A DNA stretch of 40,732 bases, from assembly GCA_017469935.1 (NCBI GenBank), contig JAFUFL010000089.1:1-40732 (forward strand). Reading direction: 5' to 3'. Shown piece after piece: positions 1 through 40,732 of this stretch (positions are counted from its first letter, which is position 1; every line of letters begins with the position of its first letter). The DNA comes from Lachnospiraceae bacterium. Its GTDB lineage: Bacteria > Bacillota > Clostridia > Lachnospirales > Lachnospiraceae. The position numbers were made by a program, and so were the translations under genes. The notes below the pieces were generated by a model. The model was not told the origin of the DNA. It saw only the letters and a list, made by a program, of their open reading frames with translations, and ran no database searches.

Positions 1-1303
1 CGATTGCGGAATAGCAGTAGGCATCCTCTTTTTTGACACCCTTTTCAATGAAGGAGGGAATGATTACTTCGTCATTGTTGAAGGCCGGCATGCCGGTTCC
101 GAGCTTTAAGACCTCAATTGCCTCGTCCATGAAAGCCTGATTGATATTCCTGTGATAGCGGACTGTCAGGTTGGGCTGAGGAAGTCTCGTCTGGCCGATA
201 GACTTCAGGATCAGGAAGGACAGCTTATTGACGGCGTCCTTTCCGTCTGCGGTCTGGCCGCCGATCGTGACGTTCTGATACATGGGGCTGCCGGCGCTGG
301 AGAATGTGTGCGCCTGGGAGCGGACCTTGTTGATGGTGAGTGTCTTGATCCAAAGGTTTGTGAGAAGCTCGACAGCCTGGTCCTCGGTGAGCAGTCCTTT
401 CTCCAGATCGGAGGCCAGATAAGGATATACGTACTGGTCGAAGCGGCCGTAGCTGAGGGAGTGTCCGTTGGACTCGATCTGCAGGATCAGCTGAATGAAC
501 CACACAGCCTGCACTGCCTCGTGGAAGGTCTCCGCAGGCTGATAAGGAACCTTGTCGCAGACGCGCGCAATCTCGAGAAGTTCGGATTTCCTGGGTTCTT
601 CCGCTGCCGCCGCTTTCTCGCGGGCCAGGGCCGCAAAGCGCTCTGCGAAGCCCCTCACAGCATTGATCACGATCAGGACCGCCTTGTAGAACTGGTACTT
701 GTCGATGGACTCGGGCTCTGTCAGATCCAGCTCTGCCTTGAGCGCCCTTGTACGCTCTTCGTACCCTTTCAGTCCGACCTTCAGCATGTTGCCGTAGTCC
801 ACTGCAAGATGCGCGTCTCCGGCGTTGAGCTTTCCTTCCATGCCGAAGAACCCGGTGTCCATGTAGACCTGCATCTCTTCCGGCATCAGTGCCTCGCCGC
901 GGGCTCTGAGGTTGTTGTTCTCCCAAAAAGGAGCGATCTCGCGCAGCTGCTGCTTAGTCTCTTCCGTAATATAGAAGACGTCGCCGTCGCGCTTCTCAAA
1001 CAGATCCAGCTCGTCCATGATGAACTTCATCGTGTACTCCGGAAAGACCGGCGCGCCGCGGTTGACGGAGGACTGATTGCCGACCAGGACCGTTTCATCC
1101 TCAATATAAATATCCATCTTTGCCAAAATATTCTGCAGCATCAGCGCTCTCTTCATGACCGCGGGCTGATTCAGATTCTTCTTATAGGATTCCGTAGCCA
1201 AGACCGCGCGCTGTGCGTCGATGTAGGGTTTCTGATCCAGGACGCTCTCGCGGTATGCCTGCATTCTGGGTGTCAGAGATCCGAAATGTGCTTTGTTTTC
1301 CAT
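1..1303 (-). CDS. Glycyl radical enzyme, PflD/glycerol-dehydratase-like (C-terminus outside window)
   Basis: Reading the minus strand from ATG at 1303 gives an open frame of about 434 codons running off the window edge. The start is fixed by AAAGGAG nine bases upstream. Features such as ESFK-like ATESYKK, the SNGHSLSYGRFDQYVYP block and PQPNLTVRYH, then NNDEVIIPSFIEKGV, match the PFL2/PflD and B12-independent glycerol dehydratase branch of glycyl radical enzymes. The frame ends at ...DAYCYSAI plus the first base of a Gly codon, exactly where relatives have the GCVE active-site cysteine loop, so the catalytic Cys and the glycyl radical loop lie just outside. The substrate (diol, glycerol or another C-O/C-N/C-C lyase substrate) cannot be assigned. 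It is divergent from its likely activase at 1580. Family call is firm; substrate is open. Confidence 0.9.
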   Translation of the reverse strand, partial: MENKAHFGSLTPRMQAYRESVLDQKPYIDAQRAVLATESYKKNLNQPAVMKRALMLQNILAKMDIYIEDETVLVGNQSSVNRGAPVFPEYTMKFIMDELDLFEKRDGDVFYITEETKQQLREIAPFWENNNLRARGEALMPEEMQVYMDTGFFGMEGKLNAGDAHLAVDYGNMLKVGLKGYEERTRALKAELDLTEPESIDKYQFYKAVLIVINAVRGFAERFAALAREKAAAAEEPRKSELLEIARVCDKVPYQPAETFHEAVQAVWFIQLILQIESNGHSLSYGRFDQYVYPYLASDLEKGLLTEDQAVELLTNLWIKTLTINKVRSQAHTFSSAGSPMYQNVTIGGQTADGKDAVNKLSFLILKSIGQTRLPQPNLTVRYHRNINQAFMDEAIEVLKLGTGMPAFNNDEVIIPSFIEKGVKKEDAYCYSAI

Positions 1304-1347
1304 TTGGCACTCCTTTATTTTCTTTCGTAAGTTAATTGTGTTCCGTT

Positions 1348-1372
1348 TGTAGCTTGATTATATCATGCTACA
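1348..1372. promoter_or_regulatory. 25-bp palindromic operator over the glycyl radical enzyme promoter
   Basis: The arms TGTAGC-n-TGAT and ATCA-n-GCTACA form a near-perfect dyad centred at 1360. It covers the -10 element of the minus-strand promoter, the expected position for a repressor site. No dedicated regulator gene lies next to it. Confidence 0.6.
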
Positions 1373-1384
1373 CCCGTTTGTCAA
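1357..1384 (-). promoter_or_regulatory. Sigma-A promoter of the glycyl radical enzyme
   Basis: On the minus strand, TTGACA (1384-1379) and TATAAT (1362-1357) are both perfect consensus with 16 bases between them. This places the transcript start about 45 bases upstream of the ATG at 1303. Confidence 0.8.
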
Positions 1385-1431
1385 TATACTTTTCGCAAGA
1401 AATTTATATTAATTTCATTCGCAACTTATTC

Positions 1432-1460
1432 TTTACATATTCGAATGCTAATGCTATGAT
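1432..1460 (+). promoter_or_regulatory. Sigma-A promoter of the activase
   Basis: TTTACA at 1432-1437 and TATGAT at 1455-1460 are 17 bases apart. Transcription would start near 1467, leaving a leader of about 110 bases before the ATG at 1580. Confidence 0.7.
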
Positions 1461-1475
1461 AAGAACGTAAAAAGC

Positions 1476-1551
1476 AAACCAGGTTTCAAGTCTATGCCAT
1501 GACTGGTTTATAAACGGAGATTTCACGATCAACCTCTGCTGTTAAATCTCC
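1476..1551 (+). promoter_or_regulatory. Two inverted repeats in the activase 5' leader
   Basis: AAACCAG (1476-1482) pairs with CTGGTTT (1503-1509), and GGAGATTT (1516-1523) pairs with AAATCTCC (1544-1551). They sit in tandem in the untranslated leader. No T-run follows, so they are not obvious terminators; they could be protein sites or RNA structure. Confidence 0.4.
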
Positions 1552-1579
1552 CTACAGTATTTTATAAGGAGTTTTCTAA

Positions 1580-2482
1580 ATGGAAGTAAAAGGCATTGTT
1601 TTCAATATTCAGAAGTTCTCCATACACGACGGCCCCGGCGTGCGGACCACCGTCTTCCTGAAGGGATGTCCCCTCCGCTGCAAATGGTGCTCCAATCCGG
1701 AGTCCCAGCTCTCCAGAGTGCAGATCATGTACCACAGAGACAACTGTCTGCACTGTCAGAAATGTGTGCACATCTGTCCCGAGAAGGCAATCACTGCTGC
1801 CGAGGACGGAAGGATCCATATCAACTTCAATAAATGTACAGGTTGTCTTTCCTGCGTGCAGGGCTGTCCCGGACGCGCGCTGACAAATGAAGGGGAATAT
1901 AAAACGGTTGATGAGATTGTGGAAGTGTGTATGCAGGACAAGGATTTCTATGAGGAATCCGGCGGCGGCGTGACCATCTCCGGCGGAGAAGGCATGGTGC
2001 AGCCCGACTTCGTGGAAGCATTGATTCTTCGTCTTAAAGAGAAAGGTATCCACACTGCGATCGAGACCACCGGCTGCGTAAGTCCGGAAGTCTTCCACAG
2101 GCTAGCTCCTCTCTTCGATCTCCTGCTCTTTGACGTCAAGCAGTATGATTCGGAGAAACATAAGAAAGGAACAGGCGTCGGCACTGAACTGATCCACAAG
2201 AATCTGAGGTGGGCGCATGCGCAGGGGCTCAATATTTTGCCCCGGATCCCGGTAATCCCCGGCTTCAATGCAAAGTTGTCAGATGCAGAAGGAATTGCAG
2301 ATCTTCTGCATGAGATCGGGCTCTCCCGCGTGCAGCTTCTGCCCTTCCACCAGATGGGCGAGCGCAAATATGAATTTCTGAACAGAGAATACGAAATGAC
2401 CGGTGTGAAGGCGCTTCATCCGGAAGATCTTACGGAATATCAGAAGGTATTTCTCGATCAAGGCATCGACTGCTTCTTCTAA
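1580..2482 (+). CDS. Glycyl radical enzyme activating enzyme (radical SAM)
   Basis: A 300-residue radical-SAM activase that would install the glycyl radical on the divergent enzyme at 1-1303. The SAM cluster motif CPLRCKWC is at residues 30-37. Two ferredoxin-type clusters follow (CLHCQKCVHICP and CTGCLSCVQGCP), a feature of the longer activases of the PflC/glycerol-dehydratase type rather than the short PflA of pyruvate formate-lyase. The block SGGGVTISGGEGMVQ is typical of the family. The start ATG follows AAGGAG with good spacing. Its own promoter and a 110-base leader lie between it and the divergent partner; a strong terminator follows it, so it is monocistronic. Family assignment is firm; partnership rests on adjacency. 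Confidence 0.95.
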   Translation: MEVKGIVFNIQKFSIHDGPGVRTTVFLKGCPLRCKWCSNPESQLSRVQIMYHRDNCLHCQKCVHICPEKAITAAEDGRIHINFNKCTGCLSCVQGCPGRALTNEGEYKTVDEIVEVCMQDKDFYEESGGGVTISGGEGMVQPDFVEALILRLKEKGIHTAIETTGCVSPEVFHRLAPLFDLLLFDVKQYDSEKHKKGTGVGTELIHKNLRWAHAQGLNILPRIPVIPGFNAKLSDAEGIADLLHEIGLSRVQLLPFHQMGERKYEFLNREYEMTGVKALHPEDLTEYQKVFLDQGIDCFF

Positions 2483-2492
2483 AAACTATAGT

Positions 2493-2537
2493 ACGGGCCG
2501 CCGCAGTAAGAATCATCTTCTTACTGCGATGGCCCGT
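2493..2537 (+). terminator. Hairpin terminator after the activase
   Basis: ACGGGCC (2493-2499) pairs with GGCCCGT (2531-2537), and CGCAGTAAGAA pairs with TTCTTACTGCG inside it, with loop TCATC. The following stretch is pyrimidine-rich but not a pure T-run. Confidence 0.75.
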
Positions 2538-2553
2538 TCTTCACTGCTCTTCT

Positions 2554-2574
2554 TTCTTCATCTGTTCATCCGCC
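2554..2574. repeat. 21-bp direct repeat, left copy (partner at 4028-4048)
   Basis: This 21-base sequence recurs exactly at 4028-4048, 1474 bases away, bracketing the ATPase gene and its upstream repeats. On the minus strand both copies encode the peptide ADEQMKK. In the left copy that frame continues to EEQ and a stop, directly downstream of and in frame with the ATPase stop. The pattern suggests insertion into, or duplication at, an older gene end. Confidence 0.7.
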
Positions 2575-2588
2575 AGCCGGTTCCCTTT

Positions 2589-3881
2589 TTAATGGCTCGC
2601 AATCCACTCTTCGACAAAATACAGAGGAATATTAACCATCCATCCCTGTTCCATATACCCGGACATTGAAAACCTCCATCCTGTTATTCCCGGATTATGC
2701 TCAACAACTTGTCTCAGGCTTTTGGCTCTTACGTTTTCTTCTGCCTTTACTTCGATCGGATACACATCGGATTTCTGCAGCAAAAAATCAAGTTCCAAAG
2801 TAGAGTTCTCTTTTGAATAGTAATATGGCTTCTCCCCTGCTGAAATCATCTGCTGCGCAACATACTGCTCCGTAAATGCGCCTTTATATTCAGAAAAAAT
2901 ACTGTTCTCAATGAGAATATCCTTTGCCTGCACGTCACTCATTGCGCCAAGGAGACCCAGATCCAACATAAACAACTTGAATGCTCCGAAATCCTCATAA
3001 AACTTCAATGGTGCCGCGACCTTTTTTACACGATTCACACGGCAGATCAAACCTGCGTCTTCCAACCACTGAATTGCATCTTCGAATTCTTTTGCGCGGC
3101 CTCCCTTTTTTATAACACTATATATAAATTTTTTATTCTCTTTCGCGAGTTGTGATGGTATAGAATTCCACACCATTCGAACTTTTGTAGCCTGGCTTGC
3201 AGGTATGTGTTTTGAAAAATCCCGGTTGTAATCATTCAATATCCTTTTTTGTATTGCTCTTGTCTCTAATAGGTTTTGAGTTTCTACATAACATGCTACC
3301 GCTTCCGGCATTCCTCCGGTGTAATAATACTGACGAAGTAAATCTTCAAACCTGCTGCTCATGGAGCATAGTTCTTTCCAATGATGCTCCTTCATCTGAT
3401 CAACCAACAGGTCCTGATGCATTGCTTTCAGGAATTCTATAAATGTCATTGGAAATATCGTTAACTCATCGACTTTTCCGACAGGATATCCCGTTCCTGT
3501 ATGCAACGTTACTCCAAGCAGACTGCCTGCAACCGCAATATGATATTGCGGTGCATCCTCAGAGAAATACTTCAATGAAGTAACCGCCCTAGGAACTTCC
3601 TGAACTTCATCCAGAACAATCAATGTCCTTTCAGGTTTTATCTGCTCGTTCGTCAACGCTGAAAATACACGGATTAGTCTTTGAACGTCAAAATCTGAAA
3701 AAGCTCCCTGAATCACAGGATTATTGTCACAGGAAATATACGCAACATTATCATATTCCCTCTGTCCGAATTCTTTTAACAGCCAGGTCTTTCCTACCTG
3801 ACGTGCCCCGTTAATAATTAGCGGTTTACGCCTGTAGTTATTTTTCCAGTCTGCCAACTTTTGATATGCACTTCGTTCCAA
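2589..3881 (-). CDS. AAA ATPase with DUF4143-type C-terminus
   Basis: A protein of about 430 residues of the AAA_14/DUF4143 ATPase family. The Walker A motif GARQVGKT lies near residue 26 and the Walker B region LIVLDEVQEVP near residue 88. The C-terminus carries LDFLLQKSDVYPIEVKAEE, a PD-(D/E)xK-nuclease-like signature (D, then E-x-K). Family members are abundant, often on mobile or defence-type islands, and mostly of unknown function. A frame extends to ATG at 3896, but GGAGG lies inside that extension, seven bases before TTG at 3881, so I prefer the TTG start. The gene is AT-rich compared with its surroundings, has three 18-bp repeats upstream and is bracketed by a 21-bp direct repeat. No co-transcribed partner is seen. 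Confidence 0.85.
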   Translation of the reverse strand: MERSAYQKLADWKNNYRRKPLIINGARQVGKTWLLKEFGQREYDNVAYISCDNNPVIQGAFSDFDVQRLIRVFSALTNEQIKPERTLIVLDEVQEVPRAVTSLKYFSEDAPQYHIAVAGSLLGVTLHTGTGYPVGKVDELTIFPMTFIEFLKAMHQDLLVDQMKEHHWKELCSMSSRFEDLLRQYYYTGGMPEAVACYVETQNLLETRAIQKRILNDYNRDFSKHIPASQATKVRMVWNSIPSQLAKENKKFIYSVIKKGGRAKEFEDAIQWLEDAGLICRVNRVKKVAAPLKFYEDFGAFKLFMLDLGLLGAMSDVQAKDILIENSIFSEYKGAFTEQYVAQQMISAGEKPYYYSKENSTLELDFLLQKSDVYPIEVKAEENVRAKSLRQVVEHNPGITGWRFSMSGYMEQGWMVNIPLYFVEEWIASH

Positions 3882-3924
3882 AGCGTTTCCTCCCATGAAG
3901 TAATTCTTTTCGTTTCTTGATTTT

Positions 3925-4008
3925 ACATTTTCATGAGGGAATTTTCAATCAAATTTAACATTTTTATGAGCGATAATATTGTAATAATCTACATTTTTAT
4001 GAGGGAAT
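3925..4008. repeat. Three 18-bp direct repeats at exact 33-bp spacing
   Basis: Copies start at 3925, 3958 and 3991. On the plus strand they read ACATTTTCATGAGGGAAT, ACATTTTTATGAGCGATA and ACATTTTTATGAGGGAAT. The 33-base period is about three helical turns, placing all copies on one DNA face directly upstream of the ATPase gene. This fits a cooperative operator array; the binding protein is unknown. Confidence 0.75.
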
Positions 4009-4027
4009 CTGGTCATATTCACCATTC

Positions 4028-4048
4028 TTCTTCATCTGTTCATCCGCC
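4028..4048. repeat. 21-bp direct repeat, right copy
   Basis: An exact copy of 2554-2574, marking the upstream limit of a 1474-base unit that contains the DUF4143-type ATPase gene and its 33-bp-spaced repeats. Confidence 0.7.
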
Positions 4049-4186
4049 CACTGATAGACCGACTCCAGTGCCGGGAGCAGGCCATGCTCATCGGGCAGCT
4101 GATCGGATTTGAGGATTTTAAGAGGGCTATACAAAGGCTGACCGAAGAATAAGCAGGAAAAGCTGCTGGTTCAGAGCCATAAAATC
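4049..4186. other. Possible gene-end remnant interrupted by the ATPase insertion
   Basis: On the minus strand an open stretch of about 45 codons after an in-frame TGA reads ...LKSDQLPDEHGLLPALESV then YQWADEQMKK, entering the right copy of the 21-bp repeat. The last seven residues recur beside the left copy. This could be the C-terminal end of a displaced gene. The plus strand also has a short open end (…FEDFKRAIQRLTEE), so the coding strand is uncertain. No family recognised. Confidence 0.35.
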
Positions 4187-4190
4187 CGCT

Positions 4191-4508
4191 TCAAAGTCCT
4201 CTTATTATACTAAGGTAATCCTGCCTCTGATCTACAACCGCATAAACAGTTACCAGCTTTCGCTCCTCATCAACTTTATGAAAAACAAGATCTTTTTCCA
4301 GGATCAGCACCAAGTATCCCTGCCGCCTTAAAACCGTGTACCTCGGCTCTGTTCCGATATACGGATTCTCTCCAAGAGACATGATCGATTTTTCCAGGTA
4401 ATCGAGTTTTGCAAGAGCAACCTCATTTCCAAAATTCTCGGCTATGTAGAGCACGATCCTTCTTATGAGAGAATCCGCCGTGTCCGTGCGCTCAATTTCG
4501 TACTTCAA
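4191..4508 (-). CDS. ParE/RelE-superfamily toxin
   Basis: A 105-residue protein with the layout of ParE/RelE toxins: an N-terminal two-helix region containing a long helix (residues about 10-45), then strands with NPYIGTEPRYTVLRRQGYLVLILEKDLVFHKVDE split across the sheet, ending in VYAVVDQRQDYLSII. The last segment corresponds to the I/V-x-R-I-x-H/D-x-R-Q region of the family. Its ATG overlaps the stop of the antitoxin by four bases (ATGA), the usual toxin-antitoxin arrangement with the antitoxin first. Whether it is a ribosome-dependent nuclease or a gyrase poison cannot be read from sequence. Superfamily assignment is good, subfamily uncertain. Confidence 0.85.
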   Translation of the reverse strand: MKYEIERTDTADSLIRRIVLYIAENFGNEVALAKLDYLEKSIMSLGENPYIGTEPRYTVLRRQGYLVLILEKDLVFHKVDEERKLVTVYAVVDQRQDYLSIIRGL

Positions 4509-4789
4509 GACAGTCCCTCCTTGAGCATACTTCTTAAATCGTCAAAAGTATCCTTGATCGGAGCCACTCTTCCCCGTTTCACATCTTCGTCCGACTCAGC
4601 AAGTATTTCTAACAGCTCGATCCGGGCTTTCATCCTCTTGTATTCCTCATACCCAAGCGAAACCGTATCGCCTCTTCCGTTTACCGTTATGATAACTGCC
4701 TCCCTGCCTTCTCTGCATAATTTGGATATTTCGTTATAATGGTTTCTCAAATCTGCTGAAGGTCTTATGGTTTCCTGATAAGTAAGCAT
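4505..4789 (-). CDS. Phd/YefM-type antitoxin
   Basis: A 94-residue protein with a Phd/YefM-like N-terminal DNA-binding half: LRNHYNEISKLCREGREAVIITVNGRGDTVSLGYEEY spans residues about 14-50 and matches the family pattern of repressed dyad binders that dimerise and bind their own promoter. The C-terminal half is charged and helical (ELLEILAESDEDVKRG), as expected for the toxin-binding tail. It is translated from a clear AGGAGG site eight bases before the ATG. It precedes and overlaps the toxin gene. A 29-base inverted repeat over the -10 element upstream fits autoregulation. Confidence 0.88.
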   Translation of the reverse strand: MLTYQETIRPSADLRNHYNEISKLCREGREAVIITVNGRGDTVSLGYEEYKRMKARIELLEILAESDEDVKRGRVAPIKDTFDDLRSMLKEGLS

Positions 4790-4809
4790 GGTAATTTCCT
4801 CCTGTTGGT

Positions 4810-4838
4810 ATAGACATATTATATCACCGTTTGTCTAT
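4810..4838 (-). promoter_or_regulatory. Promoter/operator of the toxin-antitoxin pair
   Basis: ATAGACA (4810-4816) and TGTCTAT (4832-4838) are perfect inverted arms enclosing TATAAT on the minus strand, about 20 bases upstream of the Shine-Dalgarno. The arrangement is typical of an antitoxin autorepression site; no good -35 is visible. Confidence 0.65.
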
Positions 4839-4868
4839 CAAAATGTGAGAATTTATATTTGTTGATTT

Positions 4869-6266
4869 CTAAATATACAAATCCTCTAACGTCAGCAGTT
4901 TATCCTTCGACACATCGGCATTTTCTTTTACCCACTCTGAATAACCGCTCAGCGAGAAAAACAAATATTGTACCTCTTCATATTTTTTGTCAATCAGACC
5001 CCTGCGGGCCATCAGAGCATCGTATACTGCTTTATCGATCGGTTCATTTTTAAATTTGCATTCTCCAAGGATGGCCTGGTTGCTGATCGTATCTATACCT
5101 ACCACATCTATGTCCGTTGGCTTTCGGTCATGCCCCGGTCCCCACCATTTTCCCGTGTTCGTAACCAGACAGTTCAGCTCCCCGTCCGGTCCTTTTAGCA
5201 AAACATAGTGTCTGCAAATATACTCAAATATTTTCCCCATGTACTCATGGAGTTTGTCTTTAACATATTTATTGTAGTACAGTTCGCCCCTGCCCATTTC
5301 GATCGCAGCTTTTGCCCTTGGAACAAAGCGATACCAAAAACGGTACATACCGTCCGTAATCTCATAGCTTACCTTCTTTTTGTTCTTTTCATCTGTGATC
5401 GCATATACTTTGGAAATCACACCTATTGTCATCAGATTTTTAAGGACATAGGAAAGCGTTGCTGTCGATTCATGTGTTTTGTCCGAGATTTCATTAACCT
5501 TGTTTGCTCCGCCGGCGCACGCTTCGATGACGGAATTATACGTGTTTACTGTTCGAAACTCCTGCATCAAAAGATTGTGCGGCTCTTCATAAAGATAGCC
5601 GGATGTATCAAAATAATGCCAGATCAGGTTGCGATCGAGGGACAGCGAGTCATCAAACAGCGTCAGATATTTTGCCACGCCGCCTGTAACGCCATATACG
5701 ATTGCTTTTTCTTCTGCAGAATAATGAGGGACAAATTTGGCAGAATCCAAATAGTCAAACGGTTGCAGGAAAATCTGATTTGTCCGCCTGCCAAAAATCG
5801 GACTCTTTTCGCTTAGAATTTCCTTTTCCATGAAGCTGATCGCAGATCCACTGATTATCAAATAGACATTCTTGGTTACCAGCACTGTATCGATTGCCAC
5901 CTGAAACCTCGACAGGAAGGAGGTATCCGATTCCGCAATGTATGGGATTTCGTCCAAGGCCAGAATCAGCCTTTCATCCCGGCATAAATTGCCGACAAAC
6001 CTGAAAAAATTCTCTAAGTCGTTAAATTCGACCCCCGCAAGATCAGGTGCCGTATCCTCTATGAACTGCCTCCCCCACTTCCTGACGTTATCTTCAAGGC
6101 TCGTTTTGGAAGCGACATAATAGGAGGCACGCTTATCTTTTATGAACTCCGTGATCAACCTGGATTTACCAACCCGCCTGCGCCCATAGATAACCGTCAT
6201 TTGGAATCCGGGCTTATTATACGTCTCCTGTAAAACCGCGAGTTCTTTTTCTCTGGCAATAAACAC
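4869..6266 (-). CDS. Archaeal-type ATPase with DUF234 C-terminus
   Basis: A 465-residue protein. Walker A GRRRVGKS is at residues 28-35, followed by LILALDEIPYI (Walker B). A winged-helix-like middle (INEIS-type AGGANKVNEISDKTHES) follows, then a DUF234 region with TDIDVVGID and GECKFKNEP, which resembles a PD-(D/E)xK nuclease core. This architecture is widespread in archaea and in anaerobic bacteria with no settled function; a DNA-directed or defence-like role is plausible but inferred. The start is GTG at 6266, preceded at 11-18 bases by a run of eight G residues that is the only Shine-Dalgarno candidate. AT-rich relative to the genes at 6.5 kb onward; same strand as the toxin-antitoxin pair but separated by 79 bases with its own promoter region. 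Confidence 0.85.
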   Translation of the reverse strand: MFIAREKELAVLQETYNKPGFQMTVIYGRRRVGKSRLITEFIKDKRASYYVASKTSLEDNVRKWGRQFIEDTAPDLAGVEFNDLENFFRFVGNLCRDERLILALDEIPYIAESDTSFLSRFQVAIDTVLVTKNVYLIISGSAISFMEKEILSEKSPIFGRRTNQIFLQPFDYLDSAKFVPHYSAEEKAIVYGVTGGVAKYLTLFDDSLSLDRNLIWHYFDTSGYLYEEPHNLLMQEFRTVNTYNSVIEACAGGANKVNEISDKTHESTATLSYVLKNLMTIGVISKVYAITDEKNKKKVSYEITDGMYRFWYRFVPRAKAAIEMGRGELYYNKYVKDKLHEYMGKIFEYICRHYVLLKGPDGELNCLVTNTGKWWGPGHDRKPTDIDVVGIDTISNQAILGECKFKNEPIDKAVYDALMARRGLIDKKYEEVQYLFFSLSGYSEWVKENADVSKDKLLTLEDLYI

Positions 6267-6276
6267 TATGCGCGTA

Positions 6277-6284
6277 CCCCCCCC
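6277..6284 (-). promoter_or_regulatory. Poly-G(8) tract acting as ribosome binding site
   Basis: On the minus strand eight consecutive G residues lie 11-18 bases upstream of the GTG start at 6266, in place of a normal AGGAGG. Length changes in such a tract would alter initiation. Confidence 0.45.
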
Positions 6285-6495
6285 TATATAATTTTAGTCA
6301 GCCTAAGTTTACTAAAATATATTTTACTATAACAGCGTGTTTAGTCAATGACATTCTCATTTTCTGATTCAGAGAGATACAAAAATATGATAGTGGACTT
6401 ATCATGGATTATAACTTATGAATGTAAGCAAAACTATGATGATTTAGTCCGTTATGTTATACTCACTACAGAATTAATTCTTACAGGAGGAACAT

Positions 6496-7251
6496 ATGCG
6501 CAGAAAAGAAGACCGCACCGGCCGGATTCTGGAGCTTTTGGTAAAAGAAAAGAGAATAGAAGTCGCCGAGATCTCGGCGCATCTGGGCATCTCCCAGGTC
6601 ACTGTCCGCAAGGACCTGGACGCCATGGAAGAACAGGGCCTAATCACCAGGGAGCATGGTTTTGCCGTACTGTCCAGCACGGATGATATCAAGGGGCGCC
6701 TGGCCTACCACTATGAAGAAAAGAAAAAAATAGCCCTGCGCGCGGCAGAGCTTGTTAAGGACGGCGACACCGTTATGATCGAGAGCGGCAGCTGCTGTGC
6801 GCTGCTGGCCGCGGCGCTGACAGAACTTCGAAGCGGGATCACCATTATCACCAACAGCGCCTTCATCGCCGACTACATCCGCCGCTCCTCCGATTTCCAG
6901 ATCATTCTTCTGGGCGGCATTTACCAGCAGGACGCGCAGGTTATGGTCGGTCCCATGGTCCGCCAATGCGCGGAGAATTTCTGGGTCGACCGCTTCTTTA
7001 TCGGCGTGGACGGCTGGTCCGCGCGGGCCGGCTTCACCAATCAGGATCAGATGCGCGCCCAGGCTGTCCGCGACATGGCAAGACAGGCGGACCAGGTCAT
7101 CGTCCTGACGGAATCGGAGAAGTTTGAAAGGCACAGCACTGTGCCGATGAATCTGAAGGACCAGGTGAAGGCCGTCATCACAGACCAAAAGATCGAAGCG
7201 CGCATAATCGATGAACTTGCCGCCCGCGGAATTGAGGTGTTAACCATATGA
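6496..7251 (+). CDS. DeoR/GlpR-family transcriptional regulator
   Basis: A 251-residue regulator. The N-terminal helix-turn-helix is at residues about 5-55 ([20 protein letters not shown]). The sugar-phosphate-isomerase-like effector domain follows, beginning [20 protein letters not shown] then DTVMIESGS, both standard DeoR landmarks, and later the IGVDGWSA-type block. Such regulators usually sense a phosphorylated sugar or related ester. The start follows ACAGGAGG with good spacing. Its stop overlaps the ATG of the CoA-transferase gene by four bases, so the two are translationally coupled and the regulator probably controls this operon. The effector is not predictable. Confidence 0.92.
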
Positions 7252-8582
7252 ATTACTACGACGAATACCGCAGAAAATTAAAAACTCCGGAGCAGGCCGT
7301 CAAATATGTCAAGAGCGGCGACTGGGTGGACTACGGCACCAATGTCTGCTTTCCTACTCTTCTCGACAGAGCGCTGGCCGCCCGCCGCGATGAGCTGTCC
7401 GATGTCAAAGTCCGCGGCAATCTGGCTTTTGGCCCGGTGGAGATTGCGGAATGCGACCCCTTGCGGGAGCACTTCATCTACAACAGCTGGCACTGCTCCG
7501 CCTACGAGCGGAAGCTGAGCGACCGGGGTCTGTGCAATTACATTCCGATGATCTTCCGGAACGTGGTGCCCTACTACCGCCATTTCCTTAAGGTGAACGT
7601 CGCGATGATGTGTGCCACTCCGATGGACAGGCACGGCTACTTTAACCTCTCCTGCGCGGCGGGCATCGCCAAAGGGATCCTTCGTGACGCGGACATCGTG
7701 ATTCTCGAGATCAACGAGCACCTGCCCTTCATTTACGGGGGCTTCGACGAGAGCATTCACATATCCGAGATCGACTGCGTCGTAGAGGGCGAACATCCTC
7801 CGCTCCCGGAATTGCCGATCACGCCCCCTTCCGAAGCGGAGTCCAGGATCGCCGACCACATCATTCCCTACATCCGAAGCGGCGCGACGCTGCAGCTCGG
7901 CATCGGCTCCCTTCCCGGCGTAATCGGTGCGAGGCTCTCAGAGTCCGACGTCACGGACCTGGGAATGCACACGGAGCTGTGCGGAGACGCCTACTATGAG
8001 CTTTTCAAAGCAGGGAAACTGACAAACCGCCGTAAGACCTACCAGCCCGATAAAGGTGTCACCGGCATGGTTTTCGGTTCTGCTCCGCTTTACGACTGGG
8101 TAGACCGCAATCCGGGCGTCATCATCGAACCGCTGGAATATGTCAACGCGGCGGAGACGATCGCCAAGCACCAGAATATGATCTCCGTCAACAGCTGCAT
8201 CTCCGTGGATCTCTACGGGCAGGTAAACGCCGAGAGCGCGGGCTTTCGGCACATCAGCGGGACCGGCGGTTCGCTGGACTATCTGACCGGGGCCGCAATG
8301 AGCCGGGGCGGTAAGGCGTTCATCTGCATGACTTCTACCCATAAAGAAAAGGACGGCACAATCACTTCCCGGATCATGCCGCACTTTAACGGGGAGATCG
8401 TGACGAATCCCCGCAGCCAGAGCTATTACATTGTCACTGAATTCGGCGCCGTCAACCTGACAGGACGCACCACCTGGGAAAGAGCGGAAATGCTGATCAA
8501 CATCGCGCACCCCGATTTCAGGGATGAGCTGATCCGCGCCGCGCAGGAGCAGAAAATCTGGATCCGGTCCAATAAGCGCTAA
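7248..8582 (+). CDS. CoA-transferase, butyryl-CoA:acetate / 4-hydroxybutyrate type
   Basis: A 444-residue family I CoA-transferase of the acetyl-CoA hydrolase/transferase superfamily. Recognised blocks are [10 protein letters not shown] near the N-terminus, [22 protein letters not shown] in two parts, [28 protein letters not shown] (the Glu of HTE is the expected covalent thioester residue), [18 protein letters not shown] and the ending [13 protein letters not shown]. These match butyryl-CoA:acetate and 4-hydroxybutyrate CoA-transferases closely. The GGSLDY block differs from the GGQLDF form I recall for butyrate producers, so the acyl substrate may differ. It moves CoA between a short acyl-CoA and a carboxylate, usually acetate, in the cytoplasm. 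Coupled to the DeoR regulator by a four-base overlap, an unusual pairing. Confidence 0.9.
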
Positions 8583-8625
8583 AGCATGTGTATCGTAAAC
8601 ATCGGTGGGGGATGTCCCCCCTGTG

Positions 8626-9405
8626 TTATGCTCCAATAAGTTCCATGATCGTCTTAACGAGGAATACGGTCAGCACCAGCAGCATGACCGGCTTGACTAC
8701 TGCCCCGCCCTTTTTGTCAAAGAAGGAGACGCCGATCCAGTTTCCCGCAACATTGCACAGGCCCGCCATAATGCCCAGCGGGAGCAGCACAGTTCCATTA
8801 TAGAGGAACACTGCCAGTGAAGTCACGTTTGTTGTCATGTTAATTGCTTTGGTCAGGCCGTTTGCTTCCTTCAGGGTCAGATGGGCCACCGAGGTGAGCA
8901 ACAGGATCAGGAAAGTTCCTGTCCCGGGTCCGTAGAACCCGTCGTAGGCGCCAATCACAAATGCGATCAGACAGCTCAGGGCGCAGGTCTTTTTAAAGCT
9001 GTAGGGCTTTCTCTCCACATCGAAGTTTTTGGTCCGAAGTACAAACCAGGCTGTGATGGGAAGAATAAAAAGCATCAATATTTTGAACGATTCATTGCTG
9101 ATGAGCAGGCTGATGTGGGCGCCCGTATAAGAGCCCGCCAGCGCGAACACTACTGCGAAGACCGCCAGACGAAAGTTGATATACCCTTCCCTGGCAAAGC
9201 GGTAGGTCGCGGTCGTCGTTCCCATGCAGGAGCTCATCTTGTTGGTCCCGATCGCCTCGTGGGGCGGCAGGCCAACCAGCATGTAGACAGGCAGGGTGAT
9301 CAGTCCCCCGCCTCCGGCGATCGCGTCCACGATCCCGGCGACAAAAACGGCCGGAAAGACCGGCCAGTATTTAAGCAGTGTCTCTATTATGGTTGATATG
9401 ATCAT
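8626..9405 (-). CDS. TauE/SafE (TSUP) family permease
   Basis: A 259-residue membrane protein with about eight hydrophobic segments. The N-terminal GIVDAIAGGGGLITLP and the mid-protein GAYDGFYGPGTGTF are the two paired signature blocks of the TSUP (TauE/SafE, DUF81) family. Members move sulfite, sulfonates, organic acids or other anions; the substrate here is not evident. It converges on the CoA-transferase gene with 43 bases between them, which contain a short G/C-rich hairpin. The start ATG follows a GGGAG motif. Single-gene unit as far as can be seen. Confidence 0.9.
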   Translation of the reverse strand: MIISTIIETLLKYWPVFPAVFVAGIVDAIAGGGGLITLPVYMLVGLPPHEAIGTNKMSSCMGTTTATYRFAREGYINFRLAVFAVVFALAGSYTGAHISLLISNESFKILMLFILPITAWFVLRTKNFDVERKPYSFKKTCALSCLIAFVIGAYDGFYGPGTGTFLILLLTSVAHLTLKEANGLTKAINMTTNVTSLAVFLYNGTVLLPLGIMAGLCNVAGNWIGVSFFDKKGGAVVKPVMLLVLTVFLVKTIMELIGA

Positions 9406-9493
9406 TGTGTTTGCTCCCGAATTCTGACTGGATTTTGAATGGGCAGGCAGTGCATTTACTGCGCCTCGTACAATTTACCACAAATAGTGCTTG

Positions 9494-9538
9494 AAAAAAA
9501 GCAGGCCTTTTCGTAAGCTTGAAAAGTCCTGCTTTTTT
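9494..9538. terminator. Bidirectional intrinsic terminator between divergent genes
   Basis: AAAAAAAGCAGG (9494-9505) pairs with CCTGCTTTTTT (9528-9538), with further pairing CTTTTC/GAAAAG inside. T-runs flank it on both strands. It lies upstream of both divergent genes (starts 9405 and 9583), so it would act in a leader, as an insulator, or on an unseen transcript. Confidence 0.75.
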
Positions 9539-9582
9539 ATGAATCATCTTTGGATGATATCAGAATTATCACGGGAGGAACA

Positions 9583-10314
9583 ATGAATTCATACAACGGA
9601 AACGCATTATACGGAAAGAAATGGGCTGCCTGCGGCGACAGCTTCACCGCCGGCGTCACTGGAACGCTGATCAAGGAAGGCCGCTTTAAGGGCCAGAATA
9701 TCGCCTATCCCTATCTGATCGCAGAGCGCAACAATATGGAGCTGCTCAGCTTTTTTCTTGGAGGAAGATGCATCGCATACCCTGCCGACGGCACCTTCCA
9801 CAACAGTCTGACGGACCCTCAGGCCGACTGCTATTACAGGAATATTCCCGAAGACGTAGACTATATCACAATCTACCTTGGTATTAACGACTCACATCAT
9901 GAACACGGCAAGGGCGGCGACGGCGAAGATCCGACAGGGATCATCCCGCTGGGAACAATTGATGATCAGACAACAGCCACCTATTACGGCGCTTACAATG
10001 AAGTGCTCTCTTGGCTGCTGGTCAACCGTCCTTTCGCCCACATTGGAATCATGGTCTCCAACGGATGCGACAGACCCGCTTACCGCACTGCCCAGATCGA
10101 GCTGGCCACAAAGTTCGGCGTACCCTACATCGACATGAACGGGGACCGCTTTACCCCCGTCATGATCCGCTCTATGAACCCGGATATCTCCGAGGAGGTC
10201 AAGCAGGCGGTAAAGCTTAAGCAGGCGGTCGATTATCCCACCAATACGCATCCAAATGACAGGGCTCATGAGTTTGAGTCATGGTTTATTGAGGACTTTC
10301 TGCGGAGAATCTGA
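9583..10314 (+). CDS. SGNH/GDSL-type hydrolase
   Basis: A 243-residue protein of the SGNH hydrolase (GDSL-like esterase/lipase) superfamily. Block I is CGDSFTAG with the likely nucleophile Ser20; block III is GIND with Asn102; the C-terminal block is THPNDRAH around residues 222-229, supplying Asp/His. There is no signal peptide, so it is probably a cytoplasmic esterase or deacetylase; the substrate is unknown. I chose ATG at 9583 because GGGAGGAAC precedes it directly; an upstream TTG at 9550 in the same frame has no ribosome site. Between it and the next gene lies a hairpin repeat array. Confidence 0.85.
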   Translation: MNSYNGNALYGKKWAACGDSFTAGVTGTLIKEGRFKGQNIAYPYLIAERNNMELLSFFLGGRCIAYPADGTFHNSLTDPQADCYYRNIPEDVDYITIYLGINDSHHEHGKGGDGEDPTGIIPLGTIDDQTTATYYGAYNEVLSWLLVNRPFAHIGIMVSNGCDRPAYRTAQIELATKFGVPYIDMNGDRFTPVMIRSMNPDISEEVKQAVKLKQAVDYPTNTHPNDRAHEFESWFIEDFLRRI

Positions 10315-10325
10315 GAAAACAAGCC

Positions 10326-10536
10326 AGTGCAATGCATGGAATCGTCGGGATTGCAGTGCAAATGCTGGTAAAGGGCAAGTGCAATGCATGAAATCTCCGG
10401 AATTGCAGTGCAAATGCCGGTAAAGGGGTAAGAGTAATGCATTCGCGGAGCGGGAATGCATTGCAGAATCCAGTAAACAAGCAAGTGCAATGCCCCACCC
10501 CCCGCAGCAGCATTGCACCCCCAGAATCTCAACTCT
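10326..10536. repeat. Array of four 52-53-bp hairpin-forming units
   Basis: Units begin at 10326, 10378, 10431 and 10484. Units 1, 2 and 4 open with AGTGCAATGC and unit 3 with a variant. Each carries an inverted pair built on TGCAAT/ATTGCA, but the inner sequence differs: unit 3 pairs GCATTC with GAATGC and unit 4 pairs TGCAATGC with GCATTGCA. Pairing is kept while bases change. The array sits between the converging ends of the SGNH and HAD genes. Confidence 0.75.
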
Positions 10537-11369
10537 CAAATCAACCCCAAATACTCAAACGCCTTATACAGCCCATCCTCATCAACCCCCGCCGTCACAT
10601 AGTCCGCCGCCGCCTTGGCTTCTTCCCCGCCGCTGCCCATGCAGATGCTGCGGGCGCAACACTCGAACATGGGAATGTCCACCTTCGCATCTCCAAATGC
10701 GATCGTGTCCGCCCTGTCCGCCCTGAGATACTCCAGCAGGCACTGCACGGCATGCGCCTTTGTGATTCCCTTGACGCCCAGGTCTCCAAACAGCGCGAGC
10801 TCCCCGGCTCCGCCCCAGGTTCCGTTCTGAAGGTCCGGGAACTCTTTTTTGGCGTCCTCGAAGTCCTGATAACTCCCCAAAATATAGCTGATCTTATTGA
10901 CATCGTCCCGGTAGAGCTCTCCGCCGAAGATCATGTCCGGAAAAACGTCCCGCACGCGCAGCTGCTCTGCGCCGACCTTGCCCTTGCGGGCCGAATACAA
11001 CTGAATGACAGGTTCGCCGGCCGTCTCAAAATTTTCACTGGCAAAAAGGCCGTTGTTGCTCTCCAGATAGAATTCCAATCCGCGCGCGTGCAGCCAGTCC
11101 ACGACATGGGTGCAATGCTCTTTCGTGATCAGCTGGTGCATCACTACTTTGCCGTGGTCTTCTACGTAGCTGCCGTTTCCGCCGATCATGCCGTCCAGAC
11201 CGATCTCCCAGAGGTTCGGATACACTTCCGCCTTGCTGCGGCCCGTGCAGATATAGACTTTGTGTCCGTTCGCCCTGGCTTTTCTTATGGCATCCACAGC
11301 CGAGGCCGGGAGCTGATTTTCGTAGTTGACCAGTGTCCCGTCAACGTCGATCAATAGAATTTTTCCCAT
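10536..11369 (-). CDS. HAD-superfamily phosphatase, Cof type
   Basis: A 277-residue HAD hydrolase of the Cof/YbiV subfamily. Motif I is LIDVDGTL (residues about 5-12, nucleophile Asp), motif II is ICTGRSK, motif III includes the KGITKAHAV lysine, and motif IV is AFGDAKVDIPMFE. The middle third is the type-IIB cap. Such enzymes dephosphorylate sugar phosphates or flavin/nucleotide phosphates; the exact substrate is unknown. The frame extends upstream to 11513, but GGAGG stands six bases before ATG at 11369 and the family begins there, so that start is used. The upstream extension lies in a hairpin-rich intergenic region. Confidence 0.9.
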   Translation of the reverse strand: MGKILLIDVDGTLVNYENQLPASAVDAIRKARANGHKVYICTGRSKAEVYPNLWEIGLDGMIGGNGSYVEDHGKVVMHQLITKEHCTHVVDWLHARGLEFYLESNNGLFASENFETAGEPVIQLYSARKGKVGAEQLRVRDVFPDMIFGGELYRDDVNKISYILGSYQDFEDAKKEFPDLQNGTWGGAGELALFGDLGVKGITKAHAVQCLLEYLRADRADTIAFGDAKVDIPMFECCARSICMGSGGEEAKAAADYVTAGVDEDGLYKAFEYLGLI

Positions 11370-11409
11370 TCTTCCTCCATGTCGAAGCGCTCTGCGCGAA
11401 GACACGCGA

Positions 11410-11566
11410 GGAGAATTCGCGAAGGCGAATTCTCCGATGCGATCCGCAAGGTTTGCGGCGCCTCGACGCAAACCTTGCGAGTGAAAAATCAGCTCATCAG
11501 AGTGATTTTTCACTCTTTTCTCCTTAAACAGGGAGAAGCGCCCCCTTCACAGGAAGGCGCTCCTCC
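11410..11566. repeat. Cluster of four long palindromes
   Basis: Four consecutive stems were found: an 11-bp perfect stem at 11410-11435 (loop GAAG), a 13-bp perfect stem at 11445-11479 (arms CGCAAGGTTTGCG), a 13-bp perfect stem at 11479-11515 (arms GAGTGAAAAATCA) followed by TTTT on the plus strand, and an 11-bp stem with one mismatch at 11532-11566. They fill most of the gap between the HAD and ABM genes. Function is unknown. Confidence 0.8.
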
Positions 11567-11593
11567 AAAACCCTAAAATCCCCCTAAAAGACC

Positions 11594-11926
11594 TTAGTTT
11601 CTGATAAAGCTGCTGTCATGCGCCGAAAAGCCCGCGTCGTCGGAGATATATCTCTCCGCTGTCATATGCAGGTCATACTTGTCGCGCAGAGAAGCGATTG
11701 TCTGCATCATGGGTGATGCGTGATGCTTGTCGATCGCTTCCTGGTCTTTCCACGCATCGATCAAAAGCACAGTCTCCGGATCGTTCATCGGAACGTAATA
11801 TTCATAGCGAAGATTTCCGTCCTCCGCGCGGATCAGGTCCGCCGTTCCGCTCTGTTCCATTTCCTGCGCAAACTTAGCTGCATTTCCGTTTACACCAGTG
11901 TAACGAAGGTTAACTACAATACTCAT
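11594..11926 (-). CDS. ABM-domain (YgiN/quinol-monooxygenase-like) protein
   Basis: A 110-residue protein with an antibiotic-biosynthesis-monooxygenase (ABM) fold pattern: an opening strand SIVVNLRYTGVNG, EEMEQ-type helix, then DGNLRYEYYVPMNDPETVLLIDAW and the helix DKHHASPMMQTI. These small dimeric ferredoxin-like proteins include quinol monooxygenase YgiN and LsrG-like isomerases; many have no known substrate. The ATG follows AAGGAGG with six bases between. It is 24 bases after the bglA stop on the same strand, so it may be read with the licT-bglP-bglA operon; no terminator separates them. Confidence 0.8.
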   Translation of the reverse strand: MSIVVNLRYTGVNGNAAKFAQEMEQSGTADLIRAEDGNLRYEYYVPMNDPETVLLIDAWKDQEAIDKHHASPMMQTIASLRDKYDLHMTAERYISDDAGFSAHDSSFIRN

Positions 11927-11950
11927 GATGCCTCCTTTTTATGTCGATTG

Positions 11951-15327
<3,377 letters not shown>

Positions 15328-15450
15328 ATTTTTCCCCTTTCTTTCATGGCTGCAGTCCTTTCCCGTCATCCCCTTATGTAAGACCGGCCTCAAAACACTG
15401 CTTGATTAAATAGTTAATATGTAATATTCATCCCCTTACAGTCTGAATGA

Positions 15451-16374
15451 TTACTCTTCTCCCTCCGTCTCCCTGTGCTCTGCAGGTTTCTTTTTCCTGA
15501 CATACCGCTTTGTGACTCTCTGTATATGAATAAGTAGATACAGCCTCTCGTCCATACTCAGGTCATAATGGTAGTTAATCAAAATATAGTCCGCGATCCG
15601 GTCCACACAATTGCGCACGGGCTTATACCGCTCCGACAATTCTTCAAAGAGCTCGTCATCGGCCTCGTCCTGATAACCGTCGCGCTGCACGATCCTGGCA
15701 GCAAAGAACTTGAGGTGTGTCACAAAACGCTGGTAATTCCAATCCTCATCGTTCAGCGTGACCTGAAATGACTCCTGAACAATATCCAATACATTGCCGA
15801 TCAGCTTCGCCATGGAATCCGGAGAGACATTAGGAAGTGACCCCAGCTCTGCATTCACGAAATGATAGGCCAAAAAAGCCGCCTCATCCTCCTTCATCTT
15901 CACGCCGAACCGCTCTTCCAATATTTCAAGGGCATACTTTCCGATCTGGAATTCATCGGCATAGACCCTCTTGATGTCCCAGAGCATGGGATTCGCTAAA
16001 GTCGTTCCCTTCTTATATCTCTCGACGCTGCCGGCCATATGATCACAAAGAGGGAGGATCACTCTGTCCGATACTTTGATCTTATATCGTTCCCTTCCGT
16101 AATCGACGACCTTCTCCGCGATTTCCCAGTACTCATCCGGTATTTCTGAAAACAGCTGCTGGAAATGGCGCCTGTCAAGTTCATTTTCCGGAATATAGCT
16201 TCGTTCCACCAAAGACCGGGCGATCTTGTCCCCGCTCCGCTTCTGAAATCCTATCCCTTTTCCCTGGCAGATCCTTTCAAGACCGGCGGAATCTCTCACA
16301 AGAACCATGTTATTATTTAATGCCTTAATTACTGTAAGCTTCTCTTCGTCCGATAATGTCTTCTCAATCCCCAT
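15451..16374 (-). CDS. licT: BglG/LicT-family transcriptional antiterminator
   Basis: A 307-residue antiterminator. The N-terminal RNA-binding CAT domain spans about residues 10-60 (ALNNNMVLVRDSAG, then GKGIGFQKRSGD). Two PRD domains follow with conserved histidines in LCDHMAGSVERY and AYHFVNAELG (PRD1) and in THLKFFAARIV and LLIHIQRVT (PRD2), the sites phosphorylated by HPr/EII. It should bind the RAT hairpin in its own leader and prevent termination when beta-glucoside is present. First gene of licT-bglP-bglA; a 120-base gap to bglP shows no second terminator. Confidence 0.95.
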   Translation of the reverse strand: MGIEKTLSDEEKLTVIKALNNNMVLVRDSAGLERICQGKGIGFQKRSGDKIARSLVERSYIPENELDRRHFQQLFSEIPDEYWEIAEKVVDYGRERYKIKVSDRVILPLCDHMAGSVERYKKGTTLANPMLWDIKRVYADEFQIGKYALEILEERFGVKMKEDEAAFLAYHFVNAELGSLPNVSPDSMAKLIGNVLDIVQESFQVTLNDEDWNYQRFVTHLKFFAARIVQRDGYQDEADDELFEELSERYKPVRNCVDRIADYILINYHYDLSMDERLYLLIHIQRVTKRYVRKKKPAEHRETEGEE

Positions 16375-16427
16375 TTTCTACATCCGCTTTAGTAATAATC
16401 TTCAATAAATTGTCTATATAGAGTTAT

Positions 16428-16514
16428 AAAAAAGCAGGCACGGCACACAAATAATCGTTTGATATAGCTATCAAACATGTGTGAGCCTTGCCTGCTTGAC
16501 CAGTCACAAATCAC
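16428..16514 (-). promoter_or_regulatory. RAT antiterminator overlapping an intrinsic terminator (licT leader)
   Basis: On the minus strand, 16514-16483 carries GTGATTTGTGACTGG followed by TCAAGCAGGCAAGGCTC, close to the RAT consensus of LicT/BglG. Its 3' half is also the 5' arm of a terminator: GCAGGC pairs with GCCTGC, which runs into six T residues at 16433-16428. This is the classic mutually exclusive switch. Confidence 0.85.
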
Positions 16515-16522
16515 TATAGAAA

Positions 16523-16551
16523 ATTTTATCAAATTTTTATACTTTTGTAAA
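16523..16551 (-). promoter_or_regulatory. Promoter of licT-bglP-bglA
   Basis: Minus-strand TTTACA (16551-16546) and TAAAAT (16528-16523) are 17 bases apart. The start point falls just before the RAT element. Confidence 0.8.
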
Positions 16552-16587
16552 CACGAACGTGACGAACAATGCAGATGTGTGTTCCTG

Positions 16588-16629
16588 TTATTTAAGGTTC
16601 TTTATTTAAAGTTCTTTATTTAAAGTCCT
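16588..16629. repeat. Three 14-bp tandem repeats
   Basis: TTATTTAAGGTTCT, TTATTTAAAGTTCT and TTATTTAAAGTCCT lie head to tail between the manA stop and the licT promoter. They could arise by slippage or bind a regulator; no function is evident. Confidence 0.7.
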
Positions 16630-16647
16630 TTCTTACTGATGTCGTCC

Positions 16648-18363
16648 TCAGGTCCTCACATAAGCCTGCATGACCTTGACCGGCCCTGAGACCGTCCTCA
16701 ATCTGTATTTCCCCACACATTCCGGCACGATAAATGTCTCCGCGTAATGGACTTCATAGGGCTCAAAGCTCCCGTCCACACTCTCAACAAGGCATCTGCC
16801 GCCTTCGACCAGATTAAGCACATTAACGCTCTCATGGCAGTCAAGTTCTGCGCTGTCACGCACCGTAAAGCGCCTGGTCTCTATGAACTCAAGCTCATGA
16901 AGCCCGGTATGTTCTTCCAGATAATGCTCGTTTTCGGTCACTGTATGAACAGGGCTCACCAGGTTCTCCATGACCCAGTCTGTCCGCCGCTCCTGTATGA
17001 CCTTCTCTCCGCGGCTGATGTTGATCGGTCTGGGCTTGCCGTCCAGGCCGAGACGCCCCCAGTCCCAGAGCTTGAAGGTAAAGATATAGGGCGTCGCACT
17101 GATCTCCAGGACCATGGCACCGCTCCCCGAACAGTGAATAGTGCCTGCCGGAATCAGAAAATGATCGTGTTTTTTGGCGGGAATCTTATTAATAAACTTC
17201 TCCGCGTCAAAAGGCGCGCCGCCCTGCTGCGCCGCTTCCAGCTCCGCGATCATGTCCTCGATGCGGACTCCTTCCTTCAGTCCCAGATAGACGCAGGCGC
17301 CTTCTTCCGCGTCCAGAATATAGTAGCTCTCGTCCTGCGTGTAAGCCATGCCGAAATTGCGGTGGATGTAGTCGGTGGTCGGATGGACCTGCAGGGACAG
17401 GTTCTGCCCTCCGATCGTATCCAGGAAATCGAACCTGATCGGGAACTCGGCGCCGAACCGGGCGTACACTTTTTTGCCCAGAAGTTCCTTCGGGTGGCGG
17501 AGGATCAGATTCATGGCCGGCATCTCCAGAACGGTCCCGTCAAAGTCAAAGCATATGCTGTTCTCCTCCGGCACGCCGTCGAAGCTCCAGGCGTAATTGT
17601 CCGCCTCAGGATCCAGTCCGCAGACCTTCTTCATCCACTGGCCGCCCCAGACGCCCGGGTCAAAATAGGGCACGACCCGGAAGGGCCCCGAAACCTCTTT
17701 CTGCAGTGCCTCGTCAAAGAGATCCTTTCGGATCATGACGTAATCGTCGTCCCTGTTTGCATCTATGAAATATCGCATCTTGTCCATAAAAGGCATCTTC
17801 CACTTGTCCGCGATGCGCCACTCCAGAAAATAGCCCTGCTTGAATTTTCTCAGGATATCCTCATCCGGATCATCCGTAAAATAGCAGGACATTCCTGCGC
17901 GATAGCGCAGCTGGATCTCCCAGCGGCTCAGATCGGCGAAAATGCACAGCCCCTCGTCAGCGAGAAGGGAGGCGCCAAAGCCGTAGACAGCAACTTTCCC
18001 ATTGGTACCTTTTACCTTGTCTCTGAGATAACTTACCTTTATGGGATTCACAAAATCGGTCAGCTCGCCGCTGTACATCCGCCCGAAGACGCGATCTTCC
18101 GTCAGGATGTTGTCGAGCAGGATCTTCATTTCCGCTTCATCTCTCAGAATATCTCTTGCGCAGATCAAAAGATCCGGCTCCAGCTCCTCAAGAAGTCGGC
18201 GCATATTGTCCTCTGAAACGCCGGGATAAGTCTCCGCAATCAACGTCCAGCTTTCGCCGGACAGCTCCTCCCGCAGACAGTCAAGGATCTCATGGCTGCC
18301 TCTGAATACCCTGCCTGCGCTGTTTTCGATATGTAAGGTCGGTCGTTTATTGTAATCGGACAT
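16648..18363 (-). CDS. manA: Class I mannose-6-phosphate isomerase with N-terminal extension
   Basis: A 571-residue protein. The C-terminal part from about residue 238 (FRVVPYFDPGVWGGQWMKK) is a type I phosphomannose isomerase: LSLQVHPTTDYIH supplies Gln and His zinc ligands and IPAGTIHCSGSG another His. It interconverts mannose-6-phosphate and fructose-6-phosphate. The first ~235 residues have no counterpart in ordinary 320-390-residue enzymes; they contain ADLSRWEIQLRYRAG and KQGYFLEWRIADKWK, a fold I do not recognise. The start at 18363 follows AAAGGAG; the ORF could reach 18390. It is divergent from the lactate/quinone operon. Confidence 0.88.
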   Translation of the reverse strand: MSDYNKRPTLHIENSAGRVFRGSHEILDCLREELSGESWTLIAETYPGVSEDNMRRLLEELEPDLLICARDILRDEAEMKILLDNILTEDRVFGRMYSGELTDFVNPIKVSYLRDKVKGTNGKVAVYGFGASLLADEGLCIFADLSRWEIQLRYRAGMSCYFTDDPDEDILRKFKQGYFLEWRIADKWKMPFMDKMRYFIDANRDDDYVMIRKDLFDEALQKEVSGPFRVVPYFDPGVWGGQWMKKVCGLDPEADNYAWSFDGVPEENSICFDFDGTVLEMPAMNLILRHPKELLGKKVYARFGAEFPIRFDFLDTIGGQNLSLQVHPTTDYIHRNFGMAYTQDESYYILDAEEGACVYLGLKEGVRIEDMIAELEAAQQGGAPFDAEKFINKIPAKKHDHFLIPAGTIHCSGSGAMVLEISATPYIFTFKLWDWGRLGLDGKPRPINISRGEKVIQERRTDWVMENLVSPVHTVTENEHYLEEHTGLHELEFIETRRFTVRDSAELDCHESVNVLNLVEGGRCLVESVDGSFEPYEVHYAETFIVPECVGKYRLRTVSGPVKVMQAYVRT

Positions 18364-18401
18364 GACGGCTCCTTTCTTTAATACAGACATCCTACATTTT
18401 T

Positions 18402-18407
18402 ATTATA
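18402..18407 (-). promoter_or_regulatory. -10 element of the manA promoter
   Basis: Perfect minus-strand TATAAT about 40 bases before the ATG. No good -35 is seen at the usual distance, suggesting an activator or a weak promoter. Confidence 0.45.
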
Positions 18408-18517
18408 TCGTGTATTACCATGCAGGTGCCGAAACGTTGCGCTCATTATATCGTTCATTTCTGTTCGCCATTTTTCACTGGTTGTGCATTTTTTGTCATT
18501 TTTAAATGTATTTCATC

Positions 18518-18529
18518 CACAAAATTGTG
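18518..18529. promoter_or_regulatory. Candidate operator upstream of the lactate operon
   Basis: CACAA-AA-TTGTG is an inverted pair 28 bases upstream of the -35. Another CACAA follows at about 18547. The position suits a regulator site, possibly for a GntR-type lactate regulator, but no regulator gene is adjacent. Confidence 0.4.
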
Positions 18530-18557
18530 CGAAAAGTCATGCAATCCACAAGTTTTA

Positions 18558-18586
18558 TTGAAAGCCGATAGTGAAAGCGATACAAT
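18558..18586 (+). promoter_or_regulatory. Promoter of the lactate/quinone operon
   Basis: TTGAAA at 18558-18563 and TACAAT at 18581-18586 are 17 bases apart. The leader is about 50 bases before the lutC start, with AAAGGAG just ahead of the ATG. Confidence 0.75.
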
Positions 18587-18641
18587 AAATTATGTAAAAC
18601 TTGGTGTTTTTATGCATTTTACTTAAGAAAGGAGTGCGACA

Positions 18642-19190
18642 ATGGGAGCTGTAGATGTTCTGTATGAGCGGTTCGAGAAGAATCTGCAGGCAGTAAACGG
18701 TAACAGCTGGCTGGCCGACAAGGCCGAAGCCGCAGGCATTATCGCTCAGGCCTACAAGGAAGAAGGGGTAGATTCCGTATGTATCGCAGAGTCACCGCTG
18801 CTTCAGGAGATCGGCCTGGCGAAAGCTCTTGCTGATGCCGGCATGGAAGTCTATACCGACCACCTTCGTCTTCATGCGGAGACCGCAAAGGGCGGCGTGC
18901 TGGAAGCACAGTGCGGTATTGCTGATCTTGGCAGTATTATTCAGCTGAGCGATGACATCGACAACCGGATCGTAGCCATCATGCCTGAATACTGTATCGG
19001 CGTAGTCAGACTCTCTGAGATTGTAGATGACTACGATGCAATGTTTGACAAACTCTGTTCGCTGGAGACTCTCCCGGCTTTCGTGGGCTTTATTACCGGA
19101 CCCAGCCGTACCGCCGATATCGAGTGCGTGAGTACGGTAGGCGTTCACGGTCCCCTGAAGCTTTCGATCGTCGTGATCAAGGATGTCTGA
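18642..19190 (+). CDS. lutC: LutC-like LUD-domain protein
   Basis: A 182-residue LUD-domain protein resembling LutC/YkgG, a subunit of the LutABC iron-sulfur lactate oxidation complex. The family blocks are VCIAESPLLQEIGLAKALADAG near the middle (in two parts), EAQCGIADLGSIIQLSDD, VAIMPEYCIGVVRLSEIV and FITGPSRTADIE; the last is the common LUD ending. It has no cysteine cluster itself. It opens a ten-gene run and is followed 38 bases later by a fused LutB-LutA. The ATG is preceded by AAAGGAG. Family assignment good; its role in lactate oxidation is supported by the lactate permease in the same run. Confidence 0.88.
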   Translation: MGAVDVLYERFEKNLQAVNGNSWLADKAEAAGIIAQAYKEEGVDSVCIAESPLLQEIGLAKALADAGMEVYTDHLRLHAETAKGGVLEAQCGIADLGSIIQLSDDIDNRIVAIMPEYCIGVVRLSEIVDDYDAMFDKLCSLETLPAFVGFITGPSRTADIECVSTVGVHGPLKLSIVVIKDV

Positions 19191-19228
19191 CAGATTTGAC
19201 AGATCGATAAGGGAAAGGAGGCAGCAGA

Positions 19229-21388
19229 ATGGCAAATGAAGCTTTGAAGCAGGAAATAAAGTCTGCTCTCAGTAATAAGACGCTTGGCAGGACACTCGGT
19301 ACGTTCTGTGAGACATATCCCGAGAGAAGACTGAAATCATATGAAGGCGTTGACTTTGAAGAGACCCGCGAGAATATCCGCAGAGTCAAGGGATACGCCG
19401 CCGATCACATCGATGAGATGATCGAGGAATTTACGAAGAACTGCACCGCCCGCGGCGGGCACGTCTTCCATGCGACCAGCGCTGATGAGGCGATCGAATT
19501 CGTCCGCAACCTGGTCAAGGAAAAAGGGGTTCAGACCATCGTCAAATCCAAATCGATGGCTTCCGAAGAGATCCACATGAACAAGATCCTGGGCGACGAC
19601 GGCGTCCTGGTACAGGAGACCGACCTGGGCGAGTTCATCATCGCTCTCGAAGGCAATACTCCCGTGCACATGGTCATGCCCGCTCTTCACCTGAACAAAG
19701 AGCAGGTGGCCGATCTTTTCACAGACTATACCAAAGTAGAGAACAAGCCGATCATTTCCGAAGAGGTAAAGACGGCTCGTAAAGTAATGAGAGACAAATT
19801 CACACATGCGGACATGGGTGTATCCGGTGCCAACGTGGCGGTTGCCGAGACCGGCACGGTCTTCACCATGACCAACGAAGGAAACGGCCGTATGGTCGGC
19901 ACGCTTCCCAAGATCCATCTGTATGTGTTCGGTATCGAGAAGTTCGTAAAGAGCCTGTCCGATGCACGCTATATTTTCAAAGCACTTCCCCGCAACGGCA
20001 CGGCCCAGAGACTGACCGCTTATCTGTCCCTGTACACCGGCGCAAACGAAGTAGTGCTCGACAAAGAGACCGACGAGAAGGGCCAGAAGGACTTCTACTG
20101 CGTGATTCTGGATGATCCGGGAAGACGCGAGATCCTCGCCGAAGAGTCCTTCAGAGAGATCTTCGACTGCATCCGCTGCGGCGCATGTCTTGACGTATGT
20201 CCCGCCTTCGCTCTGCTGGGCGGCCACGTATATGGAAGTAATGTCTATACCGGCGGTATCGGCACACTGCTGAGCCACTTCCTGGTATCCGAGGAGCGTG
20301 CGGAGCAGATCCAGAACATCTGCCTGCAGTGCGGAAGATGTAAGGAAGTCTGCGGCGGCGGCCTGCACATCCCGGAGATGATCATGAAGCTGCGTGAGCG
20401 CAGCATGGAGAAGCATCCCAACCCGACTTACAAGTTCGCTCTGGATGCTGTCAGCGACAGGAAACTCTTCCACTCCATGCTCCGCATCGCTTCGATCGCA
20501 CAGCCCGCATTTATGAAGCAGGGCCAGCCCATGATGCGCCATCTGCCCATGTTCCTGTCCGGTCTCTCCGAGGGAAGAAGCCTTCCCAAGATCGCCCAGG
20601 TTCCGTTCAGGGATGTATTCCCGACCATTGAGCAGGATGTCCCCAATCCTAAGGGCAAAATAGCGATCTTCACAGGGTGCCTTCTCGACTTCGTCTACAT
20701 TGACACCGCCAAGGCGGTCATCAAGGACCTCAACTCCATCGGCTATATCGTCGATATGCCCATGGGCCAGTCCTGCTGCGGCGCTCCCGCTACCTACATG
20801 GGCGACAGAGAGAACGCCAAAAAGACCGCGGAGCTCAACATCAACGCGATGGCGGCAGAAAACTACGATTACATCGTATCGGCCTGCCCGACCTGCACGC
20901 ACCAGCTCAGGGAGTACGAGCAGTTCTTCCAGGACGATCCCGAGATGCTCGCAAAGGCCAAAGAGCTCGGCGAGAAGAGCTATGACTTCTGCAAACTGTT
21001 CCACATGCTGGGCGGCCTCTCCGACGAGGGCGACGGCAAGGAACTCAATATTACATACCACGATTCCTGCCACCTCAAGAGATCCATGGGCGTGTTCAAG
21101 GAGCAGAGAGAACTGCTGACCCACACCAAGGGCGTCCATCTCACCGAGATGAAGGAAAGCGACAACTGCTGCGGATTCGGCGGAACCTACAGTATCAAGT
21201 TCCCCGAGGTGGCAGCTCCCATCCTCGAGCGCAAGGTCGAGCATATCAAAGAGACCGGTGCAGATACCGTCGCAGTGGACTGCCCCGGCTGCATGATGCA
21301 GATCAGCGGCGGACTCGATGCCAGAGACATCCCTGTCGATGTCAAGCACACCGCAGTCATCATCGCCGAGAAGAGAGGATTAATGTAA
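19229..21388 (+). CDS. lutBA: LutB-LutA fusion: LUD domain, dicluster ferredoxin and CCG domains
   Basis: A 719-residue protein joining what are usually two genes. Residues 1 to about 290 form the LUD domain of LutB (SKSMASEEIHMN, GVSGANVAVAETGTVF). Two 4Fe-4S motifs follow: CIRCGACLDVCP from residue 314 and CLQCGRCKEVC from 365. The rest is LutA-like with paired cysteine-rich CCG motifs: FTGCLLDF (Cys484), SCCGAPATY, ACPTCTHQL, YHDSCHLKR and DNCCGFGGTY. With LutC it would form a cytoplasmic lactate:acceptor oxidoreductase. Start follows AAAGGAGG. No frameshift is seen at the junction, so the fusion looks real. The electron acceptor is not fixed by sequence. Confidence 0.92.
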   Translation: MANEALKQEIKSALSNKTLGRTLGTFCETYPERRLKSYEGVDFEETRENIRRVKGYAADHIDEMIEEFTKNCTARGGHVFHATSADEAIEFVRNLVKEKGVQTIVKSKSMASEEIHMNKILGDDGVLVQETDLGEFIIALEGNTPVHMVMPALHLNKEQVADLFTDYTKVENKPIISEEVKTARKVMRDKFTHADMGVSGANVAVAETGTVFTMTNEGNGRMVGTLPKIHLYVFGIEKFVKSLSDARYIFKALPRNGTAQRLTAYLSLYTGANEVVLDKETDEKGQKDFYCVILDDPGRREILAEESFREIFDCIRCGACLDVCPAFALLGGHVYGSNVYTGGIGTLLSHFLVSEERAEQIQNICLQCGRCKEVCGGGLHIPEMIMKLRERSMEKHPNPTYKFALDAVSDRKLFHSMLRIASIAQPAFMKQGQPMMRHLPMFLSGLSEGRSLPKIAQVPFRDVFPTIEQDVPNPKGKIAIFTGCLLDFVYIDTAKAVIKDLNSIGYIVDMPMGQSCCGAPATYMGDRENAKKTAELNINAMAAENYDYIVSACPTCTHQLREYEQFFQDDPEMLAKAKELGEKSYDFCKLFHMLGGLSDEGDGKELNITYHDSCHLKRSMGVFKEQRELLTHTKGVHLTEMKESDNCCGFGGTYSIKFPEVAAPILERKVEHIKETGADTVAVDCPGCMMQISGGLDARDIPVDVKHTAVIIAEKRGLM

Positions 21389-21391
21389 AGA

Positions 21392-22354
21392 ATGATCAGT
21401 GACTGGATGGACAATGTCGAGTCCGACATCGCGAGGCTCACCGCACATCCTTACGCCGGTACGCCGGTGGGAGAAGTGCTGGACTGGGCCGCCTGTTCAA
21501 AGGGAAAACGGATTCGTCCCATGCTCCTCATCCTGAGCGCCATGTTCGGTCCGCGCTGTGAAGAGCGGCGCGCCCGTCTGTCGCTTTTAGCCGCCATGAC
21601 GGAGATCACCCATCTGGCCTCGCTCGTGCACGACGACATCGTAGACGACGCCCCTGTCCGCAGGGAAAAAGCTTCCGTACAGAAGAAATTCGGTAAGGAC
21701 GCAGCCGTCTACGCGGGAGATTTTCTCATCTCGCGCGTCATGTACACGCAGGCACAGGAGAATCTCCACGAGTCCGGCATGATCCTGGCAGGCGCCATCG
21801 GACAGATGTGCGCCGGCGAGATCGGCCAGGCCGGCTGCCGCTACCGGGAAGATGTGACGCTGCAGGAATACCTCTGCAATATCCGAGGCAAGACGACGGC
21901 CCTTTTCAAGGCCGCCTGCCGGATCGGCGCACTCGAGAGCGGATGCTCTCCCGCCGTGATCGAACAGCTGGACAAGCTGGGAGAGGCGCTCGGATGCATG
22001 TTCCAGTTCCGGGACGATCTGCTCGATTTTACGACAAATCAGGCGTGTATGGGCAAGGAGACGCACAAGGATTTCCGCGACGGCATTTACACGATGCCGG
22101 TGCTCATGGCAATGCGGAATTCCGAGGCCAGAGACAAGCTTCTGCCCATAATGCGCAGAAACCGCGAAGAAGGGATCGACAGGACACAGATCAGGGAAAT
22201 GGAAGAGATCGTGCGGGAGTACGGTGGCGTAGAGAAGACCAAGAAAGAGATCCTTCGCTATCGGAAACGGTGCGAAGAGATCCTCGCAGGGCTTCCTGCC
22301 GGAGCCGCCTCTTCCGGCCTTGACAAAATAGTAAAGAAATGCGCGCAGGTCTGA
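21392..22354 (+). CDS. Polyprenyl diphosphate synthase
   Basis: A 320-residue trans-prenyltransferase. The first Asp-rich motif DDIVDD is at residues 81-86 in SLVHDDIVDDAPVRR and the second is QFRDDLLDF near 208. GKRIRPML near residue 38 binds the isopentenyl substrate. It would lengthen the isoprenoid tail used for a quinone; chain length cannot be read reliably. It starts three bases after the LutBA stop with only a weak ribosome site, so translation is probably coupled. Its place directly before menA strongly suggests a HepT-like quinone-tail role rather than a cell-wall or sterol role. Confidence 0.93.
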   Translation: MISDWMDNVESDIARLTAHPYAGTPVGEVLDWAACSKGKRIRPMLLILSAMFGPRCEERRARLSLLAAMTEITHLASLVHDDIVDDAPVRREKASVQKKFGKDAAVYAGDFLISRVMYTQAQENLHESGMILAGAIGQMCAGEIGQAGCRYREDVTLQEYLCNIRGKTTALFKAACRIGALESGCSPAVIEQLDKLGEALGCMFQFRDDLLDFTTNQACMGKETHKDFRDGIYTMPVLMAMRNSEARDKLLPIMRRNREEGIDRTQIREMEEIVREYGGVEKTKKEILRYRKRCEEILAGLPAGAASSGLDKIVKKCAQV

Positions 22355-22410
22355 CCGGCCGGTGATGCGCGCAGGGCAAACAGGATATTTTTTTTGATGA
22401 AAGTGTTTTG

Positions 22411-23367
22411 ATGAGAGTTATGAACAGTTCCGACAACCGCACAAGCGGCATTCGATACAATGCGCTGACCCCAAAGCTCGCACTGCAGCTCGCGGCGCCC
22501 CACACCTGGGCCGCCTCCGTGTTCCCGTCTCTTTTCGGGATCCTGTACTGCATCTATCGATCTTTTGGCATAAGCGCCATAGAGGCCGCTCTTCTGTTGT
22601 CCGCCTGCGTGCTCATGCAGGCCGCTGTGAATACTTTCAATGATTATATGGATTTTGTAAAAGGCACTGACAGCCTGGAGGACAATCTTGAGAAGGAGGA
22701 CGCCGTTCTTCTGTACGCAGGCGTCGACCCGCATCAGGTCAGGAACCTGGCCTTCGCCTTTCTCGGGACGGCGGCTCTGATCGGAATCGGTTTTACCGTA
22801 AAGAGCGGACCGCTTCCTCTTGCGATCGGCCTTCTGGGCGGACTGATCGTGCTGCTCTACTCCGGAGGCCCGCTGCCGATCTCCTATCTCCCGATCGGAG
22901 AGATCACGTCGGGTGTCGTGATGGGCGCTCTGATCCCGCTGGGGATCACGGCGGCCGTTACAGGCAGCTTTCATCCGGAGATCCTGCCCCTCACTCTCCC
23001 CCTTGTCACGGGGATCGGTCTCATCATGATGACCAACAACACCTGTGACATCGAGAAGGACCTGAAGGCGGGAAGGAGAACATTTTCGGGCTGCATCGGA
23101 AGAGCGAAAGCCGTGCGCGTATACCGGCTCGCGGTGATCCTCTGGATGCTCCTCATCGCCCTTGACGGCGCCCTCCTGGGCCGCGCGCCCCTTACGGCCG
23201 CGCTCCTCGGAGTCGCCGCCGCCTACATTCCGGCTTACCGCTTTCTGATGCGCTCCCCGCTCCTTCAGAGCACGCGGGTCGCGCAGATGAAAGGGATCCT
23301 GAAGGCAAATATCTGCAGCGGCATCGTCTGCCTGGCCATTCTGCTGGCGGCGATCGCGACCGGATGA
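22411..23367 (+). CDS. menA: MenA-like 1,4-dihydroxy-2-naphthoate prenyltransferase
   Basis: A UbiA-family membrane prenyltransferase of about 318 residues with eight or nine hydrophobic segments. The two Asp-rich motifs are NTFNDYMD (residues 74-81) and NNTCDIEKD (near 209), and LYSGGPLPISYLPIGEI is typical of the MenA branch. It would attach the prenyl tail to dihydroxynaphthoate. No start has a good ribosome site; TTG-22408, ATG-22411 and ATG-22420 are all possible. Its stop overlaps the menG start by four bases. Substrate assignment rests on sequence resemblance plus the adjacent prenyl synthase and methyltransferase. Confidence 0.88.
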   Translation: MRVMNSSDNRTSGIRYNALTPKLALQLAAPHTWAASVFPSLFGILYCIYRSFGISAIEAALLLSACVLMQAAVNTFNDYMDFVKGTDSLEDNLEKEDAVLLYAGVDPHQVRNLAFAFLGTAALIGIGFTVKSGPLPLAIGLLGGLIVLLYSGGPLPISYLPIGEITSGVVMGALIPLGITAAVTGSFHPEILPLTLPLVTGIGLIMMTNNTCDIEKDLKAGRRTFSGCIGRAKAVRVYRLAVILWMLLIALDGALLGRAPLTAALLGVAAAYIPAYRFLMRSPLLQSTRVAQMKGILKANICSGIVCLAILLAAIATG

Positions 23368-24122
23368 AAAAAGTGAGGTACAGATCAATGCGTTCTGCAC
23401 AGAACCTGACAGAGGAAGAAAAACAGGATAAAGTCTTCCGCGTCTTCGAGACGATCGCGAGCGGGTATGACAGGGCGAATGTGAGGATCAGCCTCGGCAT
23501 GCAGGATTCCTGGAAAGAAATGCTGATCCGGGAAGCGGTCCGGCGCCCTCGAAACAGGGTGCTCGACCTGTGCACCGGGACCGGAGATATTGCCATCGGT
23601 ATTGCAAAGGCCGATGCAAAATGCAGAATAACCGGCATGGATTTTTCCCCTTCTATGCTCAGGGTCGCTGCCCGCAAGGCGAGACGGCTCGGAATCACGA
23701 ACATAAGGTGGAGAAAAGGAAATGCCATGAAAATCCCTTGCGGCGATGCATATTTTGACGCCGTGAGCATATCGTTCGGACTGCGCAACTGCGCGGACCC
23801 GCAGCAGGTACTGGAGGAGATCTTCCGGGTGCTGCGGCCGGGAGGAGAGATCCTGTGTCTGGAATCCTTCGTCCCGGACAGTCCCGCGGTGAAGCCTTTC
23901 TACCGGCTCTATTTCGGCAGGATCATGCCCCTCCTGGGAGGCGGACGGTCCAAGCGGAAAGAGTACGAGTGGCTGCAGGAGTCAACAGAGAGCTTCCTGC
24001 GCGCGAAGGAGTTGTTACAGCTCATGCGAAGGTGCGGATTTGTCGATGTCAGAGTCAGGCGCAGAATGATGGGCGCCTGCGCGCTGCACGTCGCTGTGAA
24101 GCCCGCCTGCATGAAACAGTAA
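23364..24122 (+). CDS. menG: MenG/UbiE quinone C-methyltransferase
   Basis: A 252-residue class I SAM methyltransferase of the MenG/UbiE family. Motif I is VLDLCTGTGDIAIG, preceded by FETIASGYDRANVRISLG, and followed by MDFSPSMLRVA and SISFGLRNCADP, all UbiE landmarks; the ending MMGACALHVAVKP fits too. It would methylate demethylmenaquinone to menaquinone. Overlapping start with menA (ATGA). The protein is rather basic, as expected of an enzyme acting on a membrane lipid. Confidence 0.92.
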   Translation: MKKVRYRSMRSAQNLTEEEKQDKVFRVFETIASGYDRANVRISLGMQDSWKEMLIREAVRRPRNRVLDLCTGTGDIAIGIAKADAKCRITGMDFSPSMLRVAARKARRLGITNIRWRKGNAMKIPCGDAYFDAVSISFGLRNCADPQQVLEEIFRVLRPGGEILCLESFVPDSPAVKPFYRLYFGRIMPLLGGGRSKRKEYEWLQESTESFLRAKELLQLMRRCGFVDVRVRRRMMGACALHVAVKPACMKQ

Positions 24123-24223
24123 GAAGTCCGATCGATCATCATTCAACAGCGGCAAGGGGCGTGCCCGCACTGCCCTGCGCCCGGAAACCGACGAACGAAC
24201 CACGCAAGGAGGTTTTGGTAGAT

Positions 24224-25516
24224 ATGAGTGAAGAAAAATTTGATGCCATAATTGTTGGCGGAGGTCTGGCAGGACTCACAGCCGCGTACTGTCTGGCACA
24301 GGCGGAGATGGAAGTTCTTGTCATTGAAAGAGGTACTTTCTGCGGTTCCAAGAACGTGACCGGAGGAAGGATCTACACACACAGTCTCGAGAAAGTGATG
24401 CCCGGTTTTGCCGAGGAAGCGCCTCTTGAGAGAAAGGTCACCAAAGAGCGCGTCGCTCTGATGACAGAGAAAGGCGTAGTGAACATCGAGTATGCGTCCG
24501 GCAAGCCTGACACACCGGAAACGGCTTCCTACACGGTGCTTCGCAGCAAATTCGACAAGTGGTTTGCGGAGAAGTGCGAGGAAGTCGGTGCTATGATGGT
24601 TCCCGGCATCCGTGTCGACTCGCTGATCAAGGACGGCGACAAGATCGTCGGCATCGACGCCGGCGGCGAAGAGATGTACGCCGATGTAGTGATCCTTGCA
24701 GACGGCGTTAACTCCCTTCTGGCCCAGTCCATCGGCCTCAAGCCCGAGCTCAAGCCCGAGCAGGTGGCCGTCGGCTGTAAGGAAGTCATCCAGCTGGGTG
24801 AGGACGTGATCAATCAGCGCTTCGGCCTGGAAGGCAATGACGGCTTGTCCATGCTTGTGGCGGGCGATCCCACCGTCGGCAATATCGGCGGCGGATTCCT
24901 CTACACCAATAAGGACAGCGTCTCCATCGGTATCGTCGCTACCTGCAGCGATATCGGCCGCGTAGACGTCTCCATCCCGGATATGCTGGAGCGCTTCAAG
25001 AACCACCCTTCCATCGAGCCCCTGATCAAGGGCGGGCTTCCGCTGGAGTATTCCGCACACCTGGTTCCCGAGGGCGGATTTGACATGATCCCCAAGCTGT
25101 ATGACAACGGCGTTCTGGTGACCGGTGATGCAGCTGCCTTCGTGATCAACCTCGGCTACACGGTCCGCGGCATGGACTTCGCCGTGGAGTCCGGAAGACT
25201 GGCCGCAGAGGCAGTGATCCGCGCTAAAGCGGCGGATGATTTCAGCGCCAAATCTCTCGCTTACTATCAGAAGCTTGTGGAGAACAGCTTCATCTATACG
25301 GATATGAAGCAGTACCGCAACTTCCCCAAGCTCCTTGAGCGCCATGAGATCTTCAACGATGTGCCTGAGATCGCCGACGTTCTCTTCGACAGGCTCTTCA
25401 GAGTGGACGGCAAAAAGCCCGTGTCTCTGCCGATGTTCGCCATCGATGAGATCGCGAAGCGCACCAGCGCCTCCAAGCTCCTCGAGCTTGTCATGGTCGC
25501 CCTTGACGCATTATAA
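24224..25516 (+). CDS. fixC: FixC-like electron transfer flavoprotein:quinone oxidoreductase
   Basis: A 430-residue FAD protein of the FixC/ETF-QO family. The dinucleotide motif VGGGLAGLTAAYCLAQ is at residues 12-27; the second FAD block is GVLVTGDAAAFVINLGYTVRG then MDFAVESGRLAAEA. It would take electrons from an electron transfer flavoprotein and pass them to a membrane quinone. The next gene is its ferredoxin-like partner FixX. FixA/FixB (EtfBA) are absent here. The ATG at 24224 follows AAGGAGG at a longish 11 bases; the frame is open to 23855 but the family start is here. A 100-base gap separates it from menG. Confidence 0.92.
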   Translation: MSEEKFDAIIVGGGLAGLTAAYCLAQAEMEVLVIERGTFCGSKNVTGGRIYTHSLEKVMPGFAEEAPLERKVTKERVALMTEKGVVNIEYASGKPDTPETASYTVLRSKFDKWFAEKCEEVGAMMVPGIRVDSLIKDGDKIVGIDAGGEEMYADVVILADGVNSLLAQSIGLKPELKPEQVAVGCKEVIQLGEDVINQRFGLEGNDGLSMLVAGDPTVGNIGGGFLYTNKDSVSIGIVATCSDIGRVDVSIPDMLERFKNHPSIEPLIKGGLPLEYSAHLVPEGGFDMIPKLYDNGVLVTGDAAAFVINLGYTVRGMDFAVESGRLAAEAVIRAKAADDFSAKSLAYYQKLVENSFIYTDMKQYRNFPKLLERHEIFNDVPEIADVLFDRLFRVDGKKPVSLPMFAIDEIAKRTSASKLLELVMVALDAL

Positions 25517-25539
25517 GAGACAGGAAGGAGGAAACCAAA

Positions 25540-25827
25540 ATGGCAAAAAAAGTTCCTGTAGATGACAAACTGGGCTATAACAATTTTCATACCGACGAGA
25601 GCTATGCCCATATTGAGATCAACAGTGATTTTAAGGATGAGGAAGAGATCCGCAAGGTCGTCCTCGCCTGCCCCGCTGAGCTCTACAAATACGAGAACGG
25701 TGAACTCGCTTTCAATCACGAGGGCTGCCTTGAGTGCGGCACCTGCCGTGTCGTCTCCGGCGGCAAAGTAGTGAAGAGCTGGAATCACCCTTACGGAGAA
25801 ATGGGTGTGACCTATATGCAGGGTTGA
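25540..25827 (+). CDS. fixX: FixX-like ferredoxin
   Basis: A 95-residue ferredoxin-like protein of the FixX family. Cys44 (ACPAELY) and the group C63-x2-C66-x2-C69 in GCLECGTCR give four ligands for one 4Fe-4S cluster, the normal FixX pattern. It acts with FixC in electron transfer to the quinone pool; in larger ETF-QO proteins the same domain is fused to the C-terminus. The start follows AAGGAGG with good spacing, 23 bases after fixC. A long hairpin lies between it and the next gene. Confidence 0.92.
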   Translation: MAKKVPVDDKLGYNNFHTDESYAHIEINSDFKDEEEIRKVVLACPAELYKYENGELAFNHEGCLECGTCRVVSGGKVVKSWNHPYGEMGVTYMQG

Positions 25828-25878
25828 CCTGCGGCACAGGGCGTAACTTTTCGCCCGTACTTTAAGTAAAACAAGCCC

Positions 25879-25925
25879 TCCGGGGATCACCGGTTCGGCC
25901 TTTTGGCCGGACAGCGGTCCCCGGA
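25879..25925 (+). other. Intercistronic hairpin between fixX and the first ArsA-like gene
   Basis: TCCGGGGA (25879-25886) pairs with TCCCCGGA (25918-25925). Inside, TTCGGCC and GGCCGGA close a TTTT loop. No T-run follows, so it looks more like an RNA-processing or stability element than a terminator. Confidence 0.65.
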
Positions 25926-25982
25926 GCAAGGTTGTCGTTTATCTTTAGAGGGGGCCTCCCCCTGAGAGCAATTGAGGCAGGA

Positions 25983-27188
25983 ATGGGCAGAATCATTATT
26001 TTTACCGGAAAAGGCGGCGTAGGCAAGACGAGCATCATCTCGGCCCACGCGCTGCGCGCTGCTCGCAGCGGAATGAAAACACTTCTGGTGAGTGCCGACA
26101 TGGCGCATAACCTGGGAGATCTCTTCGAGACAGAGACGGGCGGGGAATTTGTCAGCCCCACTGCCAATCTCACACTCCTGGAACTGGACCCGGGAAAGAT
26201 CATGCGCGAGCACTACCCTGACCTGAACCGCTCTCTTCTGGAGATGCTCGGCGGCTCCATGAGCCGCGCGGCAGGAAGCGTTAACAGTGAGTTCATGATC
26301 CCCGGCTTTGAGGATCTGTTCATGCTGCTGGGGATCCGCGATCTGTATAAGAGCGGCGAATATGACCTTCTTCTTGTAGACTGCGCGCCGTCCGGCGAGA
26401 CATTATCCCTCCTCAAGCTCCCGGAGCTTCTGGAGTGGTATATGGAGAAATTCTTTCCCGTCGGCAAGTTCATGACGCGGGTTCTCTCCCCCGTCTCCAA
26501 CGCGCTCTACAAAGTCAGGCTCCCCGACAGCACGGCGATGGACCAGGTCTCCCTGATGCACCGAAACCTCGTTGACCCTCAGGAACTTCTCAAGGACCCG
26601 CAGGTGACTACCGTCCGCCTGATCACGCTCCCCGAGAAAATGGTGGTCGAAGAGACCAAGAGAACCTACATGTACCTGAATCTGTACGGCTACCGGGTCG
26701 AGCGCGTCTTTATTAACCGCGTGCTCCCTCCCATGCCGGATAATCCTTTTATGGACAGCTGGCACGGGATCCAGAAGACGTACATCGAGGAGGTGGAACG
26801 TGTGTTTTCACACATTCCGGTCACCCGGATTCCCTGGTTTCCCGAGGAGATCAAAGGCCTCGAAGCGGTGGAGAGACTGAGCCGCTGTCTGCCGGACAAT
26901 GAGGTTCTCTTTGCGCCGGCCGACACGGAATCGTCCGCGCAGGCCTCGGAGACCTATGAGATCACGCCGGAAGGGTGCTGCCTCAGCCTGTATATGCCCG
27001 GTGCCGAAAGCGTATCCGTTCAGGTCTGCGGCCGCGATCTGGATATAAAGACGGCAAACGTTCTGCGGAAGATCCCCCTGCCCGCAGTTCTGTACAGGGC
27101 AGAAATCCTTAAGACACAGCTCACCGACGGCTTTCTTAAAGTGTACTTCCGTTATTCCAGCGAAGACAAAGCAGAGGGACAATTATGA
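25983..27188 (+). CDS. ArsA/Get3-family ATPase with alpha-crystallin-like C-terminus (copy 1)
   Basis: A 401-residue ATPase. The deviant P-loop GKGGVGKT is at residues 9-16, switch I is SADMAHNLGD (Asp39), switch II is DCAPSGETLSLL (Asp133), all in the ArsA/Get3 form. The last ~80 residues (CCLSLYMPGAESVSVQVCGRD, split by me at 20, and LKVYFRY) look like the ArsA_HSP20 alpha-crystallin-like domain found in the Get3d group. There is no CxxC zinc motif and no second ATPase half, unlike arsenite-pump ArsA. No arsenic genes are nearby. It may insert or chaperone a membrane or cofactor-binding protein, but this is inference. Start chosen at the conserved MGRIIIF; overlaps copy 2 by four bases. Confidence 0.88.
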   Translation: MGRIIIFTGKGGVGKTSIISAHALRAARSGMKTLLVSADMAHNLGDLFETETGGEFVSPTANLTLLELDPGKIMREHYPDLNRSLLEMLGGSMSRAAGSVNSEFMIPGFEDLFMLLGIRDLYKSGEYDLLLVDCAPSGETLSLLKLPELLEWYMEKFFPVGKFMTRVLSPVSNALYKVRLPDSTAMDQVSLMHRNLVDPQELLKDPQVTTVRLITLPEKMVVEETKRTYMYLNLYGYRVERVFINRVLPPMPDNPFMDSWHGIQKTYIEEVERVFSHIPVTRIPWFPEEIKGLEAVERLSRCLPDNEVLFAPADTESSAQASETYEITPEGCCLSLYMPGAESVSVQVCGRDLDIKTANVLRKIPLPAVLYRAEILKTQLTDGFLKVYFRYSSEDKAEGQL

Positions 27189-28432
27189 GAATACTGATGT
27201 ACACCGGAAAGGGAGGCGTAGGAAAGACAGGCATCGCCGCTGCCACGGCAGTCCGATGCGCCGCGCTCGGCTACCGGACGAACATAATGAGCACCGATCA
27301 GGCGCACAGCCTCGGAGATGTCTTCGAATGCCGGATCGGATCCGCCCCCGTACGGATCGCGGACAACCTGACAGCTCTGGAGGTCGATCCCGCCGTGGAA
27401 AGCGAGCGCGCGTGGGGAACCCTGAAGGATTATCTCCGGCAGATCATGGAAGAAAAATCAGGTGAGAGCTTGGCCGCACAGGAAGCACTGGTCTTCCCCG
27501 GCCTGGAGGAACTCTCCTCTCTCCTGCGCATTCTCGATCTCAGCGAAGCGGGATCCTGCGATGTCCTTGTGGTCGACTGCTCGCCGACCGGCGAGACGCT
27601 CTCACTCCTGCGCTATCCCGAACAGCTCCGCGTGCTCACGGACAAAGTCCTGCCCATGGTGCGCAGCGTCACGAGCGCTTTCGGAGGGCTGATCAGCCGC
27701 GCCACGACCGTTCCCAAGCCCAGAGACAAGGTCTTTGAGGAGCTGGACATCGTTGTCAAAAGATTGCACGGCCTGCAGAAGATCCTCTGCGACCGGCAGA
27801 CGACGGGTATTCGCCTCGTCATGACGCCGGAGAGCATCGTAGTGAGCGAGGCGGAGCGCTCTTACTCCTGGCTGAGCGCCTTCGACTTTGGCGTAGACGC
27901 CGTCTATGTCAACCGGATCTATCCGAAAGAAGCCCTGAGCGGCAGCTTTGCCGGTTGGGCCTCCATGCAGGAGAAGAGCCTGGCGCGGGTAAAAGAGAGT
28001 TTTGCCCTGCAAAAGCAGTTCTATCTCCCGCTGCAGGATAAAGAGCTTCGCGGCATCCCGGTGCTGGAATCCGTTGCGGCGCAGCTCTACGGGGAACTCG
28101 CGGCAGGACCTGTGCCGGAGTCCGACTCGGCGCAGCTCTACGGGGAGCTCGCGGCAGAACCGGAAAAAGGGTGCAGCATCGACCCTGCGACTATATTTTG
28201 CGCAGAACAGAGCTATACGACCGAGAGAAATATGGAGGACGGCTCCTGGATCATGACAGTGCGCCTCCCCTATATGAAGAGCACGGATCTTTCGGTGTCG
28301 AAGGACGGGAATGACCTGATCCTGGACGTGCACGGCGAGCGGCGGCGGTTCCGGCTTACGGAACAGTGCGGCCGACGGGAACTGAAATCGTGGTCGTATG
28401 AAAACGGCCGCCTTCAGATCATATTTGCGTAG
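27185..28432 (+). CDS. ArsA/Get3-family ATPase with alpha-crystallin-like C-terminus (copy 2)
   Basis: A 415-residue paralogue of the preceding gene, its ATG overlapping that stop. P-loop GKGGVGKT is at residues 8-15, switch I is STDQAHSLGD and switch II DCSPTGETLSLL. The C-terminal ~80 residues (SWIMTVRLPYMKSTDLSV, LILDVHGERRRF) fit an alpha-crystallin-like fold. Between the domains a 51-base in-frame tandem duplication gives two copies of AQLYGELAA (bases 28081 and 28132). The two paralogues have clearly diverged, which suggests they work as a heterodimer or on different clients. Role in the lactate/quinone operon is unknown. Confidence 0.88.
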   Translation: MRILMYTGKGGVGKTGIAAATAVRCAALGYRTNIMSTDQAHSLGDVFECRIGSAPVRIADNLTALEVDPAVESERAWGTLKDYLRQIMEEKSGESLAAQEALVFPGLEELSSLLRILDLSEAGSCDVLVVDCSPTGETLSLLRYPEQLRVLTDKVLPMVRSVTSAFGGLISRATTVPKPRDKVFEELDIVVKRLHGLQKILCDRQTTGIRLVMTPESIVVSEAERSYSWLSAFDFGVDAVYVNRIYPKEALSGSFAGWASMQEKSLARVKESFALQKQFYLPLQDKELRGIPVLESVAAQLYGELAAGPVPESDSAQLYGELAAEPEKGCSIDPATIFCAEQSYTTERNMEDGSWIMTVRLPYMKSTDLSVSKDGNDLILDVHGERRRFRLTEQCGRRELKSWSYENGRLQIIFA

Positions 28433-28520
28433 ATACTGTCCGCTTAAAGATCGCGTCATCAGGTCGTTGTCGGCAGCCGGATGTGTCTGAGTATCTGAAG
28501 TTATTAAGGAGGAACAGAAA

Positions 28521-30056
28521 ATGTTAATAGTCAAATTTATTCTGGGACTTGTTCCGATCATCTGGCTGATCATCGCCCTGACCGGCATGAAAATGCCCGG
28601 CTACAAAGCCTGCAGTATCGCAATCATTTTTGCAGCCGTTGTTGCACTGTTTTACAAACATCTTCCGGTCATTTCCGTGGGAACCGCTTTCCTCGAAGGC
28701 GTATTCAGCGCTCTGTGGCCGATCATCCTCGTCATTCTGGCCGCACTGTTCGTCTACGCGCTGACTCTCGAGACAGGTGCTATGGAAGAGATCAAGGCGA
28801 TGCTCAGCAGCGTGTCCAGAGACAAGCGCGTACTCGGTCTGATCATCGGCTGGGGCTTCGGATGCTTCATGGAAGGTATGGCAGGTTTCGGTACCGCTGT
28901 TGCTATCCCCGCATCCATCCTGGTTGCGCTGAACTTCGATCCGATTCCCACTGTTCTGGCGCTCCTGATCGTCAACTCCACGCCTACCGCCTTCGGCAGC
29001 GTCGGCGTCCCGACGACCTCTCTGGCTTCCGCCACAAATCTCGCCGTCAATACCCTGTCCCTGAACACGGTGCGCATTGAGGTTTTGCTCATGGCGATCT
29101 CCCCGATCCTGTTCGTCATCGTGATCGGCGGCGGTCTTAAGGCCCTCAAAGGAATGATTCCGTTCACGATCATCGCGTCGGCCTCCTTTGTCATTCCCAA
29201 CTACATTATCGGCGCCTTCATCGGTCCCGAGCTTCCCGATATCATCGGTTCGATTTGCTCCATGATCATCATGATCCTCGTAGCTCTCAAGATGAAGAAT
29301 AAAGAGGTGCCCGAGGAATACCTGGTAGGCGGCTCTGATTCACAGAAAGAGCTCAAACTCGATGTAAACAGCGCGCTGCGCGCGTGGAGCCCCTTCATTC
29401 TGATCTTCGTGCTCCTTCTGTTTACTTCCAAGCTGTTCCCTTTCATCAACGAACCGCTTTCCAAGATCTCTTCCAAAATCAACATCTATGTCGGTGAAGG
29501 CGCGACGCCCACCAGCTTCACCTGGATCAATACCCCCGGTGTCTGGATCATCCTTTCCGGTATCGTCGGCGGCCTGATCCAGGGCGCGTCGATCAGCAAG
29601 ATCTTCGGCGTTCTCGGCGCTACGATCAAGAAGAATATCAAGACGATCGTGACGATCTGCTCCGTCCTTGCAACCGCTAAGATTATGGTGCACAGCGGCA
29701 TGACGACCGACGTCGCAGACGTCCTCGTCACTGTGACAGGCAAGTTCTATCCGCTGTTCTCCCCTCTGGTCGGCGTTCTCGGCGCATTCGTCACAGGTTC
29801 CGGCACAAGTACCGGCGTTCTGTTCGGACCTCTGCAGTCCGCCTCCGCAACGCAGCTCGGACTTTCTCCCGAATGGCTCTGCGCGGCCAACTCTCTCGGC
29901 GCAGGCGTTGGCAAGATGATCTCGCCTTCCAACATCGCGCTGGCAACTGCCTCGGCAGGACTGGCCGGCCGCGAAAATGAGATCCTGAGCGGTATCTTCA
30001 AGTACTGCATCCTCTATGCGGTGGTCGGAGGAATTATCTGCTTCGCATTTGTCTGA
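28521..30056 (+). CDS. lctP: L-lactate permease
   Basis: A 511-residue LctP-family transporter with about 12-14 hydrophobic segments. Recognised blocks are GWGFGCFMEGMAGFGTAVAI in the first half, NSTPTAFGSVGVPTTS next, and GSGTSTGVLFGPLQ with GAGVGKMISPSNIA near the end, all characteristic of the family. It imports lactate with protons. It is the last gene of the run that starts with lutC, which makes lactate the obvious substrate for the pathway. The ATG follows AAGGAGG; a strong terminator follows the stop. Confidence 0.95.
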   Translation: MLIVKFILGLVPIIWLIIALTGMKMPGYKACSIAIIFAAVVALFYKHLPVISVGTAFLEGVFSALWPIILVILAALFVYALTLETGAMEEIKAMLSSVSRDKRVLGLIIGWGFGCFMEGMAGFGTAVAIPASILVALNFDPIPTVLALLIVNSTPTAFGSVGVPTTSLASATNLAVNTLSLNTVRIEVLLMAISPILFVIVIGGGLKALKGMIPFTIIASASFVIPNYIIGAFIGPELPDIIGSICSMIIMILVALKMKNKEVPEEYLVGGSDSQKELKLDVNSALRAWSPFILIFVLLLFTSKLFPFINEPLSKISSKINIYVGEGATPTSFTWINTPGVWIILSGIVGGLIQGASISKIFGVLGATIKKNIKTIVTICSVLATAKIMVHSGMTTDVADVLVTVTGKFYPLFSPLVGVLGAFVTGSGTSTGVLFGPLQSASATQLGLSPEWLCAANSLGAGVGKMISPSNIALATASAGLAGRENEILSGIFKYCILYAVVGGIICFAFV

Positions 30057-30114
30057 TCGCGGAGCGAGCCACGGGGCTCGGGCCTCAATAATGGAATATG
30101 CTTTATATGCTGAA

Positions 30115-30148
30115 CAAGAGCCGCCGGAGGTATCTCCGGCGGCTCTTG
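30115..30148 (+). terminator. Terminator of the lactate/quinone operon
   Basis: CAAGAGCCGCCGGAG (30115-30129) pairs perfectly over 15 bases with CTCCGGCGGCTCTTG (30134-30148), loop GTAT, followed by TTTGG. Confidence 0.85.
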
Positions 30149-30221
30149 TTTGGCATTATGGCAGATTTGAGCGGCACTGATGATCTGGTGCCGGATGAGG
30201 TTACTCCTGCGGCATCAGATT

Positions 30222-30434
30222 GTAAGAAGCTTCTCAAAACTGACATTCTGCTAAACGAGTGCTGCGCAAGGGGGCAATTGCGGCATTTGATCGTAAGAAG
30301 CTTCTCAAAACTGGCGTAGTGCTAAACGAGTGCTGCTCAAGAGGGTAACTGCGGCATTTGATCGTAAGAAGCTTTTCAAAGCCGGCATGGTGCTAAACGA
30401 GTGCTGCGCAAGGGGGCAATTGCGGCATTTGATC
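30222..30434. repeat. Three 71-bp tandem repeats
   Basis: Units start at 30222, 30293 and 30364, each beginning GTAAGAAGCTT and ending GCGGCATTTGATC, with scattered differences. A decayed partial unit seems to precede them. The length is not a multiple of three and no frame reads through, so they are non-coding. AGAAGCTTCT within units 1 and 2 is a palindrome. Confidence 0.85.
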
Positions 30435-30553
30435 AACAGCTTCCTCTGTCAGCATTGTGAGTTGGATTATTAGAATACTTTTTTCTTCTATGGCCTCCAT
30501 CGCTTTTTCTGATTGCCGGCACAAAGTGAAAAAATCAAAGCAATTTATATCTG

Positions 30554-30752
30554 GGTTGGACCATAAACAAGAATTCTTCCTCGCCGGCCCCCATACTAGA
30601 CAGCTTGTCACGTACTGTATGGAGGCCGGCGCCATAACAATATGTCTTATAATCCAACTTGCCGGAAAATACGCTGATATTCACATATTTTCAGTATTTT
30701 GCCGATTTTCCATGGGGGCAGGTTGAACAAATCTCCCCCCTATGGTCCAACC
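30554..30752. mobile_element. 199-bp segment with 12-bp terminal inverted repeats (MITE-like)
   Basis: GGTTGGACCATA (30554-30565) and TATGGTCCAACC (30741-30752) are perfect inverted ends. Inside, CGCCGGCC/GGCCGGCG and CCATAC/GTATGG form a long hairpin at 30582-30631. No transposase and no clear target duplication were seen, so the mobile reading is tentative. Confidence 0.4.
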
Positions 30753-30831
30753 GAAGCTGAACCCCAGAGGCATTATATTTTCTGCATATAATCCCCCCAA
30801 CCGAAGCTGACCCCCAGGGCCGTTATATTTT
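30747..30831. repeat. 50-bp tandem duplication
   Basis: CCAACCGAAGCTGA and a TTATATTTT tail occur at 30747 and again at 30797 with few differences. The left copy overlaps the right end of the inverted-repeat segment. Confidence 0.65.
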
Positions 30832-30936
30832 TACAAATACCCCTATTCATTTAAAGCTTGCGGAGCACTCCACTGCTCCGCGTGTAGGCTGCGTCAATGG
30901 CAGCCCCCATAACAGCACCTATCCAAACACACATGC

Positions 30937-30966
30937 AAAAAACACAGGGGAAATTCTCCCCTGTGT
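30937..30966 (-). terminator. Terminator of the SH3-like protein gene
   Basis: On the minus strand ACACAGGGGA pairs with TCCCCTGTGT and runs into six T residues (30942-30937), about 50 bases after the stop at 31014. Confidence 0.85.
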
Positions 30967-31013
30967 CCTTCAACAAGATCTGTCCGATCAATGAATCCAA
31001 TCAGTTTAATCGA

Positions 31014-31322
31014 TCAGTCTAACTCAGTATATGCTCTGTAAATGTAGCCGTAGCACTCGCCTCCTCTGGGATCATAGATCCAGAGTCTCCACCACTGGCC
31101 GTCTGTTGTGAGTCCGTCGACCTTAAGTCTGTGGCCTCTCTCATAAACCTTGGCGATCTCGCCGTTAGGCCAATATCTGCAGTTCAGAGTGGAAGAAGTA
31201 ACTCTCACCCAGCGAGGCTTGATATCGGTCACGCTGTAGTTCTCTCCGCCCATGCCGTCGTTTCCGCCTACGACTTCGTTAAGCTGTTCGTCACTTACCT
31301 TGTTGTTATTAATTTCGCTCAT
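31014..31322 (-). CDS. SH3-like protein with double-glycine leader
   Basis: A 102-residue protein. Residues 1-20 form a leader, MSEINNNKVSDEQLNEVVGG, of the bacteriocin type with Gly19-Gly20 as the expected cleavage site for a C39-peptidase ABC exporter. The remainder, from about residue 45, resembles a bacterial SH3 domain (LNCRYWPNGEIAKVYERGHR, WWRLWIYD, GYIYRAYTEL). So it is probably exported and may bind cell wall, but it need not be an antimicrobial. No exporter, modification or immunity gene is in the window. Start follows GGAGG by six bases; frame could open earlier at 31349. It has its own terminator and appears monocistronic. Confidence 0.75.
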   Translation of the reverse strand: MSEINNNKVSDEQLNEVVGGNDGMGGENYSVTDIKPRWVRVTSSTLNCRYWPNGEIAKVYERGHRLKVDGLTTDGQWWRLWIYDPRGGECYGYIYRAYTELD

Positions 31323-31563
31323 TTTAGTCCTCCAATTCCGGGATTGCATTTCTTACTGGCTTGACTGTGCCATCGTTCCCGATTCCTTTTTTATCAGTGC
31401 TTTCCGCTGATCATTTATCAGCTACATTACTATATACGAGTGGATCTATGATATCCACGCACGAATTTAATTTTCTTGAGGGTTATTTAATTGCCATATT
31501 AAATGCAACTTGCCGGATTAAATTCCCACTCTTTATGGGGAATTAACCCCTGACGGCCTGTTT

Positions 31564-31592
31564 TGTGTCAGAAGATACGTCCCCATGACACA
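31564..31592. repeat. REP-like palindrome
   Basis: TGTGTCA (31564-31570) and TGACACA (31586-31592) flank GAAGATACGTCCCCA. From memory, similar TGTCA...GTCCCC...TGACA palindromes are dispersed in Clostridia, some near single-domain Y1 transposases. It sits just downstream of the alcohol dehydrogenase stop and could also act as its weak terminator. Confidence 0.5.
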
Positions 31593-31606
31593 GTTTCTCA
31601 TTTCGA

Positions 31607-32824
31607 TCAGAAATCAACATCCAGATCGTAGTAGCAGCACTTCAGGAGCTTCTCCATCTCCTCCTGGCTGGGCTGTCTGGGGTTGGAACCTGTGCAGGCA
31701 TCCAGGATCGCATTTGCAGCGATGTCATGGAGTCTCTCAAGGAATACGTTCTCCGGAACGAATCCCTGCTCCGCATAGTAGCTGTCAGCGCCGTAGTTCT
31801 TGATGCAGTGAGGGATATTCAGTGCGTCGTTCATGCCACGCAGATAAGCGATGAGTGCTGCGACTTTCTCGTCCTCGGTGTTGCCTTCGAGGTGCATGTA
31901 GTCAGCGATCACGGCATATCTCTTCTTTGCTTCTTCGTTCTTTGCGTTGAAAGCGATGACCTTGGGCAGGTACATAGCATTAGCCGCACCGTGGATGATG
32001 TGTGCGCCGTAGTCAGCAAAGACAGCACCGGTCTTGTGAGCCATGGAGTGAACAATGCCCAGAAGTCCGGAGGAGAAAGCGATACCTGCAAGACACTGAG
32101 CGCTGTGCATGTCATCGCGTGCCTGCATGTCGCCGTTGTAGGAGTTGACCAGGTCTCTCTGGATCATCTCGATCGCGCGGATCGCGGGAGCGTCTGTGAA
32201 GTCACTGTGTACGGTGGATACATAGGCCTCGATCGCATGAGTCATCGCATCCATACCTGTGTGTGCAACGAGCTTCCCCGGCATGGTCTCTGCCAGCTCG
32301 GGATCTACGATTGCTACATCGGGAGTGATCTGGAAGTCAGCGATGGGATACTTGATGCCCTTCTCATAGTTTGTGATGATGGAGAAAGCGGTAACTTCCG
32401 TAGCAGTTCCGGATGTGGAGGAAACAGCGCAGAAATGAGCCTTGGTTCTGAGTTTGGGAAGTCCGAAAACCTTGCACATGTCTTCAAATGTTGTCTCAGG
32501 ATACTCATATTTAATCCACATAGCCTTTGCTGCGTCGATGGGAGAACCGCCGCCGATGGCTACGATCCAGTCGGGACCGAATTCCTGCATGAAAGCAGCG
32601 CCCTTCATAACGGTCTCAACGGACGGATCGGGCTCGATGCCTTCGAAAATCTTAACTTCCATTCCTGCCTCTTCCAGATAGCTCTTCGCTCTGTCCAGGA
32701 ATCCGAATCTCTTCATGGAACCGCCGCCTACGCAGATCACGGCCTTCTTTCCTTCAAGGGTCTTGAGTGCTTCAAGAGCACCTTTTCCGTGGTAAATGTC
32801 TCTGGGGTTTGTAAATCTCTGCAT
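31607..32824 (-). CDS. Iron-containing alcohol dehydrogenase
   Basis: A 405-residue type III (iron) alcohol dehydrogenase. The NAD-binding region has VAIGGGSPIDAAKAM; the metal site is formed by VDPELAETMPGKLVAHTGMD region and HSMAHKTGAVFADYGAHIIHG with its histidines. Such enzymes reduce butyraldehyde, acetaldehyde or 3-hydroxypropanal with NADH, or oxidise the alcohols. The start at 32824 is supported by AGGAG and by the family start; the frame reaches 32872. It has its own strong promoter. Family firm, substrate open. Confidence 0.94.
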   Translation of the reverse strand: MQRFTNPRDIYHGKGALEALKTLEGKKAVICVGGGSMKRFGFLDRAKSYLEEAGMEVKIFEGIEPDPSVETVMKGAAFMQEFGPDWIVAIGGGSPIDAAKAMWIKYEYPETTFEDMCKVFGLPKLRTKAHFCAVSSTSGTATEVTAFSIITNYEKGIKYPIADFQITPDVAIVDPELAETMPGKLVAHTGMDAMTHAIEAYVSTVHSDFTDAPAIRAIEMIQRDLVNSYNGDMQARDDMHSAQCLAGIAFSSGLLGIVHSMAHKTGAVFADYGAHIIHGAANAMYLPKVIAFNAKNEEAKKRYAVIADYMHLEGNTEDEKVAALIAYLRGMNDALNIPHCIKNYGADSYYAEQGFVPENVFLERLHDIAANAILDACTGSNPRQPSQEEMEKLLKCCYYDLDVDF

Positions 32825-32887
32825 GATTGTCTCCTTTACCTCCTGCTGTGATTGGCATATCAGATGCCGCATAGTTAGTACTTTAAA

Positions 32888-32916
32888 ATTCTATCGTTCC
32901 GCCCATTCATTGTCAA
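32888..32916 (-). promoter_or_regulatory. Promoter of the alcohol dehydrogenase gene
   Basis: Minus-strand TTGACA (32916-32911) and TAGAAT (32893-32888) are 17 bases apart. The leader contains a small GGCAT/ATGCC hairpin. Confidence 0.8.
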
Positions 32917-32957
32917 TATTTTCACAGAATCTTAGTCAAAGATAAAAGTCTTCCCTT

Positions 32958-34328
32958 TCACCGCGTCAGCCTGTGGATCCACTTGTAGCTGCAAAACCGC
33001 AGGAAAACCGGCACGCACTTAAAGATCTGATCGGACTGCAGGCAGATCACCACTGCCTCGATCGGCCACTTCCACAGGAAAGCAGCCGCGAGAGAAAGCG
33101 GCGTGACAATCAGCCAGGTGCTGATCAGATTCATGTTCATGGTGAATTTGGTATCGCCGCTTCCCTTGAGGACACCTCCGGAAACAGGCATCTGGTAGGA
33201 CATTCCCACCATCACGAAACTCATGATCACGATCAGATGGTCCGCCAGGACCGATGCTGCAGGGTTCAGAGCATAGTAAGCCAGCAGCGGTTTCCTCGTG
33301 ACATACAGGATCGCCCCCAGCACGATTCCGATCGACAGATCGATCACCGACAGTGTTCTCGCCTCCATGCGGACCTGCGCCAGATTCCCTTTCCCGATGG
33401 ATTTTCCGATCAGGACGGCCGATACCGACGAAATTGCCACGATGATCACCTTCATATACTGATAGAAGGTGGTAGCCACGGAATTGGCCGCGATGGCGTC
33501 GGATGACAGATGTCCCAGAATGGCCGTCTGCATGGGAATGGAGATCGACCAGATCAGCGACCCGATCAGGATCGGGCGCGCGTTTTTCAAATAGTCCGCT
33601 TTCAGCTCCGGCGATATCTCGCCAAGCCCCGGCTCCCGGAAGAGCTTCAGCTTTTCGTCCCGTTTCCACAGGTAAACAAGTACGATCAACAGCTCCACCG
33701 TCCGGGACGTGATCGTCCCTATGGCGGCCCCCGTCACGCCCATTTCCGGAAAGCCGAATCGCCCGTAGATGAGCGTAGAGTTTATCAAAATATTGATTAC
33801 CAGCGATACACAGGAATTGATGAACGCTATTTTGACCGTTTCTACGCTGCGAAGGGCGGCCAGCAGGACCTGCGTGACCATAAACAGCAAAAAGGTGTAT
33901 TTGATGATGCCCAGATAGGCGTGGGCCTGCGGCAGGATGACCGGGTCGGAGGTGAAGATCCGCAGGACCGGATCCGCGAACAACGTGCACACTGCGATCA
34001 GTCCAAGCCCTGCCGCGATCGTTCCGCGCAGCACAAGGCCCGTGATTCGGCGGATGGGCTCTGTGCGATGCTGGCCCCAGTACTGGGAGCTGATTACGAT
34101 CAGGCTGTCGCCGATGGCAATAGTGGCCTGCTGCACAATGAAAAAGACCTGATTGACCACCGCGGCGCCGGACAGCGCCTCCTGCCGGTAGGCGCCCAGC
34201 ATAATGTTGTCCGCCATATTGACGCTGTAAGCGATGACATTCTGCAGCGCCACGATTATAAGCATGGAAAACAGGCTGCGGTAGAATTTTCTGTCATGGG
34301 TAAAAAACGATTCTTTCGATTTGATCAT
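32958..34328 (-). CDS. MATE-family efflux transporter
   Basis: A 456-residue membrane protein with about twelve hydrophobic segments. The N-terminal half has NVIAYSVNMADNIMLGAYRQEALSG in two parts, and QYWGQHRTEPIRR near residue 83; the second half mirrors it with SVSAVLIGKSIGKGNLAQVR. This two-fold layout is typical of MATE exporters, which expel cationic drugs or metabolites using a Na+ or H+ gradient. Substrate unknown. The ATG follows AAAGGACC at a longish spacing. It has a promoter of its own and is not obviously linked to its neighbours. Confidence 0.92.
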   Translation of the reverse strand: MIKSKESFFTHDRKFYRSLFSMLIIVALQNVIAYSVNMADNIMLGAYRQEALSGAAVVNQVFFIVQQATIAIGDSLIVISSQYWGQHRTEPIRRITGLVLRGTIAAGLGLIAVCTLFADPVLRIFTSDPVILPQAHAYLGIIKYTFLLFMVTQVLLAALRSVETVKIAFINSCVSLVINILINSTLIYGRFGFPEMGVTGAAIGTITSRTVELLIVLVYLWKRDEKLKLFREPGLGEISPELKADYLKNARPILIGSLIWSISIPMQTAILGHLSSDAIAANSVATTFYQYMKVIIVAISSVSAVLIGKSIGKGNLAQVRMEARTLSVIDLSIGIVLGAILYVTRKPLLAYYALNPAASVLADHLIVIMSFVMVGMSYQMPVSGGVLKGSGDTKFTMNMNLISTWLIVTPLSLAAAFLWKWPIEAVVICLQSDQIFKCVPVFLRFCSYKWIHRLTR

Positions 34329-34361
34329 AATTATCCGGTCCTTTCAATCTTCCCAGGGAAA

Positions 34362-34390
34362 ATTATATGCATGATCCGGGAAATTAACAA
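34362..34390 (-). promoter_or_regulatory. Promoter of the MATE gene
   Basis: Minus-strand TTGTTA (34390-34385) and a perfect TATAAT (34367-34362), 17 bases apart; start codon at 34328. Confidence 0.7.
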
Positions 34391-34432
34391 TTGTTTCCCG
34401 CCCCCCGTTGCTCATCAAAAGGACAATCATAG

Positions 34433-34462
34433 AAAAAAATGGACCGGGTGCCTCCGGTCCAT
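34433..34462 (-). terminator. Terminator of the XRE regulator gene
   Basis: Minus-strand ATGGACCGG pairs with CCGGTCCAT across a six-base loop and is followed by seven T residues (34439-34433). Confidence 0.85.
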
Positions 34463-34486
34463 ATTATTATCATTATATAATTGTAG

Positions 34487-34735
34487 TCAGCCGATCTTAA
34501 TCTCGATCATGTCCACTGCTACGATCTCATCAACCGTCACTCCGAACATTGCCGCAAGGATTACCATGTTATCGATCGTAGGCATGGAGGCCCCGTGAAT
34601 CCACTTGTAGATTGCCTGGGGTGTTGCGAATCCGAACACTTCCTGCATATCCCTCACAGACATTCCTGCCTCGATACGCATACGGTTGATGTTCTGTCCT
34701 GTAGCAGCGACATTGATCATAGGTATATTCATCAT
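34487..34735 (-). CDS. Small XRE-family helix-turn-helix regulator
   Basis: An 82-residue protein consisting of little more than an XRE-type helix-turn-helix: GQNINRMRIEAGMSVRDMQE, then FGFATPQAIYKWIHGASMPT and IDNMVILAAMFGVTVDEIV. The recognition helix lies around QAIYKWIHG. Start at 34735 follows AGGAGG; a Met-Met pair makes the exact first residue uncertain by one codon. A 33-codon ORF lies 45 bases upstream on the same strand. Target genes unknown; terminator follows directly. Confidence 0.85.
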   Translation of the reverse strand: MMNIPMINVAATGQNINRMRIEAGMSVRDMQEVFGFATPQAIYKWIHGASMPTIDNMVILAAMFGVTVDEIVAVDMIEIKIG

Positions 34736-34780
34736 ACCGCACCTCCTGTTTGCCGGCAGCGCCGGCACGCGGGCGGCCGG

Positions 34781-34882
34781 TCATTCTGCCTTTATTAACT
34801 TCTTTTCTCTATTTACTTCCTTATTTGCCTCCCCTGACGGGAGCAGGTCCTTGCCGTATAAGTCAAAATAGCGCTTTTTCAT
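34781..34882 (-). CDS. Possible 33-residue peptide upstream of the XRE gene
   Basis: ATG at 34882 is preceded by AAAGGG at nine bases and opens a 33-codon frame (MKKRYFDLYGKDLLPSGEAN, then a Lys/Glu-rich end). It is hydrophilic and charged, with no recognised family. It lies between the terminator of the upstream gene and the XRE gene, so it might be co-transcribed with the regulator. The evidence is only a start, a ribosome site and position. Confidence 0.35.
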   Translation of the reverse strand: MKKRYFDLYGKDLLPSGEANKEVNREKKLIKAE

Positions 34883-34936
34883 TCGTTTTCCCTTTCGCTT
34901 TCTGTTTGGATCGCATTTGTTTCATCTTCAGGAAAT

Positions 34937-34968
34937 AAAAAAGCCGCCTGTCTTTTCGGACAAGCGGC
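34937..34968 (-). terminator. Terminator of the small protein gene at 35013
   Basis: Minus-strand GCCGCTTGTC pairs with GACAGGCGGC (one wobble), followed by six T residues (34942-34937). Confidence 0.85.
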
Positions 34969-35012
34969 AGTCTCAGCGTAAATTACTGCAATTTATCTGG
35001 TTATCCCACAGC

Positions 35013-35243
35013 TCACGGCGAGCCTTTCGATTCCAGATATTCACTTGGTCCGGTCCTGTCAAGGCACAAACAAATAAGCCATTCCGCTTTTTCGGCGGCC
35101 GGCATAATTTTCCCCTGAAGATCAAACAGGCGATATGTATTTTTATAATTGTCTGTATGTATCTGCAGCATTGCCTTTCCTTTCCGAACCCATGGTCCTT
35201 TTTTTGCTTTCTCTACTATAGCACCTTCAGAGCTTTCTGTCAT
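35013..35243 (-). CDS. Small hypothetical protein
   Basis: A 76-residue frame starting at ATG-35243, preceded by CAGGAG at a good distance. An earlier start at 35294 has no ribosome site. The sequence is basic at the N-terminus (EKAKKGPWVRKGKAM) and has a more hydrophobic stretch (EKAEWLICLCLDRTG) with two cysteines. No family is recognised. The intrinsic terminator about 45 bases downstream supports a real, single-gene transcript. Confidence 0.5.
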   Translation of the reverse strand: MTESSEGAIVEKAKKGPWVRKGKAMLQIHTDNYKNTYRLFDLQGKIMPAAEKAEWLICLCLDRTGPSEYLESKGSP

Positions 35244-35364
35244 TCTACTCCTGGTATAAATGCAAATTTGTTCTCGCGCGCAGGAGGGAGACATTTTTTT
35301 CTGAATTTCGACTTTTTCATTTCATCCCTCTGTGCGCGTTTCTCGCCGGGATCCCCTTTACGCA

Positions 35365-36372
35365 TCACTTTTTTGCAAAGAACGGCGCGTATTTTGCGGC
35401 AAGCAGGATCGCTTCCGCCATGCTGATCTCGCTGACAATCCCTTTGCCGGCAATGTCGAATGCCGTACCGTGGTCCACGGAGGTGCGCAGGATCGGCATG
35501 CCGTTGGTGATGGAGATGGTGCGGTCAAAATCCAGCGTCTTTGTCGCAATGTGCCCCTGGTCGTGATACAGGGAGAGAACGCTGTTATAGCGGCCGATCG
35601 CCGCCTGATGAAAGACGGAATCCGCGCCGATGGGACCTTCCACCGGATATCCTTCCGCCTTCAGCTCTTCCACCGCCGGGGCGATCTCGTTGACCTCTTC
35701 CCAGCCGAACAGGCCGTGCTCGCCGCAGTGCGGGTTGAGACCCGCCACAGCCATGGTGCCCTCCGTGACGCCCAGGCGCCTCAGTGCCGCAAGGCTCTCC
35801 TTGACACAGGCCTTGATATTATCTTTGGTAATGTCATCGAGCATATCGCGCAGCGATTTGTGCCGGGTCAGGAAAAAGACGCGCAGTCCGTTCGTCTCAA
35901 ACATAGTCAGCGGATCCGGCGTGCCGGTCAGGGCGCCGAAGATCTCCGTGTGTCCGATGTAGGGAACTTTCGCGGCGTGCAGCGATTCTTTATTGATCGG
36001 GGTCGTGGCGACGGCATCCGCCTCGTCGTTCATGGCGAGTTCTATGCTCTTTTTGATATATGCAAATGCGGCCTTTCCGCACATAGCCTGGACAGTGCCA
36101 AAAGAAAACTCGGACTGGTCGATGTTGTTCAGATCGATCAGATTGAGGATTCCTCGTCGGTAATTACCTTCTTCCGGCTTTTCCACCACGTTGATCGTAA
36201 GTTCTGTCCCCACGATTCGGATCGCCCTCTCCATGACTTTATAGTCTCCGATGACGATCACATCCGCCGCATCGGTCACCTTGTCAAGCGCACAGGCTTT
36301 TGCCACGATTTCCGGCCCTACGCCGGCGGGATCGCCGATTGGCACTGCTATAACAGGTTTCTTCTTTGCCAT
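35365..36372 (-). CDS. pdxA: PdxA-family 4-phospho-(hydroxy)acid dehydrogenase
   Basis: A 335-residue PdxA-family enzyme. Landmarks are [19 protein letters not shown] at the N-terminus, [10 protein letters not shown], and metal-binding histidines in [18 protein letters not shown] and [11 protein letters not shown]. PdxA oxidises 4-phosphohydroxy-threonine in pyridoxal phosphate synthesis; the PdxA2 branch oxidises four-carbon acid phosphates such as erythronate-4-phosphate. No pdx genes or DUF1537 kinase are nearby, so which reaction applies is open. A GC hairpin lies just before its ribosome site GGAACGGAG. Confidence 0.92.
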
Positions 36373-36476
36373 ACAAATCTCCGTTCCGCCGCCTTATTCC
36401 GGCGGCATTTTATTACTATTCCGTTGCACCAATTCGCCGTTTAAACGCTTCCTCTGCAGTGCCTATGAATTGTGTA

Positions 36477-37532
36477 TCATTTTGAGAGAATCTCCAGGAT
36501 CCCTTCTATAATCTCCGGGTTGGGATAGCCTTTTCCGTCCTGCCCGCTCATACCGTAGGTCAGCGCATAGCTGAAGTTGTCCGCCATGCACTCCTCGGGG
36601 TCGATGACGTAATCTGTATTGGTCCCGAATACTTCGTCAAAATTCTCCGCCTGCTCGGGTGTGTAATAAATGTCGCTGCCGTCAATCGGCACCAGCGCGG
36701 TCGTTGAACAGTAGAAGAACGAATCCCCCTTCTTCTCGAAGTGCCTGGTCGTGACATAATCCGTAAAACAGTCGATATTTTGGCCGTTTATAATAAAGGT
36801 CGCATACGAATTGTGATGCTCAACATCCGGGTTGCTGATGTGGTATTCGGCGACGCTGGCCGGCAGCGGGAAATCCTTGTCCTGCACTGTGAAGTGGATC
36901 AGTTTGTACATTTCGGCCCTGAAGTCCGGATTGCACCTGGTCAGGCAGTGAAAGGTCTCGTGCCAAAAGATCGCGCGGACGAACATTTTGTCCTTCCCGG
37001 ACACGTAGTCTTTGAGCATAGTTTCTGACAGATAGATCTGCGTGCCGTGCGTATAAGCGCCCGCATCGCACTCTTCTTTCATTGTGGTTTTGATCAGCAC
37101 GATCTCATCGAGCGGCGGCAGTGTATAGCCGTTTTCCTCGAGCGTCTTCTCCATCCACGCGAAAATCTCATCTATTGCAGCGATCTCTTCCGGCGTGAAA
37201 TCTTCCACCTGCTCGGTCGCGAAGATCTGGTACTCCTCCATCGTCGCATTCTTTTTCTGCATCTTGAAGTCGAGATCGTTCTGGCTGAACCCCTGGTAAT
37301 ACGCATCATTGCTCAGCATCAGTTTCTGTCCCTCTTCTCTGTCCGCATATCTGTACGCGATGCGGCCATGAGCCTGGTCGGATACCTGGGGCTGTTCACC
37401 TTTCGTCTCATTTTGTTCTGCTTCTGCCTGTACTTGCTGTGTTCCGGCGGCGCCTGCCTGATCCCCTGCTGCGCTGCAACCGCATACGGCAATCATGATT
37501 CCCAATATAGCTGCTGCAATTTTTCTGTTCAT
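36477..37532 (-). CDS. Lipoprotein with HExxH metallopeptidase motif
   Basis: A 351-residue predicted lipoprotein. The signal MNRKIAAAILGIMIAVCGC ends in a lipobox with the acylated Cys; a Gln/Glu-rich linker follows. The motif FWHETFHCLTR in the middle is HExxH, the zinc site of zincin metallopeptidases, suggesting an extracellular peptidase. The third ligand is not obvious. No family name is recognised. The start at 37532 follows ACGGAGG and matches the signal peptide; the frame extends to 37586. It is divergent from a thioesterase gene remnant. Confidence 0.75.
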   Translation of the reverse strand: MNRKIAAAILGIMIAVCGCSAAGDQAGAAGTQQVQAEAEQNETKGEQPQVSDQAHGRIAYRYADREEGQKLMLSNDAYYQGFSQNDLDFKMQKKNATMEEYQIFATEQVEDFTPEEIAAIDEIFAWMEKTLEENGYTLPPLDEIVLIKTTMKEECDAGAYTHGTQIYLSETMLKDYVSGKDKMFVRAIFWHETFHCLTRCNPDFRAEMYKLIHFTVQDKDFPLPASVAEYHISNPDVEHHNSYATFIINGQNIDCFTDYVTTRHFEKKGDSFFYCSTTALVPIDGSDIYYTPEQAENFDEVFGTNTDYVIDPEECMADNFSYALTYGMSGQDGKGYPNPEIIEGILEILSK

Positions 37533-37662
37533 TTCTGCCTCCGTTCTGCCTATGCTGAAGTTTCTTTTATTATAACAAATCTGCACAATTGGTGGGAAAA
37601 TGTGACGTTTTGCCGGAATCGTTATATTATAAATATAGAATATTTAAAGAAGGGAGAAAGAG

Positions 37663-37734
37663 ATGGAAAAATATAAACATACCGTCCATTATTACGAAAC
37701 GGACCGGATGGGATTTACCCACCACTCCAATTAG
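37663..37734 (+). pseudogene. Acyl-CoA thioesterase (4HBT/YbgC-like) remnant
   Basis: From ATG-37663, after AAGGGAG, the frame reads MEKYKHTVHYYETDRMGFTH HSN then TAG, 23 codons. The opening is the exact start of YbgC/FadM-like thioesterases, where a Tyr and about 110 more residues should follow HSN. The rest of the gene is missing here; the sequence after the stop belongs to the end of a minus-strand gene. An intact start region with no body shows deletion. Confidence 0.75.
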
Positions 37735-37774
37735 GTAGCGCCGGATAATTCTTACGTCTTCGTCGGTGCTTCCA

Positions 37775-38170
37775 TCATTCTTTTTTATATCCCGCAAAAA
37801 GCAGGCCCGCAAATCCTGCACATAGCAGAGAAGCGATCAGCATGATCCCTGATCGCTTCCTGTCCTTCCTGAATTCGGAGACCGATACAGGAATTCCCAG
37901 CAGCCCTCCGGCCATCAGCGCCCCAAACCCGCGAAAAAGTCTTTCTCCCGGAAGCACCCGGTCCAGACCTGCGATTCGTTCGCTGATTAGTTCACAAACT
38001 CCGATCAGCATAAACACGGCGGGCACGATTGCAGTAATGCTGCGTATAACTCCCTTCTCTCGGATCTCCTTTACTGTACACATAAGCCAGGTGATCCAGC
38101 CAATATTTCCGGGGATGTCATAGGCAATCCAACGCTTATCTGAGATAGTTGTTCTGTAATTTGCAGTCAT
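37775..38170 (-). CDS. Small membrane protein
   Basis: A 131-residue protein with about three hydrophobic segments (IRSITAIVPAVFMLIGVCEL, GFGALMAGGLLGIPV, GIMLIASLLCAGFAGLLFAG) separated by charged loops. No family is recognised. Its ATG overlaps the stop of the ATC-hydrolase-like gene by four bases, so they are translationally coupled and may act together. The downstream end abuts the thioesterase remnant. Confidence 0.7.
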   Translation of the reverse strand: MTANYRTTISDKRWIAYDIPGNIGWITWLMCTVKEIREKGVIRSITAIVPAVFMLIGVCELISERIAGLDRVLPGERLFRGFGALMAGGLLGIPVSVSEFRKDRKRSGIMLIASLLCAGFAGLLFAGYKKE

Positions 38171-38802
38171 CTTTTTCTCCGCTTATATCCGCAATCACAA
38201 TACGGTCCTCCGGAGGCAAGCGTGTACTCTCTCACAAAGTCAGAGGCACCGCCTGCCTCACACATGGTGTAATCCAGCCGGCACATGGCAGGAATAAGTT
38301 CTTGCAGTCCCAGTTCCTTCATAAGCACACAGATTCCACATTTTGTAAACCGGGCTTCGTACCCGCTCCCGTCCTTATAGGGATGAAACTCCATGTTCCA
38401 GGAATATGGATTGCGGTCTGCGGCTCGCAGCGCTTCCGTTTCCTTCATTCCCTGAATGTCTTTTTCCGAAAACTTCTTTTTCCCGCTCATTTGGCAAAAC
38501 CATATCATAGGCTTTGTCATCATGGACTTCTTGTAATACTCTGTTGCCTGCGCTGCGGAGGGTCTTTCCGGCATACTCAGAAGAAATGAGGATAACATCG
38601 CACAGCTGACAATGTTCATCTTGAATCGGTCCTTCTTCTCAAATTCCGGAAGCTTTTCAATCAGCTCCCTGTACCGGACATTTGCCTTTTTCGTTATCTC
38701 AACGGCTTCTCTGTCATCATATCCCAGCACCTTTTCCAGCTGTTTTCTGAAAGAGCCTGCAAAAAGAAACCACATTCCCATCGGCATTCCTGAATACTTC
38801 AT
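38167..38802 (-). CDS. L-2-amino-thiazoline-4-carboxylic acid hydrolase-like protein
   Basis: A 211-residue protein. The C-terminal half, ARFTKCGICVLMKELGLQEL, IPAMCRLDYTMCEAGGA and FVREYTLASGGPYCDCGYK, is characteristic of the ATC-hydrolase family (L-2-amino-Δ2-thiazoline-4-carboxylate to cysteine derivative). Many family members have unknown physiological substrates. Start follows GAGGAG. It lies directly downstream of a methyltransferase fragment and overlaps the membrane protein gene. Confidence 0.8.
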   Translation of the reverse strand: MKYSGMPMGMWFLFAGSFRKQLEKVLGYDDREAVEITKKANVRYRELIEKLPEFEKKDRFKMNIVSCAMLSSFLLSMPERPSAAQATEYYKKSMMTKPMIWFCQMSGKKKFSEKDIQGMKETEALRAADRNPYSWNMEFHPYKDGSGYEARFTKCGICVLMKELGLQELIPAMCRLDYTMCEAGGASDFVREYTLASGGPYCDCGYKRRKR

Positions 38803-38812
38803 CCGCTGCTCC

Positions 38813-39106
38813 TCATTTTTCCTTCGTGATCACTGCGATGGCACAGGGCACCCGGCCGTCGATCAATTTCGTGCGTACTTTCCTGTACCCGGCTCCTTTA
38901 AAGAATGCCCGGTAAGTATCATATGTGAAATCCTGCTTGAAATCAGCGCCAGCCTTATCAATAGTTTTATCAAACCCTTTTGCCTTATCCTTGTTCACAT
39001 ATGTAGGGATGATTATTTTTCCGCTCGTTTTGCACACCCGGTCCAGTTCCGACAAGGCTTTATACGGATCATCGAGCAGATGAATGACGTTTGCCGCAAT
39101 CACGAA
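38813..39106 (-). pseudogene. SAM methyltransferase, N-terminally truncated
   Basis: The frame carries only the C-terminal half of a class I methyltransferase: VIAANVIHLLDDPYKALSEL, DRVCKTSGKIIIPTYVNK, then FTYDTYRAFFKGAGY. The SAM-binding glycine motif is absent because an in-frame TGA (39109-39107) and unrelated AT-rich sequence precede it. GTG-39103 lacks a ribosome site. The junction near 39106 lies beside a short GTTAGAA/TTCTAAC hairpin. Confidence 0.75.
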
Positions 39107-39213
39107 TCATGTCATACAATTAAAAATAAAGCGAGAAAGTTAGAATTTTCTAACCAACATAAATATAGACCCACATATTTTGTATTTCAAGTGCCTCTGT
39201 TCGGCTTAACAGC

Positions 39214-39244
39214 AAAAATCCCACCGGCTTTCGCCGATGGGATT
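39214..39244 (-). terminator. Terminator of the lipoprotein gene at 39265
   Basis: Minus-strand AATCCCA...TGGGATT encloses CGGC-GAAA-GCCG (GNRA loop) and continues into TTT. Confidence 0.8.
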
Positions 39245-39264
39245 CTCTTTCTATAGCCGTCCTC

Positions 39265-40191
39265 TTAACCGTTTGCTTCCGCCCCCACATACTCAAGAAA
39301 GCGATAAATGCTGAACGGGCACTCCAGCGCCGCGTCTCCTTCCGCCATAAGCAGCAGTTCCTCGCCGCTTTCATACTCCGCAGAAAGGCTCCACCCATGC
39401 ACGCTTGTCGCATTGTGCCGGTAATATCCGTTCTTCTCAGGAATCTCCTGTTCCCGAATCAGCTCCTCAAGCCCTTTTACAAACTCTTCTCCCACTTCTG
39501 AGCGGTATTGCTGAATAATATAGCTCTCTCCCGACACATCGAAGTTCAACAGATATTCGCCGCTCTCCCCTCGCTCTAAATCGATACTGTACCTGGCGGA
39601 TTGCCATTTCTCATCTTTCGGGACATCATAACGAGTGTCCTCCAGCGAGAAGGAAAGATGAAACTCTTTAAGTTCCTTTGACGTGATCTCTTTTGGCATA
39701 TCCCAGGAATCATCCACGATCGCAAGCTCTCCCTCAAGATCCTCCTCCCGCACAAAGCGGAAGGAATGTCCCTCGGCGTCCAGTATCATCTCTCCGGCTG
39801 TCAATACACCGCTTCGCCAGGTGAGCTCGCTCATCATATCAAACATTCTATTGCGGTCTATGGCATTGAACACGACTCCGTATTGATTTGTTCCTGTCAC
39901 GCCAACCGTAAATCGGTCCTTGTAGTTTCCCCGGGATATGGTCATTTGATCTCCGGCAAAGTCCAAAGTTGTGTCGCCGTTCACGTCGACCCAGTGCCCC
40001 TGCAGCACATCCAGAGACAGCGGTACATCCTCTGTATCAGAGGAGGCTGGGGCATTGTCGGTGTTTTGCCCCGTTGGCCCATCTGTTGTTGACTCGTCCG
40101 CCTTCCCTCGTCTGGATCCGCATCCGCTGAGCGCAAAGAGTATCAACAGGAATATTACACTGATTTCCGTGACAGTTACCCTTTTCTTCAT
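39265..40191 (-). CDS. Hypothetical lipoprotein
   Basis: A 308-residue predicted lipoprotein: a charged start, the hydrophobic segment ISVIFLLILFALSGCG with lipobox LSGC, then a Ser/Thr/Asp-rich linker. The body contains LQGHWVDVNGDTTLDFAGDQ, reminiscent of lipocalin-like or DUF-type beta-sandwich proteins, but no family is recognised. Start follows GAGGTAG. The coiled-coil protein gene ends 42 bases upstream on the same strand. Confidence 0.75.
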   Translation of the reverse strand: MKKRVTVTEISVIFLLILFALSGCGSRRGKADESTTDGPTGQNTDNAPASSDTEDVPLSLDVLQGHWVDVNGDTTLDFAGDQMTISRGNYKDRFTVGVTGTNQYGVVFNAIDRNRMFDMMSELTWRSGVLTAGEMILDAEGHSFRFVREEDLEGELAIVDDSWDMPKEITSKELKEFHLSFSLEDTRYDVPKDEKWQSARYSIDLERGESGEYLLNFDVSGESYIIQQYRSEVGEEFVKGLEELIREQEIPEKNGYYRHNATSVHGWSLSAEYESGEELLLMAEGDAALECPFSIYRFLEYVGAEANG

Positions 40192-40233
40192 ACGCTACCT
40201 CATACATAATCAATGGGATTTCCGGCGCAGAAT

Positions 40234-40482
40234 TCAGTCTCCCGCCCCCACCGCTCTGGCCATAGAACACAGATCTCTCCGTTTCCGGAGCAGGTCATCC
40301 TTCTCTTCCGACAGCTTTTGAAGACGCTCGTCCAGTTCTGCCTGTTCCTCAGCGCTTTTGGAAGTGCTCTTTGCTTCCAGGATGCTGTCGATTTCCTCCT
40401 GAATCAGCTTCTCTTCCCGCTGGTTCTCCTTCCGTTCCTGAACCAGATTTTCCATTATTTCGGATCTTACCGGCAGTTTCAT
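40234..40482 (-). CDS. Small coiled-coil protein
   Basis: An 82-residue, highly charged protein. Residues about 8-70 are a continuous heptad-like helix (ENLVQERKENQREEKLIQEE and ELDERLQKLSEEKDDLLRKR), suggesting a coiled coil. No signal peptide, no family recognised. Start follows CGGAGG with six-base spacing, which supports expression. Probably co-transcribed with the lipoprotein downstream. Confidence 0.65.
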   Translation of the reverse strand: MKLPVRSEIMENLVQERKENQREEKLIQEEIDSILEAKSTSKSAEEQAELDERLQKLSEEKDDLLRKRRDLCSMARAVGAGD

Positions 40483-40591
40483 GACGTACCTCCGTTTCTT
40501 TCAAGATTTTTGGGCAAGGATTCTCGGTGATTCAATCTCCGAGAGGAATTGCCTTTTATTATTTCTATTCTCGTATTTATATCTATTATAT

Positions 40592-40613
40592 GCGAACAAA
40601 TGTTTGTGTTTGC
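40592..40613. other. Hairpin upstream of tnpA, possible IS left end
   Basis: GCGAACA (40592-40598) can pair with TGTTTGC (40607-40613) with one G-T wobble. IS200/IS605 elements carry subterminal hairpins recognised by TnpA, so this may be the left-end structure; the exact border is not resolved. Confidence 0.35.
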
Positions 40614-40638
40614 GCGTTCCTTATGCTATACTATACGT

Positions 40639-40732
40639 ATGAAAACAAATATCATTAAATACAGGACTTGTGTGTGTAATATTAACTACCATGTGGTGTG
40701 GTGTGTGAAGTACCGGAGAAAGATCATCACCC
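40639..40732 (+). mobile_element. tnpA: IS200/IS605-family transposase TnpA, N-terminus (cut by window end)
   Basis: From ATG-40639 the frame reads MKTNIIKYRTCVCNINYHVV then WCVKYRRKIIT to the end of the window. The block NYHVVWCVKYRRKI is the conserved N-terminal strand of Y1/HUH TnpA transposases. The catalytic HUH and Tyr lie beyond the window, so intactness is unknown. Confidence 0.88.

Follow-up and report, generated by a model that had tools for sequence, protein, structure and literature searches.

The window analysed here, positions 1 to 40,732 of contig JAFUFL010000089.1 of a Lachnospiraceae bacterium (assembly GCA_017469935.1), contains ten genes that together form a predicted operon (18642..30056). 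An ORF check found all ten open, on the plus strand and in the order of the original prediction, and Pfam and NCBIfam profile searches backed the family of each product, so this part of the prediction was confirmed. With preferred starts, intergenic gaps range from -4 to 155 nt. By a simple hydropathy threshold, only the polytopic MenA and LctP have membrane segments among the ten proteins; FixC and LutC fall just under the threshold, away from the C-terminal end. The operon had also been described as running from a clear promoter to a strong terminator. A sigma-70-like match is indeed present upstream of lutC (18558..18586, plus strand; TTGAAA-17-TACAAT, 10/12 matches), but promoter-like sites in 17500-31500 number 10 versus 6.4 ± 3.0 in shuffles; because this lies within the shuffle range, the match is no evidence standing alone. 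The other end is marked by a very strong terminator-like hairpin (30107..30156, plus strand; 23 bp stem, -44.3 kcal/mol, z -13.1), which a pattern scan for terminators over 17500-31500 did not list, probably because its own short T tract pairs within the stem. No RNA elements were found in the window at Rfam gathering scores.

Three of the genes concern lactate. lutC encodes a LUD-domain protein of 182 aa (18642..19190; PF02589, 93 bits), and the adjacent ldhH encodes a 719-aa fusion of LutB and LutA with LUD, 4Fe-4S and CCG domains (19229..21388) that scores 1004.4 bits against the LdhH model NF045670 (cut-off 800) and is the proposed large subunit of an L-lactate:quinone dehydrogenase. The CCG motif is present in all 38 LdhH proteins of the operon loci described below and C..C..C...C in 37 (the exception, at locus L164, is probably a fragment), 34 of the 38 having C..C..C...CP. 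At the far end, lctP encodes a lactate permease of 511 aa (28521..30056; TIGR00795 over cut-off). LutC and LdhH resemble Lut[BA]C of Desulfitobacterium hafniense, a lactate-linked LutC and fused LutBA for which menaquinone reduction is proposed; there, levels of both proteins are higher with lactate, and in the cited model it is the CCG motifs that reduce menaquinone (PMC9888536). Unlike that system as described, the genes here are joined to those for a polyprenyl synthase, MenA, MenG and FixCX (PMC9888536). Ldh-EtfAB (LctBCD) of Acetobacterium woodii carries out the same lactate step in anaerobes, but it is an EtfAB-based, confurcating enzyme using NAD and reduced ferredoxin, whereas LdhH is a LUD/CCG iron-sulfur protein (PMC5861303).

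The genes that follow ldhH would complete a menaquinone. They encode a polyprenyl diphosphate synthase of 320 aa (21392..22354; PF00348, 196 bits), a MenA-like DHNA prenyltransferase of the UbiA/MenA family with a TTG start (319 aa, 22408..23367) and, overlapping menA by 4 nt, the demethylmenaquinone methyltransferase MenG/UbiE (252 aa, 23364..24122; TIGR01934 and NF001244 over cut-off). MenA was assigned from Pfam and NCBIfam matches that stay below the NCBIfam equivalog cut-offs, and its NDxxD and DxxxD-type motifs are invariant in 14/14 aligned sequences; the features looked for in quinone completion, namely two Asp-rich motifs and a UbiA fold in MenA with a UbiE methyltransferase alongside, were all found. 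Among 41 draft genomes of the genus, MenD reached its cut-off in none (40 have weaker matches, at most 77 bits versus 244), nor did MqnA/MqnD (weaker matches in 3/41). With no route to DHNA recognised by these markers, DHNA would have to be imported, and menaquinone is probably finished from the scavenged compound. A comparable case is DHNA as a gut growth factor, where a quinone is completed without a DHNA route, as suggested for a Prevotella carrying menA and ubiE; unlike in that account, the completion genes here sit inside a lactate operon (Fenn et al. 2017, PMC5738691).

The order of these genes recurs well beyond this genome. A MenA scan across species left 80 loci for comparison, and in 38 of them, spread over six NCBI family names, ldhH directly precedes menA on the same strand (locus L229, with ldhH 8 kb off on the opposite strand, was excluded), so the core of the gene order is kept in relatives. 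Within the genus, LdhH and MenA occur in the identical 17/41 genomes (Fisher p 6.6e-12, a value that ignores kinship); LdhH is over cut-off in 14 of the 17, and the remaining three are contig fragments. MenA without LdhH is common outside the genus (42/80 loci). The original prediction had lactate oxidation feed a dedicated quinone pool. The tie between lactate and quinone is borne out by these counts, but "dedicated" is too strong, since the operon holds the only MenA match in its genome (E <= 1e-10) and neither MenD nor MqnA/D reaches its cut-off; more likely the operon is the whole quinone supply of this genome, made from an imported precursor.

Next in the operon, 101 nt after menG, fixC encodes a quinone oxidoreductase flavoprotein of the FixC/EtfC type (430 aa, 24224..25516, with the start corrected to ATG 24224). 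Profile, sequence and fold comparisons agree on this assignment: the closest solved structure is 7koe_C (TM 0.91, 36% identity), the quinone subunit of Thermotoga EtfABCX, a complex that reduces menaquinone (PMC10734219). fixX (25540..25827) encodes a ferredoxin-like protein of 95 aa in which CPA...CLECGTC is conserved in 31/31 operon sequences. Only four cysteines are invariant in an 18-row alignment, which has no counterparts of the distal-cluster C29 and C33 of T. maritima. The pair shares the FixC fold and the FixX family with EtfABCX/FixABCX of Thermotoga maritima and Azotobacter, but FixAB is missing from the window's operon genes, and the ligands in FixX suffice for a single 4Fe-4S cluster, not the two of T. 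maritima.

Between fixX and lctP lie two genes for Get3/ArsA ATPases with a C-terminal HSP20-like domain (PF17886 in both): arsA1 (25983..27188; ATG 25983 is preferred, TTG 25932 also being possible) and arsA2 (27185..28432), which overlaps it by 4 nt. Pfam and sequence comparison support both assignments, and the Get3 fold is present in ArsA1. Both P-loop lysines, one of which we take to be the signature lysine, and an aspartate, presumably the switch Asp, are invariant in 24 aligned ATPase rows. CxxC, the zinc motif of eukaryotic Get3, occurs in 0/81 ATPases examined. An arsenite pump ATPase was rejected as an identity (TIGR04291 about 94 bits, cut-off 650). The Get3 fold is shared with Get3d, archaeal Get3 and mycobacterial BagAB, the HSP20-like C-terminus with Get3d, and the arrangement as two adjacent ATPases with BagAB (PMC10597346). 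By sequence the ATPase part is closer to archaeal Get3 than to Get3d or BagAB, and the window's proteins are set apart from all three as two old paralogues that both carry the extra domain.

Taken together, we lean towards a conserved lactate-to-menaquinone module in which FixCX links the quinone to electron-transfer flavoprotein and the ATPases are accessory. LctP would import lactate, which LutC and LdhH would oxidize to pyruvate in the cytoplasm; the Fe-S and CCG centres of Lut[BA]C would pass the electrons to menaquinone, built by the polyprenyl synthase, MenA and MenG from DHNA taken up by the cell. FixCX, which has no FixAB beside it in the operon, would then act as a quinone:ETF oxidoreductase of the EtfCX type, exchanging electrons between the quinone and the cell's EtfAB, while the twin ATPases would probably form a heterodimeric chaperone or a carrier of hydrophobic cargo, helpful yet dispensable. 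Uptake of DHNA, the coupling of FixCX to EtfAB, the direction in which it runs and the role of the ATPases are our inferences.

The most economical route would run from lactate through menaquinone, FixCX and EtfAB to crotonyl-CoA, each step being downhill; the redox potential of lactate/pyruvate is -190 mV (PMC5861303) and that of menaquinone -74 mV. We single out crotonyl-CoA because the genome has a butyrate-type locus, comprising two thiolases, etfAB and 3-hydroxybutyryl-CoA dehydrogenase, and lacks a strong match to fumarate-reductase-family flavoproteins (PF00890, none at 1e-30). Crotonase was not identified in that locus. A second ETF pair follows an acyl-CoA dehydrogenase, the ETF genes lie apart from the operon on contigs C27 and C76, and a CoA transferase is encoded in the window. 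ETF is not operon-specific, being matched in 14/17 operon genomes and 23/24 others. A fumarate-type terminal reductase was rejected as the general acceptor, as PF00890 flavoproteins (1e-30) are found in 6/17 operon genomes versus 13/24 others and not in this one; because they occur in only some operon genomes, the terminal acceptor may differ between species.

FixCX could instead belong to the lactate dehydrogenase and serve as its membrane-facing quinone reductase, with electrons passing from LdhH through FixX and FixC to menaquinone, EtfAB uninvolved and the quinol reoxidized by a species-dependent terminal reductase. This is possible, if rather unlikely. It accords with the presence of fixC and fixX after the men genes, among the 38 operon loci, in every one whose contig is long enough, the absence of ETF from the ten window genes, the lack in LdhH of any hydrophobic segment above the hydropathy threshold, the three operon genomes without an ETF match (G675, G689 and G691; 79, 87 and 67% complete) and the sufficiency of the FixX ligands for one cluster. 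However, in the model of another Lut system quinone is reduced by the CCG motifs of the Lut proteins themselves (PMC9888536), and in an EtfAB-containing complex FixX passes electrons from EtfAB to FixC (PMC9232219). Moreover, four congener loci have a second cluster, fixC-(fixX)-menA-polyprenyl synthase, with no ldhH in the 20 kb examined; this cluster ties FixC to the quinone again, and FixC therefore need not act with LdhH. That FixC is a prenyl-tail reductase of the MenJ/geranylgeranyl reductase type, using electrons from FixX to saturate the menaquinone tail, is very improbable: the superfamily is the same (TIGR02032 101 bits, TM 0.71 to 3oz2) and the gene sits among quinone genes, but the MenJ score is 54 bits against a cut-off of 700, and EtfC fits much better both by sequence (292 bits) and by the fold noted above. 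Chance neighbourhood without common function, to which the background-level promoter match would lend itself, is largely refuted by the conservation of gene order across 38/80 loci and six family names and by the matching 17-genome co-occurrence.

For the ATPases, the original prediction proposed maturation or insertion of a chain component, as in Get3-like targeting, which we consider doubtful. Among congeners, ArsA1 is present in 16/17 with the operon, 15 of these having both copies, and in 0/24 others, statistics that ignore kinship; ATPases adjoin 24/38 operon loci (downstream in 19, upstream in 4, divergent in 1), with three changes of upstream placement on the LdhH tree; among the 81 ATPases compared the operon pairs fall into groups of their own; and the fold, seen in ArsA1, is that of Get3. 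That the pair has joined the operon repeatedly still points to a functional connection of some kind. Against maturation or insertion, however, stand the missing CxxC and the absence, at the threshold used, of a lone C-terminal hydrophobic segment, and hence of a tail-anchored client, among the ten operon proteins. Moreover, 14 operon loci lack an adjacent pair, and of the nine genomes searched (L163, L164, L166, L215 and L216 were left out) eight showed no pair, namely the metagenome bins L172, L178, L183, L195 and L220 and the strain-named L171, L175 and L180, including isolates of Megasphaera and Pseudoramibacter; in the ninth, L184, the pair lies on another contig. Conversely, 6/12 genomes carrying the pair in another setting have no MenA match. 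We therefore rejected an obligate place for the ATPases in quinone metabolism, and the maturation claim is left unsupported; by sequence, they appear to be common, separable companions that the module can do without. The co-occurrence that the prediction put forward as a check held for LdhH and MenA; the paired ATPases proved separable.

A bolder version of the favoured reading, speculative and on balance unlikely in its entirety, is that fermenting, butyrate-type Clostridia, long thought menaquinone-free, run a short non-pumping chain from lactate through scavenged-DHNA menaquinone, FixCX and EtfAB to crotonyl-CoA, with a recruited heterodimeric Get3-HSP20 pair carrying greasy prenyl/quinone intermediates or membrane-bound FixC. 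If so, the chain would spare the reduced ferredoxin spent in LctBCD lactate oxidation. The favoured module would itself make lactate use by gut and rumen Clostridia depend on their neighbours' vitamin-K precursor, and DHNA cross-feeding would be linked to lactate clearance and possibly to butyrate. What appears to be new here is LdhH lactate genes, quinone completion genes and FixCX as one cluster across several bacterial families, a combination for which we found no description in literature that mostly excluded subscription papers. The cluster offers a handle on the membrane partner of LutABC-type enzymes and on the role of bacterial Get3-like pairs. As to the latter, a 161-166 aa ORF before the ATPases, considered as a conserved small partner, proved to be a MarR-family regulator in 4/4 loci tested, three of which have an ATPase pair and the fourth just one ATPase.

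All ten ORFs of the plus-strand operon (18642..30056) are open and lie in the order originally predicted (lutC, ldhH, polyprenyl synthase, menA, menG, fixC, fixX, arsA1, arsA2, lctP), with Pfam and NCBIfam support for the family of each (10/10). The fused LdhH exceeds the curated cut-off of the 'L-lactate dehydrogenase (quinone) large subunit LdhH' model, and MenA is a clear UbiA prenyltransferase; the models it matches best are those for DHNA polyprenyltransferases, at scores under their equivalog cut-offs. Two junctions, menA-menG and arsA1-arsA2, overlap by 4 nt. The stability of the terminator-like 3' hairpin far exceeds that of its shuffles; the promoter described as clear upstream of lutC proved to be a match not in excess of background. 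Co-transcription is therefore likely.

Conservation was examined in 41 genomes of the genus: 40 sampled evenly from a larger group, plus the window's own, a 3.55 Mb draft of 98.55% completeness whose contig C78 is the window. MenA occurs in 17 and LdhH in the same 17 (14 above cut-off; three are contig fragments). ArsA1 was found in 16 of these 17 operon genomes and had no match in the remaining 24; both ATPase copies are present in 15, and G691 has a single match at a contig end. ArsA1 went unmatched in a single operon genome, G688, whose completeness is 77% and whose operon contig stops inside fixC. Among the 16 genomes that are ≥90% complete and ≤5% contaminated, five carry MenA, LdhH and ArsA1 together and 11 carry none of the three. 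Fisher tests on the co-occurrence in the 41 genomes gave 6.6e-12 and 1.6e-10, values uncorrected for kinship among genomes that are not independent.

For a wider scan, one genome per species was searched with 14 aligned MenA proteins of the genus as the query; of 233 relatives, the best 80 were retained. In 38 of these 80 loci ldhH precedes menA by no more than 1.2 kb, on the same strand, and the usual order (lutC, ldhH, (polyprenyl synthase), menA, menG, fixC, fixX) recurs among them; where any gene of menG-fixX is missing, the contig ends there. The nearest named loci are from uncultured Lachnospiraceae, and among the carriers are strains of Eubacterium yurii, Pseudoramibacter alactolyticus, Megasphaera paucivorans and Frisingicoccus caecimuris. 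Record titles spread the carriers over six NCBI families, although the titles given to bins are approximate and Sarcina, whose strain sp. DSM 11001 is apparently a congener of the window's genome, is placed there in Clostridiaceae. MenA is not tied to LdhH everywhere, because of the remaining 42 of the 80 loci most come from Eggerthellaceae and kin and lack the operon context, and a few are menA-menG without ldhH. These counts support the core of the original prediction, that lactate oxidation is tied to quinone. The parts are known families; we found no description of the conserved combination in the literature searched, which covered few subscription papers.

The best-grounded step of the electron route would be transfer from lactate to menaquinone by Lut[BA]C (LdhH plus LutC). 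A Desulfitobacterium hafniense study reports higher LutC and Lut[BA] abundance with lactate, and cites a model in which the CCG motifs of Lut reduce menaquinone without charge movement (PMC9888536). FixC is nearest to EtfC of Thermotoga EtfABCX in both sequence (347 bits, profile) and fold (TM 0.91, 36% identity), with geranylgeranyl reductases and mitochondrial ETF-QO far behind. Menaquinone reduction by that Thermotoga complex is described as running via two EtfX Fe-S clusters (PMC10734219). The operon FixX has four invariant cysteines, which suffice for one cluster; C29 and C33 have no counterparts in it.

Onward from menaquinol, we favour a route in which FixCX would pass electrons to EtfAB and thence to crotonyl-CoA (potential near -10 mV), because no PF00890 flavoprotein match reaches 1e-30 in the window's own genome, which does have a butyrate-type locus. 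No FixAB is found among the operon genes of the window; elsewhere in the genome are two ETF pairs, one with two thiolases and a 3-hydroxybutyryl-CoA dehydrogenase and one after an acyl-CoA dehydrogenase. Several Megasphaera genomes among the best 80 of 233 MenA relatives carry the operon, and an old report, as relayed in PMC5861303, has Megasphaera elsdenii enzymes passing lactate electrons to crotonyl-CoA through ETF. Against this route, ETF is as frequent without the operon as with it, and an ETF match is absent from three incomplete operon genomes; that FixCX is instead part of the lactate dehydrogenase itself is nearly as good an explanation as transfer through EtfAB. Separately, an acetyl-CoA hydrolase/transferase family gene, possibly a butyryl-CoA:acetate CoA-transferase, lies 10 kb upstream of the operon (7248-8582).

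Menaquinone, if made, would derive from imported DHNA. MenD was above cut-off in 0/41 genus genomes (7/14 known genomes in the control), and the weaker matches in 40/41 are taken as other thiamine-diphosphate enzymes; MqnA/D was likewise above cut-off in 0/41 (4/14 in the control), with weaker partial matches in three. DHNA is a growth factor of gut bacteria, and this route from DHNA has been suggested for a Prevotella with menA and ubiE (PMC5738691). The window's own genome has one MenA match. Some congeners have a second, accompanied by fixC and a polyprenyl synthase in 4/4 annotated loci (L122, L123, L124 and L125, from G674, G695, G702 and G684, respectively). Two of these loci also contain fixX. 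TatC is present in both loci tested (L124, L125), as is a radical SAM protein, and L125 has MobA-like, MoaC/MobB and MoeA molybdenum-cofactor genes. Such a gene set suggests a molybdoenzyme that is exported by Tat and has quinone genes of its own. FixC and MenA are thus found together in two distinct contexts.

The ATPase pair is separable from the operon. We searched with profiles nine genomes whose operon locus lacks it, together with those of loci L170 and L182 as positive examples; both positives were recovered, and the pair was absent from eight of the nine and present in one (that of L184). The eight, five of them bins, include Megasphaera paucivorans, Megasphaera sp. NM10 and Pseudoramibacter; two Megasphaera genomes gave only a partial ATPase match, inside an ORF of 577-596 aa, a length that fits a fused ArsA. 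In the other direction, a related pair with no operon neighbours in the fetched stretches occurs in twelve genomes of the order and class, and MenA at 1e-10 had no match in six and weak matches in the other six (best 3.6e-23). The proposal that the ATPases mature or insert a component is accordingly left unsupported. Upstream of the stand-alone pairs (L039-L042, L069-L076) there is usually a 160-185 aa ORF, a MarR-family regulator in 3/3 loci tested. Like these pairs, a separate single-ATPase group (L077-L085) occurs across Clostridia, with a MarR-family ORF upstream in the one tested. Outside Bacillota, Gordonibacter sp. Marseille-P2775 (the genome of L237) has a twin pair at L262:8374-11111; the 20 kb fetched showed no recognisable lactate or menaquinone genes, and the 169 aa upstream ORF is without NCBIfam match at 1e-20.

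Where the pair adjoins the operon (24/38 loci, both copies in 22), it is downstream in 19, upstream in four and divergent in one. On a quick-search LdhH tree of 39 rows, in which two branches are long (that of upstream-placed L182 among them), the downstream, upstream, divergent and absent labels need eight changes, and upstream placement needs three. Since placement changes repeatedly, the pair probably arrived beside the operon more than once, which is our best evidence of its importance to the module. In a quick tree of 81 ATPases, operon ArsA1 and operon ArsA2 proteins fall into two separate groups (support 96 and 99, respectively), so the two paralogues apparently predate their association with the operon. 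None of the 81 has a CxxC motif; the window pair retains both P-loop lysines and the switch Asp. By sequence, archaeal Get3 is nearest; Get3d and mycobacterial BagAB match less strongly. In the predicted ArsA1 structure (mean pLDDT 81, weaker at residues 140-190), the ATPase part matches Get3 structures and the NosGet3d match spans nearly the whole length. PMC10248533 reports tail-anchored protein binding by Get3d and density consistent with phospholipid, leaving its function open, and PMC10597346 implicates BagAB in a protective role.

Divergent from the operon, a 580 aa minus-strand ORF (16648-18390) has a weak mannose-6-phosphate isomerase match (31 bits, residues 248-343) that leaves ~240 N-terminal residues without explanation. 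Beyond the 3' end, a 111 aa minus-strand ORF (31014-31349), with no Pfam match at 1e-5 and no NCBIfam match at 0.01, starts MQSRNWRTKMSEINNNKVSDEQLNEVVGG, which we take to resemble a bacteriocin or NHLP-type leader. Just 3' of the hairpin (30207-30434) lies an imperfect repeat of three tandem copies, spaced 71 nt apart and 86-90% identical over the 86 nt compared.
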